A stretch of DNA of 46,952 nucleotides from a virus. The notes beneath the pieces are model-generated. The model worked only from the letters and a program-made list of their open reading frames with translations, was not told the origin of the DNA and did not search any database. Made by a program: the position numbers and the translations under genes. This document shows, piece after piece, positions 1 through 46,952 of this stretch (positions are counted from its first letter, which is position 1; each line of letters begins with the position of its first letter). The DNA is taken from the IMG/VR virus record IMGVR_UViG_3300046312_000177, positions 1 through 46,952 of that record; one strand, written 5' to 3'.

Positions 1-127
1 AATCCCCGACCCTTTCCTAAAACAAATACCTCCTTTAATATTTAGAGATTTAAACTTTACACTTCCCAAGTCCTCCTCGCACTCTAAATTTCCATCAAAA
101 TTGTCTAGGTTAACCTGTCCGATGTAG
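1..127. repeat. Terminal direct repeat, left copy
   Basis: Bases 1-127 are identical to 46826-46952. The overlap is exactly 127 bases, a k-mer length used by common short-read assemblers, so I read it as the closure overlap of a circular or circularly permuted molecule rather than a biological terminal repeat. A true 127-bp terminal redundancy cannot be excluded from sequence alone. The left edge coincides exactly with the edge of a 147-bp repeat that also lies at 45411-45557, so the closure passes through a repeated sequence. Confidence 0.9.
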
Positions 128-180
128 TTATTATTCTCGTCTAGTTGATCTTTTGTTATTAAATGTTTTTTCATTTTCAT
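1..180 (-). CDS. Hexapeptide-repeat solenoid protein A, N-terminal part (gene split by contig ends)
   Basis: This is the first 60 codons of a gene that continues in frame at the other end of the record (46825 down to 46529), giving about 158 residues in a closed circle. The N-terminus is nearly identical to the paralogue at 45042-45602, including the segment NNNYIGQVNLDNFDGNLE and the following acidic and GSVKFKSLNIKGG stretch. The start is ATG at 180 (a second in-frame ATG is at 174), in an A-rich leader with no Shine-Dalgarno sequence. It lies at the promoter-proximal end of the early operon, after two small genes. The function is unknown; the C-terminal repeats suggest a beta-solenoid. Confidence 0.8.
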   Translation of the reverse strand, partial: MKMKKHLITKDQLDENNNYIGQVNLDNFDGNLECEEDLGSVKFKSLNIKGGICFRKGSGI

Positions 181-209
181 TTTTTTTAAGGTTGTTAAAT
201 TATTCATTT

Positions 210-533
210 TTATTCAAAATATACGCAAATAAAGCAGTTATGACCACAATCTGGCTTAAAATGATAGTCTTTTGTTACTTGTAAAAACACCTCTTTTTGT
301 AATTGAATAAGTCTAGCTACCAATTCATCTGCAAATTTGTTGCCAGTGTTTTGGTTTGAGAAATCAAAATCATTGAATGATTCAATTTTCATGAAGAAAG
401 CGATTGCCTCTTGCTCATTCTCGTCAAATTCATCGTCAAACATTTCGAGTAATAAATCTTCTGCTATTTGTGCATCTTTCTCACTATACCAGTCAGAAGT
501 GTCTGTGCGAAATTCATATTTAAATTCTTTCAT
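210..533 (-). CDS. Small acidic protein of unknown function
   Basis: A 107-residue protein that I do not recognise. Its N-terminal half is strongly acidic, with a run of Asp and Glu around residues 20-43, and the C-terminus carries CGHNCFIC (two cysteine pairs), which could bind a metal or simply be reduced thiols. It has no signal peptide or membrane segment. It is the second gene of the early minus-strand operon, between the 96-residue gene at 562-852 and solenoid protein A. The leader before its ATG is A/T-rich without a Shine-Dalgarno sequence, like its neighbours. Small acidic first-operon proteins in phages are often host-interaction or anti-defence factors, but nothing here shows that directly. 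Confidence 0.65.
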   Translation of the reverse strand: MKEFKYEFRTDTSDWYSEKDAQIAEDLLLEMFDDEFDENEQEAIAFFMKIESFNDFDFSNQNTGNKFADELVARLIQLQKEVFLQVTKDYHFKPDCGHNCFICVYFE

Positions 534-561
534 ATTTTTTTATTTTTTAAGTTAATATAAG

Positions 562-852
562 TTATTCTGAAATTGCCAATAGGTCGCTATATTTGAATTT
601 ATCGCCTTCAAGACCTAATTCGTTTGCAACGCGTATCACACAACCTATTGCCATATCATAAAAAGAACTGCATCCTTCCCTATCAACAATACTAAAATCC
701 CAATAATCCTCCGCGTAATATTTAACGGAATAATCATTGCCAAGTTCTGATTGATTTAGGATATAAACTTTTGCGGAGGTGGTAGAATCATTAATGTATA
801 ACCTTAACTCGCCATTTTTTGGATTTGTCCATTTTTTTATTCTTGTTTTCAT
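562..852 (-). CDS. First gene of the early operon, unknown function
   Basis: A 96-residue protein with no family I can name. It has a basic N-terminus (MKTRIKKW), a central aromatic stretch (KYYAEDYWDF) and a hydrophobic helix-like segment (DMAIGCVIRVANELGL) near residues 66-82. It sits directly behind the duplicated promoter at 853-942, so it should be the first message made from this promoter. At 45803-45892 the same promoter stands in front of a different, unrelated small gene, so the promoter was duplicated while the first gene was not. No signal peptide or transmembrane segment is visible. Confidence 0.7.
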   Translation of the reverse strand: MKTRIKKWTNPKNGELRLYINDSTTSAKVYILNQSELGNDYSVKYYAEDYWDFSIVDREGCSSFYDMAIGCVIRVANELGLEGDKFKYSDLLAISE

Positions 853-942
853 ATTTATTTATTTTTTAGTTATTATTTATAGCTAACTGCTATTTCTTTA
901 GGTTACATGATATAAATATAAGTGTCAACTATTTATTTTACA
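853..942 (-). promoter_or_regulatory. Early promoter and leader, copy 1
   Basis: About 90 bp that match 45803-45892 with about six differences. Read on the minus strand it has a perfect TTGACA (complement of 923-928) followed by an A/T-rich stretch and ATGTAACCT. AGTTGACAC and ATGTAACCT form an imperfect inverted pair 13 bases apart, which could be an operator. I see no canonical TATAAT at 17 bases, so the exact -10 is uncertain. The leader ends in AAATAAATAAATATGAAA, with no Shine-Dalgarno sequence. Confidence 0.6.
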
Positions 943-1030
943 TATTTAATTAAATATTAATAAATTTTATTAATTTGTACATTTTTGACCTAATTATTTT
1001 TACATATAAATTAATATAGTGTAATTTATT

Positions 1031-1062
1031 AAGTTGACAACCTAAATATTTATTATAGATTA
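1031..1062 (+). promoter_or_regulatory. Candidate divergent promoter or operator for the late arm
   Basis: TTGACA at 1034-1039 lies inside the odd palindrome GTTGACAAC and is followed by an A/T-rich segment with TATAGA at 1054-1059. The spacing of 14 bases is short for a sigma-70 promoter, so this may be an operator or an activator-dependent promoter. It shares the TTGACA and ACCT elements with the early promoter facing the other way (853-942), so one regulator could act on both. The region 943-1090 holds no ORF that I can support. Confidence 0.35.
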
Positions 1063-1090
1063 AATTTAACTTTAACTTTTTCTATTAAAA

Positions 1091-1729
1091 ATGAACAAAA
1101 ATGAATTAAAGAAACTAAGAATTGACATTGTAGTTCGCTGGAAGAGGCGTTTGGAAGGTAAAAATATCAGTGAAATCTCAAAAATGTCTGGAATAAGCAG
1201 AGCTTTCCTATACCGTGCAATGAATGGAGCTTCAATGCCTAGCCTCAAAACTATAAATAAAGTGGAGGAGGCTATAAAAAATTATGAGCAAGAAACTAAG
1301 AGAATTGAAGATATCTATAGAATGCATTTTAGATTGATTGATACTCCAAAAGGGAAAGATGATGCATCCGTATATCACATCACTGACTATAATGTTCATG
1401 TAGTTCCTGATAATCTTGAAAATATTGAGGGTGGAGTTTATGTTCTAAATGATTTTGAGCCAAAAAACCTTAAGCATATAAAGAAACAATGTTTTATTTT
1501 GAAAAATACCAAATTTCACGCGCCTAATTTAGAAACTATTGAGGGCTTTCTTCTCATTCAAGAAAATGTTATTTTTGACGCTCCAAAGTTAAAATATATA
1601 GGGGGTAATATAACTATAAGGCATGGCACAATATTTAATTGCCCAAACCTAGAAGAGGTTGAATATATAGATTTAGATTATATTGACGACGATGATTTAA
1701 AAATAAAATTAGGTAAATTAAGGAAATGA
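1091..1729 (+). CDS. XRE-type HTH protein fused to a leucine-rich-like solenoid
   Basis: A 212-residue protein. Residues 1-70 look like a Cro/XRE-type helix-turn-helix: the segment ISEISKMSGISRAFLYRAMN has the spacing of helices 2 and 3. From about residue 107 to 195 there are imperfect repeats of about 22-23 residues of the form PNLExIEGxxxIxxnxxF, as in NLENIEGG, NLKHIKKQ, NLETIEGF, KLKYIGGN and NLEEVEYI, which suggest a leucine-rich-like beta-solenoid. It is the first gene right of the divergent control region, so it is the best candidate for a regulator of the late or early arm. The fusion of an HTH to a solenoid is unusual; the solenoid may sense a protein ligand. There is no recognisable LexA/CI peptidase domain. 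Confidence 0.75.
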   Translation: MNKNELKKLRIDIVVRWKRRLEGKNISEISKMSGISRAFLYRAMNGASMPSLKTINKVEEAIKNYEQETKRIEDIYRMHFRLIDTPKGKDDASVYHITDYNVHVVPDNLENIEGGVYVLNDFEPKNLKHIKKQCFILKNTKFHAPNLETIEGFLLIQENVIFDAPKLKYIGGNITIRHGTIFNCPNLEEVEYIDLDYIDDDDLKIKLGKLRK

Positions 1730-1947
1730 TATATTTTATTAAAAATCTTCGCAGATATTCAAAAAATTGCGAAAAATTAGACAATCTAAGAAATCTTCAT
1801 AATCAGATTAAGGCTTTGAAAAAGCAGATTGCTATTAATCAGCGTATAATTGATTTACAAAATAGTTTTATAAAGCTAAATCAAAAGAAAATTGATTTAA
1901 GTCAGGAAATTTTTAATAGGATTAATATAAAGATATTAACGAAATGA
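1726..1947 (+). CDS. Small coiled-coil protein
   Basis: A 73-residue, Lys- and Asn-rich protein, mostly helical by composition, with heptad-like spacing of Leu and Ile from about residue 18 to 65. It overlaps the stop of the HTH-solenoid gene by 4 bases (ATGA) and the start of the small terminase by 4 bases, so it is translationally coupled on both sides. No family recognised. Its position beside the terminase suggests a role in packaging or regulation, but this is inference from context only. Confidence 0.6.
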   Translation: MIYFIKNLRRYSKNCEKLDNLRNLHNQIKALKKQIAINQRIIDLQNSFIKLNQKKIDLSQEIFNRINIKILTK

Positions 1948-2399
1948 AGAAAATGACTAAAAAGAATCCAAAAGGAGCTGGAGGAAGACCGACTTTAATG
2001 ACTGAATCTGTTGTTGCTAAACTCAAAGAGGGGTTTGCACAAGGTTTTAGTATTGATAACGCTTGTATTTGGGCAAATATATCACCAAATACTTATTATG
2101 ATTATTGTAAGATAAATCCTAAGTTTTCACAGTATTGTAAAGCTCTACAGAAAAAACCCTTGATAAAATCAATAGTTGTAATCAATAAAGCCTTGGATGA
2201 AGGCGATGTTTCAACCGCAAAATGGTATGCTGAAAGGAAAGGAAAAGATGAATTTAGTTTAAGAAATGAAATTACGGGTGAGAATGGTGATCCTGTGAGA
2301 ATAGTATATATTGATAAAGAGGAAAAGGAAGCCTACGAGAAACATATCTACGAAGTAATTAATGGACCTGAAAATAACGAAAATAACGAAAAATCTTAA
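1944..2399 (+). CDS. terS: Terminase small subunit
   Basis: A 151-residue protein of the usual size for a small terminase, which recognises phage DNA and loads it on the large subunit. The N-terminus has the GAGGRPT motif and then an HTH-like region (ACIWANISPNTYYDY, about residues 41-55), followed by KPLIKSIVVINKALDEGD and a WYAERK segment typical of phage small terminases. The C-terminal tail is acidic and Asn-rich, consistent with a large-subunit contact. It lies directly ahead of a small ORF and the large terminase. I chose the ATG at 1944, which overlaps the stop of the preceding gene; an in-frame ATG also occurs at codon 4. Confidence 0.85.
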   Translation: MKKMTKKNPKGAGGRPTLMTESVVAKLKEGFAQGFSIDNACIWANISPNTYYDYCKINPKFSQYCKALQKKPLIKSIVVINKALDEGDVSTAKWYAERKGKDEFSLRNEITGENGDPVRIVYIDKEEKEAYEKHIYEVINGPENNENNEKS

Positions 2400-2472
2400 C
2401 CCTTGTAAATAAAGGGGTGAGACAGGTTGCCGCATCGCACCAAGACAAAATAAAATTAAAGAAGAGAAGAGT
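2400..2472 (+). other. Short intergenic stretch with small hairpins
   Basis: Between the small terminase and the next ORF lie CCCTT(2400-2404)/AAGGG(2412-2416) and GGTG...CACC pairings in a locally GC-richer stretch. There is no T-run, so I do not call a terminator. The location next to terS would fit a packaging-site candidate, but nothing here proves it. Confidence 0.25.
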
Positions 2473-2679
2473 ATGAATAATATAAAGAAACTGGAAGATT
2501 TAGGATTTAGGATTTCAGAATGTTCTATTGAAAAAATTAAAGTAGCAGGATTTAAGAAGAGACTTAAGTTCACCATGATATTGGAGCAGGATAGCAATAA
2601 TTCACAAGGCAATATACCAGAAAAAACATTAGAACGAGTTGGCAACAATATCCTTAAAGCTTTACGGATTTTATATTAA
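2473..2679 (+). CDS. Small protein between the terminase subunits
   Basis: A 68-residue protein, MNNIKKLEDLGFRISECS at the N-terminus, with mixed charge and no membrane segment. No family recognised. Its stop codon overlaps the start of the large terminase (TAATG), showing translational coupling. The alternative, that it is spurious, is made less likely by this tight junction and by the lack of any other gene filling the gap on this strand. Confidence 0.65.
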   Translation: MNNIKKLEDLGFRISECSIEKIKVAGFKKRLKFTMILEQDSNNSQGNIPEKTLERVGNNILKALRILY

Positions 2680-4178
2680 TGGAAATTAAAAACCCTCCCT
2701 ATTTCGGCAAAATACTTCACGAAAAAGGGTTTAGAGTCTGGTTTTTATATATGTTCAAGCTAATTGAAGGAAGAAAATTTATTGAAGAAAAATTACACGA
2801 TGATTTATTCCAATTAATTCAAGATATTTACGATCTAAAATCTCTAAGAAATTCTATTGCCATTCCGCCACGATCCGCTAAGACAACAATTGCAAAATAT
2901 TTCATTGCCTACTCATATGCAGTAAATCAAAGGTGCAATTTTATCTATACCTCATTTTCTCAAGATTTATTAACTGACATATCTAGATCACTGGCTACAA
3001 TTCTTAAACATCCTGCTTATTTAGCGATGTATAATTTCACGACTGAAGAAAGCGAAGTGATGGATGATCCAGTAGACGAATTCTGGAAAGATTATTTATT
3101 TCAAGATCAAGGTAAGGCAACTTATTCTAGCAGAAAAATCATCACCAAAGAAGGAGGCGTGACTTTATTCGCTTCTGTTGGTTCGGCTATTACGGGGTTT
3201 GGTTGTGGAATTAGAGGAGCTAATAAATTTAGTGGATGCTTAATAATTGATGATGCGAACAAACCAGCTGATATTAGATCGGCACTTATGAGAAACAAGG
3301 TCCATGAATATTTCACAACAACATTATTATCTAGATTGAATGATAGCAATATTTCTATCATTAATATTCAACAAAGATTGCATTTAGAGGATTTAACGGG
3401 ATTTCTAGAGAAGATTTATAATTTTAGCGTATTAAAGAGACCCCTGATAATTGATGGAGTTTGCCAACTTCCAAGCCAATATACGCCAGAAAGAATAGCA
3501 GAAATTCAAATTAATCAATATGCTTTTACGTCTCAATACCAGCAAGAGCCTACCCTTGAAGGCGGAAACTTATTTAAGTTAGAAACGATAACTCAAATAA
3601 ATTCTTATCAATTACCAACTAGCTACGAATGGAGATTTATCACGGCTGATCTAGCTTACAAGGACAAGCAAACCAATGATTTCGTTGTTTTTTCTTATTG
3701 GGGAGTTAGAAAGGAATTAGTTAATCAGATCGAGCGGAATCATCTATATTTAATAGATGTCAGAAGAAAGAAGATAAACTCTGTCGAGGTCGAAAGATGG
3801 ATTGATGATTGGATAAAATCTAAAATAAGTTATGGGTTTAGATATATTTGGATTGAAGATAAGTCGCACGGCATCTATTTAAACCAGTTATACAGGAAGA
3901 AAGGCTACCCAATACCAAGTGAAGAGACAATAAAGGAGATTTTGCCAAGAGACACAGATAAGGTAACGAGAGCAAATAATGTGATCCCCTGCCTTGACAG
4001 CATAACTCCAAACTTGTTTTTTAATAAAGATATTGACAACTATGATGAGTTGTTGCAAGAATTTCTTAGCTTTAATAATTCAAGGCATGATGATTTTGTT
4101 GACACTATGATAGACGCGATCAAAATAGCACTGTTTAAAGAAGACCCCGTTACACAATGGAAAAGGATTTTAAAATAA
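2679..4178 (+). CDS. terL: Terminase large subunit (ATPase and nuclease)
   Basis: A 499-residue protein of normal length for a large terminase, the motor that cuts concatemers and pumps DNA into the prohead. The Walker A region is IPPRSAKTT at residues 62-70, a PPR-type variant in which the usual Gly before Lys is Ala. The Walker B is CLIIDD at 187-192. The C-terminal RNase H-like nuclease begins with RFITADLAYKD (Asp near 324), continues through a WIEDKSHG segment, and ends with RHDDFVD near residue 470, which supplies late acidic residues. It is followed after one base by the portal gene. The subfamily is of the Terminase_6/6C type by these motifs; the packaging mode (headful or cos) cannot be assigned by eye. 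Confidence 0.93.
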   Translation: MEIKNPPYFGKILHEKGFRVWFLYMFKLIEGRKFIEEKLHDDLFQLIQDIYDLKSLRNSIAIPPRSAKTTIAKYFIAYSYAVNQRCNFIYTSFSQDLLTDISRSLATILKHPAYLAMYNFTTEESEVMDDPVDEFWKDYLFQDQGKATYSSRKIITKEGGVTLFASVGSAITGFGCGIRGANKFSGCLIIDDANKPADIRSALMRNKVHEYFTTTLLSRLNDSNISIINIQQRLHLEDLTGFLEKIYNFSVLKRPLIIDGVCQLPSQYTPERIAEIQINQYAFTSQYQQEPTLEGGNLFKLETITQINSYQLPTSYEWRFITADLAYKDKQTNDFVVFSYWGVRKELVNQIERNHLYLIDVRRKKINSVEVERWIDDWIKSKISYGFRYIWIEDKSHGIYLNQLYRKKGYPIPSEETIKEILPRDTDKVTRANNVIPCLDSITPNLFFNKDIDNYDELLQEFLSFNNSRHDDFVDTMIDAIKIALFKEDPVTQWKRILK

Positions 4179-4179
4179 A

Positions 4180-5508
4180 ATGCAAATAAGAGATATTTTT
4201 TTAAAGAAGAAAAAAGAATCAGAACCAAATAATACTCAAAAGATTCAAGTTAGAGATGGCTTTGAAATGATGTACGGTAAGGCTAACCAGTTACAGAATA
4301 GTAAGGATGTCTTAAAAAATTCAACATTTTCAAGAACAATTAGGCTTAATGAGCAAGTTTGCGAGAATGTCTTTTTAGAATCATGGGTAGGAAAAAAGAT
4401 TGTGCAGTTGCCAGTAGAAAGGGCAATGATGAGTGGCATAATGCTTGAGATGGATAGTGAAGCTGATGAGAAGAAGATATGGCAAGCCTATGAAGATTTG
4501 GATGTAGAAAATCTAATTAGAAAAGCTCAAATATCGGCTGATATTTATGGTAGCTCCTTAATTCTTCTAAAAGATGATACCAAAGATAGTATGAATGTAG
4601 CTGGTGATTTCAAAAATCTTGAGATGAAATTAATTGAATACCCTTTTTATAGTATACAACCTTCTTCTCAAGACACTTATGAAGCAGGTATTGTAACATT
4701 TACGAATCTAGGAATTTCGGTAGATCAATCATTTGTAGTACCATTCATTGGCAGTAGTGTTGTAAAAAGACTAAGTCCAGAATATAAGTACTATGGGATG
4801 AGTGTGTACCAGAATCTTTGGAATACAATAATAAACGATAGTGTGATAACAACGGCGGTCGCAAATATTACATCCAGATCATCAATAAGACATTATAAGC
4901 TTGATGGTTTAAAAGATTTAGTTTTAGCGGGAGCAGAGGATGTAGCCTTGCAAAGAATTGGAATTATAGAACAAAGTATTGGTATATTTGGATCGGCTGT
5001 TATGGACTCAAAAGATGAGCTACAAATAATTGGTCAAACTCTTAATGGGCTAGCTGATATAGATAAAAGATCGGCAGAAAGATTAAGTTCTGCTTCTGGA
5101 ATTCCAGCAACTGAATTACTAGGAAAATCACCTGATGGTCAAAATTCAACTGGTAAAGGCGATCAAAAAACGATGATAAATTTTATAAAGACTTATCAAA
5201 AGAAGATGTTGCCTTCTATAGTAAAAATATTTGACGCATTGGCTTCTCATGTGGGCGTAGCAGATAAAAAGAGAAAAGTTTATTTCAAAAATCCACACGA
5301 AATTGATGCAGAAGAAAGACCTAATTATGATAAAGTAGTGATAGAGAATGCTAATACCATGCTTAATTCTTTGGGGCTTTCAGAAGATGTAGTAAGAGGC
5401 TATCTATTGAGCCATCAGATAATTACGCAAGAACAGCACGATAAAATTACTTTAGAGACAGAACAATTTGACAAAGTTGATGAAACTGATACCGCCAAAG
5501 ACGAGTAA
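4180..5508 (+). CDS. Portal protein, DUF1073-like
   Basis: A 442-residue protein directly after the large terminase. Features of DUF1073 portals are visible: a YGKANQL stretch, a segment around residues 66-90 with WVGKKIVQLPVERAMMSG, then AQISADIYGSSLILL, and a later region with SSASGIPATELLGKSP followed by QKTMINFIKTYQKK. The portal forms the dodecameric ring through which DNA enters and to which the neck binds. The C-terminal 30 residues are acidic and overlap the next gene by 29 bases. Length and order agree with this family in other contractile-tailed phages. Confidence 0.88.
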   Translation: MQIRDIFLKKKKESEPNNTQKIQVRDGFEMMYGKANQLQNSKDVLKNSTFSRTIRLNEQVCENVFLESWVGKKIVQLPVERAMMSGIMLEMDSEADEKKIWQAYEDLDVENLIRKAQISADIYGSSLILLKDDTKDSMNVAGDFKNLEMKLIEYPFYSIQPSSQDTYEAGIVTFTNLGISVDQSFVVPFIGSSVVKRLSPEYKYYGMSVYQNLWNTIINDSVITTAVANITSRSSIRHYKLDGLKDLVLAGAEDVALQRIGIIEQSIGIFGSAVMDSKDELQIIGQTLNGLADIDKRSAERLSSASGIPATELLGKSPDGQNSTGKGDQKTMINFIKTYQKKMLPSIVKIFDALASHVGVADKKRKVYFKNPHEIDAEERPNYDKVVIENANTMLNSLGLSEDVVRGYLLSHQIITQEQHDKITLETEQFDKVDETDTAKDE

Positions 5509-6238
5509 AGCTCTTGAAGTTCAATATTTCCGCTATTTATTGAGCATTTTATCAAAAATCAACGACACTTTTAACAGTATTGTATTGCCTGTTGTTAAAC
5601 AACCAGAAGAAATTCAAGATAGCCAATTATTATCGTTAGAGGACGCTTTAAAGGCATTTGAGCTTAAGGTAAATTTGAGTGTGCCACCAAAAAAGATCAA
5701 GAAAATTGCAAGTGATGTAACCAACAGGAATGTCAAAAGAAATAAGAAAGTCTGGCGAGATAAGTTAAATCCTTCGTATTTTGGCGTTAATATTGCAAAA
5801 AAATTATCTTTTGAAGGGGAGCAAGATTATATCAAGTCCAGAATTAGCACCAACACTATCTTGATAACCAAGATGAAAGATGAATATATGGACCAACTGA
5901 ATGTGCTTGTATTGAATAAGTACCAGAAAGGTACTACTAACAGACAATTAGCGAAGGAATTAGAAAAACAATTTGGGATCAACAAATCCAAAGCCAAACT
6001 AATCGCTAGAAATGAAACGAAGAATACCAACACCCAACTAAATAATAAGCAGGCTCTTTCTTTAGGTTTTTCTAAAGCAATATGGCTTGGTAGTGAAGAT
6101 GAAAGAGAGCGAGAGCAACACAACAAGCATAATAACAAAGAATATGCTATTGGCGTTGGACTGCCTGACGGAGATGGTGGCAAAGAACAACCAGGCGATG
6201 CAATCTTGTGTAGATGCACTTTTTATATCAATGTTTAA
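5480..6238 (+). CDS. Minor head protein, Mu F-like
   Basis: About 252 residues. The C-terminal half carries the hallmarks of the Mu gpF / SPP1 gp7 minor head family: KAKLIARNETKNTNTQ, an arginine- and His-rich stretch with EREQHNKHNNKEY, and a final CRCTFYINV. These proteins bind the portal inside the prohead and assist assembly or DNA ejection. I place the start at the ATG at 5480 rather than an upstream TTG at 5468; both lie inside the end of the portal gene. Its order, portal then F-like then DUF2213, matches related phages. Confidence 0.8.
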   Translation: MKLIPPKTSKALEVQYFRYLLSILSKINDTFNSIVLPVVKQPEEIQDSQLLSLEDALKAFELKVNLSVPPKKIKKIASDVTNRNVKRNKKVWRDKLNPSYFGVNIAKKLSFEGEQDYIKSRISTNTILITKMKDEYMDQLNVLVLNKYQKGTTNRQLAKELEKQFGINKSKAKLIARNETKNTNTQLNNKQALSLGFSKAIWLGSEDEREREQHNKHNNKEYAIGVGLPDGDGGKEQPGDAILCRCTFYINV

Positions 6239-6308
6239 AAAATAGTTTGACTTTGTGAAAATAAGATTTATAGATTTGAAATTAAACAATGATTACTCTA
6301 ATTAAATT

Positions 6309-7355
6309 ATGATTATTCAAGATCAAATAATATTTGATGGTGTTACCAAGAACGCGACAATAATGCGTGATGGTATTTACCATTATTTAGGTCGCGAGGT
6401 TGGAGATTTTCAGAACCCTAGTAAGATAGTTAGAGTTTTTAGAGATAGATCAGAAATAGAGAAGGCTTATAAAAGATTTCTAGATTTACAAAGAATTCCA
6501 TTAACGGTTAATCATCCAAAAGACTTTATAAGTCTTGAAGATGAAAATTCTTATAATCAAGGAATAGCAATTGATCCATCTACAAAGATGGTAAAGGATT
6601 TCAAGGTATTAAATTGTAGAATTGATTTAAAAGATCAAGCTCTAGAGTATTATAGCCAAGGAAAAAAGGAGCTATCCTGCGGTTGGAGTGGTAGTTTTTC
6701 CAAAGTAGAGCATAGTGATTATGATTATACCCAACATTTTGAGGATTTTAATCATATAGCTATTTTACCAAATGGACGAGGTGGATCACTTTGTTCCATA
6801 ACTGATAATAATTTAAACATTTTAAACATGGATATTGACGATTTGAAATTAACAATAACAGACACTATTAAGTCTGTGTTAGATGAATACGCTCCTAAGA
6901 AAAAGAAAAAAGCTAAGTCCCAAGAAGGCGAAGAAGGTGAAGAAGGCGAAGATTTAAAGAAGAATAATGATGAGTTGGTTGAAAAATTAGCAACCGCCAT
7001 TCATTCTTTAAAATCTGAACAAGTTGAACAAGTTAAAGAAGTTGATGAGGTTGCGATTAAAGATGAAGCAGTAAAAGAAACAATCAAAGACTTTGATTGT
7101 GTTCTTAAAGCCATTGAAAAAGGAGCTATTGAGGTCAAGGATTGCTTGGGCAAATCACCTTTGGAAATTAAAAAGCAGGTTGTAAAAACTATTGCTAAAA
7201 AAGAAATTGAAGACAGCAAAATTGATGCTTATTTCGATATTTCTCTCGAGAATTTTAAACATCCTTCTTGGGAGAAAAAAGCAAAAATTGTGGACCAAGA
7301 ATCTGAAAAGACTCTTGTCTCACTAATTAACAATATTAACTTTTTAGATAAATAA
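6309..7355 (+). CDS. DUF2213-like head maturation or scaffold protein
   Basis: A 348-residue protein. The N-terminal 165 residues match the DUF2213 pattern: a Thr/Arg-rich start with MIIQDQIIFDGVTKNATIM, the segment PLTVNHPKD (near residues 62-70), then KKELSCGWSG and an HIAILPNGRGG stretch. DUF2213 proteins occupy the protease/scaffold position in this phage type. Residues 195-215 are a low-complexity charged linker, Lys-rich then Glu/Gly-rich, and the rest is helical and charged as expected for scaffold. The gene lies before the cement and major capsid genes. Whether the protein is catalytic cannot be told from sequence alone. Confidence 0.78.
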   Translation: MIIQDQIIFDGVTKNATIMRDGIYHYLGREVGDFQNPSKIVRVFRDRSEIEKAYKRFLDLQRIPLTVNHPKDFISLEDENSYNQGIAIDPSTKMVKDFKVLNCRIDLKDQALEYYSQGKKELSCGWSGSFSKVEHSDYDYTQHFEDFNHIAILPNGRGGSLCSITDNNLNILNMDIDDLKLTITDTIKSVLDEYAPKKKKKAKSQEGEEGEEGEDLKKNNDELVEKLATAIHSLKSEQVEQVKEVDEVAIKDEAVKETIKDFDCVLKAIEKGAIEVKDCLGKSPLEIKKQVVKTIAKKEIEDSKIDAYFDISLENFKHPSWEKKAKIVDQESEKTLVSLINNINFLDK

Positions 7356-7360
7356 TAATT

Positions 7361-7885
7361 ATGACATTCCAAAATATACCATTACAAAATGGTGTTGATT
7401 TTTATGGCTCGGAAATTTCTGGGGCATTCTTAACATCAGTCCCGCACAATATTGATACATTCAATTTTGGCGTTAATGTGCTTGATAACACCAAATTATT
7501 ATATGGTAGACCAGTAGTATACGATACAGATGGCGGCGTTAAAATACCAGTAGCTTTGCAAACGGTGCAAGAGGATATTGCTGGATTTATACCTTACAAA
7601 AACGGCGGAATAATGGAAGATGGAGGCTTTAGAAAAGGCGGATTATACACTTCTGTTCCAGTTTTAAATTTTGGCAGAATATTTGTTCCACTTAGTGCAG
7701 GAGTAACTCTACGCGTAGGCGATATACCATTTTTGAATCTTAACCCAGGCCCTGATTTTAATACTATCAAAGGCGAACCACTACTATCATCACCATTCGA
7801 GATAAATTTATCTTTTATCGCTTCAGTAGCTGAAGATTCAAGAAATGGTGTTGTTGCTTTAACAATTAAACAATATTTAAAATAA
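7361..7885 (+). CDS. Putative capsid decoration or cement protein
   Basis: A 174-residue, Gly/Pro/Val-rich, beta-type protein without charged coils. Position between the DUF2213 protein and the major capsid protein is the usual slot of the capsid cement protein in related myoviruses. The repeated PVxxxxGGV-like turns and the length fit that family, but I do not recognise a specific motif. It is separated by only one base from the capsid gene, so both should be made from the same message at high level. Confidence 0.6.
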   Translation: MTFQNIPLQNGVDFYGSEISGAFLTSVPHNIDTFNFGVNVLDNTKLLYGRPVVYDTDGGVKIPVALQTVQEDIAGFIPYKNGGIMEDGGFRKGGLYTSVPVLNFGRIFVPLSAGVTLRVGDIPFLNLNPGPDFNTIKGEPLLSSPFEINLSFIASVAEDSRNGVVALTIKQYLK

Positions 7886-7886
7886 A

Positions 7887-8918
7887 ATGGAAAACGGAAA
7901 AATTTATGACGCCGAATCGGCAGAATTACTTGTAAAAAGTTTTAGCGAATGCGGAGTTGATGTATTAAAAAAAGGCAAAACTATCCTTGATACTAATACC
8001 ATAGCTCAAGGTGGTATGTATTTAGAGCAACAGCTAAGAGTTGTTATGCCTAGAATACTAGCTCAAGTAATTCCTGATTTATCCCTTCTTCGTTTTATTT
8101 CAGTTGATAATTCTGGCGGTTTGGGTCAAACTATTATTCAAAGAGCGGAATCATTCAACGGAGAATTCAAAGAAGTTAATGAAATAGCTTCTAACAAAGG
8201 TGTGATCACTGTTAATAGAAACGCCAAGGAATTACAGATCAAAGAATATGAAGCGGAGTCGGCTTATTCTGACACGGATATAAGAAGATCTATTGTCTAT
8301 GGTGAAAATCTTGACACTTCGTTGATGTATGCAAATGATAGGATCTACAGACAATTTCTTGACAAAGTAGGTTATATTGGATTGCTTGACAGCAAGAACA
8401 ATATTGTTAATCCAGGTATTTCTAAGCTTGATGCTGTTATTAATCCAGACAATATTCTTACTTCTGCTGACACTTTTGCAAATTTAAGTGGTTTAGAAAT
8501 TTATGCTGAGATTGAGACTCTATATAACAAAATGTTTGGATTAGCTGGAGGTTCTAGCGAATTGATACCTAATGTTGTAGTAGTTCCACCTAAGCAATTT
8601 TCAAGATTGACAACTGGGTTGCCAGTAGGCACCGCACCACAATTAGCAGTTAGCCTTACAGTGAAAAATTTAATTGAAACTAATCTAGGAATTAAGATAT
8701 ATTCATCTAAAAACCTAGAAGGTGCAGGTGTTGCTAACGCGGATAGATTGATTATGTTAAATAATAGCATGGATAATCTGTCTTTTATACTTCCTGAGCC
8801 GTTACATTTTGCTCCAGTATTTATTAAAAATTTCCACTACACTATCGCCTCTAAATGTAGAGTAGCTGGTATTTCTTTTAATAGAAGAGAAGCACTTGGT
8901 TATTTAGACGGAATTTAA
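7887..8918 (+). CDS. Major capsid protein, DUF2184-like
   Basis: A 343-residue protein of the size of the DUF2184 family of HK97-fold capsid proteins. Visible elements are an N-terminal helical region with EQQLRVVMPRILAQVIPDL (about residues 48-66), a segment KELQIKEYEAESAYSDTDIR that resembles the elongated loop and spine helix region, and a C-terminal ALGYLDGI. It follows the putative cement gene and is followed immediately by a strong terminator, consistent with high dosage of this product relative to the downstream connector genes. Confidence 0.85.
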   Translation: MENGKIYDAESAELLVKSFSECGVDVLKKGKTILDTNTIAQGGMYLEQQLRVVMPRILAQVIPDLSLLRFISVDNSGGLGQTIIQRAESFNGEFKEVNEIASNKGVITVNRNAKELQIKEYEAESAYSDTDIRRSIVYGENLDTSLMYANDRIYRQFLDKVGYIGLLDSKNNIVNPGISKLDAVINPDNILTSADTFANLSGLEIYAEIETLYNKMFGLAGGSSELIPNVVVVPPKQFSRLTTGLPVGTAPQLAVSLTVKNLIETNLGIKIYSSKNLEGAGVANADRLIMLNNSMDNLSFILPEPLHFAPVFIKNFHYTIASKCRVAGISFNRREALGYLDGI

Positions 8919-8924
8919 TAATAT

Positions 8925-8950
8925 GGGGGTGTAAAAACCCCCTTTTTTTT
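8925..8950 (+). terminator. Rho-independent terminator after the capsid gene
   Basis: GGGGG (8925-8929) pairs with CCCCC (8938-8942) across an 8-base loop, followed by eight T residues (8943-8950). This is the clearest intrinsic terminator in the window. It lies inside a run of same-strand structural genes, so it probably attenuates rather than ends transcription, giving more capsid than neck protein. Confidence 0.92.
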
Positions 8951-8958
8951 ATAGAATC

Positions 8959-9174
8959 ATGGCTACAAAAAAGAAATCACCAGTAGTTGAACCAGTAGAA
9001 ATTACCTCTACTGAAATTAGGATAACAAGCAACGAAAACCTTAATTTTAGAAACTTTAAAATTCTTAAAGGTGAAGAAATTATAATTTCTGATCAAGTTC
9101 TAGACAAATTAGTTAGTGAAATTCCTAATTTAAAAACTTTGATCTCAAAAGGAGTTTTGGAAATTGTCAAATAA
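8959..9174 (+). CDS. Small head protein of unknown function
   Basis: A 71-residue protein with a Lys-rich start (MATKKKSP), then beta-prone segments and a C-terminal helix (DKLVSEIPNLKTLISKG). It resembles the small proteins often found between the capsid gene and the DUF4054 connector in related phages, but I see no named domain. It is the first gene after the capsid terminator, 8 bases past the T-run, and overlaps the next gene by 11 bases. Confidence 0.65.
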   Translation: MATKKKSPVVEPVEITSTEIRITSNENLNFRNFKILKGEEIIISDQVLDKLVSEIPNLKTLISKGVLEIVK

Positions 9175-9607
9175 ATTAAAATCATTCATACTTGCCAACA
9201 AAACTATTGAGCAAATAAGAGATGATTTTAGATTAAAATTTCCAGTGTTTGCCTCGCTAGCTGATGCTACTTTGGATATGTATATTGAATTATCCTTTTG
9301 TGATGTCCCCGCTGGATTTATAAACTGTGGATTTGACTGTGCTTATCAAGCTTTTCTATACGGAATTGCTCATAATCTCACTTATTTTAATGCTCTTGGC
9401 GGAAATGCTTCTATCCCTCAAAATTCTAGAATTGTTAGTAGTAAATCGGCGGATGGATTAACTATTTCTTATGAAGCAATCAACACTCCAGCGAACACTC
9501 CAGCAAATATATATAATTATTTTAGCACCACTCCTTTCGGTAGGCTATTATTATCATTATTAGATACTTGTGGTTTGACTAGTTCTTGCGGGGGATTTAT
9601 TGCATGA
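9164..9607 (+). CDS. DUF4054-like head-tail connector
   Basis: A 147-residue protein. The pattern of an N-terminal helix, then FRLKFPVFASLADATLDMYI, AYQAFLYGIAHNLTYFNAL and a C-terminal TPFGRLLLSLLDTCG matches DUF4054 proteins, which sit at the head-tail interface. The only start that keeps the N-terminal helix is TTG at 9164, inside the end of the previous gene; the next ATG would remove the first 35 or so residues. It ends with TGA overlapping the ATG of the next gene. Confidence 0.75.
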   Translation: MSNKLKSFILANKTIEQIRDDFRLKFPVFASLADATLDMYIELSFCDVPAGFINCGFDCAYQAFLYGIAHNLTYFNALGGNASIPQNSRIVSSKSADGLTISYEAINTPANTPANIYNYFSTTPFGRLLLSLLDTCGLTSSCGGFIA

Positions 9608-10074
9608 AAACAAAGAATCCAGAAGATTTATTTAGGAAACTAAGGAAAACGATAAAAGAGATTAACAATACTAAGCTAAAAATAGGCGTACCAAAAGAAG
9701 AATCAACAACCGATGAAGAGGGAGAAACTGTCTACTTGGCGGATATAGCCTTCGTAAATAATTATGGTTCTAAGAGCAAAAATATTCCAGCAAGACCCTT
9801 CGGAACAACAACCGTGCCACGATACAGAGGTAAGATTAATAAAGTTGTTAAATTGTGGTTGGGAGATGCAGTAGAAGGAAGGAAGGGAGTTGTTGATGCT
9901 TTTGATAGAATAGGATTTACAACCGCTGGTTTCATGAAAAAGAACCTAACACACGGCGAATGGAAGGGTAATGCTGAATACACAATTGAAAAGAAAGGAA
10001 GCGATCAACCTCTAATAGACAAAGGAGACTTAAGACAATCAATAACATGGATAACGGAGAATAATGTCAAATGA
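9604..10074 (+). CDS. Putative head-tail connector or tail completion protein
   Basis: 156 residues from the ATG at 9604, which overlaps the previous stop (ATGA). A reading from TTG at 9586 is possible but less likely. The middle segment IPARPFGTTTVP, preceded by NNYGS and followed by helices and a C-terminal DKGDLRQSITW, is typical of small HK97 gp10-like or tail completion proteins in which the last helix is followed by a conserved DTGxLR-type motif. I assign it to that group with moderate confidence from motif and position. Confidence 0.65.
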   Translation: MKTKNPEDLFRKLRKTIKEINNTKLKIGVPKEESTTDEEGETVYLADIAFVNNYGSKSKNIPARPFGTTTVPRYRGKINKVVKLWLGDAVEGRKGVVDAFDRIGFTTAGFMKKNLTHGEWKGNAEYTIEKKGSDQPLIDKGDLRQSITWITENNVK

Positions 10075-10474
10075 TGATTTATTAAGTGAATTCTTAGATG
10101 ATTCTTATTTTAAGTCTACGCTAACCTTGGTTACAAAAACTACGATTATAGTTAAAGGAAGGGTTGAAGAAACTGGAGAGATTGAAACTGAAATTGATGG
10201 TATTATTCAAAATATAGCATCCCAAGATTTGATAAATCAGGGATTAGGTCAATATGCAAATTCGCAACATTTGATAAATCAGGGATTAGGTCAATTCACT
10301 GATAAATTATGCTACTCACTTTTTATAAAATTAGTGGTTGATAAATCTAAAAATAATTTTATTAGGTTTGAAAACAAGCTCTTTAAAATTGAGAAAGTCT
10401 ATCCTTGGAATAACTATGGCTTTAATAAGTATATTATATGTCAATATAATGATGAGGTGCTAAATGATAACTAG
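10064..10474 (+). CDS. Connector-region protein with an internal 14-residue duplication
   Basis: A 136-residue protein in the neck region, coupled to both neighbours by short overlaps. Near residues 55-77 it carries LINQGLGQY and again LINQGLGQF, 14 residues apart, encoded by a 27-bp exact DNA repeat. The C-terminal half contains a beta-rich stretch (IRFENKLFKIEKVYPW). Position and length fit a head closure protein, but no family is certain. The exact repeat looks like a recent in-frame expansion. Confidence 0.6.
   Translation: MSNDDLLSEFLDDSYFKSTLTLVTKTTIIVKGRVEETGEIETEIDGIIQNIASQDLINQGLGQYANSQHLINQGLGQFTDKLCYSLFIKLVVDKSKNNFIRFENKLFKIEKVYPWNNYGFNKYIICQYNDEVLNDN
10227..10295. repeat. 27-bp direct repeat inside a neck gene
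   Basis: Bases 10227-10253 and 10269-10295 are identical over 27 bp with a period of 42 bp, so the reading frame is kept and 14 residues are duplicated. The lack of drift suggests a recent event. Confidence 0.85.
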
Positions 10475-11060
10475 CCAGCAATTGTCTGATAGAATTTTTG
10501 ATTTCTTTGATAAAATTTTTGCAGATAACAAAACAGATTTTGGATTTAATGCTGATTCTTCTTTAGCTTTTAAAGAAGACAGGCAAAATAACGATATCAG
10601 AAGCACGGATCAGACAATTCTTTTTTATAGGATAGAAGAAACCCATCCAATTGGTAATACTAATACTTCTTATAGCAGAGGCTTTAATAGAGATACAAAA
10701 AAAGAAAATCTATTTACAATTGAACAGGTAAATGTTCTAATGAATATTCTAAGCAAGAAAAAAGGAATGGCAAAAGATGCTATGAAAGCTTTTTTTGTGT
10801 ATATTCAAAGCACAAGAATTTATGAAGCTACTTATGACTTGCCTTTTAATTTATCACTGATTAATTTAGAAAGAATGCCACGAGATTTAACCGCTCTTGA
10901 AGAAGGTGCGTGGGTTGAAAGAATGGAATTGACCATAACATTTGTTTATAATGATATTGTCGAAATTGGAGATATAAAATTTACCTTGACACCTTCTGTT
11001 GTTGAAGATGTTAAGGATATTATAAAATTTGAAACTATTGTAAAAAATGATAACGATTAA
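10464..11060 (+). CDS. LIC_12616-like neck or tail terminator protein
   Basis: A 198-residue protein in the slot just before the tail sheath, where related phages encode the LIC_12616 family (tail terminator/neck). It starts with helical SQQLSDRIFDFFDKIF, has a central beta segment with IRSTDQTILFYRIEE, and a C-terminal GAWVERMELTITFVYND, which is the family-like region of a beta strand ending in a hydrophobic stretch. It overlaps both neighbours by 11 to 14 bases. Assignment is by position and overall pattern. Confidence 0.65.
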   Translation: MITSQQLSDRIFDFFDKIFADNKTDFGFNADSSLAFKEDRQNNDIRSTDQTILFYRIEETHPIGNTNTSYSRGFNRDTKKENLFTIEQVNVLMNILSKKKGMAKDAMKAFFVYIQSTRIYEATYDLPFNLSLINLERMPRDLTALEEGAWVERMELTITFVYNDIVEIGDIKFTLTPSVVEDVKDIIKFETIVKNDND

Positions 11061-12525
11061 TATTAAAAAAATTATTGATGTACAAAGCATCCTGCCAACA
11101 CCTGCTCAAGGGAGAAGGAATTTCGCAAATGCAATAGTTATTCAAAAAGGTAACGGATTCGCTGATACGGTTAGGAGCTATAGTTCTTCTGATGAAGTTT
11201 TAGAAGATTTAGGTAGCAACAGTGAGGCTTACAAGTGTTCTTTAAAATATTTTGCAGGTGGATTTTTAGGAATTAAACCAACGACACTATTTGTTGGCTT
11301 GGTTAATAGAGACGGATTAACCAGTTCAACTCAAGGCTTCTTTACTTCTGGGGATGTTACTGGAAATTTAGCAAATTTTCAAGCTGTAGCTGATGGCAAA
11401 ATCAAAATTTCTAAGGATGGATCAACTCCTATAAACCTAACCAACATTGATTTTACCGACACTGACAACTTTGAAAGTGTCGCCGCAGTTTTGCAAAATG
11501 CAATAAGATTAGCTGGTAGCATATTTAGAAATATTGTTGTCTCTTTCGATGGAACTCAATTTATATTCACTAGTGAAACTTATGGGGCAGATTCAGAGTT
11601 TGAAATAACACCATTAGCAGGCACAGGGACAGATTTAACAGATGCTGATCTACTTAATGGTGGAGTTGTTACCACTGGAACTAATGGAACATTGGCTAAT
11701 GTTATAAGTAACTTTACAAGCGATAATAGGTATTATCATACTATATTATCTAATGATTGGAACGATCAGGAGAAATTAGAATGGTCAGGTTCAATAGAAG
11801 CTTCTAGCAGAATTAAATACCTTCTTTGGATTTTAGATACTAACAGCACCGCCGCTAATTCTGGCGTAAGTAGTGATTTTAGTAGTATTTCCAAGACCCT
11901 TTTTGATAGGAAAGTTAGCAGAACAGTAGTTACATTCGACTTCACTGATGCCGACAGAAAGCAAGCATCACTTCCAAGTTATTTTGGAATTGTAGATTTT
12001 ACAAGTGCAAGACCTCTTGGCTCTCTTGCTTATAAACAATTCGCAAATATCTCTACGACAGAACTTACTGATAGTCAGTTTGACAATTTGATGTCTAAAA
12101 ATGTTAATTTTTACACAACTTATGGAGAAACTGGACGAGTTATAGCTTATCCTGGAAGAGTCCCAAATGGTCAAGATATTAAGACCATTATTACTGGTGA
12201 TTTTATTGATTACAATATGACTTATGACATATTTGATCTTATGATAACTTTACCAAGCATTGGTTATACAAGAGACGATTTTGCATTATTGCGTCAAGCA
12301 ATGACGATAGCTCCGATGCGTGCTCTTAGTGCTGGAATGATTGCTGGGGGGACAGACAGAGATACTGGGGAAGTATTAAGAAGTGGCTTTAAAATAACCA
12401 TTCCGCAACCCGAAACAATATCGCTTGCCGATAAGAACGAAGGAGTTATTAAAAATATAACTACAGTCCTTCTATTGAAAGGCGTGGCAATTAAATTCGT
12501 AATTACTAACACTTTAAAATTATAA
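11047..12525 (+). CDS. Tail sheath protein, DUF3383-like
   Basis: A 492-residue protein in the position of the contractile sheath. The opening ITINIKKIIDVQSILPTPAQ and the domain with YFAGGFLGIKPTTLFVG are typical of DUF3383 proteins. The C-terminal domain contains TYDIFDLMITLPSIGYTRDD and AGMIAGGTDRDTGEVLRSGF, again as in this family. The sheath surrounds the tube and contracts on adsorption. Its presence shows the phage is a myovirus morphotype. It is followed by the tube gene after three bases. Confidence 0.85.
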   Translation: MITINIKKIIDVQSILPTPAQGRRNFANAIVIQKGNGFADTVRSYSSSDEVLEDLGSNSEAYKCSLKYFAGGFLGIKPTTLFVGLVNRDGLTSSTQGFFTSGDVTGNLANFQAVADGKIKISKDGSTPINLTNIDFTDTDNFESVAAVLQNAIRLAGSIFRNIVVSFDGTQFIFTSETYGADSEFEITPLAGTGTDLTDADLLNGGVVTTGTNGTLANVISNFTSDNRYYHTILSNDWNDQEKLEWSGSIEASSRIKYLLWILDTNSTAANSGVSSDFSSISKTLFDRKVSRTVVTFDFTDADRKQASLPSYFGIVDFTSARPLGSLAYKQFANISTTELTDSQFDNLMSKNVNFYTTYGETGRVIAYPGRVPNGQDIKTIITGDFIDYNMTYDIFDLMITLPSIGYTRDDFALLRQAMTIAPMRALSAGMIAGGTDRDTGEVLRSGFKITIPQPETISLADKNEGVIKNITTVLLLKGVAIKFVITNTLKL

Positions 12526-12528
12526 GAT

Positions 12529-12999
12529 ATGACATTAGGCGTAGTTAATTTAACCAATTTTGATCTGACAATAACTTCTCTTCAATTTGGATCTATTCAT
12601 CTAAGAAATTATGGTGAAAATGGGATATCTGCTCAAATTGCAGCTTTAGACCCTAATCTTTACAATGAGAAATTGGGGGCTTTTGGTGATTTAATGGTTA
12701 ATAAAAATTTTAAAGGCGTCAATAAGTTGCTAACTTTTAGAATTTTAAGAAATAGCCCCGACTATGTCAAAATGCAACAAATTGTAGCGGCTGAAGAAGC
12801 TGGACAAACTATATTATGTACAGTAAATGCACGAGACTCCTTAACAGAAGAAGAATACATCTCTTTGCAAGCATTATTTAAAAATATTGCAGATTATCAA
12901 ATGGGATGTGATACTGATGCTGATGTTGAATACACAATATTAATGTCTTCAACCGTTCATATCCCGCCAAAGAATGATGTAATAATAAATAGTATTTAA
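12529..12999 (+). CDS. Tail tube protein, DUF3277-like
   Basis: A 156-residue protein directly after the sheath gene, which is the usual position of the tube protein. The pattern LNEKLGAFGDLMVNKNF-like central segment, NSPDYVKMQQIVAAEEAG and final HIPPKNDVIINS is consistent with DUF3277-type tubes, which form the inner tail conduit. Length agrees with the family. I see nothing unusual in it. Confidence 0.75.
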   Translation: MTLGVVNLTNFDLTITSLQFGSIHLRNYGENGISAQIAALDPNLYNEKLGAFGDLMVNKNFKGVNKLLTFRILRNSPDYVKMQQIVAAEEAGQTILCTVNARDSLTEEEYISLQALFKNIADYQMGCDTDADVEYTILMSSTVHIPPKNDVIINSI

Positions 13000-13000
13000 T

Positions 13001-13390
13001 ATGAATCTCGAAGAAATTAGAAAAAAAACTGAGGAAAAAGCTAAAAGATACGAGGAAAAAGGAGTTGCTGATAAGGAATTTATAAGACAATTGGAGGGCA
13101 AGCAATTGAAGATGTGGTTGCCCTCTAGTCTTTTTGACCAACAAAAGATGATAACATTAGCATTAGAGGTTTATCATAAAAGCGGAAATTACATAGAAGA
13201 AGAGTTAAGACATGTTAAGGAATATTCGTTGATGGTTTTTAAGCATACAAGCGTAGAGGGAAAGATTATTGATCCTGAACTCTACACCTATGCTGATCTT
13301 GAAGCATATCCATTACTTTATTGGGTGGAGTTATTAAGCCCTTTATTTTCGTGGGGAGAGGCAAGATCAAAAAAACTAATTCTGGAATAG
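13001..13390 (+). CDS. Tail assembly chaperone, upstream frame
   Basis: A 129-residue protein between the tube and the tape measure, the canonical position of tail assembly chaperones. It starts with a charged coil (EEIRKKTEEKAKRYEEKG) and ends in FSWGEARSKKLILE. Its last codons lie on a slippery A-run, where a -1 shift joins it to the reading frame at 13321-13593 and gives a longer chaperone, as in the G/GT system of lambda. The shorter and longer forms together coat and deliver the tape measure. Confidence 0.78.
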   Translation: MNLEEIRKKTEEKAKRYEEKGVADKEFIRQLEGKQLKMWLPSSLFDQQKMITLALEVYHKSGNYIEEELRHVKEYSLMVFKHTSVEGKIIDPELYTYADLEAYPLLYWVELLSPLFSWGEARSKKLILE

Positions 13391-13593
13391 AAAAACAAAT
13401 CATCCAAAAATTGGGAATACCTAGTTTTAATTTTTCCTTCCTTTCCCCCGTTATTCGTGGCTATATTAAATATACTGATCTTTTGAATGGAAATTTGACC
13501 TTGTTTGATATTCGTAAAATGAACGAAGCAATATCATATCTGGCAGAATCAGAAAAAATTGTAAGTGAATTATATGGTAGCAAAACTCGGTGA
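13321..13593 (+). CDS. Tail assembly chaperone, -1 frame extension
   Basis: The frame that continues the chaperone after the shift, effectively 13375-13593 (about 72 residues: KTNSGIEKQIIQKLGIPSFN and on). It has no convincing start of its own. The extension is helical with a proline-rich link, as in T-type domains, and it overlaps the start of the tape measure, which is again the typical arrangement. The fused product is about 197 residues. Confidence 0.72.
   Translation: MGGVIKPFIFVGRGKIKKTNSGIEKQIIQKLGIPSFNFSFLSPVIRGYIKYTDLLNGNLTLFDIRKMNEAISYLAESEKIVSELYGSKTR
13369..13375 (+). promoter_or_regulatory. Slippery sequence for -1 frameshifting
   Basis: Seven A residues at 13369-13375 fall as A AAA AAA in the upstream chaperone frame (codons TCA AAA AAA CTA). 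A shift by -1 reads AAA AAA ACT AAT and enters the downstream frame without a stop. The heptamer matches the X XXY YYZ pattern that permits slippage of both tRNA-Lys. Confidence 0.75.
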
Positions 13594-14905
13594 TTTCTTA
13601 ATAGACATAAATACTTCGGTAAATTCTAAGGGGATAACTTCTCTTGCAAAGTCTTTGGGTTCTTTAACTTTTGGTGCTTTAAAATTTGCGACAGTTCTAG
13701 GTGGTGCAACCTTAGCGGCAGGAGTAGGTTTGACTAAATTTGCAATAAATGTTGTTGACGAAACGGCAGAACTGGGCAGATTAGCAAAAGATTTAGGAAC
13801 AACAACAAATTTCCTAGAGACTTTTACCAGATCATTTGAAAGAATGGGAGCTGGTGGCGATGAGGCAATAAGCACAATAAAATCATTAAAAAAAGAAATT
13901 GAAGCATTTAAGGTGGGTCAAGGTAGACCTGAAGCTTTTGGTATTCTGGGCATAAACATCCAAGATTTAGGGGATGATGTCGGGAAAAACTTTGATTTAA
14001 TCAGAAGAAGATTTAATGGGCTAACGGCGGCACAACGGCTATATTTCGTAGATCAAATAGGTTTAGGGGAAAAAACCGTAAGAATGCTTCGCCTGACAGA
14101 CAAAGAGTATAAGAATCTTCTAAAATCATCAAGTAAAATACCTTTAGCGACTACCGAACAAATCAATAATTCCGAGATTGCAAAACAGTCTTTTGTAGAG
14201 CTGAGTCAAACTTATGGAGCAGTCAAAAGAAAGCTCGTGTCTGGAGCTACACCAGCAATAACCAAATTTTCTTCAGAACTGATAAAAATACTAAATGATC
14301 CAAAAATACAAGCCAACATGGCTCTAACTATGAATAAGTTATTTGAAGTCTTGCCAAAACTGATAGAAGTTCTTCCAAGACTAGCAGATGCCATCATAAG
14401 GTTAGCTGATATACTTTTGCCAGAACAAATAGATAAAGAGAAAAGGATAGAAGGAAAATCTTATTTCATGGATAAATTTCAAAAATTTAGTAACTCTATG
14501 CAGGATAAGGGCTATTTTGTAAAACGAGTTATTACTAATGAAGGTACTACAACTATGCTTGGCGGAAAAACTACATATGTACCTAAAAAATTTGTTGACA
14601 AAGATGGATTAATACAAAATAACAGACAAGCTGGACAGACTACATATATTACTAAAGATGGCTTAACACAAGAAGATATAGACAGACATATAGCCAAAAA
14701 TGGTAATAATGTCACAAGAATTATAGAATCAAGCAAACCTTCTAATTCTGTAAGTCAAACTTTCAACATTTCTATACCAATTCAAAATTCTGGTGGTGAT
14801 TTAAATGCTGATAAAGCAAAAGAATTTGGCAGAATAATAAAAGATGCTTTGGATCAAGAAATGAAAATGTCTAGCGAAAATTTTAAATCAGGGAGTATTC
14901 AATGA
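13574..14905 (+). CDS. Tail tape measure protein
   Basis: 443 residues from ATG at 13574 (a GTG at 13565 is an alternative). It has the typical N-terminal helices, a hydrophobic Gly/Ala-rich segment (FGALKFATVLGGATLAAGVG, about residues 32-51), and long helical regions afterwards with SKIPLATTEQINN-type linkers. The tape measure sets tail length; at about 1.5 angstrom per residue this would give a tail of roughly 65 nm, so the tail is short for a myovirus. The C-terminal part (from about residue 320) is low complexity and polar. Confidence 0.8.
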   Translation: MVAKLGDFLIDINTSVNSKGITSLAKSLGSLTFGALKFATVLGGATLAAGVGLTKFAINVVDETAELGRLAKDLGTTTNFLETFTRSFERMGAGGDEAISTIKSLKKEIEAFKVGQGRPEAFGILGINIQDLGDDVGKNFDLIRRRFNGLTAAQRLYFVDQIGLGEKTVRMLRLTDKEYKNLLKSSSKIPLATTEQINNSEIAKQSFVELSQTYGAVKRKLVSGATPAITKFSSELIKILNDPKIQANMALTMNKLFEVLPKLIEVLPRLADAIIRLADILLPEQIDKEKRIEGKSYFMDKFQKFSNSMQDKGYFVKRVITNEGTTTMLGGKTTYVPKKFVDKDGLIQNNRQAGQTTYITKDGLTQEDIDRHIAKNGNNVTRIIESSKPSNSVSQTFNISIPIQNSGGDLNADKAKEFGRIIKDALDQEMKMSSENFKSGSIQ

Positions 14906-15543
14906 GTTTTTTTAGTGAAATTTTACAATTTAGAACTGCTCAAGGTACTGTTGAATCGCTTCTTGCTAAGCAAAAAAAAAGATTAGTGGTTAAATTTAAG
15001 GGAGAAAATGAGCCAAGAACAACCAATTTTGACATAATAGAGTCTTTTACCTTCAAACAATCAGTAAAAATAACAAAGAATCCAGTTGAGCAAGGCGTTA
15101 ATATAAACGACCATCGCATTCAACAACCGATGATTTTTCAAATGAAGGTTGGTGTTAGTAATATAATCAATCCAATTACGGCTTTAACCAGTGAAAATGT
15201 CAATAACATCATACAGGCTAGTAGTCTCCAAATATTTGGAAGCAATCTTGCTAACTCAAGGATACAGGCGACCTTTAATGATTTAAAGCTAATAATGACG
15301 AATGGCGAGGTTTTTGATATTGATACACCTTCGGGAATTTTAAAGAATTTTCTCATTACTAATATTGATCACGAACATAATAGCGAGAGTATAACTACTT
15401 TTGAAGGCTTGATAACTTTTGAAGAAATTCTATTTTTTGACAATTTACAAGATCCAAATACTAATATTTCGGGGGTAAAGAAGCTATCTTTTGTACCAAG
15501 TCCAATCCTAACAGCGTTTAATAAAGTTGGAGGTTTATTATGA
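14902..15543 (+). CDS. Distal tail / Dit-like baseplate protein
   Basis: A 213-residue protein just after the tape measure. The segment FKQSVKITKNPVEQGVNIND, then HRIQQPMIFQMKVGVSN, is characteristic of Dit-like N-terminal domains (the pattern of a strand, NPVExGxxIxDH, then a strand). Such proteins form a ring connecting tube and baseplate hub. It overlaps the tape measure by 4 bases and the next gene by 4 bases. Confidence 0.7.
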   Translation: MSFFSEILQFRTAQGTVESLLAKQKKRLVVKFKGENEPRTTNFDIIESFTFKQSVKITKNPVEQGVNINDHRIQQPMIFQMKVGVSNIINPITALTSENVNNIIQASSLQIFGSNLANSRIQATFNDLKLIMTNGEVFDIDTPSGILKNFLITNIDHEHNSESITTFEGLITFEEILFFDNLQDPNTNISGVKKLSFVPSPILTAFNKVGGLL

Positions 15544-15857
15544 GTTTAGAGCAAATCCAGTTATTAGAAGGAAAAGAACAAGAAGTATTAGTACCATATG
15601 GAAAAGAAATTTTAAAATTTGTAATACAGTTTGACGACTACAACACTCAATGGTTTCTGAACATAATAAACGATCTGACTCAACAAGTTATTGTAAATGG
15701 CATCTATTTAATATTAGAAAGGGATGCTCTATTTGGATTGGGGCTTGATTTTGGTTCTCTTGGCTTAACAGATACTGATCCAAATAATGAAGTGCCAGTT
15801 GATTTAAAAAATGATCTAGGCGGAAGAATTCAATTAATAAGAGATATTGATGCTTAA
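15540..15857 (+). CDS. Small baseplate plug-like protein (DUF6983-type)
   Basis: A 105-residue beta-rich protein, with EVLVPYGKEILKFVIQFDDY and a DNQ-like NTQWFLNIIND region. Small proteins of this length and pattern are found between the Dit-like protein and the hub in minimal contractile tails. The C-terminus is acidic. Assignment is by position and overall pattern. Confidence 0.6.
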   Translation: MSLEQIQLLEGKEQEVLVPYGKEILKFVIQFDDYNTQWFLNIINDLTQQVIVNGIYLILERDALFGLGLDFGSLGLTDTDPNNEVPVDLKNDLGGRIQLIRDIDA

Positions 15858-16809
15858 GAAGAGAGTAATAAGAACAACAATAAAATTTCCACAAGATGAA
15901 AAAGTTTTTTTAAGTAAAGACGGTCGTTTTGATAACTTTGTAACTATGCGGCAAGATTTTGAGGTTAAGGCTTTCGTTAATGTTAACTCTTCTGGACTTC
16001 ATACTGCTCAGATAAAATTATACAATTTAAATGATGATACCTCAAAAAAAATAGAGAAGGCAGGGCAACTGGTTCTTTTAGAGGCTGGTTGGGAAGGAAG
16101 TATTGGCAGAATGTTTGAAGGAAAAATATCAAGTGTTGGCAGAACTAAGCCCACCGTGAGCAATCCTGACATTGTTACAACCTTATTTTGTGTAAGTGGA
16201 ATTGATACTCTGCAAAAAGGAATTTTTGGCGAAACTGTAATATTTGAGGATTTAGTTGAATTTTTGGCGAAACTAGCTTCAAGATTAGATCTATTCTTGG
16301 TCATAGACAAAGATATTGTTGGTGCAATTGTCAACCAAACTTTTTACGGTGATGTAATTAGTATAATTAAAGATTTATCGAGTGAATTTGGATTTGATTT
16401 TTACATAACCGAGAAAAATTTAATAGTAAGAAGTACTAGCGAAAAACCTTCTATCAAAACTTACGATCCTTCTAGTGGATTGCTAGATATTCCAGTAGTT
16501 ACCGAGATGGGCGTTGATTTAAAAGTTTTTCTTGATCCGTTTATAAGCCCGGGCGATTGGTTTAATTTAGATTCTAAATTCGCTAATTTCCAAATTGGAG
16601 GATTAGAATTTTTAGATAGAGTAAGGGGCAACCAATTCAAAACTTTTGGTAGACAAATTAACAATAATAGATATCAAGGGACTTACAGAGCTTTAGAGAT
16701 TTTGCATTTTGGATCATCCCATGAAGACACTTGGGAGAGCCTTATTAAAGGGCAAGGACTGTATAATGTGCAGGATTTGGAGAATTCTAAACGATTATCT
16801 TTGACATGA
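15850..16809 (+). CDS. Baseplate hub protein
   Basis: About 319 residues from the ATG at 15850. It has an N-terminal strand, then the segment AQIKLYNLNDDTSKKIEKAG (family-like pattern of hub domain I), then a series of hub-like beta strands and a C-terminal YRALEILHFGSSHEDTWESL. Hubs of this type trimerise and hold the spike. It lies directly upstream of the spike gene, overlapping it by 4 bases, which supports the role. Confidence 0.72.
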   Translation: MLKKRVIRTTIKFPQDEKVFLSKDGRFDNFVTMRQDFEVKAFVNVNSSGLHTAQIKLYNLNDDTSKKIEKAGQLVLLEAGWEGSIGRMFEGKISSVGRTKPTVSNPDIVTTLFCVSGIDTLQKGIFGETVIFEDLVEFLAKLASRLDLFLVIDKDIVGAIVNQTFYGDVISIIKDLSSEFGFDFYITEKNLIVRSTSEKPSIKTYDPSSGLLDIPVVTEMGVDLKVFLDPFISPGDWFNLDSKFANFQIGGLEFLDRVRGNQFKTFGRQINNNRYQGTYRALEILHFGSSHEDTWESLIKGQGLYNVQDLENSKRLSLT

Positions 16810-17438
16810 ACCTAACCTCAATTTTAAGACAAATAACTGGAACCATAAAAAACGAAATTCGCACCTGCATTCCAGCAGAAATTGAGTCTTTCAATCCACA
16901 AAATTTGACTGTGGATGTCAAGTTATTAATTAAAGGTATAAAAATAGGTTCTAATCGGAAAATTAAGTTAGAAACTGGGGAATTAGTAGTAGTAGATGAC
17001 TATACCATGCCATCGGTTGTTGATGTACCTATCTCTATAGCATGGTTTGGTAATGGTGGTATAACTTTTCCAATAAACAAGGGATTACAAGGTATTTTAT
17101 TGGTTTGTGATCGGGATATAAGATTTTTTAAAAAAGATCAAAAAGAAAGCATTCAGGGATCTTTGAGAAAATTTAATGTGACTGATTCTATTTTCATACC
17201 ATTTCTGCCAAAAAGAGCCTCTTTAGGTAATTACAACAATAATGCGGTTGAAATTAAATTTGACAATAATATTGTTCAAGTTAATTCAACTGGAATTAAT
17301 ATTACTGGAAATGTTAATATTACTGGAAATGTGGTAATAAGTGGTCAGACTAGTATTGCTGGGAAAGATTTCATAACTCATACCCATACTTATAATCCCG
17401 GGCCATTACCACCAACCCAAACAAGCCCTATAACATGA
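16806..17438 (+). CDS. Baseplate central spike, Gp138-like
   Basis: A 210-residue protein with an N-terminal OB-like region (Gp138 type, MNLTSILRQITGTIKNEIRT start) and a C-terminal triple-helix tip. Near the end, the repeats ITGNVNITGNVVISGQTSIA form a beta-helix, followed by HTHTYNPGP at about residues 192-200. A HxH motif at the tip binds a metal ion, usually iron, in known spikes of this family and in P2 gpV. The spike punctures the outer membrane during infection. No lysozyme domain is fused. Confidence 0.82.
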   Translation: MNLTSILRQITGTIKNEIRTCIPAEIESFNPQNLTVDVKLLIKGIKIGSNRKIKLETGELVVVDDYTMPSVVDVPISIAWFGNGGITFPINKGLQGILLVCDRDIRFFKKDQKESIQGSLRKFNVTDSIFIPFLPKRASLGNYNNNAVEIKFDNNIVQVNSTGINITGNVNITGNVVISGQTSIAGKDFITHTHTYNPGPLPPTQTSPIT

Positions 17439-17794
17439 TAAATTTTGATCTAACCAAGGACACTAATGATATTCAAGTAGATGCTGATGGTAATTTCTTG
17501 ACAACAAAAACAAGAATTAAGGATATTTCACAACTTTTGATTAACCGACTTCAAACTTTTCTTGGAGAAGTGCCAACAAATCTTGACAAAGGCGTTGATT
17601 ATCATGGCATAGTATTTTCAGAATTTTTAACAGAACAATCCAAAATTAATGAAATTGTGAGGGTGATTATTGAAACGGATGGGGTGATTGGTTTAGAAGA
17701 TTTTTCTTTCTCAAGTGAAAAACAAGTTACTTCTTATGATTTTGTGATTAAAACTGACGCGGGAGATATTAAATTTAATGAATTATTACAATAA
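17435..17794 (+). CDS. Baseplate wedge protein, gp25/DUF2634-like
   Basis: A 119-residue protein in the usual position between spike and gpJ. The segment TRIKDISQLLINRLQTFLGE followed by D-x-GVDYHG is the family-like core of gp25-type wedge components. Overlaps its neighbours by 4 bases and none. Function: bridges the sheath initiator and the wedge. Confidence 0.75.
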   Translation: MINFDLTKDTNDIQVDADGNFLTTKTRIKDISQLLINRLQTFLGEVPTNLDKGVDYHGIVFSEFLTEQSKINEIVRVIIETDGVIGLEDFSFSSEKQVTSYDFVIKTDAGDIKFNELLQ

Positions 17795-18943
17795 ATGGGA
17801 ATCTTAAACGAAAAAGGCTACGATAGCTCTAATTACGCTACGAAGAGAGAAAATTTGGTTACTGTTTTTAAAACAGCTTTTGGCGATAATCTTAGAACAG
17901 AAGAGGAATCGGCACAAGGCCAGATAATAGATTATACAGTTTCTGAAATTGATAATGAGGATAAGATAGGCTTATCTTTCTTTAACCAATTAAACTATAG
18001 AAACGCTCAAGGCGTGCTATTGTCGGCAATAGCGGTTACAAAAGGTCAACCTAGAAAGAATGGCACTCAAGCAGTAATTACATGCAATTTTACCAGCTCT
18101 TCAACATCTTACACAATAACGGCTGGGTCACAATTTAGGGACACTTCAACTAACTTTATTTTTGAAAATACTTCACCAATAAATATAGCTAATCTAAGTC
18201 AATCGGCTCAATTAGTTGCAAAGAATAATGGAGCGACACGACTTATTCCAACCAATACCTTGGAAGCACAAGGATATTATCCTAATCTAACCAATATTGC
18301 TATTACCTCAATTCAAGATGGCACTAACGATGAAACTGATAATCAATTAATTGCTAGGCTTGATAATGCAACAAGCGAGACTGGGATTAATGATGTTGAT
18401 GCAATTTTTGACCGCCTAATTAACCTCTCTAATGTTACAAGGGTGATAGTTCTTGAAAATGATACTGATGCAACGGTTGATGGCATACCTCCTCACGGTA
18501 TAGAAGCAATAGTGTTAGGGGGTTTGGATGATGATATTGCTAAAATAATATTTAATACCAAAGCAAGTGGCACGCCGACAGCGGGAGATATAGATGTTGT
18601 AGTCTTTGATATACAACAATTTCCACGGATAATTAGATTTAGAAGACCTACTTTAGTGCCTATGTACGCTAGGATACGGATAACGCCAAGGCAAGGAAGA
18701 CCTATAACTGCTAACACGCTAGATTTAAGACAAAAAACTTTAGAATATATAAATGGTTTAAGAATAGGATTTGATGTTTCAAGAACTCCTATTTTTGGCA
18801 TTTGGGGGGATGGTGATTTTGACATAGCACAGATTAGTCTTTCAACTGATGGGACGGTTTTTGTAGATACTAATATTGATATTGGAACGAGAGAATTTGC
18901 TTTTGTTGATGATGTAAACCAGATTATTTTAGAAAATGTCTAG
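17795..18943 (+). CDS. Baseplate J-like protein
   Basis: A 382-residue protein with the usual baseplate-J features: N-terminal helix, a beta region around PRKNGTQAVITCNFTSSSTSY, and ETDNQLIARLDNATSETGIN near residues 186-205, which matches the E/DxxxxRxxN motif of the family. The C-terminal domain carries a FPRIIRFRRPTLVPMYARIR stretch. It forms the wedge with the gp25-like and DUF2612 proteins and is followed by them in the standard order. Confidence 0.85.
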   Translation: MGILNEKGYDSSNYATKRENLVTVFKTAFGDNLRTEEESAQGQIIDYTVSEIDNEDKIGLSFFNQLNYRNAQGVLLSAIAVTKGQPRKNGTQAVITCNFTSSSTSYTITAGSQFRDTSTNFIFENTSPINIANLSQSAQLVAKNNGATRLIPTNTLEAQGYYPNLTNIAITSIQDGTNDETDNQLIARLDNATSETGINDVDAIFDRLINLSNVTRVIVLENDTDATVDGIPPHGIEAIVLGGLDDDIAKIIFNTKASGTPTAGDIDVVVFDIQQFPRIIRFRRPTLVPMYARIRITPRQGRPITANTLDLRQKTLEYINGLRIGFDVSRTPIFGIWGDGDFDIAQISLSTDGTVFVDTNIDIGTREFAFVDDVNQIILENV

Positions 18944-19637
18944 AAAAGACCCGACTATTCTTTTTCAATACAAAGTGTCTCCTAAATTAGGGAGTCTTCT
19001 GGAAGGAATAAAACAATTTGTGATTGACAACTCAAAAGAAGATATTTTTAGATTTTTCAATATTGATGAAGCTCGGGGCTTATGGTTGGATCAATTAGGG
19101 GCATATCTTGGTATTAATAGACCTCTTATTGATGTAGTTGGCACTAATAATTTCTTTAATTTACAAGACAATAATGTTTTGCAATTTGAGAATGAAGAAG
19201 CTTTTGAATTTAATAGTCCAGAAGCACAAGGATTCAGTGCTTTCTTAACGGATTCCTCTTTGATGGATGGCGATGATTTATTAGATGGAACTTCATTTGC
19301 TACCGATGATATCTACAGAAACTATATTAAAGGCAGGATTTTTAAAAGGAATTCAAGATTTACAATAGATGATATTATAACACTGTTGCATTTTACTTTT
19401 GAAAAAAGTAATGTCTTAATTGAAGAGGATGTAAAGGCTTTAAAAATATTCATTGGTGTTGAAACTGTTGAAGATAAAATAAATCTTGAATTATTAAATG
19501 ATCTTGACCGAAAATGGTTTGGAACACCTTCAGGTGTGGGAATTGAAGAATTTGAGATATACATATTACCTACTGACTCAAATTTCTTCATTATGGATTA
19601 TAATGAAATGGACAACCCTAATTACTTAATTGGATAA
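18936..19637 (+). CDS. Baseplate protein, DUF2612-like
   Basis: A 233-residue protein after the J-like gene with the DUF2612 pattern: an N-terminal helix, then ARGLWLDQLGAYLGINRP, YRNYIKGRIFKRNSRFTIDD, and a TPSGVG-like segment later. This family corresponds to the P2 gpI or T4 gp53-like wedge position. It ends one base before the first tail fibre gene. Confidence 0.8.
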   Translation: MSRKDPTILFQYKVSPKLGSLLEGIKQFVIDNSKEDIFRFFNIDEARGLWLDQLGAYLGINRPLIDVVGTNNFFNLQDNNVLQFENEEAFEFNSPEAQGFSAFLTDSSLMDGDDLLDGTSFATDDIYRNYIKGRIFKRNSRFTIDDIITLLHFTFEKSNVLIEEDVKALKIFIGVETVEDKINLELLNDLDRKWFGTPSGVGIEEFEIYILPTDSNFFIMDYNEMDNPNYLIG

Positions 19638-20689
19638 TGTTTAATTACACAAGAATAATCGGCAAAACTTCAACCAATATCAGAACTCCAACTCCTGCAG
19701 AAATTGCCCAAGGCAATAATCAGCTAACTATTTTTGAAAGTAGAAAAAATAATGGCTACCTAAATGAGATGAGCCAGCAACTAGGTGATGTAAGCACTGA
19801 ATTAACTAATCTAATTACCGACGCTGGTTTAACACCAGATGGGACTCTTTCTCAAGTTAGTCAAGCGGTTGCTCTTTTGATTCCATCTTCAACAGCTACT
19901 GAAACATATTCTGTCAACAAAGCCTTCACAGTGAATGGTTACGCTGATTATATTAATAAAGTGAGTGATACTTCAATTAGCTTTGATGTTGATAGTGGAG
20001 TTACATTTAGTCCATTATCTGTAACATACCCAGACGGAACTATTGAGACATTAACCTCGTTAGCTAATGTAAGCAGCGGTCTTTCCTCTAATGGAACTTA
20101 TTTCATTTTGAAAGAGAAAGGAGTTCCAACAGCAGTAATTACACTACCAACATCAGTGATAACAGAATCAATCATAGAACCTGCTGTACCAACTAATGGC
20201 GATTATTGGCTAGATATTAGCCAACAACCTTATTTGCCTTACAAAAGAGTTGGTGGGGTTTGGGTAGTTACTCAATTTGTTAAATTAGGTCAAGTTAATA
20301 AAGCTGCGGGAATTCTAGGAACTCCTAATAGTTATGCTTTGAATGGAAGATATTATGCTGAACAAACAACTTTGGCAAACGGAACTAAATATCTATTTAC
20401 TCACAATTTGGGCATTAGAGATGTCGTTATAAATAAATATATTGAATGTAAAATTGCTGAATTTGGATATTCAATTGGCGATAGAGTTTATAATAATGAT
20501 GATGGAGATTCTGGAATAGCATCGCAATTCGTTGGAACAATCGCCACATCTAATCCAGATAATATGACAGCTAATTTAACAACTGGTAACTTAGGAGTGG
20601 GTGTAGTTAATAAATCCACAGGTGCTACGAACCTAGTATTTACAACTGCCAATTGGAAAGCAGGTTTAATAATAAAAAGAGATTTTTAA
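19637..20689 (+). CDS. Tail fibre protein
   Basis: A 350-residue protein directly after the baseplate. The N-terminus (about 110 residues) resembles the baseplate-attachment part of tail fibres, and the middle and C-terminus are beta-rich with Gly, Asn and Thr. DGTLSQVSQAVALLIPS and a C-terminal GATNLVFTTANWKAGLI stretch are typical fibre elements. It is followed by a DUF4376-like accessory gene. Receptor specificity cannot be read from the sequence. Confidence 0.72.
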   Translation: MFNYTRIIGKTSTNIRTPTPAEIAQGNNQLTIFESRKNNGYLNEMSQQLGDVSTELTNLITDAGLTPDGTLSQVSQAVALLIPSSTATETYSVNKAFTVNGYADYINKVSDTSISFDVDSGVTFSPLSVTYPDGTIETLTSLANVSSGLSSNGTYFILKEKGVPTAVITLPTSVITESIIEPAVPTNGDYWLDISQQPYLPYKRVGGVWVVTQFVKLGQVNKAAGILGTPNSYALNGRYYAEQTTLANGTKYLFTHNLGIRDVVINKYIECKIAEFGYSIGDRVYNNDDGDSGIASQFVGTIATSNPDNMTANLTTGNLGVGVVNKSTGATNLVFTTANWKAGLIIKRDF

Positions 20690-20690
20690 C

Positions 20691-21296
20691 ATGATAAAAA
20701 GCAATATATACATAAAAAATATAATTACTAATGAAATATTTTTTGGGTCACTTGATACGGAATTGGTAGGCAAAGGCGATTATCCATTGGTTGAGCTATC
20801 TGAAAGTGAGACTTTGGATAATGAACTGCGGATAGCCAAGATTGAGAAGGTAAGACAATTAAAGATCAATAGGGATAAAGCTAACATTGCCGATATGATT
20901 TCTCACCAAGGCGAGGAGGTATTGGTTAATAGGGATTTAATAGACACAAAAACTGGAGAAGAAGTATTTTTTGCTTTCACAACCAAAGAAACACGCAATC
21001 CAGCAACAAACCCATACACTATCTTATCTGATACCATAGCTCAAGGCTCTTTGCATGATGATTATTATTTAAGATATAGTTGCAAGATAATTGAAGGGGA
21101 CACAGTAAGAAAAGGATATATCGCTTTAGATAAATTACTTGCCACCTCTCTACTAGATCATGCTAGATTAAGAAATACGACCAATATTGGTAGAGCAAAT
21201 AATTTAGAGGATGAAATTAATGCTATAGAAATTACCGATGATATAACTTGTCAAGAAGCAATAAAATTGATTAATGATATTGATATTATATTCTAA
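20691..21296 (+). CDS. Fibre-associated protein with DUF4376-like domain
   Basis: A 201-residue protein. From about residue 50 on the segment KIEKVRQLKINRDKANIADM and later LATSLLDHARLRNTTNIGRA, with DEINAIEITDD, follow the DUF4376 pattern found in proteins behind tail fibre genes, which may be fibre assembly factors or C-terminal fibre domains. The N-terminus is a short beta part. It sits between two fibre genes. Confidence 0.65.
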   Translation: MIKSNIYIKNIITNEIFFGSLDTELVGKGDYPLVELSESETLDNELRIAKIEKVRQLKINRDKANIADMISHQGEEVLVNRDLIDTKTGEEVFFAFTTKETRNPATNPYTILSDTIAQGSLHDDYYLRYSCKIIEGDTVRKGYIALDKLLATSLLDHARLRNTTNIGRANNLEDEINAIEITDDITCQEAIKLINDIDIIF

Positions 21297-21299
21297 GAT

Positions 21300-22100
21300 A
21301 TGCCAGTTTTAACCGATCCTTCCATAAAAACAGTAACCAGCCTTAATTCTGCTGATCTACTATATTTAGTTGATGTATTAGATCTAAGTAGCAGTCCTGC
21401 TGGGACAAGTGCCAAGATCACGAAACAGGACGCTCAAAATAGTTTTCAAGACAATTTGGGCGATTCTGCTTTTGAAGATATTGCTACTGATGTTGAAATT
21501 TTCCAAAAAGATAATCAGAAACCTATTTCAGGAGAGGGATTATTTAACAGTCCTTTTTTTCATCAATGGGCTGTTAATAACACAAGTATTCCATTAACTC
21601 AATTAGTACCAACTGGGACACCAACTGCTATTGGTTTTAATATTCTTACCCCTCTTTTAGAGAGTGCTGAGGTCAAGTTTTCCAATATTCCTTTAAATTT
21701 CAAGAATATTGCGAATGTAAATCAGTTAAAAATTTTGAATGAAACTGTTAATAAATTGCTTTTTCCTTCAAATTTGAATACTTTTAATAATACCTTTGTT
21801 GCTTATTCAATCAGAATCAATTTAAAACTAGATTTTAGTGCATTATCTAATAATGTTACAGTGTTTTATTTAAATCTAAGAAGATTTGTTGATAATTCTA
21901 TCATAGCATCGTATAGTTTTGTTAGAACTGACTTTCCAGCTATCACAGATTTCCCTTTGACTCATATAATTAACACCTTTGTTGCCACTGAAACAGATCC
22001 TTTTGTTGTTGATGGTTGTTATATAGATATATTAAACGATTCAAATTCTGCTGGAACGGTAACTCTAAAATCAGTTCAGGTCACTATTTTTAAAACTTAA
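21300..22100 (+). CDS. Tail fibre or receptor-binding accessory protein
   Basis: A 266-residue protein. Residues 18-45 resemble the fibre-attachment motif LNSADLLYLVDVLDLSSSPAGTSAKIT, which is often found at the start of phage and prophage tail proteins. The rest is beta-rich with hydrophobic segments and no membrane segment. It may be a second, adapter-type fibre. The gene order with two short ORFs and the large fibre suggests a multi-component fibre complex. Confidence 0.6.
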   Translation: MPVLTDPSIKTVTSLNSADLLYLVDVLDLSSSPAGTSAKITKQDAQNSFQDNLGDSAFEDIATDVEIFQKDNQKPISGEGLFNSPFFHQWAVNNTSIPLTQLVPTGTPTAIGFNILTPLLESAEVKFSNIPLNFKNIANVNQLKILNETVNKLLFPSNLNTFNNTFVAYSIRINLKLDFSALSNNVTVFYLNLRRFVDNSIIASYSFVRTDFPAITDFPLTHIINTFVATETDPFVVDGCYIDILNDSNSAGTVTLKSVQVTIFKT

Positions 22101-22104
22101 AATT

Positions 22105-22416
22105 ATGAGCTTTCCAAATAAAAAATATGAATTTCTTTTAGAAGAAAATAAAATTTACAGATTGGAATCCGTGGATTTTGTCAATGCACCAAAATCAATC
22201 CATATATCAGGGACTGGAACCGTGGATATAAGAGGTTGCACAGAAACCCCAACTAGTTTGAATGATGATAGATTAACACTGGATGAGGGAGATACAAATA
22301 TATTTGGATTTTTTCAGATGGCAGAAATTAATTATATTAAAATTACCCCCAATCAGGAAGGAATTAGAAGAATTGTCTTAAGTGGCTTTAATCAGCCAGA
22401 AATTATATTTGAATAA
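22105..22416 (+). CDS. Small structural protein of the fibre region
   Basis: A 103-residue, beta-rich protein, with ISGTGTVDIRGCTETPTSL and MAEINYIKITPNQEG. I recognise no named family. Small ligand-like domains of this size occur beside fibres in other phages as decorations. It ends just before the next fibre ORF begins. Confidence 0.5.
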   Translation: MSFPNKKYEFLLEENKIYRLESVDFVNAPKSIHISGTGTVDIRGCTETPTSLNDDRLTLDEGDTNIFGFFQMAEINYIKITPNQEGIRRIVLSGFNQPEIIFE

Positions 22417-22417
22417 A

Positions 22418-22663
22418 ATGGCAATAACAAAAAAAGGAATTCTAGATATACCGCCTAGTGGTGGTGGCAGTGGTGCGGTTGATTCAATTTTTGGAAGAAT
22501 CGGTGCAGTTATTGCTCAGCCTGGAGATTATGATGCTCAAAAAATCACAAATATCCCTTCGGGAAATATTACTGCGACCAATATACAATCGGCAGTTAAT
22601 GAAATAGATATTAGAATAGATAATATTAATCTAGACTCTTTTATAAATGCAATTATTTTTTAA
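22418..22663 (+). CDS. Small fibre adapter protein
   Basis: 81 residues from the ATG at 22418. The core VDSIFGRIGAVIAQPGDYDA followed by a motif like QITNIPSGNITATNIQSAVNEI is a common adapter or repeat element in phage tail fibres (pattern SVFGRTGAVxAxxGDY). The N-terminus has a glycine-rich linker (PPSGGGSG). I take it as a separately encoded adapter domain, since the downstream large fibre starts without this motif. Confidence 0.65.
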   Translation: MAITKKGILDIPPSGGGSGAVDSIFGRIGAVIAQPGDYDAQKITNIPSGNITATNIQSAVNEIDIRIDNINLDSFINAIIF

Positions 22664-22666
22664 AAT

Positions 22667-24946
22667 ATGTCTTCTTCCATAATAACGCAAACAACGGTAT
22701 TCAATCCAGCACTAAAAACTCTTGATTTCTCTGCTTGGACTGCCCCTGCGTTTGACCCTAGAAAATTACTCGCTGTTATTAACAAGTCACAGAATCCAGA
22801 TGTTATAATGTATAGGGTACTTGGTGGCACTGGTCTTGAAGGTACTTTTACCACGAATATTGTAACACTTGATCTAGATACAACCAGTTTTAACGCTTCT
22901 GACATTTTAGAGATACATTATGGAGATGATGCAACTGCGACTTTGCAAAGTCAACAAAACACTTTAATTGGTGCAGTAAATGAAACCGTCCCAACAAACG
23001 ATACCGATAGTAGTGGTATTAACGGTCGTTTGCAAAGAATAGCTCAAAATATTACTACCTTAATTAGCAGAATTCCATTATCATTAGGGCAAAAAGCAAA
23101 AGACTCAAGCCTTGCTGTTACCTTATCAACCGAGGACATAGCAGTTCTAGGCTCTCCTTTTCAAGCTGGTGGAAGCATTGGCAACACCTCATTTATTGCG
23201 AACGCAGGCACTAATCTAAATACCTCTGCCTTGGCTTTAGAAGCTACACAATCTACCTTAGTTACAAATCTAGGCTCTCCTTTTCAAGCTGGTGGCAATA
23301 TAGGAAATACCTCTTTTAAAGCTCAATTGCAAGATAATGCTGGAACTCCAGTTACTCTTGGACAAAAAGTAGCGTTAAGTTCAATTCCAGTAGTTTTAGC
23401 TTCTGATCAAAGCTCAATACCGACTACTTCAACTTTAAATGCAGAAACAAATAAGGTAATTGGCGTTGTTAGAAATTCAGACGGCACAGGTAACTTATTA
23501 AGCTCCACTGGAAATGCTTTAGACATTAATATTAAATCAGGAAGCATTGGCAATACTTCTTTTACAGTAAATAATGCGAATGGAGCTTCAGCCGTTAATA
23601 TTCAGGACGGGGGAAATTCAATCACAGTTGACGCCTCCGCCTTACCTCTTCCCGCAGGAGCTTCAACTTCTGCACTACAAACTTCTGGGAATACTAGTTT
23701 AAGTAATATTAATGTTAATTTGGGTTCTATTTCTGATGTTGTAGCACCCAATGATACTGGCAACTTTAGCATAATTGCTTTTATCAAAAGAGCCTTGCAA
23801 AACTGGACTTCTTTATTAACTGATAAAGTGATTATTGGACAATCGGCTCAAACTGCTATTGTTAGTAATATATTGAATAACCCTTCTAGTGGCGTCTGGA
23901 CTGATTGCAGTGGCTATTGTTCTGCAAAAGTAGCAATTGTCGGAGGGGCAAATGCAGCGGGAAGGTTGATTTTTGAAGGGTCTATGAATGCGTCAACGGC
24001 TTTTGATATTGTCACCTATAGATCTGATCTAAAAGAAGGTGGAAAAATTGGATTATTTCCTTCAGAAGATTTAAACATTGGAGGAATCAGTACATTTGAC
24101 ATACCTATTAATTTTCCATTTATCCGATTAAGAATTGCTGATACTCTTGGAGCTAGTATTCAAGCAACTATTACCTTAAAAAGATCTGAATTTAATCCTA
24201 AACAAGAAGGTGATAATTATCATTTTGGTACTGCTCAATCAGCTGTAACTAGTAATATACTAACTAGAACAACCTTAGCCCTACCGTTTCTTGACTGTAG
24301 TGGCTTTAATTCGGCTATGGTTCAAATCAAATCAACTGGCACTGGAGGAACTTTTAGATTTACTGCGTCAAATTATGAAACTGATTTTAACCCAATCCCA
24401 GTATATAATCAGTCCACAGGTCAGCTTATTGCTTCACCTATAACCGCTGTACCTTTTACTACTTCTTATAAATTTCCTATTGAATTTATAAATTACAGGC
24501 TCGAAATTGTAACGCCAATCACGGGAGGGGCAATTCAAGCATTTACTAGATTATCGACCAAACCATTTTCTGCAACTAAACCTAAAGAAATAAGTCCATG
24601 GAATGCAAGTGTTCTATTGGGAAGTCTTATAGGCAATAGCACTTTGGTAAAATCTGCTCCAGCTTCTGGTTTAAAAAATTATATCACTTCAATTCAAATT
24701 GTAGGTACAAATACGGGTGTAATAGTTGGTATTGCCCTTATTAGCAATGGAGTTTCAATATGGCAAGGTGTATTGCCTGTTGGTCTAGCTTCTACACCAA
24801 TGATAATTAATGCGATATTTGATACTCCTATTGCTGGAGAAGTTGCAACCTCAATTACTTGTTCTAAAGTGACTCCTGGTACTGTTACGGGCATTGCTGC
24901 CGCAGGAAACCTGATGCTCAATGTTCAAGGCTATATTTCTTCTTAA
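22667..24946 (+). CDS. Large tail fibre protein with GNTSF repeats
   Basis: The largest gene, 759 residues, in the fibre region. Its middle part has repeated SPFQAGGxIGNTSF motifs (around residues 164 and 205) and a further SIGNTSFTVN, separated by about 40-100 residues. The C-terminal 120 residues, rich in Gly, Ser, Thr and Ile, end in GIAAAGNLMLNVQGYISS, resembling receptor-binding domains that end in a beta-rich tip. The repeats suggest elongation of the shaft by duplication. No chaperone or peptidase domain was seen. Confidence 0.72.
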   Translation: MSSSIITQTTVFNPALKTLDFSAWTAPAFDPRKLLAVINKSQNPDVIMYRVLGGTGLEGTFTTNIVTLDLDTTSFNASDILEIHYGDDATATLQSQQNTLIGAVNETVPTNDTDSSGINGRLQRIAQNITTLISRIPLSLGQKAKDSSLAVTLSTEDIAVLGSPFQAGGSIGNTSFIANAGTNLNTSALALEATQSTLVTNLGSPFQAGGNIGNTSFKAQLQDNAGTPVTLGQKVALSSIPVVLASDQSSIPTTSTLNAETNKVIGVVRNSDGTGNLLSSTGNALDINIKSGSIGNTSFTVNNANGASAVNIQDGGNSITVDASALPLPAGASTSALQTSGNTSLSNINVNLGSISDVVAPNDTGNFSIIAFIKRALQNWTSLLTDKVIIGQSAQTAIVSNILNNPSSGVWTDCSGYCSAKVAIVGGANAAGRLIFEGSMNASTAFDIVTYRSDLKEGGKIGLFPSEDLNIGGISTFDIPINFPFIRLRIADTLGASIQATITLKRSEFNPKQEGDNYHFGTAQSAVTSNILTRTTLALPFLDCSGFNSAMVQIKSTGTGGTFRFTASNYETDFNPIPVYNQSTGQLIASPITAVPFTTSYKFPIEFINYRLEIVTPITGGAIQAFTRLSTKPFSATKPKEISPWNASVLLGSLIGNSTLVKSAPASGLKNYITSIQIVGTNTGVIVGIALISNGVSIWQGVLPVGLASTPMIINAIFDTPIAGEVATSITCSKVTPGTVTGIAAAGNLMLNVQGYISS
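23146..23295. repeat. 27-bp repeats in the large fibre gene
   Basis: Bases 23146-23172 and 23269-23295 are identical over 27 bp and lie 123 bp apart, in frame. Flanking sequence has drifted, so the duplication is older than the exact core suggests, or the core is maintained by conversion. Confidence 0.8.
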
Positions 24947-24980
24947 TTACTAATTTTATCAATTCTAAACTTAAAAAAAA

Positions 24981-25328
24981 ATGACAAAAAACTACAACGC
25001 AACTCTTGGAATACCATATGTTAAAACCTTTAATATCAATTTTGACTATTCATGCTATGATAATAGGGAGGTGGCTTTGTCTGTTACAGAAACCATGGGC
25101 ATAAAAGATTCACAAGGCAAATATCTTGATATTTCAGGATTATATTCTGATTCTTTTTCAGAATTTATTACAACAAATGAAATGGATAACACAACATTTC
25201 CTTTAATTAATGTTGACACTGGGGAAGAAACAGAGCAAACAATGACAATAAGAGAGATGAACCAAGTTCTTATATCTTTTGTTAGAAAATATCAAAAAGA
25301 AAGAGATAACCCAGTAGTTACTAACTAG
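24981..25328 (+). CDS. Unknown protein after the fibre gene
   Basis: A 115-residue protein with an N-terminal beta region and a C-terminal helix (IREMNQVLISFVRKYQKERD). It lies between the large fibre and the NlpC/P60-like gene. I do not recognise a family. Its ATG follows a run of A residues, as in most genes here. Confidence 0.55.
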   Translation: MTKNYNATLGIPYVKTFNINFDYSCYDNREVALSVTETMGIKDSQGKYLDISGLYSDSFSEFITTNEMDNTTFPLINVDTGEETEQTMTIREMNQVLISFVRKYQKERDNPVVTN

Positions 25329-25347
25329 ATAATCCAGTAAGCTAACT

Positions 25348-25875
25348 ATGGAAGACTTTTCAATCTTAACAGTATCATCCCCTTTTAGGTTTAAAACTTT
25401 ATTTACTAAACCTTTAAAATATATTATACAAATATTCACAGGGGACGCTTCAGAACACGCAGCGAAATATCAGAAAGGATTTGTAATGAATGTATCAGGA
25501 AAGGGGTTTGAGAAAATCCCTTTTGATAAGTGGATGGAGCGTTACTCTGTTAATGGTGCAAAAATACATGAATATATATTGCCCTATAAATTAACACCTC
25601 ATCAAGAAGAGCTTATTGATGCTTTTGATAATAAATGTCTTGATAAAAATTACGATGTCCCCGCTGCCATGCTATCAGTTTTTGACGAGATAAAATTTAT
25701 TAGAACTCTGATCAAAAGATTTAGAAAAGAAGAGAAGGGAATATTTTGTTCACAACAAGCATTTTCTAGTTTAGTTGCTGGTGGTATATTTCCACCACAA
25801 CAGGATTTAGTAAGTCCGTCAGAGCTAAAGAAGATGTTAATCAAGAAAGGATGGGAAAAAAATAAGATATCATGA
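25348..25875 (+). CDS. NlpC/P60-like papain-fold protein, circularly permuted type
   Basis: A 175-residue protein. It has TGDASEHAAK near residue 31 (with His37 as catalytic-type residue) and GIFCSQQAFSSLVAGG from residue 131, with Cys134. The order His first and Cys later is the circularly permuted NlpC/P60 (YiiX-like) arrangement. Such proteins hydrolyse amide or ester bonds in peptidoglycan or lipids. Whether it acts in lysis or in host-envelope entry is unclear; it is separated from the M15 endolysin by several membrane genes. Confidence 0.65.
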   Translation: MEDFSILTVSSPFRFKTLFTKPLKYIIQIFTGDASEHAAKYQKGFVMNVSGKGFEKIPFDKWMERYSVNGAKIHEYILPYKLTPHQEELIDAFDNKCLDKNYDVPAAMLSVFDEIKFIRTLIKRFRKEEKGIFCSQQAFSSLVAGGIFPPQQDLVSPSELKKMLIKKGWEKNKIS

Positions 25876-26486
25876 CCAAAAAAGGCTTTCTTCATAAGTT
25901 AATTTGCCCAGTTGTTAGCTCGTTAACAACAATGATTGCAATATTACTAATCTTTGTAGCTTGTATCCTTCCATTCATCACTAGCCAAGCTTTAAAGCAA
26001 AGTCAGTCAGTTGATTTGATAACTAAAGAAGTGGATAAAATAATAAATAATTGTGGTAAAGATTTTAGAGTTAGCTGGATTGTTGTAGATCCGAACAAAA
26101 AAATATACAAATTTCACGATGTTAGGGGTCTAAATGCCGATTCATCAGCTATAGTAAGCTCTAAAAATCCTGAATTAAATCCGTTTTATTCTAAAACACA
26201 CAAAATTGATCCTGTTACATTCTCATTTTTAGACAAATTTGATAATGGAGCAGCTGGATTCTATCCTGAAATTTCGTTTTTTAATGATAAAAAATCAGCT
26301 AGAGATATGATTTCTTCTTCCAATAAAATAATATTTAAGGTTGGTATTTCTGTTACCAAAAATATATTTAATAATATGGTTTATGTCTTTATAGCAACAA
26401 TAACAACCGATAGTTACAATACCTGTAGCAAAGATGATATTGTTAGGCATCTGGAGGATCTATCAATTTATGCTAAGGGGATATAG
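25872..26486 (+). CDS. Membrane-anchored protein of unknown function
   Basis: A 204-residue protein with one hydrophobic segment near the N-terminus (about residues 13-38, MIAILLIFVACILPFITS region) preceded by a basic stretch, so it likely has an N-in anchor and an exported domain. The rest is soluble, beta- and Lys-rich, with no motif I recognise. It overlaps the previous gene by 4 bases and the next by one. It may be part of the envelope-acting cassette with the neighbouring proteins. Confidence 0.6.
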   Translation: MTKKGFLHKLICPVVSSLTTMIAILLIFVACILPFITSQALKQSQSVDLITKEVDKIINNCGKDFRVSWIVVDPNKKIYKFHDVRGLNADSSAIVSSKNPELNPFYSKTHKIDPVTFSFLDKFDNGAAGFYPEISFFNDKKSARDMISSSNKIIFKVGISVTKNIFNNMVYVFIATITTDSYNTCSKDDIVRHLEDLSIYAKGI

Positions 26487-26722
26487 TGAGTCAATGGCTA
26501 ATTAATAACCTTTGGGAAATATTATTACTAATAATTGGATGCATATTTGGGTTAATTAAATTCAACTATACATTGTTTAATAGGGTTATTAGAACAGAAA
26601 TTGAGAACAACAATCTAAAATTGAAGTCTGAAATAAAAAATGATTTTGAAACAAAAATTGAAAAACATATTAGACATGAAGTTAGGAATCAAATCTCTCT
26701 TGAGAAGACTAGGGATCATTAG
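26486..26722 (+). CDS. Small membrane protein with cytoplasmic coil
   Basis: A 78-residue protein with a GTG start overlapping the previous stop. A hydrophobic segment (LWEILLLIIGCIFGLIKF, residues 9-26) is followed by a charged helix (EIENNNLKLKSEIKNDFETK), typical of a single-span membrane protein. It could be a holin-like or regulatory protein of lysis; with one span, a class III holin is possible. The gene is in a lysis-type region but the function is not shown by sequence. Confidence 0.55.
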   Translation: MSQWLINNLWEILLLIIGCIFGLIKFNYTLFNRVIRTEIENNNLKLKSEIKNDFETKIEKHIRHEVRNQISLEKTRDH

Positions 26723-27221
26723 CACAATATTATTGTATTGTAATAATTCTTTTGCTTTTCAGGTTGGACTTTCTACTAATAAATTAGCAATTGACGATGG
26801 TTTTAAACGACATTCTAATCTTGGAAATTATTCGTTATTCTATGGATATAGTTATGCTCACAATAATATAGTATTATCAGTTAATACTAATAGGCTAATT
26901 TCTCAAACCAATAAAGAAACTCTAAAAAAAGATGGTCAATATTTTCAAGGAAAATCAAAAGTAACAACTGATACTCTAACTTTGGGCTATAGATTTAATA
27001 GATTTATCCCTTCTTTGTTCGTATCTAATGCAGAAGTAGAGAAAGAACTAAGCCACAATGAAAATTTACTTTTAAAAACAAATCAACATTCTATACTATA
27101 CGGAGCTGGTGTCAGTTATTTGTTAAGTAAAGACCTTAGTTTAGCTGGTTCTTTTATAGCACCAAACAAAGAGCAAAATCTTAAATACGGGATAAACTTA
27201 TCAATAATTTATAATTTATGA
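26676..27221 (+). CDS. Predicted outer-membrane beta-barrel protein
   Basis: About 181 residues from ATG at 26676; the first about 28 residues form a signal peptide (basic SLLRRL, then IISTILLYC, ending near SFAFQ). The mature part has alternating polar and aromatic residues with strands such as SLFYGYSYAHNNIVLSVNTN and a final GINLSIIYNL, which fit an outer-membrane barrel of about 8 strands ending in an aromatic or leucine residue. A phage-encoded barrel could block superinfection or change permeability. It overlaps the end of the previous gene by 47 bases. Confidence 0.6.
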   Translation: MKLGIKSLLRRLGIISTILLYCNNSFAFQVGLSTNKLAIDDGFKRHSNLGNYSLFYGYSYAHNNIVLSVNTNRLISQTNKETLKKDGQYFQGKSKVTTDTLTLGYRFNRFIPSLFVSNAEVEKELSHNENLLLKTNQHSILYGAGVSYLLSKDLSLAGSFIAPNKEQNLKYGINLSIIYNL

Positions 27222-27319
27222 GTTCAATATCTGAATTTTTAATAATTATATTTTCAATAACTGCCATTATTGTAGTAAATAACTATGTAACATATTATGA
27301 ATGGATTCTTGCAAGATAA
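27218..27319 (+). CDS. 33-residue single-span membrane peptide
   Basis: A tiny ORF with ATG overlapping the stop of the beta-barrel gene (ATGA) and its own end overlapping the next gene by 23 bases. The translation MSSISEFLIIIFSITAIIVV then a short tail with YYEWILAR is a single hydrophobic span. The overlaps at both ends and the membrane character support a real gene in this chain of membrane proteins. Confidence 0.5.
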   Translation: MSSISEFLIIIFSITAIIVVNNYVTYYEWILAR

Positions 27320-27527
27320 CTATGGTAATTTATCATCTAAAAGGCTTTGGGGTTCTATAATGCTAGGAGCTGGAGTATTGATGGGAACTATTTTATTTCT
27401 TTGTAGTGTATTTCTGGAAGTAAGAGACTCCCAGACAGCTCTTTACATGGTTAATACCTTCCTTATTTCTGGCAGTACTTTGTTAGGCTTTGGGATTTTT
27501 GAAAAAATTTTAAATAGAAAGAAATGA
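27297..27527 (+). CDS. Two-span membrane protein, holin candidate
   Basis: A 76-residue protein with two hydrophobic segments (about residues 18-41 and 50-69) and a short basic C-terminus (EKILNRKK), which is the size and topology of a class II holin. It sits directly before the spanin genes, overlapping by 4 bases. Holins set the time of lysis by making holes in the inner membrane. Among the small membrane proteins here it is the best holin candidate, but topology alone does not prove it. Confidence 0.55.
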   Translation: MNGFLQDNYGNLSSKRLWGSIMLGAGVLMGTILFLCSVFLEVRDSQTALYMVNTFLISGSTLLGFGIFEKILNRKK

Positions 27528-27832
27528 TATTAGCGTTATTGCCATTTCTAAAAAATAAAATAGTTTTATATCCACTAATTGCGGGATTTATACTTTTGGG
27601 ATCACTTTTTTTTGTGCAGTCCATAACTAAGCAAAGAAATCTAGCAATCCAAGATGCTTTTAAAAAGGGGTTTGAATTAGGCTCTAAAGAAGAAATCTTA
27701 AAGTGTAGCAATAAACTTTTAGATTTAAATGATGAATTCCAACAAAAATTAAATGATAATGTTCTTAAGTCCAAAAAAATATCTCAATCTAATAAGAATA
27801 AGTCTTTTAACGACCTTGTTAATAGCCTGTAA
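27524..27832 (+). CDS. i-spanin (Rz-like)
   Basis: A 102-residue protein with an N-terminal hydrophobic span (about residues 14-31) followed by a soluble, helical, charged periplasmic domain (GFELGSKEEILKCSNKLLDL, then a Lys-rich coil). This is the architecture of Rz-type inner-membrane spanins. It overlaps by 80 bases, in a different frame, with the lipoprotein gene at 27753-28004, the hallmark of nested Rz/Rz1 pairs. Together they fuse the inner and outer membrane in the last step of lysis. Confidence 0.78.
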   Translation: MILALLPFLKNKIVLYPLIAGFILLGSLFFVQSITKQRNLAIQDAFKKGFELGSKEEILKCSNKLLDLNDEFQQKLNDNVLKSKKISQSNKNKSFNDLVNSL

Positions 27833-28004
27833 TAGACAATCACAACCTAAGCTATATAATAATGATTATTGTATTCTAGCTAGTATTATTCCAGCTTCTC
27901 AACAAGATAAAAAGGCATTGCTAAGCTCAAATCCGCAACCAGAAAACTTTATTCGTGCAGTTGTTAATCACAACGACACTTGGAGAAAGATTTGTCAAAA
28001 ATAG
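27753..28004 (+). CDS. o-spanin lipoprotein (Rz1-like)
   Basis: An 83-residue protein starting inside the i-spanin gene in another frame. A basic N-terminus, hydrophobic core and lipobox TLLIAC predict cleavage before Cys26, after which it would be lipidated and sent to the outer membrane. The mature part has about 58 residues, as usual for Rz1-like proteins, though not especially proline-rich. The nested arrangement with the Rz-like gene strongly supports the call. The gene ends in ICQK, as does the ORF at 28140-28355. Confidence 0.75.
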   Translation: MIMFLSPKKYLNLIRISLLTTLLIACNRQSQPKLYNNDYCILASIIPASQQDKKALLSSNPQPENFIRAVVNHNDTWRKICQK

Positions 28005-28139
28005 GCACGCTATCTAATCAAGCTTTTTTTGAACTGTTGATTTTTAGATAAAGGAAAGTTAGAACTATATTTTGAAATAAATAGAGGTTCTGTTGATATA
28101 CAATCTTGCTTAGATTTTGTTAAAACTTTTTTAAAAAAT
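27992..28139 (+). pseudogene. Possible frameshifted 5' part of the ORF at 28140
   Basis: From a TTG at 27992 one frame reads MSKIGTLSNQAFFELLIF and stops; after the T5 run near 28038 a second frame, without any ATG, GTG or TTG, continues as DKGKLELYFEINRGSVDIQS and on, straight into the ORF at 28140. Both pieces look coding. One T fewer in the run would join them into one protein of about 120 residues. This could be a sequencing or assembly error in a homopolymer, or a real frameshift. Confidence 0.4.
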
Positions 28140-28355
28140 ATGGATAGTAAAGATAAAAAACATTTAGCTTTAGGTCTAATACTTGCTGTGGCTTTAACTT
28201 ATTTTGGAACAAATTTTACAGATAGCTATTTTAAATCTAAAGAAGATATAAATAATAAAGATATTCAATTAGAAACAATAAAAGCTTTAAAAGAAGTTAA
28301 TCCTAATTTGAACCCCTGCGATATTTTTTTCTTTTTTCATATTTGTCAAAAATAG
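28140..28355 (+). CDS. Small single-span membrane protein
   Basis: A 71-residue protein with a hydrophobic segment (ALGLILAVALTYFGTNF, about residues 10-26) and a charged C-terminal part ending in FFFFHICQK. It has no named family. It may be a shortened version of a longer protein if the upstream frame at 27992-28139 is joined. Located between the spanins and the endolysin, so probably part of the lysis cassette. Confidence 0.5.
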   Translation: MDSKDKKHLALGLILAVALTYFGTNFTDSYFKSKEDINNKDIQLETIKALKEVNPNLNPCDIFFFFHICQK

Positions 28356-28411
28356 GGATGATACCTAAGGGAATTATATATTTAACTAGCCAAAATTAAT
28401 AAAAAAGAAAA

Positions 28412-28696
28412 ATGCTAAAAAATCTAAAAAAATGGATTAATCAAAAATTACTAATTTTCCTAGAATCAAGAATTGAAATTCAAGAATTAAAAGAAGAAAG
28501 AGATTTTTGGTATAAGGAAGCTAACTTGTGGATTAGTAAATATTCCGATATGGAAACTGCAAGCTTAGAACTCCTTAATGTCAAAAATTTTCTTGCGAAA
28601 AAGTCCAATATACCTTGGCGAAATTTAAAAAAAGGTAAAAAGAGGTTAAGTAAAAAAGACATTAATACAACGAAAACAAGCCATAAGGCAATTTGA
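28412..28696 (+). CDS. Basic coiled-coil protein of the lysis region
   Basis: A 94-residue protein rich in Lys, with heptad-like leucine/isoleucine spacing in residues 10-40 (IEIQELKEERDFWYKEANLW) and a very basic C-terminus (KKGKKRLSKKDIN). It has no obvious signal peptide. It is the last gene before the 374-bp intergenic stretch upstream of the endolysin. Function unknown. A hydrophobic antisense frame on the other strand is likely spurious. Confidence 0.5.
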   Translation: MLKNLKKWINQKLLIFLESRIEIQELKEERDFWYKEANLWISKYSDMETASLELLNVKNFLAKKSNIPWRNLKKGKKRLSKKDINTTKTSHKAI

Positions 28697-29070
28697 CCAG
28701 ACTCAACTAATTGATATGCTTTAAGTAGGTCATTTATCATTCGGTAATAGATTCAAAAAGTGCTAATCCTTTTATTGTTTTTTGGGGTAGGACTTTTATA
28801 GCTAATTTATCGTCAAAACCCTTTCTAGTATTAGGTTTATGTGGTAGGACTTCTTGCACAGAAGCTCTGGTCAAATGTCAAATTGTTATAGGTTAATCTC
28901 AATCCAATTCCAGCAACAATACTGTATTTTTATATATTTTTGACTTGATTTTAATCAGATTAAGATTAATCTTTCTTTTGAATTTTCTTTTCATAACCAC
29001 CCCTAATTACAGTTAGGGGTAGTTCTTTCCTCCAAAAATTGAAGCAAATCACTCCTATATCTATAATCAT
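28697..29070 (+). other. 374-bp intergenic region upstream of the endolysin
   Basis: No ORF that I can support. GGTAGGACTT occurs at 28786-28795 and 28843-28852. An 8-bp perfect hairpin (ACCCCTAA at 28999-29006, TTAGGGGT at 29013-29020) lies 50 bases upstream of the endolysin start and could be an operator, an RNA hairpin or a weak terminator without a T-run. TTGACT near 28952 is a possible -35. The gap suggests the endolysin has its own control. Confidence 0.4.
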
Positions 29071-29511
29071 ATGGAATTATTAGATAGAAAAAACTTTAAA
29101 CACAAAGATTTCTTTTTTTCACAAACAGCAATTAGACTTGGTATTAACAACCACACAACCGACCCTATTATTCTTAAAAACCTTTCAATAGTTGCTGACA
29201 AGATTCAAGAAATAAGAGATTTATTGAAATTTCCTATTATAATCAATAGTAGCTATAGATGCTTGGAGCTAAATAAAAATAAAGCAGTTGGAAGCAAAAA
29301 CACAAGCCAACACCTAAAAGGGCAAGCTATAGATTTTATTTGCCCAAAGTTTGGAACTCCTAAAGACATATTTTTAGCCTTAAAAAAGAATAATATTGTA
29401 GTGGATCAATGTTTGTTAGAGAATACTTGGATTCACCTTTCTATAAAAGAAAGTGATAACAGAAACCAATTTGCAAAATTAATAAATGGGAAGTTTGAAG
29501 TTAATTTTTAA
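29071..29511 (+). CDS. Endolysin, M15-family peptidase
   Basis: A 146-residue protein of the Peptidase_M15_3 type (VanY/L-alanyl-D-glutamate or D-Ala-D-Ala peptidase fold), which cuts peptide cross-links of peptidoglycan. SSYR at residues 60-63, HLKGQAIDF with zinc ligands His81 and Asp88, and WIHLS with His122 give a complete set of zinc ligands. No signal peptide is present, so a holin is required for its release. It is the last gene of the plus strand arm. A shortened relative lies on the minus strand at 43822-44010. Confidence 0.88.
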   Translation: MELLDRKNFKHKDFFFSQTAIRLGINNHTTDPIILKNLSIVADKIQEIRDLLKFPIIINSSYRCLELNKNKAVGSKNTSQHLKGQAIDFICPKFGTPKDIFLALKKNNIVVDQCLLENTWIHLSIKESDNRNQFAKLINGKFEVNF

Positions 29512-29574
29512 TTTAATGGTTGTATATACCCAAAATAAGGTTTTCCAAAAATATCAAAATTTACCAAAGTATTT
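29512..29574. other. Convergent junction of the two arms
   Basis: The plus strand arm ends at 29511 and the minus strand arm ends at 29575. The 63 bases between are A/T-rich, and I see no strong hairpin with T-run on either strand, so transcription may be stopped by weak or overlapping signals or by collision. Confidence 0.6.
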
Positions 29575-29913
29575 TTAAGTTTCTAAAAAATAATAATGCG
29601 GATATTTGAATTGAAATAGTTTTGACTTTAAGATATAATCTTTTGTTTTAAATCCCTTGATGTCTTCGCAAACCATAACTTGCTTCTCACAATCAAAATA
29701 GACAAAATCTGTTATATAATCTATCTTTCTAATAGCTTTGCCCTGTAAATTCCTAAAAGGTGCTTGAAGCTCAAATTTAACCTGTTCTTGAAGCTCTTTA
29801 ATCTTTCCATCCTTCTCTAACTGCTTTAGAACTATAGCTCGCCTAAATTCCTTCTTGCTATCCTTGCCGTTAGTTTTGATATTTCCAAATTTATTCTTTC
29901 TAATTCTAAACAA
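29575..29913 (-). CDS. DUF1064-like nuclease
   Basis: A 112-residue protein matching the DUF1064 pattern of small phage PD-(D/E)XK nucleases: an N-terminal KNKFGNIKTNG region, then DSKKEFRRA, a QVKFELQAPF stretch, Asp65 and Asp69 in KIDYITDFVYF, and ED-x-KG (VCEDIKG, residues 81-87). The last supplies the D/ExK acid and lysine. Such proteins are thought to be Holliday junction or other structure-specific nucleases. It is the last gene of the early arm, near the arms' junction. Confidence 0.78.
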   Translation of the reverse strand: MFRIRKNKFGNIKTNGKDSKKEFRRAIVLKQLEKDGKIKELQEQVKFELQAPFRNLQGKAIRKIDYITDFVYFDCEKQVMVCEDIKGFKTKDYILKSKLFQFKYPHYYFLET

Positions 29914-29920
29914 TGTTTAA

Positions 29921-30220
29921 TTATAAATTATATTTTCTCTCTTGTTTTATTATCCAATCAAGGAAAATCCTCATATCCTGCTCTGCTCTTTTCTCGCTCC
30001 TTCTTTTTGGAAATTCTTCTCTATTTATTTTCTTATCATAAGAATATCTATAAAAAAATTCAGGATTCCAACAATAACCATCGTGGAAAAACTGCCAATA
30101 AGGTGGCTGACCATAACTATAGATTTTCTTTATATAAAAATGGCGATCATCGTCTTTGTGATAGTCTCTACCAATTAAATCGTAATATTCTGCGGTTAGT
30201 TCCGTTAGTGATTTACTCAT
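29921..30220 (-). CDS. Unknown early protein
   Basis: A 99-residue protein, rich in aromatic residues (Tyr, Phe, Trp) with IKKIYSYGQPPYWQFFHDGY in the middle and a charged helix at the C-terminus. No motif recognised. The N-terminus, MSKSL, is shared with the neighbouring gene at 30244, which may reflect copied 5' ends. It has no signal peptide or membrane segment. Confidence 0.55.
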   Translation of the reverse strand: MSKSLTELTAEYYDLIGRDYHKDDDRHFYIKKIYSYGQPPYWQFFHDGYCWNPEFFYRYSYDKKINREEFPKRRSEKRAEQDMRIFLDWIIKQERKYNL

Positions 30221-30243
30221 GATCTTTTTCGTAATATTTAAAT

Positions 30244-30498
30244 TTAATTATGAATTCTTTCAAACCAACTGTAAATTAATTCACCATAATTTTCGCTCCT
30301 CTTTTCCCTGCTTTTTACAAAACCACCTTTAAATTCTATTCCGTTTTTTAAAGTTATCTTAAATCCAAAAGTTTCTACACCATCAATAACTTGGTTTAAC
30401 TTTTGAATTACCGCAATTTCTTGTAATAATATTGCGAAACAAGTGCCATCTGCCGAGTCAATTGCTACTATTTCTTTCATAATAAGTGATTTACTCAT
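30244..30498 (-). CDS. Small early protein with a beta-sheet pattern
   Basis: About 84 residues from the ATG at 30498; TTG at 30510 is a less likely start. A strand-rich segment such as AIDSADGTCFAILLQEIAVI and TFGFKITLKNGIEFKGGFV suggests a small beta-barrel or DUF-like fold. It starts with MSKSL like its downstream neighbour. Function unknown. Confidence 0.55.
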   Translation of the reverse strand: MSKSLIMKEIVAIDSADGTCFAILLQEIAVIQKLNQVIDGVETFGFKITLKNGIEFKGGFVKSREKRSENYGELIYSWFERIHN

Positions 30499-30522
30499 AA
30501 ATCTTTCCAATAGTTAATTAGA

Positions 30523-31194
30523 TTAGTATAATCTTCGTATCGATGGGAACATTAAACTTTCTAATTCTAAAATTTTTCCTATTTTATCTGTGTAATCTTC
30601 AATTCTCCCTAATTCAGGAAAATCTTTTGCTCGCCAATTATATGGTTCCCACGATGAAACTTCTAACTTTTCTTCTAAAGATAAGTCTAGACAATCTTGA
30701 TCGAAAGTAACAATTTTTGTAGCTCTTCCGAAAAATCTTTCGAAAAATGCTTCTTTCCGAACAATAGTATTAGGATATATTTTACAGAATTGATTAAACT
30801 CTTCCTGATCTTCAAAACAAAAGAAGTCTGCCATAATGAATAATGTAAAACTATTATTCGAGTATGGAATTGAGGAACTAACAAAAATATCTATTCTCAT
30901 TTTTAAATATTTATTTAAATCCGAATTTTTAAATTTCTCTTCTTGTTGATCTAAAAGAAAAACTTTTTTAAAAGTCTCTAAAATATATTCTTTTATAGTG
31001 CTTTGTTTGATATTATTTTGCTTAAAGCAATCGCTAATATCTATACTTCCATATTGGTTAACTACTGGCTTTTTATAATCATTGTGGTCGAGAATATCAA
31101 TTATCTTATATTGTTTTTTTCCTGATGGAAAAATTTTTTCTTCAAAAAAAGATTCTTTTAGAAAATTCATTACTCCATCTTTGTCATAATTCAT
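30523..31194 (-). CDS. Unknown early protein, 223 residues
   Basis: A 223-residue acidic protein with aromatic-rich segments (FTLFIMADFFCFEDQEEFNQ) and a C-terminal LELESLMFPSIRRLY. I recognise no motif or fold. It has no membrane segment and no signal peptide. It lies between an HTH-nuclease gene and a small beta protein in a co-directional operon, so it is probably also an early protein. Confidence 0.55.
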   Translation of the reverse strand: MNYDKDGVMNFLKESFFEEKIFPSGKKQYKIIDILDHNDYKKPVVNQYGSIDISDCFKQNNIKQSTIKEYILETFKKVFLLDQQEEKFKNSDLNKYLKMRIDIFVSSSIPYSNNSFTLFIMADFFCFEDQEEFNQFCKIYPNTIVRKEAFFERFFGRATKIVTFDQDCLDLSLEEKLEVSSWEPYNWRAKDFPELGRIEDYTDKIGKILELESLMFPSIRRLY

Positions 31195-31225
31195 AACTTA
31201 TGTTATTTCTATTGTTAATAAAGCC

Positions 31226-31804
31226 TTATAAATGAAGGCTTGGATAAAGTTTAAATGTTTCTTCAAAAAATTCTGTTAGCTCTTCTTTTGGAATTAAGAA
31301 ATCACTCCATTTGCTATGGTTTATATTTTTGGTAATGCTTATTGTTTGTAAATTATCTATTAATAATTCATTAGGAATCATAAAATGATGAATAACATCT
31401 TTACCTTCTGGATCAAAAGCTAATAATATAAAATAATCTGCTATTTTCTTTTGCTTCTTTAATGAAAAACACCACCTAGGGTTTTTAGTAATTGTTAATT
31501 TGCCAGATTTTATCTCCAAACTTTTATCTCCAATAATAAAATCTACCTTTGGCTGGAAGGAATAAAGATTTTGATTAATTGCTGATGGTAATATTTTTTG
31601 GATATATTGTTCCCCTTTGTAAGCGAACTTATCTTTAGTGCTCCCATAAATAGCTTTGTTGCCCTTTACTTCAACACCAGCTTTTTTTAAATACCAATAA
31701 ACTGTCTGCCATTTGATACCAGTTTTATCTGCTACCAGTTTTATATTTGCCAGTTCTTCGTATTCTTTTTTGCATAAATCAGTTTTTTTGTCCATTGAAA
31801 GCAT
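31226..31804 (-). CDS. HTH plus PD-(D/E)XK nuclease-like protein
   Basis: A 192-residue protein. Residues 20-50 look like an HTH (IKLVADKTGIKWQTVYWYLK), then the PD-(D/E)XK core: GEQYIQKILP with Glu65, VDFIIGDKSLEIKSGKL with Asp88, Glu97 and Lys99. This is the pattern of phage endonuclease-like proteins with an attached DNA-binding domain. An in-frame ATG lies three codons downstream of the first. It could be a homing-type or recombination nuclease. It is preceded by a TAATATCT direct repeat at 31846. Confidence 0.65.
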   Translation of the reverse strand: MLSMDKKTDLCKKEYEELANIKLVADKTGIKWQTVYWYLKKAGVEVKGNKAIYGSTKDKFAYKGEQYIQKILPSAINQNLYSFQPKVDFIIGDKSLEIKSGKLTITKNPRWCFSLKKQKKIADYFILLAFDPEGKDVIHHFMIPNELLIDNLQTISITKNINHSKWSDFLIPKEELTEFFEETFKLYPSLHL

Positions 31805-31845
31805 AGTTATTAAAATAATAGATAGAGTTATTAAAAACCTTAATC

Positions 31846-31867
31846 TAATATCTTAATATCTTAATCT
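31846..31867. repeat. TAATATCT direct repeats upstream of the HTH-nuclease gene
   Basis: TAATATCT at 31846-31853 and 31854-31861, followed by TAATCT. On the minus strand this reads AGATATTA in tandem, about 42 to 60 bases ahead of the ATG at 31804. Similar runs occur ahead of ssb (32376-32393) and of the DUF6291-type gene (41649-41686). Confidence 0.6.
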
Positions 31868-31881
31868 CAAGAGGTAAATCA

Positions 31882-32325
31882 TCAAAAAGGCACGGAGTCA
31901 TCCATCTCAAACTCTTTAGCCTTTTGATTATCAAAAGCCTCTTCAATCTGATTAAACCCCTCCTCGTCTTGTTTTGGTTGTGGCTTACTTCCCAACATGA
32001 TTAACTTAGAGCCAAAACCTTGTAGAATTATCTTTGTAGTGTATCTTTCTATTCCTTCTTTGTCTGTGTACTTAGTTGTTTGCAAAGAGCCTTCTATGTA
32101 AAGCTTTGATCCTTTTTTAACATAGTTCTTGATAATACCAACCAAACCCTGAGAGAAAACAACGACATTATGCCATTCGGTTTTATCTTTTTTTTCACCA
32201 GTAGTTTTATCTTTCCAACTTTCAGTTGTTGCTAACGAGAAGCTAGCAATTTCTCTTCCATCTTGAGTTGATTTAATCTCAGGATCTTGACCGACATTAC
32301 CAATTAACTGTACTTTGTTTAGCAT
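31882..32325 (-). CDS. ssb: Single-stranded DNA-binding protein
   Basis: A 147-residue protein with the complete SSB pattern: LNKVQLIGNVGQDPE at the N-terminus, FSLATTESW, WHNVVVFSQ, YVKKGSKLYIEGSLQ and a C-terminal acidic tip, MDDSVPF, which recruits replication and repair proteins. It binds single-stranded DNA as a tetramer and works with RecT and the helicase. A remnant of a second SSB lies directly upstream (32460-32552). The AGATATTA-like repeats lie in the leader. Confidence 0.93.
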   Translation of the reverse strand: MLNKVQLIGNVGQDPEIKSTQDGREIASFSLATTESWKDKTTGEKKDKTEWHNVVVFSQGLVGIIKNYVKKGSKLYIEGSLQTTKYTDKEGIERYTTKIILQGFGSKLIMLGSKPQPKQDEEGFNQIEEAFDNQKAKEFEMDDSVPF

Positions 32326-32326
32326 T

Positions 32327-32482
32327 TTATTTAGATTTTAAGTTAATAATACTAGTCTTAAAAAGAAGATTTTTAAATCTTAATATCTTAATTTTTATCA
32401 ACAATAATTTTCTCTCTTTCTCTGACTTATCCACTTTATTTATAGCTTTATTAATGTAATTAATGTCTGCTTGATCTTTCAT
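32327..32482 (-). CDS. Small basic ORF ahead of ssb
   Basis: A 51-residue ORF from ATG at 32482, starting inside the SSB remnant in another frame and ending two bases before the ssb ATG. The N-terminal part, DQADINYINKAINKVDKSEK, looks coding; the C-terminal half is low-complexity Lys/Ile/Leu and may be non-coding leader. It may be a genuine small gene or part of the scar left by the remnant. Confidence 0.3.
   Translation of the reverse strand: MKDQADINYINKAINKVDKSEKERKLLLIKIKILRFKNLLFKTSIINLKSK
32376..32393. repeat. AATCTTAATATCTTAAT element in the ssb leader
   Basis: AAATCTTAATATCTTAAT resembles the TAATATCT repeats at 31846 and 41649. On the minus strand it lies about 50 to 70 bases ahead of the ssb ATG and could be an operator. 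Confidence 0.45.
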
Positions 32483-32552
32483 TTCCGTCTCGTGTTGCTG
32501 TAATTTTAGGGTCTTGACCTACTGAGCCAATTAATTGTACTTTGTTTAGCAT
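32460..32552 (-). pseudogene. N-terminal remnant of a second ssb gene
   Basis: Reading from ATG at 32552 the frame gives MLNKVQLIGSVGQDPKITAT and RDGNE, which align with the first 25 residues of the intact SSB (LNKVQLIGNVGQDPE), then stops after 30 codons. The DNA has diverged (GGC TCA GTA versus GGT AAT GTC), so it is the start of a different ssb allele rather than a fresh copy. It overlaps the 3' end of the gene at 32546-32923. Most likely a scar of allele replacement by recombination. Confidence 0.75.
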
Positions 32553-32923
32553 TCTATTTTTATAAATTGTTCAACCAAATCCACTATTCCTTTCTGGATA
32601 AAATCTCCTTTTTTATACAACAAAATTATAGCTTCATCATCAATTCCATACTCACTGCAAGATAACAAATAGCTGCCATCAATTAAATCGTTTCCGCCCT
32701 CTTTCAATTTGGCAACATATTTTTCTATGCATGAATAAAATCTATCAACATAAATTTTCTCATTTTCGTCATTCACTTTGAAAAAACCGTTTTTGTATTC
32801 CAAAGCATATAATAGATCATAATTATCGTCATCGTCTTGTAATTCCTTAAAAAAGGCTTTTTCTTGATCACTTAATGGATTTTTAGGTGTTAATCTCCCA
32901 GAATATCTTACATTGTGTCCCAT
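32546..32923 (-). CDS. Unknown early protein, 125 residues
   Basis: A 125-residue protein with an acidic middle (FKELQDDDDNYDLLYALEY) and a C-terminal GDFIQKGIVDLVEQFIKIEC. No motif recognised. Its stop codon overlaps the ATG of the ssb remnant. The pattern of Tyr, Asp and Glu suggests a small soluble protein. Function unknown. Confidence 0.55.
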   Translation of the reverse strand: MGHNVRYSGRLTPKNPLSDQEKAFFKELQDDDDNYDLLYALEYKNGFFKVNDENEKIYVDRFYSCIEKYVAKLKEGGNDLIDGSYLLSCSEYGIDDEAIILLYKKGDFIQKGIVDLVEQFIKIEC

Positions 32924-32950
32924 AATTCTTAAATTTTAAGTTAATAATGC

Positions 32951-32975
32951 GAGCAAACGCTCTAGCCCTTGCGGG
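32951..32975. other. Pair of small GC hairpins between genes
   Basis: GAGC(32951-32954)/GCTC(32959-32962) and CCC(32966-32968)/GGG(32973-32975), each with a 4-base loop; read on the minus strand the second is CCC GCAA GGG, a GNRA-type tetraloop. They lie in the leader of the gene at 32546-32923. They could be RNA processing or stability elements. Confidence 0.4.
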
Positions 32976-32980
32976 ATTCT

Positions 32981-33400
32981 TTAAACTTCTTCTAAACCTT
33001 TTAAATATTCTCTGTGTCTAGTTGTTTCGTTTTCCCATGTTTTAATCTGATCTTGCAATTCTTTGATTTTGTTATTGTTGTATTCTATATTTCTATTAAT
33101 AACATTTGTTAAAGCTGCTTTCTTCGTTAATTCATAACTAGAATTTTGATCGGTCATATGCCAATAGTATTGTTTATCTTCCTCATCCTCATTTAACATA
33201 GAGACATAAACTAATTTGCCCCTGTCATCTTCTTTTATTAAGACCTCACACTTGTTGCCGTGGTTACAACTAGTACAACGAACTTGATAATATTTCCCTT
33301 CTTCTCTCTGAACAATCCCAAAAACTGTGTAGATAAGAAGATTTATACTTGAGTATTTATAAAGACTATCCCCTAATTTAAGTTCAATTTTTTCTATCAT
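32981..33400 (-). CDS. Early protein with Cys cluster and coiled coil
   Basis: A 139-residue protein. Its middle has CTSCNHGNKC (near residues 42-51), a zinc-finger-like cluster of three Cys and one His, and the C-terminal 45 residues form a coil (NRNIEYNNNKIKELQDQIKT and on). No named family. It may bind nucleic acid or a host protein. It follows YopX directly in the operon. Confidence 0.6.
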   Translation of the reverse strand: MIEKIELKLGDSLYKYSSINLLIYTVFGIVQREEGKYYQVRCTSCNHGNKCEVLIKEDDRGKLVYVSMLNEDEEDKQYYWHMTDQNSSYELTKKAALTNVINRNIEYNNNKIKELQDQIKTWENETTRHREYLKGLEEV

Positions 33401-33402
33401 TT

Positions 33403-33825
33403 CTATTTATTTTCTAAAAGATGTTTATGTTGGTAAATATTTCCCATAATCTCAAATTTCTTTTTATGAAAAGAATAACTAGAACCAATGTGCGGTATTT
33501 CATTATTGTTTATCGATGTAGCCCAATAGCTTCCACATTCAAAACTAATAGTGAACAGTTGATCATTCTCTGATTTAACAATATCACCCTCATAAATCTC
33601 TACTCCATTTTTATCTTTCAAGCCTGTGAATTGCATTAATTCAATCTCATTAAAATTTGCAAATCTACCATCTTCGGGAGCTTTCATAATAATACCGTTT
33701 GAAATTTTATCTTTTCCTTTTTTTAAGCCCAAAATAAAACAACCCTTATCAAGATTTATAACTTCAACTATTCCCATTATTTGTTCTTTTTTGTGCCAAG
33801 CTCTAAACTTTATTTTTTTACTCAT
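33403..33825 (-). CDS. YopX family protein
   Basis: A 140-residue protein with the clear YopX pattern: KIKFRAWHKKE at the N-terminus, LMQFTGLKDKNGVEIYEGDI in the middle and a C-terminal FEIMGNIYQHKHLLEN. YopX is a widespread phage/prophage protein of unknown function, often in early or recombination regions. The length agrees with the family. Confidence 0.85.
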   Translation of the reverse strand: MSKKIKFRAWHKKEQIMGIVEVINLDKGCFILGLKKGKDKISNGIIMKAPEDGRFANFNEIELMQFTGLKDKNGVEIYEGDIVKSENDQLFTISFECGSYWATSINNNEIPHIGSSYSFHKKKFEIMGNIYQHKHLLENK

Positions 33826-33832
33826 TTTTAAT

Positions 33833-34078
33833 CTATTTTTTGTTACTTAACTCTTCTAATTTATTTTTAATTTCCAATTTCTGGATTTCCCTTAAATCCT
33901 TTTCTATTTGGGTTTTATCCGCAAAGAATATTGATTTGCCACTCCTTAAATAACTATGATAATCAGTACCTATTAAAGAAATAAGAAGTAATGAATAAGA
34001 TAAAAGTCTTATTGCCTCATCGTCAAAAACAATTACAAACCATAATATTGCTAAACATACATATTTAATATAAATCAT
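33833..34078 (-). CDS. Small membrane protein
   Basis: An 81-residue protein with two hydrophobic segments (about 4-18 and 24-40) and a charged helical tail (EKDLREIQKLEIKNKLEELS). It has a good Shine-Dalgarno (AAGGAG) before its ATG, unlike most genes here. Function unknown; it could be an early membrane-acting protein. Confidence 0.6.
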   Translation of the reverse strand: MIYIKYVCLAILWFVIVFDDEAIRLLSYSLLLISLIGTDYHSYLRSGKSIFFADKTQIEKDLREIQKLEIKNKLEELSNKK

Positions 34079-34093
34079 TTTAATCTCCTTTTA

Positions 34094-34654
34094 TTAATAA
34101 AATTTATCCGCTAGTCCCCAATCAATTATCTTTTGACCTCTAACATATAGGCAGTCATCCTTTATTACTTGATTTAACTCTGGAATAGTAGCGTATTTTG
34201 TATAGATTGATCTTACAAAATCAAAATGAGCTTTCATCCTTTCGCTATGTCTTTCTAATTCAGTATCATTATAGGCTCTTACTCCACCAAATCCGCCTAA
34301 ATGACATAAATGTTCTGCAGTTTCGCTTATAAATCTATGCCCTTTTGTTCCACTACATGCAAGCACAGAGCCACAAGAATAAGCATAACCAAATACTTTT
34401 GTTTCAACTATAATTCCTTCTTTTTTAGCCTTTTCAACTCTAGCCAAAAGACTATGTAAATATCTTGTCATTCCGCCATTTGAATCAATGTCTATTATGA
34501 TTTTACCTTCTTTCTTACTCTTCTCACTATCAATCAATTTATCAAATTGAGGCAATATATAAGAAGAAATGTCTTGGTCAAAATCATCATGAATAAAGAT
34601 AGTGCTTCCATCAACAAAATTTGATCTTAGTTTTTTTGCTAGTTCTTGTGACAT
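34094..34654 (-). CDS. ClpP-like serine protease
   Basis: A 186-residue protein of the ClpP/crotonase fold. DIDSNGG (about 55-61), then AYSCGSVLACSGTKGHRF (about residues 91-108) with a serine in the position of the ClpP nucleophile, and HLCHLGGFGG with His118 in the catalytic-His position, followed later by a WGLAD motif. The residues around the nucleophile differ from the usual ASMG. Phages usually carry ClpP-like proteases next to the portal as head proteases; here it lies in the early operon beside recombination genes, so a different role (host or own protein turnover) is likely. Confidence 0.75.
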   Translation of the reverse strand: MSQELAKKLRSNFVDGSTIFIHDDFDQDISSYILPQFDKLIDSEKSKKEGKIIIDIDSNGGMTRYLHSLLARVEKAKKEGIIVETKVFGYAYSCGSVLACSGTKGHRFISETAEHLCHLGGFGGVRAYNDTELERHSERMKAHFDFVRSIYTKYATIPELNQVIKDDCLYVRGQKIIDWGLADKFY

Positions 34655-34673
34655 ATTATTTTAAGCATTTTAT

Positions 34674-34856
34674 TTATTTCTCCTCATTTAATTTCAAATC
34701 TCTAACAACACCATCAAAAGCAATGCTAACATCAAGCCATTTAACAAAAGCCTGATCTTTTGAATTTGGTGGGCTTTGATACTGGCTACTGGTCATCATT
34801 CGTATATAATTTTTGTGTAATCTGACTTTAAAATTTTCTATTTCTTCTCTAGTCAT
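34674..34856 (-). CDS. Small early protein starting with MTREE
   Basis: A 60-residue protein with a helical, basic/acidic pattern and a good GGAGG Shine-Dalgarno 5 bases ahead of its ATG. It begins MTREEIENF, like MTREELLQI of the next gene upstream, so the two may share an ancestral leader. No known function. Confidence 0.6.
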   Translation of the reverse strand: MTREEIENFKVRLHKNYIRMMTSSQYQSPPNSKDQAFVKWLDVSIAFDGVVRDLKLNEEK

Positions 34857-34888
34857 TTATTCCTCCATTTTTTAAAGACTGTAAGTTT

Positions 34889-35194
34889 TTAATAAATTCT
34901 ATTCAAAAGATTTCTAAGCTGTAAGTCTTTTAATAAATTTTCTTCAATTTTTCTTTGTTTTTGATTTTCAACAAATAGTTGTTCTTCATAAAGAAATTTT
35001 TTTTCGCGATTAGTTAATGTAAATTCAACCCCATCAACTCTTAGAGAGAAAATATTTTCAGAATAATCGTCAATAGTATATTCAAAGTTTATATCCTTAT
35101 TATTTATAATAAATTTATATCCTAACTCTGATGCTTTAGCCTTTCCTTCTCTAATTCCTTCAATCAATATTTGTAACAATTCTTCTCTGGTCAT
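34889..35194 (-). CDS. Early protein, MTREE-type N-terminus
   Basis: 101 residues from the ATG at 35194, preceded by AAGGAG; the frame is open further upstream, but that part overlaps the previous gene and lacks a good ribosome site. It begins MTREELLQILIEGIREG, which fits a short amphipathic helix, and continues with beta-type segments and a charged C-terminal helix. Function unknown. Confidence 0.6.
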   Translation of the reverse strand: MTREELLQILIEGIREGKAKASELGYKFIINNKDINFEYTIDDYSENIFSLRVDGVEFTLTNREKKFLYEEQLFVENQKQRKIEENLLKDLQLRNLLNRIY

Positions 35195-35195
35195 T

Positions 35196-35381
35196 TTATT
35201 TATTTCTCCTTTTATTAACAAAGTCCATAAGTTCATCATGAAGTTTAGGGTATTCTTTCAACAACTGATTTAACTGCCTACTGTAATGCTCCATAGCAAC
35301 ATCTAAATGGGTATTATTGATGCAATTTTCAAAAGAATGTTTAATTTCTTCAAAAATTCTAACTGCTTTAACCTGTAACAT
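35196..35381 (-). CDS. Small helical protein coupled to recT
   Basis: A 61-residue helical protein (HYSRQLNQLLKEYPKLHDEL in the middle) whose ATG overlaps the recT stop codon (TAATG). Function unknown. The tight coupling suggests co-expression with recombination genes. Confidence 0.6.
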   Translation of the reverse strand: MLQVKAVRIFEEIKHSFENCINNTHLDVAMEHYSRQLNQLLKEYPKLHDELMDFVNKRRNK

Positions 35382-36229
35382 TATCCCGCCTGCAATAATT
35401 CTTCTTGTTGAATAATATCCTGCTCTTCTTTTGTTAATGGTTGATTAGTATTAACAAGATTTTGTTTTGCCTTTTCTAGTTGATCTTGAAAGAAATTATT
35501 ACTTGATGGTGTAACATCCTTGATCTGCTCATCCCTTTTTCCTTCATAGGCACTCATTTCATTGGCAATTGCAAGATTAACTTTCTTAGCAACATTTCTA
35601 ATAACAGTCTTTAAGCACATTTGACCATAATCGGTTAGTCTTTGATTTTGAATCCAAACATTACCAAGTTGTCTTGTTTTTGACGAACCTTCCCATTTTT
35701 CAGTCTTTGCTATCTCCTCAATTTCTTCTTTTGATAGAACTGTGATAATAGGAGATAAACCTTCTTTCCTAACTATTGCATAAGCTAGAGCGATATTAGC
35801 TCTATCTCTTATTCCATTTCTCAAAGGTCTATGAATTATCCTGACTTCACTTCCTCTTATTTCTTCAAATCTTTCTTGCTCAATTTCTTCTTTTGTCACC
35901 AACTCACACTCAATAGTATATCCAGCCTCTTCAAGTTTTGTGATGTAACCCTTGTAGCCAATAATTAATTTTGCTTTATCCTTAAACGGTATGAAATAAC
36001 ACTGTCCAGCCAAAGTATTTGGCAATAAGCCAAAATTTGCACAGTCTCTTGCCAAATCCAATATATTGTTACACTTTTGTAATTTTTCATTGTTTTGGAC
36101 TTCAAGCCATAATGAAGCACAGAATTGCTTAATATCAAAATTCTTAGGAAGTAAAGCTTCAAAGCCTTTTGAGGTTTTTGGGTTAAATATTTCTCTTTTA
36201 AGAATTTCTAATTTAGTTTCATTTGTCAT
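35381..36229 (-). CDS. recT: RecT-family single-strand annealing protein
   Basis: A 282-residue protein with the RecT pattern: LLPNTLAGQCYFIPFKDKAK (about residues 73-92) and KLIIGYKGYITKLEEAGYTI, then HRPLRNGIRDRANIALAYAI and a SSKTRQLGNVW-type segment. It anneals single strands produced by the RecE-like nuclease encoded directly upstream and is the recombinase of the phage. The C-terminal 40 residues are a charged linker that may bind SSB. Length agrees with the family. Confidence 0.9.
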   Translation of the reverse strand: MTNETKLEILKREIFNPKTSKGFEALLPKNFDIKQFCASLWLEVQNNEKLQKCNNILDLARDCANFGLLPNTLAGQCYFIPFKDKAKLIIGYKGYITKLEEAGYTIECELVTKEEIEQERFEEIRGSEVRIIHRPLRNGIRDRANIALAYAIVRKEGLSPIITVLSKEEIEEIAKTEKWEGSSKTRQLGNVWIQNQRLTDYGQMCLKTVIRNVAKKVNLAIANEMSAYEGKRDEQIKDVTPSSNNFFQDQLEKAKQNLVNTNQPLTKEEQDIIQQEELLQAG

Positions 36230-36240
36230 TTTATTTTAAA

Positions 36241-37161
36241 TTAACCGTTGATAGTTTGCTCTTCTAGTTTAATACCCCAATAACTCGGCATATCAAAAAG
36301 TTTAATTTCTTCTATTTTATCATATCCACTAGCCCATTTCTCTTTGCCATATTTGCTAAAATTATCTAGGTAAATTTCCAAAGCCTTTTCAAATATTTCA
36401 ATACTTGGTTCTAAAATATCACTAGCCAAAGTAGCTACTCTTGAAATGTAAGGTGCTGTTTTTTCTTGAAATAAAAATCTAAATTTGAAATTTCCATCAA
36501 GATTGTTTTTGAAAGATTTAAACCATTCTTTTTGCTCGTTAGTTCCATCAATTAATAAATTATCATTAGCAATTAATGAAGCTAAACCCCTTAAATATAT
36601 AGCTGATTGTAGATTATAGTTATAACTAGCGATAGTTCTCTTTATATCAGTTACATCTTGAGTAGTCTTGTAGTCTACTGCAAAATTAGTATTCAAATAA
36701 TCAAACCTACATTTGCACATTAATCCAGAATCTTGGTCCTTCCAAAAAATAGACACTTCTGGATAACCACCCTTAAACCAATCATTATAGAACGGATCAT
36801 TTTTTATCTCTTTTATTGCTTTAACCGCTTCTTTAATATCTCCATCTCTAAGTTGTGTTAGGTGAGAAATATCTTCTTGCTCTAAACCTCTTTCTTTCAA
36901 GAAAGATTTTAGCATTTTTCCTTTTGGCAATACCAGAAATTCATCTTGAAACTTTTCTGGCTCAAGCAATAAGCAGTGATATAATTTGCCAATCCGTAGA
37001 GCCTTCGTATCCAATGGCTCTTTGTTTGGATTTAAAGCACTATTCCACCAATATTTGGTTGGACAATCCAATAAATTCTTAACACCACTATTGGAAATAG
37101 CGTCGTCATTATGATAATCATTATTTGATAGGTTAAAATATATTCCTGATTGCATTTTCAT
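36241..37161 (-). CDS. RecE-like exonuclease (DUF3799, PD-(D/E)XK fold)
   Basis: A 306-residue protein directly upstream of recT, 12 bases apart. ISNSGVKNLLDCPTKYWWNS (residues 22-41) is the characteristic N-terminal motif; then LRIGKLYHCLLLEP with His62, the core RFDYLNTNFAVDYKTT with Asp154, Asp163 and Lys165, and the SYNYNLQSAIYLRG motif with Gln. This matches the RecE/DUF3799 family of phage 5'-3' exonucleases, which feed ssDNA to RecT. The spacing and order with recT confirm the function. Confidence 0.88.
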   Translation of the reverse strand: MKMQSGIYFNLSNNDYHNDDAISNSGVKNLLDCPTKYWWNSALNPNKEPLDTKALRIGKLYHCLLLEPEKFQDEFLVLPKGKMLKSFLKERGLEQEDISHLTQLRDGDIKEAVKAIKEIKNDPFYNDWFKGGYPEVSIFWKDQDSGLMCKCRFDYLNTNFAVDYKTTQDVTDIKRTIASYNYNLQSAIYLRGLASLIANDNLLIDGTNEQKEWFKSFKNNLDGNFKFRFLFQEKTAPYISRVATLASDILEPSIEIFEKALEIYLDNFSKYGKEKWASGYDKIEEIKLFDMPSYWGIKLEEQTING

Positions 37162-37181
37162 TTTATTTATAATTTTTTACA

Positions 37182-37289
37182 GTAAACCAGTAAATATGAA
37201 AAAACTGGCTTACCGAACAAGTTGGTAATTTCCAAAAAATCTATTAATAAACTTGTTGGTAACATTGTAAAATCAATAATTTACAATGT
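37182..37289. other. Three inverted repeats ahead of the recE-recT operon
   Basis: GTAAACCAGT (37182-37191) pairs with ACTGGCTTAC (37204-37213), 9 of 10. AACAAGTT (37216-37223) pairs with AACTTGTT (37250-37257). ACATTGTAAA (37262-37271) pairs exactly with TTTACAATGT (37280-37289). All lie in the 156-bp gap between the GNAT gene and the RecE-like gene. None is followed by a T-run on either strand, so they are more likely operators or a replication/recombination site than terminators. Confidence 0.6.
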
Positions 37290-37317
37290 AAAGAAAAATA
37301 TTTACTAAAATGCAAAT

Positions 37318-37704
37318 TTATTTCTGTCCCAGTAAATTTTTCATAGAAAGAAATACTTCTTTTGAAACTCGTAAATCAGTAACATAGCAGACATTGTCTT
37401 CAAATTTGCTTACCATTATAAAGTTGTTCTTTTCTAAAATTCTCATGCTTGCCAAATTGTCTTCTTTTGCAACGGCTATTAACCGATGATATCCTTCTTC
37501 GTTACAAAGTTTTAAATATTCTATTATTTCTTTTGAAACTATGCCTTGATTGCGATATTCCTTAAATTGATCAAATATCTCAAATTCAATATGAGGTGTT
37601 GATTCCTCACCTAGATAATCTACCAGCATGAAAGATCCTATTTCTAGATTGTTATCAGGAGCTGTAAATGTCTTTTCAAGATAGATATTATTATTTTGAG
37701 TCAT
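37318..37704 (-). CDS. GNAT-like acetyltransferase
   Basis: A 128-residue protein with the GNAT pattern: FEIFDQFKEYRNQGIVSKEI, where RNQGIV stands in for the acetyl-CoA-binding RxxGxG/A loop, and then NLASMRILEKNNF, the typical last helix and strand. It is short but complete. Phage GNAT proteins may modify host proteins or antibiotics. It starts with 14 bases of overlap with the end of the next gene upstream. Confidence 0.7.
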   Translation of the reverse strand: MTQNNNIYLEKTFTAPDNNLEIGSFMLVDYLGEESTPHIEFEIFDQFKEYRNQGIVSKEIIEYLKLCNEEGYHRLIAVAKEDNLASMRILEKNNFIMVSKFEDNVCYVTDLRVSKEVFLSMKNLLGQK

Positions 37705-38161
37705 TTTTTAGATTCCTTGAATATTTTACTTGAATAATCAAATTTATTTCTTTTCTGAAATAATCCATCACTAGTATATTATCGTCAATAAATACAATTT
37801 TATAATTTCCACCATAATTTGTAAAAATAAAATTCTTTTCAGGAGCTGTGACTGCTACCACTTTTTCAAAATGAAATTTATCTTCCCCAAGTGTTACATT
37901 ACAAGGAAATGTTATATTGTTCTCTACAAATCTTAACCTCTCTTGATCTGCCATTTTTGCTATTTCTCTTCCTGTTAATAAATTTTTGATAATCAACAAA
38001 GGAAAGCATAAAATCAGTAATGAAGCTTGCGTTGCTGATGATATATAATTTGACAATGGGCATAATGAAGCGATTCCTAAAAAAACAAAATAAACCCAAA
38101 TGTATTTTGATAAGAATTTTGATAAATTGAATAGGGATTTAATATTTTTATTTATTTTCAT
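37691..38161 (-). CDS. Membrane protein of unknown function
   Basis: About 156 residues from the ATG at 38161; the frame is open further upstream into the methyltransferase, but a start there would translate the 9-bp tandem repeat. Two hydrophobic segments lie at about residues 18-36 and 40-57 (SLLILCFPLLIIKNLL), then a soluble part with FVENNITFPCNVTLGEDKFH. It resembles phage DUF proteins with two spans and a small PH-like domain. Function unknown. Confidence 0.6.
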   Translation of the reverse strand: MKINKNIKSLFNLSKFLSKYIWVYFVFLGIASLCPLSNYISSATQASLLILCFPLLIIKNLLTGREIAKMADQERLRFVENNITFPCNVTLGEDKFHFEKVVAVTAPEKNFIFTNYGGNYKIVFIDDNILVMDYFRKEINLIIQVKYSRNLKNDSK

Positions 38162-38167
38162 TTTTTT

Positions 38168-38194
38168 AAAGTTGTTAAAGTTGTTAAAGTTGTT
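38168..38194. repeat. Nine-base tandem repeat upstream of a membrane gene
   Basis: AAAGTTGTT is repeated three times in a row; on the minus strand it reads TTTAACAAC ahead of the ATG at 38161. The same TTTAACAACCTTAAAAAAA-like leader occurs once ahead of solenoid protein A (181-199), and a related form ahead of solenoid protein B (45603-45620). Confidence 0.7.
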
Positions 38195-39152
38195 AAAATA
38201 AAGTTCCTTGCTTAATATGATCTTGATATCTTTCCTCTGATTTATCAAAATATTGCTTGTCAATTTCGCACGAAATAATATTTCGTTTCGTATTATAGCA
38301 AGCTATTCTATCCGTTCCACTGCCTAAAAACGGGCTAAAAACTAAATCATTTTCTTTTGTTGTGGTTAAAATCAGTTTTTCAATTACCGCTCCGTCTTTT
38401 GTGGTTGGGTGAAAACTTGATTTAACTTTTGCGTCAATTACATCTGTTAGTCTAAATTCATTGTTAAAAGGACGGCGTAAATCCTCGTATTCCTTTCGTA
38501 AATCCTCGTATTCCTTTCGTAAATCCTCGTATTCCTTTCGTAAATATTCGTTATTTAGATAATTTTTAACCTTTAAATATTGGTCTTTGGTCATAATATT
38601 TTCACCATTAAGCCAATTTGACACACAACCAGTCAATCCACCACTCGCACTTGGGAATAATTCTGAAATTTCTCTCTTGGTAATTTTTGCTTTTGCAAAT
38701 TCTCCTCTTAAATACTCCGCAAAAGGATTTGGCATAATCTTTTTAATCATCTCAAGACCTGTTTTATTTTTCCCTTTGTCGTAAAATAGAATCCTTTCAG
38801 TAACTGGTGGAAAACTATTAAAACAACTCAATCCTTTAACTGTCAGTGCATTAATTTTTCTATAAATAATACTGTTCAATAAATTAAACTTTTTATCAAA
38901 TTCCACTTGTAAATAAGCAATATTCTTCTCATCACCAAAAACAAACAAAGAACCATTATCGGCTAAAATTCTTTCAAATTCATCCCTTAGAAGTATATGC
39001 CAATTAATCCACTCTTGCATTGTTTTAAAAGCCCAATCAAAACCACCGCATATTTTAAAATAAGGTGAGTCGCAAATAATAAGATTAATAGATTTATCTT
39101 TAATCCTTTTCATCGTATCAAAGACATCTTCGTTATAGACTGTACTTATCAT
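38193..39152 (-). CDS. DNA methyltransferase (N4/N6 type)
   Basis: A 319-residue protein with DSPY at residues 28-31 (the catalytic DPPY variant of N4/N6 amino-methyltransferases) and FLGSGT at 275-280, the AdoMet-binding FxGxG motif, so the order is catalytic motif first, AdoMet motif last (beta class). A middle insert contains an HTH-like part (KREISELFPSASGGLTGCVS, residues 159-178) probably for target recognition, followed by three YEDLRKE heptads (about 204-226). It has no visible endonuclease partner and would protect phage DNA from host restriction. Confidence 0.85.
   Translation of the reverse strand: MISTVYNEDVFDTMKRIKDKSINLIICDSPYFKICGGFDWAFKTMQEWINWHILLRDEFERILADNGSLFVFGDEKNIAYLQVEFDKKFNLLNSIIYRKINALTVKGLSCFNSFPPVTERILFYDKGKNKTGLEMIKKIMPNPFAEYLRGEFAKAKITKREISELFPSASGGLTGCVSNWLNGENIMTKDQYLKVKNYLNNEYLRKEYEDLRKEYEDLRKEYEDLRRPFNNEFRLTDVIDAKVKSSFHPTTKDGAVIEKLILTTTKENDLVFSPFLGSGTDRIACYNTKRNIISCEIDKQYFDKSEERYQDHIKQGTLF
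38475..38545. repeat. 21-bp tandem repeat inside the methyltransferase gene
   Basis: Three near-identical 21-bp units encode YEDLRKE heptads in the helical linker just before the last AdoMet-binding region. The period of 21 preserves the frame, so unit number could vary without loss of the protein. Confidence 0.8.
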
Positions 39153-39223
39153 TGTGTTACAAAAATAATAATTATTGCAATCATTCCCAATAATAACAGT
39201 ATGTTGATATTAATCTCTTTCAT
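39149..39223 (-). CDS. 24-residue membrane peptide ahead of the methyltransferase
   Basis: A tiny ORF, MKEINININILLLLGMIAII-like in character: after a short polar start it is one hydrophobic span (LLLLGMIAIIIIFV) ending in TQ. Its stop overlaps the start of the methyltransferase (ATGA), and it begins just upstream of the end of the next membrane gene. The coupling and span suggest a real small gene; function unknown. Confidence 0.45.
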   Translation of the reverse strand: MKEININILLLLGMIAIIIIFVTQ

Positions 39224-39233
39224 GGTTGATAAG

Positions 39234-39458
39234 TTAATTTAATTTTCTTCTTAATAATCTTTCAATACGCCACAACGACCTAATCGCTACGACTAATAAC
39301 GCTTCTTGATAACTCTGGGTTGAAATGAAATAAAATAAAAAATAAATGCTTATTACACCAAAGATAGCAGCATTTAAATAAATACTAAATCTTTCTAGTC
39401 TTTTATCATCTAGTTTTAATAGCCAATCTCTTATTTTTAAGTGTGTTTCCAATTTCAT
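39234..39458 (-). CDS. Small two-helix membrane protein
   Basis: 74 residues from the ATG at 39458; a TTG further upstream is possible. One hydrophobic segment (AAIFGVISIYFLFYFIS, about residues 30-46) lies between charged helices (LKIRDWLLKLDDKRLERFS before, RSLWRIERLLRRKLN after). It resembles small phage membrane proteins of unknown role. Confidence 0.55.
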   Translation of the reverse strand: MKLETHLKIRDWLLKLDDKRLERFSIYLNAAIFGVISIYFLFYFISTQSYQEALLVVAIRSLWRIERLLRRKLN

Positions 39459-39459
39459 T

Positions 39460-39525
39460 TTATTTATTTTTATTATTTTCAATTTCTTTTACTAGTTGCT
39501 CTAAAATTTCGCTGATGTGTTGCAT
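39460..39525 (-). CDS. Possible 21-residue ORF after dnaB
   Basis: A short ORF MQHISEILEQLVKEIENNKN between the helicase and the membrane protein gene, ending within 2 bases of the next ATG. It is helical and charged. Only the tight junction supports it; it may be spurious. Confidence 0.25.
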   Translation of the reverse strand: MQHISEILEQLVKEIENNKNK

Positions 39526-39533
39526 TTTAATTT

Positions 39534-40829
39534 TTAAAAAAGTTTTTCTAATTCAATAAACCGTCCAAAATTACCATCAAATGTAATAGCAATTTCACCA
39601 GTCCTACCGTGTCTATTCTTGGCAACAATCAATTTACCACTTTCTGAAAAATAGCTCTCTTTCTTTTCCTCGCTCCTATCCCTATGTAATATTATGGCAA
39701 CATCTGCATCCTCTTCAATACCTCCCGAACTCTTAAAATCATTAATGGTTGGCTCTTGGTTTGCACCTTCAACTGCCTTTCTATTTATTTGGGCAAGTGC
39801 TAAAATTCCAACATCATATTGCTTGGCAAGGGCTTTAAGCATTGTTGTATTTTCTTTAATAATTAAAGCCTCATTCTTTCCTTTTGGATCATCTCCTTTT
39901 ATGATTTGGATATAGTCAACGACCACTAAATCAACTGGTTGTTTTTGAATTTGATTTTTAATTATTTGACCTATTTGAGCTACCCTCAAATACGAACTAT
40001 CATTGGTATAAATTGCCATCTGACGCAATTCTGATTTAGCTCTGTTTAAATCTTGATTCTCTGCTTGATTTATTAAATTTCTTCCTATCTTCCACGCTGG
40101 AATACTACAAAGATTTGCTAAGAATTTTAGCGTTACATTTCTCTTGTCTACCTCCAAAGAAACAAATAAACATTTCTTGCCAATTTTGCTCGAATTTAAA
40201 ATAATATTTTGAGCCATAGTCGTTTTGCCAACACTTGGTCTCGCTCCAATTATTACTAGTTGTTGTGAGTGAATACCACCATTCAAAAGATTATCTAAAT
40301 TCTTAAATCCAGTTGGCATAAATTTATCAGTCAATCCAATTCTTTGGTCCTCCTCTATTTCATTAATTATTTCTGAAATATGCTGAGTTTTCTTCTTAGC
40401 TTCTCTTATTCCCAAGCCAGCTGATTCATTTTCAAATTCTGCCAATATTAAATCAAAAGATTTATCATTTAAGTCTAGCAAGGCTTTTTGCAAAAGAATT
40501 TCCATCTCTCTTTTTTGCCATAATTCAACAAGAGTAAATCCATAATCTCGGATATCAATCACACCAGTTGCTTGGATAAGCAATGTTGAAAGATACTTAA
40601 CGCCACCAATTTTTTTTAAATGCTCGTTATTTGCAAAGAAATCTTTCAAGGTGATCTCGTTTGCAATCATGTTATTTGCGACTTCAATAAATTTTCTCCA
40701 AATAGCTTTATGCTCTTCAAAATAAAAATGTTTTTCTTCCAAGAAGTCTGCTACTCTAAGCAAAAGTTCATTGTTCATTAAAGCAGTTCCTAAAATTATT
40801 TGTTCCGCTTCTTGGTTTATGTGGTTCAT
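39534..40829 (-). CDS. dnaB: Replicative DNA helicase, DnaB family
   Basis: A 431-residue protein, normal length for a phage DnaB. The N-terminal domain starts with NQEAEQIILGTALMNNELL; the RecA-like core has Walker A GARPSVGKTT (about 195-204), Walker B LVVVDYIQII (about 301-310), and KSSGGIEEDADVAIILHRD plus KNRHGRTGEIAITFDG at the end, all typical DnaB motifs. It unwinds the fork, and would be loaded by the DUF6291-type gene just upstream. No primase is seen, so the host primase is probably used. Confidence 0.93.
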   Translation of the reverse strand: MNHINQEAEQIILGTALMNNELLLRVADFLEEKHFYFEEHKAIWRKFIEVANNMIANEITLKDFFANNEHLKKIGGVKYLSTLLIQATGVIDIRDYGFTLVELWQKREMEILLQKALLDLNDKSFDLILAEFENESAGLGIREAKKKTQHISEIINEIEEDQRIGLTDKFMPTGFKNLDNLLNGGIHSQQLVIIGARPSVGKTTMAQNIILNSSKIGKKCLFVSLEVDKRNVTLKFLANLCSIPAWKIGRNLINQAENQDLNRAKSELRQMAIYTNDSSYLRVAQIGQIIKNQIQKQPVDLVVVDYIQIIKGDDPKGKNEALIIKENTTMLKALAKQYDVGILALAQINRKAVEGANQEPTINDFKSSGGIEEDADVAIILHRDRSEEKKESYFSESGKLIVAKNRHGRTGEIAITFDGNFGRFIELEKLF

Positions 40830-40835
40830 TTCTTT

Positions 40836-41633
40836 TTAAAATTTAAATTCAAAATCAGTTGTTTTCAAAGTTGCTGCTATGAGCTTCTTTATCTGATCCC
40901 TTTTCTCTTCTTCAATTTTTCCTAGGTCTTCATATTCCTTTCTGCTCTTAAAATGTAAAACCGCTTTATTTGAGCTAGAAACACTAATCTTATCTATTAA
41001 GCTACTCTTGGTTATAATTTCTAAAGATTTGATTAAGCGATCATCTGCGTTAAGATTTGAGGCATTTAAATTGCTATTAAGATGGTTTGATGGTTTTGGT
41101 TCAAACACGCCAGTCCATTTTCCGCTCTTGATTGTATTTTCTAAAGCTAAGTTTCCATTGCCTTGTTTATTATTTTCAAAAATTATCAAATCCTTAATAA
41201 TTAATTTAGTAGATCTTTCAGTCAAATCTGCCTTCATAGTTTTGCGATGTCTTACAAAATCATTCCACATTTCAATATCAATAAAATCTGGTAATTCAAA
41301 ATCTTTTGAATCTTGCTTTGAATCTTTTGGTTTTGTAATTCTTTTCTTTGGTGGTCTTCCGCCCAATTTACCATTATTTCTATTAGCTTCCGACTGTTTT
41401 AATCTTCTGTTGGCATCTCTCTTTATATTATCAATGATGGTATTTATAACCATAGCAACTGCCAAGTCTTCTGTTTCCAAAATCTCAAATGTTTTATTAA
41501 AATGAAATATTATTTTTAATGTCTCTTTTACTTGGTCAGAAGACATTCTTAAAAAATATTTATCCCAATAATCTACATAAAGAGGAAATCCTGCTTTGCT
41601 TATTATTTCTTCTTTTATTTCTTCTTTTATCAT
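40836..41633 (-). CDS. Replication initiator/helicase loader-like protein (DUF6291-type)
   Basis: A 265-residue protein. The N-terminal part (about residues 35-95), ending in ANRNNGKLGGRPPKKRITKP, follows the DUF6291 pattern found in phage replication proteins. After a basic linker, the segment MWNDFVRHRKTMKADLTERS and TKLIIKDLIIFENNKQ resembles the C-terminal domain of phage replication initiators or loaders (WxxFxxxRKxxxxxLTxR). It lies 7 bases ahead of dnaB, as expected for a loader or initiator, and downstream of origin-like repeats at 41702-41776. Confidence 0.78.
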   Translation of the reverse strand: MIKEEIKEEIISKAGFPLYVDYWDKYFLRMSSDQVKETLKIIFHFNKTFEILETEDLAVAMVINTIIDNIKRDANRRLKQSEANRNNGKLGGRPPKKRITKPKDSKQDSKDFELPDFIDIEMWNDFVRHRKTMKADLTERSTKLIIKDLIIFENNKQGNGNLALENTIKSGKWTGVFEPKPSNHLNSNLNASNLNADDRLIKSLEIITKSSLIDKISVSSSNKAVLHFKSRKEYEDLGKIEEEKRDQIKKLIAATLKTTDFEFKF

Positions 41634-41648
41634 TTCTTTTTTCTAATT

Positions 41649-41686
41649 ACTAATATCTTATATCTAATATCTAATATCTAATAAGG
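41649..41686. repeat. ATATCTA repeats upstream of the replication gene
   Basis: ATATCTA occurs three times in a row, with TAATATCT at 41651 also close by; on the minus strand this reads TAGATAT-type direct repeats, 20 to 50 bases ahead of the ATG at 41633. Similar elements lie ahead of ssb and the HTH-nuclease gene, so they may bind a common regulator. Confidence 0.6.
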
Positions 41687-41701
41687 CTTTTTTCGCTTAT
41701 G

Positions 41702-41776
41702 AATGGGTTATTTTAAAAACCCAAACAAAACCCAAATAACCCAATGGGTTATTTTAAAAACCCAAACAAAACCCAA
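41702..41776. repeat. 34-bp direct repeats upstream of the replication gene (origin candidate)
   Basis: Two exact copies of a 34-bp sequence at 41702-41735 and 41743-41776, 41 bp apart start to start. Each contains GGGTTATTTTAAAAACCC (an inverted repeat with A/T-rich loop) and further ACCCAA elements. Directly ahead of the DUF6291-type initiator and dnaB genes, this fits an iteron-like origin or the operator of the initiator gene. Confidence 0.75.
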
Positions 41777-41851
41777 TGGGTTTTAATATTTAATATCAAC
41801 TCAAGTCTTTATTTACCTATTGTCTTTGCCTTCTTTGTCAATTAATAATAG

Positions 41852-42127
41852 TCAAATTGGGTTTTTTTCCAGCCAATCAAAAATTCTTTGCTTAGCCTCC
41901 ATTAATGTCTTCGGATAATTCTTATTTCTTAAATTGTTGGTTACATTATAAAGATAGCATGTTTTTTTTGTCTTTAGGTAAAAAACTTGTGGTTTGTATG
42001 GGAGTCCATAATCTTTTACGATTTGCAAATAAAAATCTGGAGTTTCGCAAACATACCTTAAATTTACATATTTGTAATGGTCGCCTTGTTTTACCTTTAA
42101 GAAAATAAATTTTTTTGAATTTAACAT
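41852..42127 (-). CDS. Unknown early protein, 91 residues
   Basis: A 91-residue protein with a beta-strand pattern (VNLRYVCETPDFYLQIVKDY and QVFYLKTKKTCYLYN) and a C-terminal helix (TLMEAKQRIFDWLEK). No family recognised. It follows the structured-RNA candidate at 42131-42248, whose last pairing partner (CGTGCC) ends just 4 bases ahead of its ATG, so its translation may be controlled by that RNA. Confidence 0.6.
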   Translation of the reverse strand: MLNSKKFIFLKVKQGDHYKYVNLRYVCETPDFYLQIVKDYGLPYKPQVFYLKTKKTCYLYNVTNNLRNKNYPKTLMEAKQRIFDWLEKNPI

Positions 42128-42130
42128 AAT

Positions 42131-42248
42131 GGCACGATTTGATTTTGGCGGAGTACAGCGTGCCGGCTATACCCCATAAAATTTGATTTCAACTTTCGGC
42201 ACAAGTCTTTGCGGGAGAGTGTGCGGTGCTTAGGTCGCACCTTCTCCC
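42131..42248 (-). ncRNA. Structured RNA leader with alternative pairings
   Basis: This GC-rich block stands out from its A/T-rich surroundings. On the minus strand it begins with a hairpin (GGGAGA/TCTCCC plus GTGCG/CGCAC, complement of 42213-42248, 10-base loop). Next come GTGCCG (complement of 42197-42202) and CGGCACG (complement of 42159-42165), then CGTGCC (complement of 42131-42136) right before the ATG at 42127. CGGCACG can pair with either of the other two, so two folds exclude each other, one of which would cover the ribosome site. This is the design of a translational switch. No known riboswitch class recognised. Confidence 0.5.
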
Positions 42249-42403
42249 TTAAATTTATAATAAAATACCTTGTCAATAATTAATAGTTTTAGTTTTCAAT
42301 TATTGGATTTTAGTATATAAAGTGTGTCAAAAAACAACACTCCTACAATGTCAAAGAATGTCAAGAAAGGCAGGGCTTTTGGTAAGTGAATTTGGAAAAG
42401 ATA

Positions 42404-42458
42404 AAACCCTAGGAAAAACCCTAGATTGAAGGTTACTTTAGGGTTAAATCTAGGGTTT
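42404..42458. repeat. ACCCTA cluster with 12-bp inverted repeat
   Basis: AAACCCTAG at 42404-42412, AAACCCTAGATT at 42416-42427, TTAGGGTT at 42438-42445 and AATCTAGGGTTT at 42447-42458. The second and fourth form a perfect 12-bp inverted repeat with a 19-base spacer; overall two copies face right and two face left, spaced about 12, 22 and 12 bases. A dimeric protein binding site or origin element is likely. Confidence 0.7.
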
Positions 42459-42640
42459 AGATTGATGAAGTCTTGTTATATAAGGGTTTAAGGAATATTA
42501 GATTTTGATATTCTTGATATTCTTGGTCGGTGGTGGTTTGATTTTTTAACAGTTGACCCCCCCATTTTTAGGGACTAAAATTTTGCAAATTAGAGGAGGA
42601 TTTGATAAGATTATTGCGGTAAATCTTTTGATTATATGAA

Positions 42641-42657
42641 GGCGAGTGGTGATCGCC
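42641..42657 (-). terminator. Hairpin after the glycosyltransferase gene
   Basis: GGCGA and TCGCC form a 5-bp stem with a 7-base loop, about 28 bases downstream of the glycosyltransferase stop. No T-run follows, so it is only a weak terminator candidate. Confidence 0.35.
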
Positions 42658-42684
42658 CCTTGCTTATTAGAGGTAATTAACTAA

Positions 42685-43521
42685 TTAACTAATTAATGAA
42701 AAAATTAACACTCCATTGATAATTAATTGAAATAATAGCCCAAAAGCCATTATTTTTTTTAATTTTCTTTGGTTTTTTAGTTTTTTTCTATAAGAATTAA
42801 TTTCTTTTTGCATATTTAAAATAACATCAGTAAGATTCATAGAATAAATCTCTTTATTGTTATTTATAATATTTTCAAAAAGAGTTTCTTTTATCTTATC
42901 CGCTTCAATATTTCTACTGACTGCTTGAGTCCGATAAAAGAAGATAGTTTTTTCGATTTTATGAAGTTTGCCAGAATTTGCAACGCGAATTGCAAACTCC
43001 CAGTCTTCATAACCACCGATCATTCTATCACTATAACCTCCAACTTTATCAAAAACTTCACGAGTGAACATTGAAGTAGCCGATACAAAGCATTTAACAA
43101 GCAAGGTAGAAATGTCTCCTAATTGTGGCTTGACTAATGATGAAATAGCACCAAAAGATTGATGATTTCCAAAAACTAAAACAATTTCTGGATTGTTATC
43201 AAGAGCTTCAGCCATACTTTCAATCACATCGTTACTTGCAAGATAATCATCAGCGTCAAGAGGTAAAATATAATCACCAGTTGACATTGCGATTGCTTCG
43301 TTGCGAGTTGCCACAACTCCCTTATTTTCGTGATCTAACACAATCACACGCTTATCAAGAGAAGCTAGTTTATTTGCAACTTCTAAAGAATTATCAGTTG
43401 ATCCATCATTAGCAATAATGACTTCAATATTCTGATAATTCTGATCCAAAGCCGATTTAACACTAGCCTCCAAAAATGGAGCGTGATTAAAACAAGGGAT
43501 AATAACAGACACTTTTTTCAT
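42685..43521 (-). CDS. Glycosyltransferase family 2
   Basis: A 278-residue protein with the GT2 (GT-A fold) pattern: VSVIIPCFNHAPFLEASVKS, IIANDGSTDNS (about 35-45), VVATRNEAIAMSTGDYI, LPLDADDYL with the metal-binding DxD (about 89-92) and GGYEDWEFAIRV as the acceptor-site ED motif. A C-terminal hydrophobic span (about 258-277) anchors it to the membrane. Its GC content (about 40%) is visibly higher than that of neighbouring genes, so recent acquisition is likely. It may alter the host surface glycan (receptor exclusion) or modify DNA or a phage protein. Confidence 0.85.
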   Translation of the reverse strand: MKKVSVIIPCFNHAPFLEASVKSALDQNYQNIEVIIANDGSTDNSLEVANKLASLDKRVIVLDHENKGVVATRNEAIAMSTGDYILPLDADDYLASNDVIESMAEALDNNPEIVLVFGNHQSFGAISSLVKPQLGDISTLLVKCFVSATSMFTREVFDKVGGYSDRMIGGYEDWEFAIRVANSGKLHKIEKTIFFYRTQAVSRNIEADKIKETLFENIINNNKEIYSMNLTDVILNMQKEINSYRKKLKNQRKLKKIMAFGLLFQLIINGVLIFSLIS

Positions 43522-43618
43522 ATTTTTTAAATTTAAATATTAATAAGACAACACTAACTAAAGCTAGTATTGGTTGAAGCAAAATACTCCAACGCCTGAG
43601 CGAACTAAATCACTTATT

Positions 43619-43640
43619 GTGAAGCCTCAAGAAGCTTCAC
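43619..43640 (-). terminator. Hairpin at the end of the small basic gene
   Basis: GTGAAGC (43619-43625) and GCTTCAC (43634-43640) form a perfect 7-bp stem with an 8-base loop that spans the end of the gene at 43627-43818. There is no T-run. It may end or process the early accessory message before the glycosyltransferase, which is transcribed in the same direction. Confidence 0.5.
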
Positions 43641-43818
43641 TAAAGGGATTCAATTTTTTTAATTTCATTCTTTGGTAATAGTCTCTACGGTGTTGCCTGT
43701 ATTTATCAGTTTTTTGGTATTCTTTCACATATTCTTTGCGTTTAGTAGTTTGTGAACATTTTTTACTAGCTTGTTTCTTCCTTTCTTTTCTCTCTTCTTC
43801 AGTTAATTGTATTTTCAT
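43627..43818 (-). CDS. Small highly basic protein
   Basis: A 63-residue protein rich in Lys, Arg, Glu and Tyr (KEYVKEYQKTDKYRQHRRDY in the middle), with a short N-terminal helix. It resembles small basic phage proteins with KEYxxxYRxT repeats, which may bind nucleic acid. It is 3 bases from the preceding mini-M15 gene, so the two are co-expressed. A hairpin (43619-43640) covers its end. Confidence 0.55.
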   Translation of the reverse strand: MKIQLTEEERKERKKQASKKCSQTTKRKEYVKEYQKTDKYRQHRRDYYQRMKLKKLNPFSEAS

Positions 43819-43821
43819 GAT

Positions 43822-44010
43822 TTATTTATTATTTTTTATAGAAGGATGAACCCAAATCTTCTCCAAAAGAGATTCATCACATACAAAATCTATTGCATTT
43901 CCTTTTAAGTCTTCGCTTGTATTTTTAATACCAAGGTATTTATTTAGCTCGTCAGACCTATATCCAGTAGAGATTTTAGGATTGAGTAACTCATATTTTG
44001 TTTTTTTCAT
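43822..44010 (-). CDS. Miniature M15-like protein with a lost zinc ligand
   Basis: A 62-residue relative of the phage endolysin (29071-29511). KISTGYRSDELNKYLG matches IINSSYRCLELNKNK, TSEDLKGNAIDFVCD matches TSQHLKGQAIDFIC, and LLEKIWVHPSIK matches LLENTWIHLSIK. The His of the first zinc motif is Asp34 here, while Asp41 and His55 are kept. The region before the first motif and about 20 residues before the last are missing. It is probably not an active peptidase; it may be a decaying gene or an early-expressed partner, decoy or inhibitor of the endolysin. Confidence 0.7.
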   Translation of the reverse strand: MKKTKYELLNPKISTGYRSDELNKYLGIKNTSEDLKGNAIDFVCDESLLEKIWVHPSIKNNK

Positions 44011-44016
44011 TTTAAG

Positions 44017-44709
44017 TTATATTTCGTTAATTTTTGGATTGCCAAATTTTCCCTGCTCATTGTGAGCATTCATTATTTTTTCTTGATCTATTTCTTGCTT
44101 AATATTCTTGTGTAAATCATCAATCAAACCAAGCCAGTCAATATTAGGATTAAATCCATAATTAATTTTTAGTAGTTTTTTAAAAATTTCTTTTCTTTCT
44201 TTGTGATTTGAATTATCTTTTTCTTTAGATTTATTTAAATCATCAGCATCACCCTCTAATCCAGTAACATCACCCTTAATATTACTAACATTTCCTCTAA
44301 TATTACCAATATTACCCTCAATATCAGTAACATCACCCTCAATATTACTAACATCACCCCTAATATAGGTAACATCATCCATAATATTACTAACATCACC
44401 CTTAATATTTGTAACATCACCTCTAATCCTACCAACATAACCCCTAATATTATCAACATCACCCCTAATATCAGTAACATTACCCCTAATATCAGTAACA
44501 TCACCTCTAATCCTACCAACATAACCCCTAATATTATCAACATTACCCCTAATATCAGTAACATCACCCCAAATATAGGTAACATCACCCCTTAATCCAG
44601 TAACATCACCCTCAATATCAGTAACATCACCCGTTATCTTGCTATGAATCCCATCTACTTTGATGCCGTCTTGGTAGTGGAAAATTTCTTTTAAGTTTTT
44701 CATATTCAT
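44017..44709 (-). CDS. Heptapeptide-repeat (GDVTDIR-type) protein
   Basis: A 230-residue protein. Residues 27 to about 153 consist of about 18 consecutive 7-residue repeats of the form GDVTxIx (such as GDVTDIR, GNVDNIR, GYVGRIR). The small residue at position 1 and a hydrophobic at 3 and 6 suggest a beta-solenoid or other repeat fold rather than a coiled coil. The N-terminal 26 residues and the charged helical C-terminus (about 155-230) flank it. An 84-bp unit within is duplicated in tandem. It has no homologue that I can name. It may bind a protein or polymer surface. Confidence 0.7.
   Translation of the reverse strand: MNMKNLKEIFHYQDGIKVDGIHSKITGDVTDIEGDVTGLRGDVTYIWGDVTDIRGNVDNIRGYVGRIRGDVTDIRGNVTDIRGDVDNIRGYVGRIRGDVTNIKGDVSNIMDDVTYIRGDVSNIEGDVTDIEGNIGNIRGNVSNIKGDVTGLEGDADDLNKSKEKDNSNHKERKEIFKKLLKINYGFNPNIDWLGLIDDLHKNIKQEIDQEKIMNAHNEQGKFGNPKINEI
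44251..44631. repeat. 21-bp tandem repeat array coding for the heptads
   Basis: About 18 units of 21 bp with a common core like ATCACCCCTAATATCAGTAA. An 84-bp block (four units) occurs twice in tandem (about 44412-44495 and 44496-44579) with hardly any change, pointing to recent unequal crossing-over. The unit is an exact multiple of three, so growth or loss keeps the frame. Confidence 0.85.
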
Positions 44710-44719
44710 TTATTTTTGT

Positions 44720-45025
44720 TTATATTGTTTTTATGTATTCAATAACCTTCTCTTTAACAATTTCGTAATTTTCGTCTTCTTCTTCAATCAAACAATGATC
44801 AAAATTAAAATTATCAAAATTATCAATAAAATCATCTAAAGCTCTACTTTTTGCCTCTTCAAAATCACGATCCGATATCTCTTCACATGAAACGAAACTT
44901 ATTTCCCCAACTTCTTCATAGTCTTTAACTGTCGGGTAATCTTGACAATACTGACTAATTAAATTATCAAAAGTTATTACAAATTCTTTTTTTAGATGAT
45001 CCGATAGTTCTAAATTATTTTTCAT
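44720..45025 (-). CDS. Acidic early protein
   Basis: A 101-residue, strongly acidic protein, with LDDFIDNFDNFNFDHCLIEE and EDENYEIVKEKVIEYIKT toward the C-terminus. Small, highly acidic early proteins can mimic DNA, but no specific motif is seen. It lies between two repeat proteins in the accessory operon. Function unknown. Confidence 0.6.
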   Translation of the reverse strand: MKNNLELSDHLKKEFVITFDNLISQYCQDYPTVKDYEEVGEISFVSCEEISDRDFEEAKSRALDDFIDNFDNFNFDHCLIEEEDENYEIVKEKVIEYIKTI

Positions 45026-45041
45026 ATTTGTTTATTTTTAG

Positions 45042-45602
45042 TTAATATTTATACTGTAATATTTCCGAGATAATAGGTCCTTTAGCTGTAATATTGCCTT
45101 TAGCTTTAATTTCTGCACCAGCCATTATTCCCCCATCAGCTGTAATATTATCAGCTTTAATATCCCGACCAGCTGTAATAGTCCCGCCAGCTATAATATC
45201 CCCATAAGAAAAAATATTCCTACCAGCTCCAATATACCCACCAGCTGTAATCTCCCCATCAGTTCCAATATCCCGACCAGCTGTAATATACCCACCAGCT
45301 ATAATATCCCCATAAGAAACAATATTCCCACCAGCTGTAATCTCCAACCCAGCTTCAATATCCCATTCAGCTCCAATATCCCCTGTAGCTATAATATACC
45401 CACCAGCTTGAATCCCCGACCCTTTCCTAAAACAAATACCTCCTTTAATATTTAGAGATTTAAACTTTACACTTCCCAAGTCCTCCTCGCACTCTAAATT
45501 TCCATCAAAATTGTCTAGGTTAACCTGTCCGATGTAGTTATTATTCTCGTCTAGTTGGCCTTTAGTTATTAAGTGTGTTTTCAAGTGTGTTTTCATTTTC
45601 AT
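45042..45602 (-). CDS. Hexapeptide-repeat solenoid protein B
   Basis: A 186-residue protein. The N-terminal about 60 residues (YIGQVNLDNFDGNLECEEDL and GSVKFKSLNIKGGICFRKGS) are shared nearly exactly with protein A. From about residue 64 to 180, 6-residue repeats of the form AGGxIx / AGRDIx follow (AGGYITAGRDIGTDGEIT and so on), with Ile at every sixth position. This is the pattern of a left-handed or bactofilin-like beta-solenoid. No enzymatic motif is seen. The function is unknown; such repeats could polymerise or mask a surface. It follows a 14-base gap after the gene at 45617. Confidence 0.7.
   Translation of the reverse strand: MKMKTHLKTHLITKGQLDENNNYIGQVNLDNFDGNLECEEDLGSVKFKSLNIKGGICFRKGSGIQAGGYIIATGDIGAEWDIEAGLEITAGGNIVSYGDIIAGGYITAGRDIGTDGEITAGGYIGAGRNIFSYGDIIAGGTITAGRDIKADNITADGGIMAGAEIKAKGNITAKGPIISEILQYKY
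45411..45557. repeat. 147-bp direct repeat shared with solenoid protein A
   Basis: Identical to 1-147 (and to 46826-46952 over its first 127 bases). It encodes the common N-terminal domain of the two solenoid proteins. In the closed circle the two copies lie about 1,415 bp apart in the same orientation, so recombination between them would delete the intervening genes and produce one fused solenoid gene. Confidence 0.9.
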
Positions 45603-45616
45603 TTTTTTTAAGGTTA

Positions 45617-45802
45617 TTAAAATTCGTATATTTCACCGCTAAATTCAAAATTCTTCTCGTCAATTTTATAAATCTTTTCTGGATTGGCTTTTATTGATTC
45701 TATCTCGTGCAGATCAACAATTTTACTAAGATAAGATTGATCAATAGTTTCAACTCTAGATTCATGGAAAATTGCATGAATAATTTGATTATTTATTTTC
45801 AT
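45617..45802 (-). CDS. First gene behind the second early promoter
   Basis: A 61-residue protein (MKINNQIIHAIFHESRVETI at the N-terminus) with mixed charge and a beta-like C-terminus (KNFEFSGEIYEF). No family recognised. It stands directly behind the second copy of the early promoter (45803-45892), so it is an equivalent of the unrelated gene at 562-852, and is followed by solenoid protein B. Confidence 0.6.
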   Translation of the reverse strand: MKINNQIIHAIFHESRVETIDQSYLSKIVDLHEIESIKANPEKIYKIDEKNFEFSGEIYEF

Positions 45803-45892
45803 ATTTATTTATTTTTTAGTTATTATTTATAGCTAAATGCTACTTAGATAGGTTACATGATATAAATATAAGTGTCAACTGTTTATTTTACA
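45803..45892 (-). promoter_or_regulatory. Early promoter and leader, copy 2
   Basis: Matches 853-942 over about 90 bp with about six differences, including the perfect TTGACA (complement of 45873-45878), the imperfect inverted AGTTGACAC/ATGTAACCT pair and the A/T-rich leader ending at the ATG of 45802. It therefore starts a second early transcription unit inside the accessory block. Confidence 0.62.
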
Positions 45893-45917
45893 ATTAATAA
45901 ATAAATTATCTTTTTTG

Positions 45918-46058
45918 TTAAAATCCCATACACTTTCTGTATTGAACATTGTTAAATTTCCTACAATTCTGATCCGACTTATTGATTGAGAAAAGAACGA
46001 CGAAAATCAACAAGAAGCATGCAATAGAAAATGTTGATCTTTCTAAAATTTTGTTCAT
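45918..46058 (-). CDS. 46-residue membrane protein
   Basis: An ORF from ATG at 46058 that overlaps the stop of the previous small ORF (ATGA). It reads MNKILERSTFSIACFLLIFV then a short hydrophobic end and a basic tail with two Cys (NKSDQNCRKFNNVQYRKCMG), so a single-span membrane protein with an outward or cytoplasmic Cys-bearing tail. The coupling supports a real gene. It is the last of a chain of four. Confidence 0.55.
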   Translation of the reverse strand: MNKILERSTFSIACFLLIFVVLFSINKSDQNCRKFNNVQYRKCMGF

Positions 46059-46225
46059 TTTAAGTCTGATAAAAATTTTATTTGATTTTCCCTGTTTTTG
46101 TAAAATCTTCTAAAAGAACGGCGTTTAATTCCCGTTAAGATTCTTTCTGCTCTAAATTCACAATGAAAATCTTTCTTTAATATAAATTTTATTATATTCT
46201 TTTCTCTCCATGTAAATATTTTCAT
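46055..46225 (-). CDS. 56-residue basic protein
   Basis: An ORF from ATG at 46225, overlapping both neighbours by 4 bases (ATGA). It reads MKIFTWREKNIIKFILKKDF, continues with ERILTGIKRRSFRRFYKNRE and ends KFLSDLK. It is highly basic and could bind nucleic acid or membranes. The overlaps on both sides are good evidence for translation, but the function is unknown. Confidence 0.55.
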   Translation of the reverse strand: MKIFTWREKNIIKFILKKDFHCEFRAERILTGIKRRSFRRFYKNRENQIKFLSDLK

Positions 46226-46341
46226 TCAACAGTAATTAATTTTTGATATATTTCTTGAAAAACAAGAAAATCTAAGTTTGAATAATTTTTATATAATAAA
46301 TACAATGCTATTTTTTCCTCTACTCTAAATTTTAGTTCCAT
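46222..46341 (-). CDS. 39-residue protein with a strong ribosome site
   Basis: An ORF from ATG at 46341, preceded by GGGAGGAAAAATG, the best Shine-Dalgarno in this part of the window. It reads MELKFRVEEKIALYLLYKN then FLVFQEIYQKLITVE. It overlaps the end of the gene at 46332 and the start of the next small ORF. Function unknown; the strong ribosome site argues that it is made. Confidence 0.6.
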   Translation of the reverse strand: MELKFRVEEKIALYLLYKNYSNLDFLVFQEIYQKLITVE

Positions 46342-46526
46342 TTTTCCTCCCTATTAATTTTATTATAAATACAGGCGACTTCATATAAATTCATTGGATT
46401 TGTTAAGGCTTGGAAAATACATTTAACGCTATATTTCCTAGCAACCCTTATAATCTTAAAAGCCACCAAAAAAGGTAATTTCCTCTCTGATAATTTTTTT
46501 GCTATTAAATTTTCTACTCTTTTCAT
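46332..46526 (-). CDS. 64-residue basic protein
   Basis: A 64-residue protein, MKRVENLIAKKLSERKLPFL at the start, basic and helical, with an aliphatic segment (FLVAFKIIRVARKYSVKCIF). It lies directly after solenoid protein A and heads a chain of four small overlapping ORFs. No family recognised. Confidence 0.6.
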   Translation of the reverse strand: MKRVENLIAKKLSERKLPFLVAFKIIRVARKYSVKCIFQALTNPMNLYEVACIYNKINREEKWN

Positions 46527-46528
46527 AT

Positions 46529-46952
46529 TTATTTATTTATTGATTTCACAACCCCAGAAAAAACGACTCCTTCGGATATTCTTTTTGCCGTTATATCTCC
46601 TCTAGCTGTAATCTCCCCACCAGCTATAATCTCCCCACCAGCTATAATCTCCCCACCAGCTCTAATATTGCCATCAGCTTTAATATCCCAACCAGCTCTA
46701 ATATTCCAAGCAGCTATAATATTCCCATCAGCTGTAATATACCAACCAGCTCTAATATACCCATCATTTGTAATAATATCCCCGCCAGCGTAAATCAGTT
46801 CAGCTATAATACTCTTTTTAGATTTAATCCCCGACCCTTTCCTAAAACAAATACCTCCTTTAATATTTAGAGATTTAAACTTTACACTTCCCAAGTCCTC
46901 CTCGCACTCTAAATTTCCATCAAAATTGTCTAGGTTAACCTGTCCGATGTAG
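46529..46952 (-). CDS. Hexapeptide-repeat solenoid protein A, C-terminal part (gene split by contig ends)
   Basis: The record's end cuts the gene; the part from 46826 to 46952 is the same DNA as 1-127, and the gene really continues at 128-180. The part unique to this end (46529-46825) encodes about 98 residues of 6-residue repeats such as YAGGDIITNDGYIRAGWYIT and AGGEIIAGGEIIAGGEITAR, with Ile or Tyr-Ile at every sixth residue, then a short C-terminal tail. The three-fold AGGEII copies come from near-exact 18-bp DNA repeats (46607-46657), so the array is still changing. Like protein B it is probably a beta-solenoid of unknown function. Confidence 0.75.
   Translation of the reverse strand, partial: YIGQVNLDNFDGNLECEEDLGSVKFKSLNIKGGICFRKGSGIKSKKSIIAELIYAGGDIITNDGYIRAGWYITADGNIIAAWNIRAGWDIKADGNIRAGGEIIAGGEIIAGGEITARGDITAKRISEGVVFSGVVKSINK
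46607..46657. repeat. 18-bp tandem repeat in solenoid gene A
   Basis: Three nearly identical 18-bp units (core ATCTCCCCACCAGCTATA) encode consecutive AGGEII hexapeptides. The identity suggests recent expansion. Confidence 0.8.
46826..46952. repeat. Terminal direct repeat, right copy
   Basis: Identical to 1-127. When it is removed the closed circle is 46,825 bp, and the split solenoid gene becomes one continuous ORF across the junction, which supports closure. Confidence 0.9.

Follow-up and report, generated by a model that had tools for sequence, protein, structure and literature searches.

What could a phage gain from carrying, at the head of its early genes, two copies of one leader that each precede a repetitive solenoid protein? 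This question is raised by the window analysed here, namely, the complete stretch of 46,952 nucleotides that forms IMG/VR record IMGVR_UViG_3300046312_000177. It belongs to a myovirus-like phage whose host is probably a member of the Bacteroidota. The block of interest lies across the contig junction and opens the leftward replication/recombination arm, which encodes O-like, DnaB, methyltransferase, ExoVIII, RecT and SSB proteins. We tentatively interpret the block, with a confidence that falls a little short of even, as an early accessory segment with a duplicated module, in which a leader is followed by one or more small genes and by a solenoid protein with a constant cap and a variable surface. 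The anatomy of the module is strong, and its function is what we infer.

Both leader copies lie on the minus strand and are presumed promoter/operator regions. Copy 1 (843..942) is 5′ untranslated sequence that ends with the start codon of a 96-aa gene, and copy 2 (45793..45892) ends with that of a 61-aa gene. The copies are 93% identical across 100 nt, and the repeated stretch takes in the start codon and a few codons of each following gene. The 28-mer core TTGACACTTATATTTATATCATGTAACC occurs exactly twice, once per leader, and no occurrence is expected even with three mismatches. In module 1, the first small gene (562..852, minus strand, 96 aa) is an open reading frame with an A-rich start region and no family match, and the second (210..533, minus strand, 107 aa) encodes an acidic protein (net charge −15) with weak matches only. 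The small gene of module 2 (45617..45802, minus strand, 61 aa) is likewise an open reading frame with no family match. The preliminary description had recognised both modules but omitted four additional short ORFs between solenoid gene A and leader 2 (45918..46526, minus strand; 64, 39, 56 and 46 aa), the 64-aa member of which has no family match above the cut-off. An acidic protein of 101 aa (44720..45025, minus strand; net charge −18), with no convincing family, is encoded directly downstream of B.

The solenoid gene of module 1 crosses the contig junction. Solenoid A is a protein of 167 aa, with the frame open from 207..1 into 46952..46529 on the minus strand; the 5′ part (1..207) encodes an N-terminal cap that matches the family profile, and the 3′ part (46529..46952) encodes the hexapeptide beta-solenoid and the C-terminus, with 46826-46952 repeating positions 1-127. 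Solenoid B (45042..45602, minus strand) has 186 aa, comprising the cap and about 19 hexapeptides. The AlphaFold2 model of B is a single continuous all-beta solenoid predicted with confidence (pLDDT 94.5, pTM 0.89). The hexads of the family follow I-x-A-G-x-G/D, a predicted beta-solenoid pattern, and the corresponding 18-nt repeats extend over 45106-45459 in B and 46557-46856 in A. The residue periodicities, 6 in A, 6 in B and 7 in the adjacent heptad-repeat protein, were reached by none of 2,000 composition-preserving shuffles. The type-1 cap motif ITKxxLxxxNxYxGxxxxxxFDGxIExxxxLGxVxF, which defines the family, is present in both A and B, and the cap profile, which had A, B or their kin among its members, matched A at E about 1e-32 and B at E about 1e-37. 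The N-terminal domain proposed earlier as common to A and B was thereby recovered, both as this profile match and as an identical block of 147 bp, and the shared leader together with the shared domain confirms module copying in which the solenoid cargo differs.

This identical block, repeat R, encodes the constant N-cap and occupies positions 45411..45557 of gene B (minus strand) and positions 1-147 in A, with 100% identity and 0 differences. At the 7% divergence of the leaders, a block of 147 bp should contain about 10 differences, and the observed absence of any suggests recent homogenisation or recombination, possibly via the phage's own RecT/ExoVIII. The same block complicates the closure of the genome. 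The terminal overlap of the contig is 127 bp, with occurrences starting at 1, 45411 and 46826, and sits within R; closed by this overlap, the circle would measure 46,825 bp. Between the two R copies lies unit Y (1,268 bp, 45558..46825, no strand assigned), which contains the 5′ end of B, the 61-aa gene, leader 2, the short ORFs and the 3′ part of A. Circularity and the copy number of this 1.27-kb unit are unproven because the closing overlap is also present internally, in R. Judging by the repeat geometry, unit Y could be lost or repeated via recombination between the R copies. The double module may therefore be partly an assembly or population effect, in which some genomes comprise X and R only, others also contain unit Y, and the contig joins both. 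Such an origin would explain why the overlap that closes the circle recurs internally, and a sibling contig (3300046311_000331) stops at position 868, within the leader repeat. However, X-R-Y-R is the only single-circle arrangement using both parts once, the frame of solenoid A is unbroken through the junction, and unit Y contributes coding content of its own and could not by itself constitute a phage; we regard this explanation as unlikely.

The preliminary description had called the leaders duplicated promoters. The duplication stands, whereas the promoter identity found no backing in consensus scans, which stayed at background. Counts of sigma-70-like −35/−10 sites in the leader copies were inside the shuffle range, with no enrichment. 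Bacteroidota promoters carry a TTG near −33. The element near −7 in these bacteria is TAnnTTTG (PMC10309648). A site of the Bacteroidota type, TTG-N20-TATATTTA, was found in copy 2 only and with 1 mismatch, and about 100 such sites occur genome-wide, which is the background frequency. The operator search in the leader gave an imperfect dyad no better than those in shuffles (best dyad, p 0.24; 28-mer core, p 0.40). The reading of the leader copies as promoters is drawn from sequence and is unproven.

A plausible regulator of the leader is encoded divergently from leader 1 by the gene that opens the rightward, structural arm (1091..1729, plus strand). The product is an XRE-type HTH protein fused to beta-repeats: its HTH_3 domain scored 27.3 bits against the Pfam cut-off of 23, and the predicted structure, of moderate quality (pLDDT 67), shows helices followed by beta-repeats, in agreement with the HTH and repeat fusion reported earlier. 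The HTH part has a weak fold match to XRE repressors. It resembles XRE/CI-type phage repressors in its matches to HTH_3 and to phage regulator PHROGs, and in lying divergent from an early leader; it differs from CI-type repressors in its C-terminal beta-repeats, and no CI/LexA peptidase or dimerisation domain was found by Pfam or in the model.

A third repetitive protein (44017..44709, minus strand, 230 aa) consists of repeats and a charged C-terminal tail. Its 21-nt repeats (44176-44680) encode the heptad G-[DN]-V-x-x-[IL]-x 18-19 times, with the hydrophobic position kept in every copy. Sequence resemblance to phage repeat proteins with seven-residue repeats was observed, including fibritin, SPO1-like minor head proteins and UOF80481 of ctkAd229. 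Unlike phage heptad or coiled-coil proteins, the protein sits in an early arm and has a unique C-terminal tail, for which no relatives were found. Its PHROG/Pfam matches (minor head, fibritin, DUF7310 and PbeC) were read as low-complexity repeat similarity, and the likeness to phage coiled-coil proteins may be compositional.

By sequence comparison, A and B are members of a widespread phage family that is absent from Pfam, PHROGs and NCBIfam. When IMG/VR was scanned with the single sequence of B, no relatives emerged, and the cap DNA pattern was not found in other viral contigs. Profile searches detected two viral relatives, a profile led by the L008 locus reached 12 genome loci, and a class survey of 274 genomes gave a type-2 relative in 3 genomes only, one of them the query's own. 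PDB sequence matches to the family profile (9e5c and 5vj4) were rejected as compositional from their alignments. Relatives occur in phages and in contigs of bacteria or prophages that represent several phyla, which refutes the possibility, raised earlier, of decaying ORFs private to this phage. Unrelated phages and bacterial contigs combine the same cap with longer solenoids, which indicates that the family is maintained. In a set of 12 comparisons, shuffling gave p=0.001 for the likeness between the C-termini of A and of the ctKR88 relative. The relatives are mostly single-copy, and none of those examined had a second copy or the duplicated module. Their variability is concentrated at two hexad positions, x1 (mostly K/E) and x2 (mostly E/W/S/G/D), and the core residues I and A stay conserved; no lag-3 periodicity of these positions was visible. 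Selfish or neutral tandem-repeat ORFs, expanded by slippage and functionless, would also be expected to form a tandem array, as the solenoid DNA does, and the frame is broken within the array in the ctKR88 and L016 relatives. This origin is nevertheless very unlikely in our view, given caps whose protein sequences stay about 40-50% identical from one unrelated phage to another and repeat units in A and B that have diverged to 60-76% DNA identity with open frames and retained core residues.

Comparison with known systems yielded no functional assignment. The best structural match of B is a Caudovirales phage protein, A0A6J5SK54 (BFVD; E 2.4e-10, 39% identity, 246 aa), which has the same solenoid type and is uncharacterised, with no function recorded. 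The PDB fold search with B gave no match at E<=0.001. The hexapeptide part has weak profile similarity to the MinC C-terminal domain and FapA (PF03775 and PF03961), with A and B scoring 17-23 bits, below the cut-offs of 31 and 33.2, and neither protein has the MinC or FapA domain organisation. For left-handed hexapeptide transferases, no Pfam Hexapep match was obtained and GlmU/LpxA-like fold matches were weak (E>=0.2). Pentapeptide-repeat proteins of the MfpA/Qnr type form rigid rods with a beta-solenoid fold and bind a protein target; A and B differ from them in their repeat period of 6 rather than 5. The solenoid and heptad proteins might similarly mimic DNA and so titrate DNA-binding proteins of the host, in the way that gyrase is titrated by pentapeptide-repeat proteins, and the predicted rod-like fold and the strongly acidic 101-aa and 107-aa neighbours are in keeping with mimicry. 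Most relatives have a net charge per hexad close to zero (−0.64 to +0.25, with two exceptions of −1.0 and −1.2), A is net positive, and no Pfam pentapeptide-repeat match was found, which together make mimicry highly improbable. The PADLOC search returned weak partial or coiled-coil matches only. Of the host-takeover or counter-defence role proposed earlier, the position fits, but Pfam, PHROGs, NCBIfam and PADLOC gave weak coiled-coil or compositional matches only.

The early position itself is supported, both by the module at the head of its arm and by the location of the family, which is encoded in early regions for recombination/replication of phages or prophages. Relatives were found near RecT and an exonuclease (L013), Sak4 and an exonuclease (L016), RusA (L019), an exonuclease, RecT and a CI-like repressor (L022), and RusA/nuclease (ctKR88). 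Such neighbourhoods, seen within few genes of relatives with different caps, together with ExoVIII and RecT in the early arm here, could mean that the solenoids are not anti-host but auxiliaries of the phage recombination/replication machinery, e.g. a RecT/exonuclease or replisome scaffold. This alternative is rather unlikely, since unrelated accessory genes also commonly reside in these regions, the solenoids lack fused recombination domains, about 8 kb of other genes separate B from ExoVIII, and the neighbours of the Achromobacter relative (L024) resemble ordinary chromosomal genes, as judged by eye.

Under the preferred reading of an early accessory segment, the solenoids would be made early, would fold into rigid rods and would bind at least one host or defence protein. 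After duplication, the solenoids would have diverged while homologous recombination homogenised the cap, and two modules would give a single phage a pair of surfaces that it could reshuffle. A more far-reaching version, which we consider quite unlikely, is a recombining repertoire: RecT/ExoVIII would exchange or remove solenoid surfaces without breaking the frame via the identical cap behind near-identical early leaders, giving variant rods against host or defence targets, and the two variable hexad positions would constitute a readable surface code in the wider family.

Contigs often stop inside the repeat array, and because of such contig ends the family may be missed in assemblies. The family combines a clearly defined cap with a solenoid fold predicted with confidence, recurs beside recombination genes and has no entry in Pfam, PHROGs or NCBIfam, and the duplicated, homogenised cap suggests a route of diversification.

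The two termini of the 46,952-base contig overlap exactly by 127 bases; joined there, they would form a circle of 46,825 bases. Genes for TerS, TerL, portal, head protease, major head protein, tail sheath, tape measure and baseplate lie on the + strand from 1944, and those for a glycosyltransferase, an O-like initiator, DnaB, a DNA methyltransferase, ExoVIII, RecT and SSB on the - strand, thereby identifying a contractile-tailed phage whose divergent late and early arms meet at 853-1090. A Shine-Dalgarno-like 4-mer was found in only 6 of 53 genes and start regions are A-rich, which would fit a Bacteroidota host. An 83-nt direct repeat (80%) occurs at 32250-32332 and 32477-32559, with one copy over the SSB gene start and the other between SSB and the next upstream gene, touching the end of the latter, a layout that looks like a duplication of the SSB start. 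Near-perfect 21-nt tandem repeats were observed at 38476-38551 inside the coding region matching DNA methyltransferases.

Two leader segments (843-942 and 45793-45892) are 93% identical, and each enters the start codon of a different small gene; their 28-base core is shared without mismatch and is absent elsewhere (expectation zero). A 147-bp block, R, is completely identical at 1-147 and 45411-45557 and spans the N-terminal part of two - strand genes encoding solenoid proteins A (167 aa, across the contig junction) and B (186 aa, 45042-45602), with the solenoid arrays outside R being just 60-76% alike. These pairs bear out the module copying proposed in the preliminary description. At the 7% divergence of the leaders, approximately 10 differences would be expected in R and none was seen, which suggests recent exchange between its copies. 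The leaders had also been called duplicated promoters; position and conservation make this plausible, but promoter consensus scans gave no support. The 127-base overlap sits within R and hence has three occurrences in the contig, at 1, 45411 and 46826. With Y as the unit between R copies (45558-46825) and X as the remainder, X-R-Y-R is the sole single-circle arrangement using both parts once; mixed genomes, some with and some without Y, might also account for the assembly. A 25.8-kb sibling contig from another sample has ends mapping to 868 and 26639, and stops inside the first leader. Its positions 1-3000 are 98.7% identical to 23640-26639 and other compared stretches 99.97-100%, which makes 23.6-26.6 kb a stretch of locally higher variability.

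A hydrophobic residue recurs every six positions in 93% of A units and 84% of B units, a regularity matched by 0 of 2,000 shuffles. Structure prediction of B, using an alignment of two relatives, returned the anticipated solenoid fold (mean pLDDT 94.5, pTM 0.89), with a ladder of short strands unbroken from residue 34 to the end. Comparison of B with PDB folds yielded no match at E<=0.001, and in a viral structure library a single protein stood out clearly, an uncharacterised one from Caudovirales (E 2.4e-10, 39% identity).

A, B and their relatives fall outside all PHROG, Pfam and NCBIfam models; matches are only weak, chiefly to FapA/MinC_C below cut-off. The N-terminal cap encoded by R was detected by tblastn in the Manatee Spring podovirus ctKR88, and profile searches recovered relatives in two viral contigs and twelve genome-collection loci, so the shared cap does occur in other phages and the repeat proteins are not private to this one. 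The records that hold these loci are labelled Desulfobacterales, Acidimicrobiaceae, Verrucomicrobiales, Hyphomicrobiales, Proteobacteria, Nitrospiraceae, Elusimicrobia, Aquitalea, Paenibacillus and Achromobacter; the Paenibacillus locus L023 was left out of the count, as no solenoid ORF was extracted and a type-2 search of that genome found nothing. The DNA pattern of the cap had no match in other IMG/VR contigs. Caps are of two types, type 1 as in the window and type 2 starting like MKLT...NACxxG...WF...YQxVLdxLa...WLL. Most of the variation among hexads of the relatives falls at two positions: x1, with 80 E and 77 K among about 200, and x2, with E, W, S, G or D. At its C-terminus, A is similar to the Manatee Spring relative (p 0.001 by shuffling, in a set of twelve comparisons). 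In ctKR88 (6019-6410 of its locus) and L016 (5878-6646), the solenoid frame breaks inside the array and resumes in another frame, which may reflect slippage, phase variation or sequencing error. Five loci (L014, L017, L018, L020 and L021) start or end inside the array; assemblies therefore probably under-report the family. Searches of open-licence literature for solenoid or beta-helix early phage proteins, phage-encoded bactofilins and the repeat sequences turned up no paper that describes it in title or abstract.

Relatives neighbour RecT, exonuclease and DnaQ-like exonuclease genes (L013), Sak4 and exonuclease (L016), RusA (L019), exonuclease, RecT and a CI-like repressor (L022), or RusA, nuclease and YopX (ctKR88). 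This neighbourhood makes a role of the solenoids in phage recombination the main rival to a host-directed function. That the solenoids are DNA mimics is weakened by their near-neutral charge. A type-2 gene in Achromobacter kerstersii (L024, 5467-6498) lies in a locus that by eye looks chromosomal rather than prophage-like, and that genome holds another partial match elsewhere.

In the 230-aa heptad protein (44017-44709), a hydrophobic position is kept in every unit; its apparent relatives may reflect compositional resemblance, and none was found for its tail. In the 1091-1729 product, the HTH_3 match exceeds the cut-off and a model of moderate confidence places beta-repeats after this domain, in agreement with the proposed HTH-repeat fusion. 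Strongly acidic small proteins are sometimes DNA mimics, and two are encoded in the early segment (44720-45025, net -18; 210-533, net -15).

A dedicated host-takeover or counter-defence module had been proposed; the early-arm location agrees with this, but no result demonstrates counter-defence. The analysis establishes the duplicated blocks, the identical cap, the predicted solenoid fold, the family and the location. A single solenoid gene is present in every phage-like locus examined, and this phage is thus the only one so far with the double module. In the host-directed reading, the solenoid proteins would be expressed early, their surface would bind a host or defence target, and the phage's own RecT/ExoVIII would reshuffle solenoids through R.
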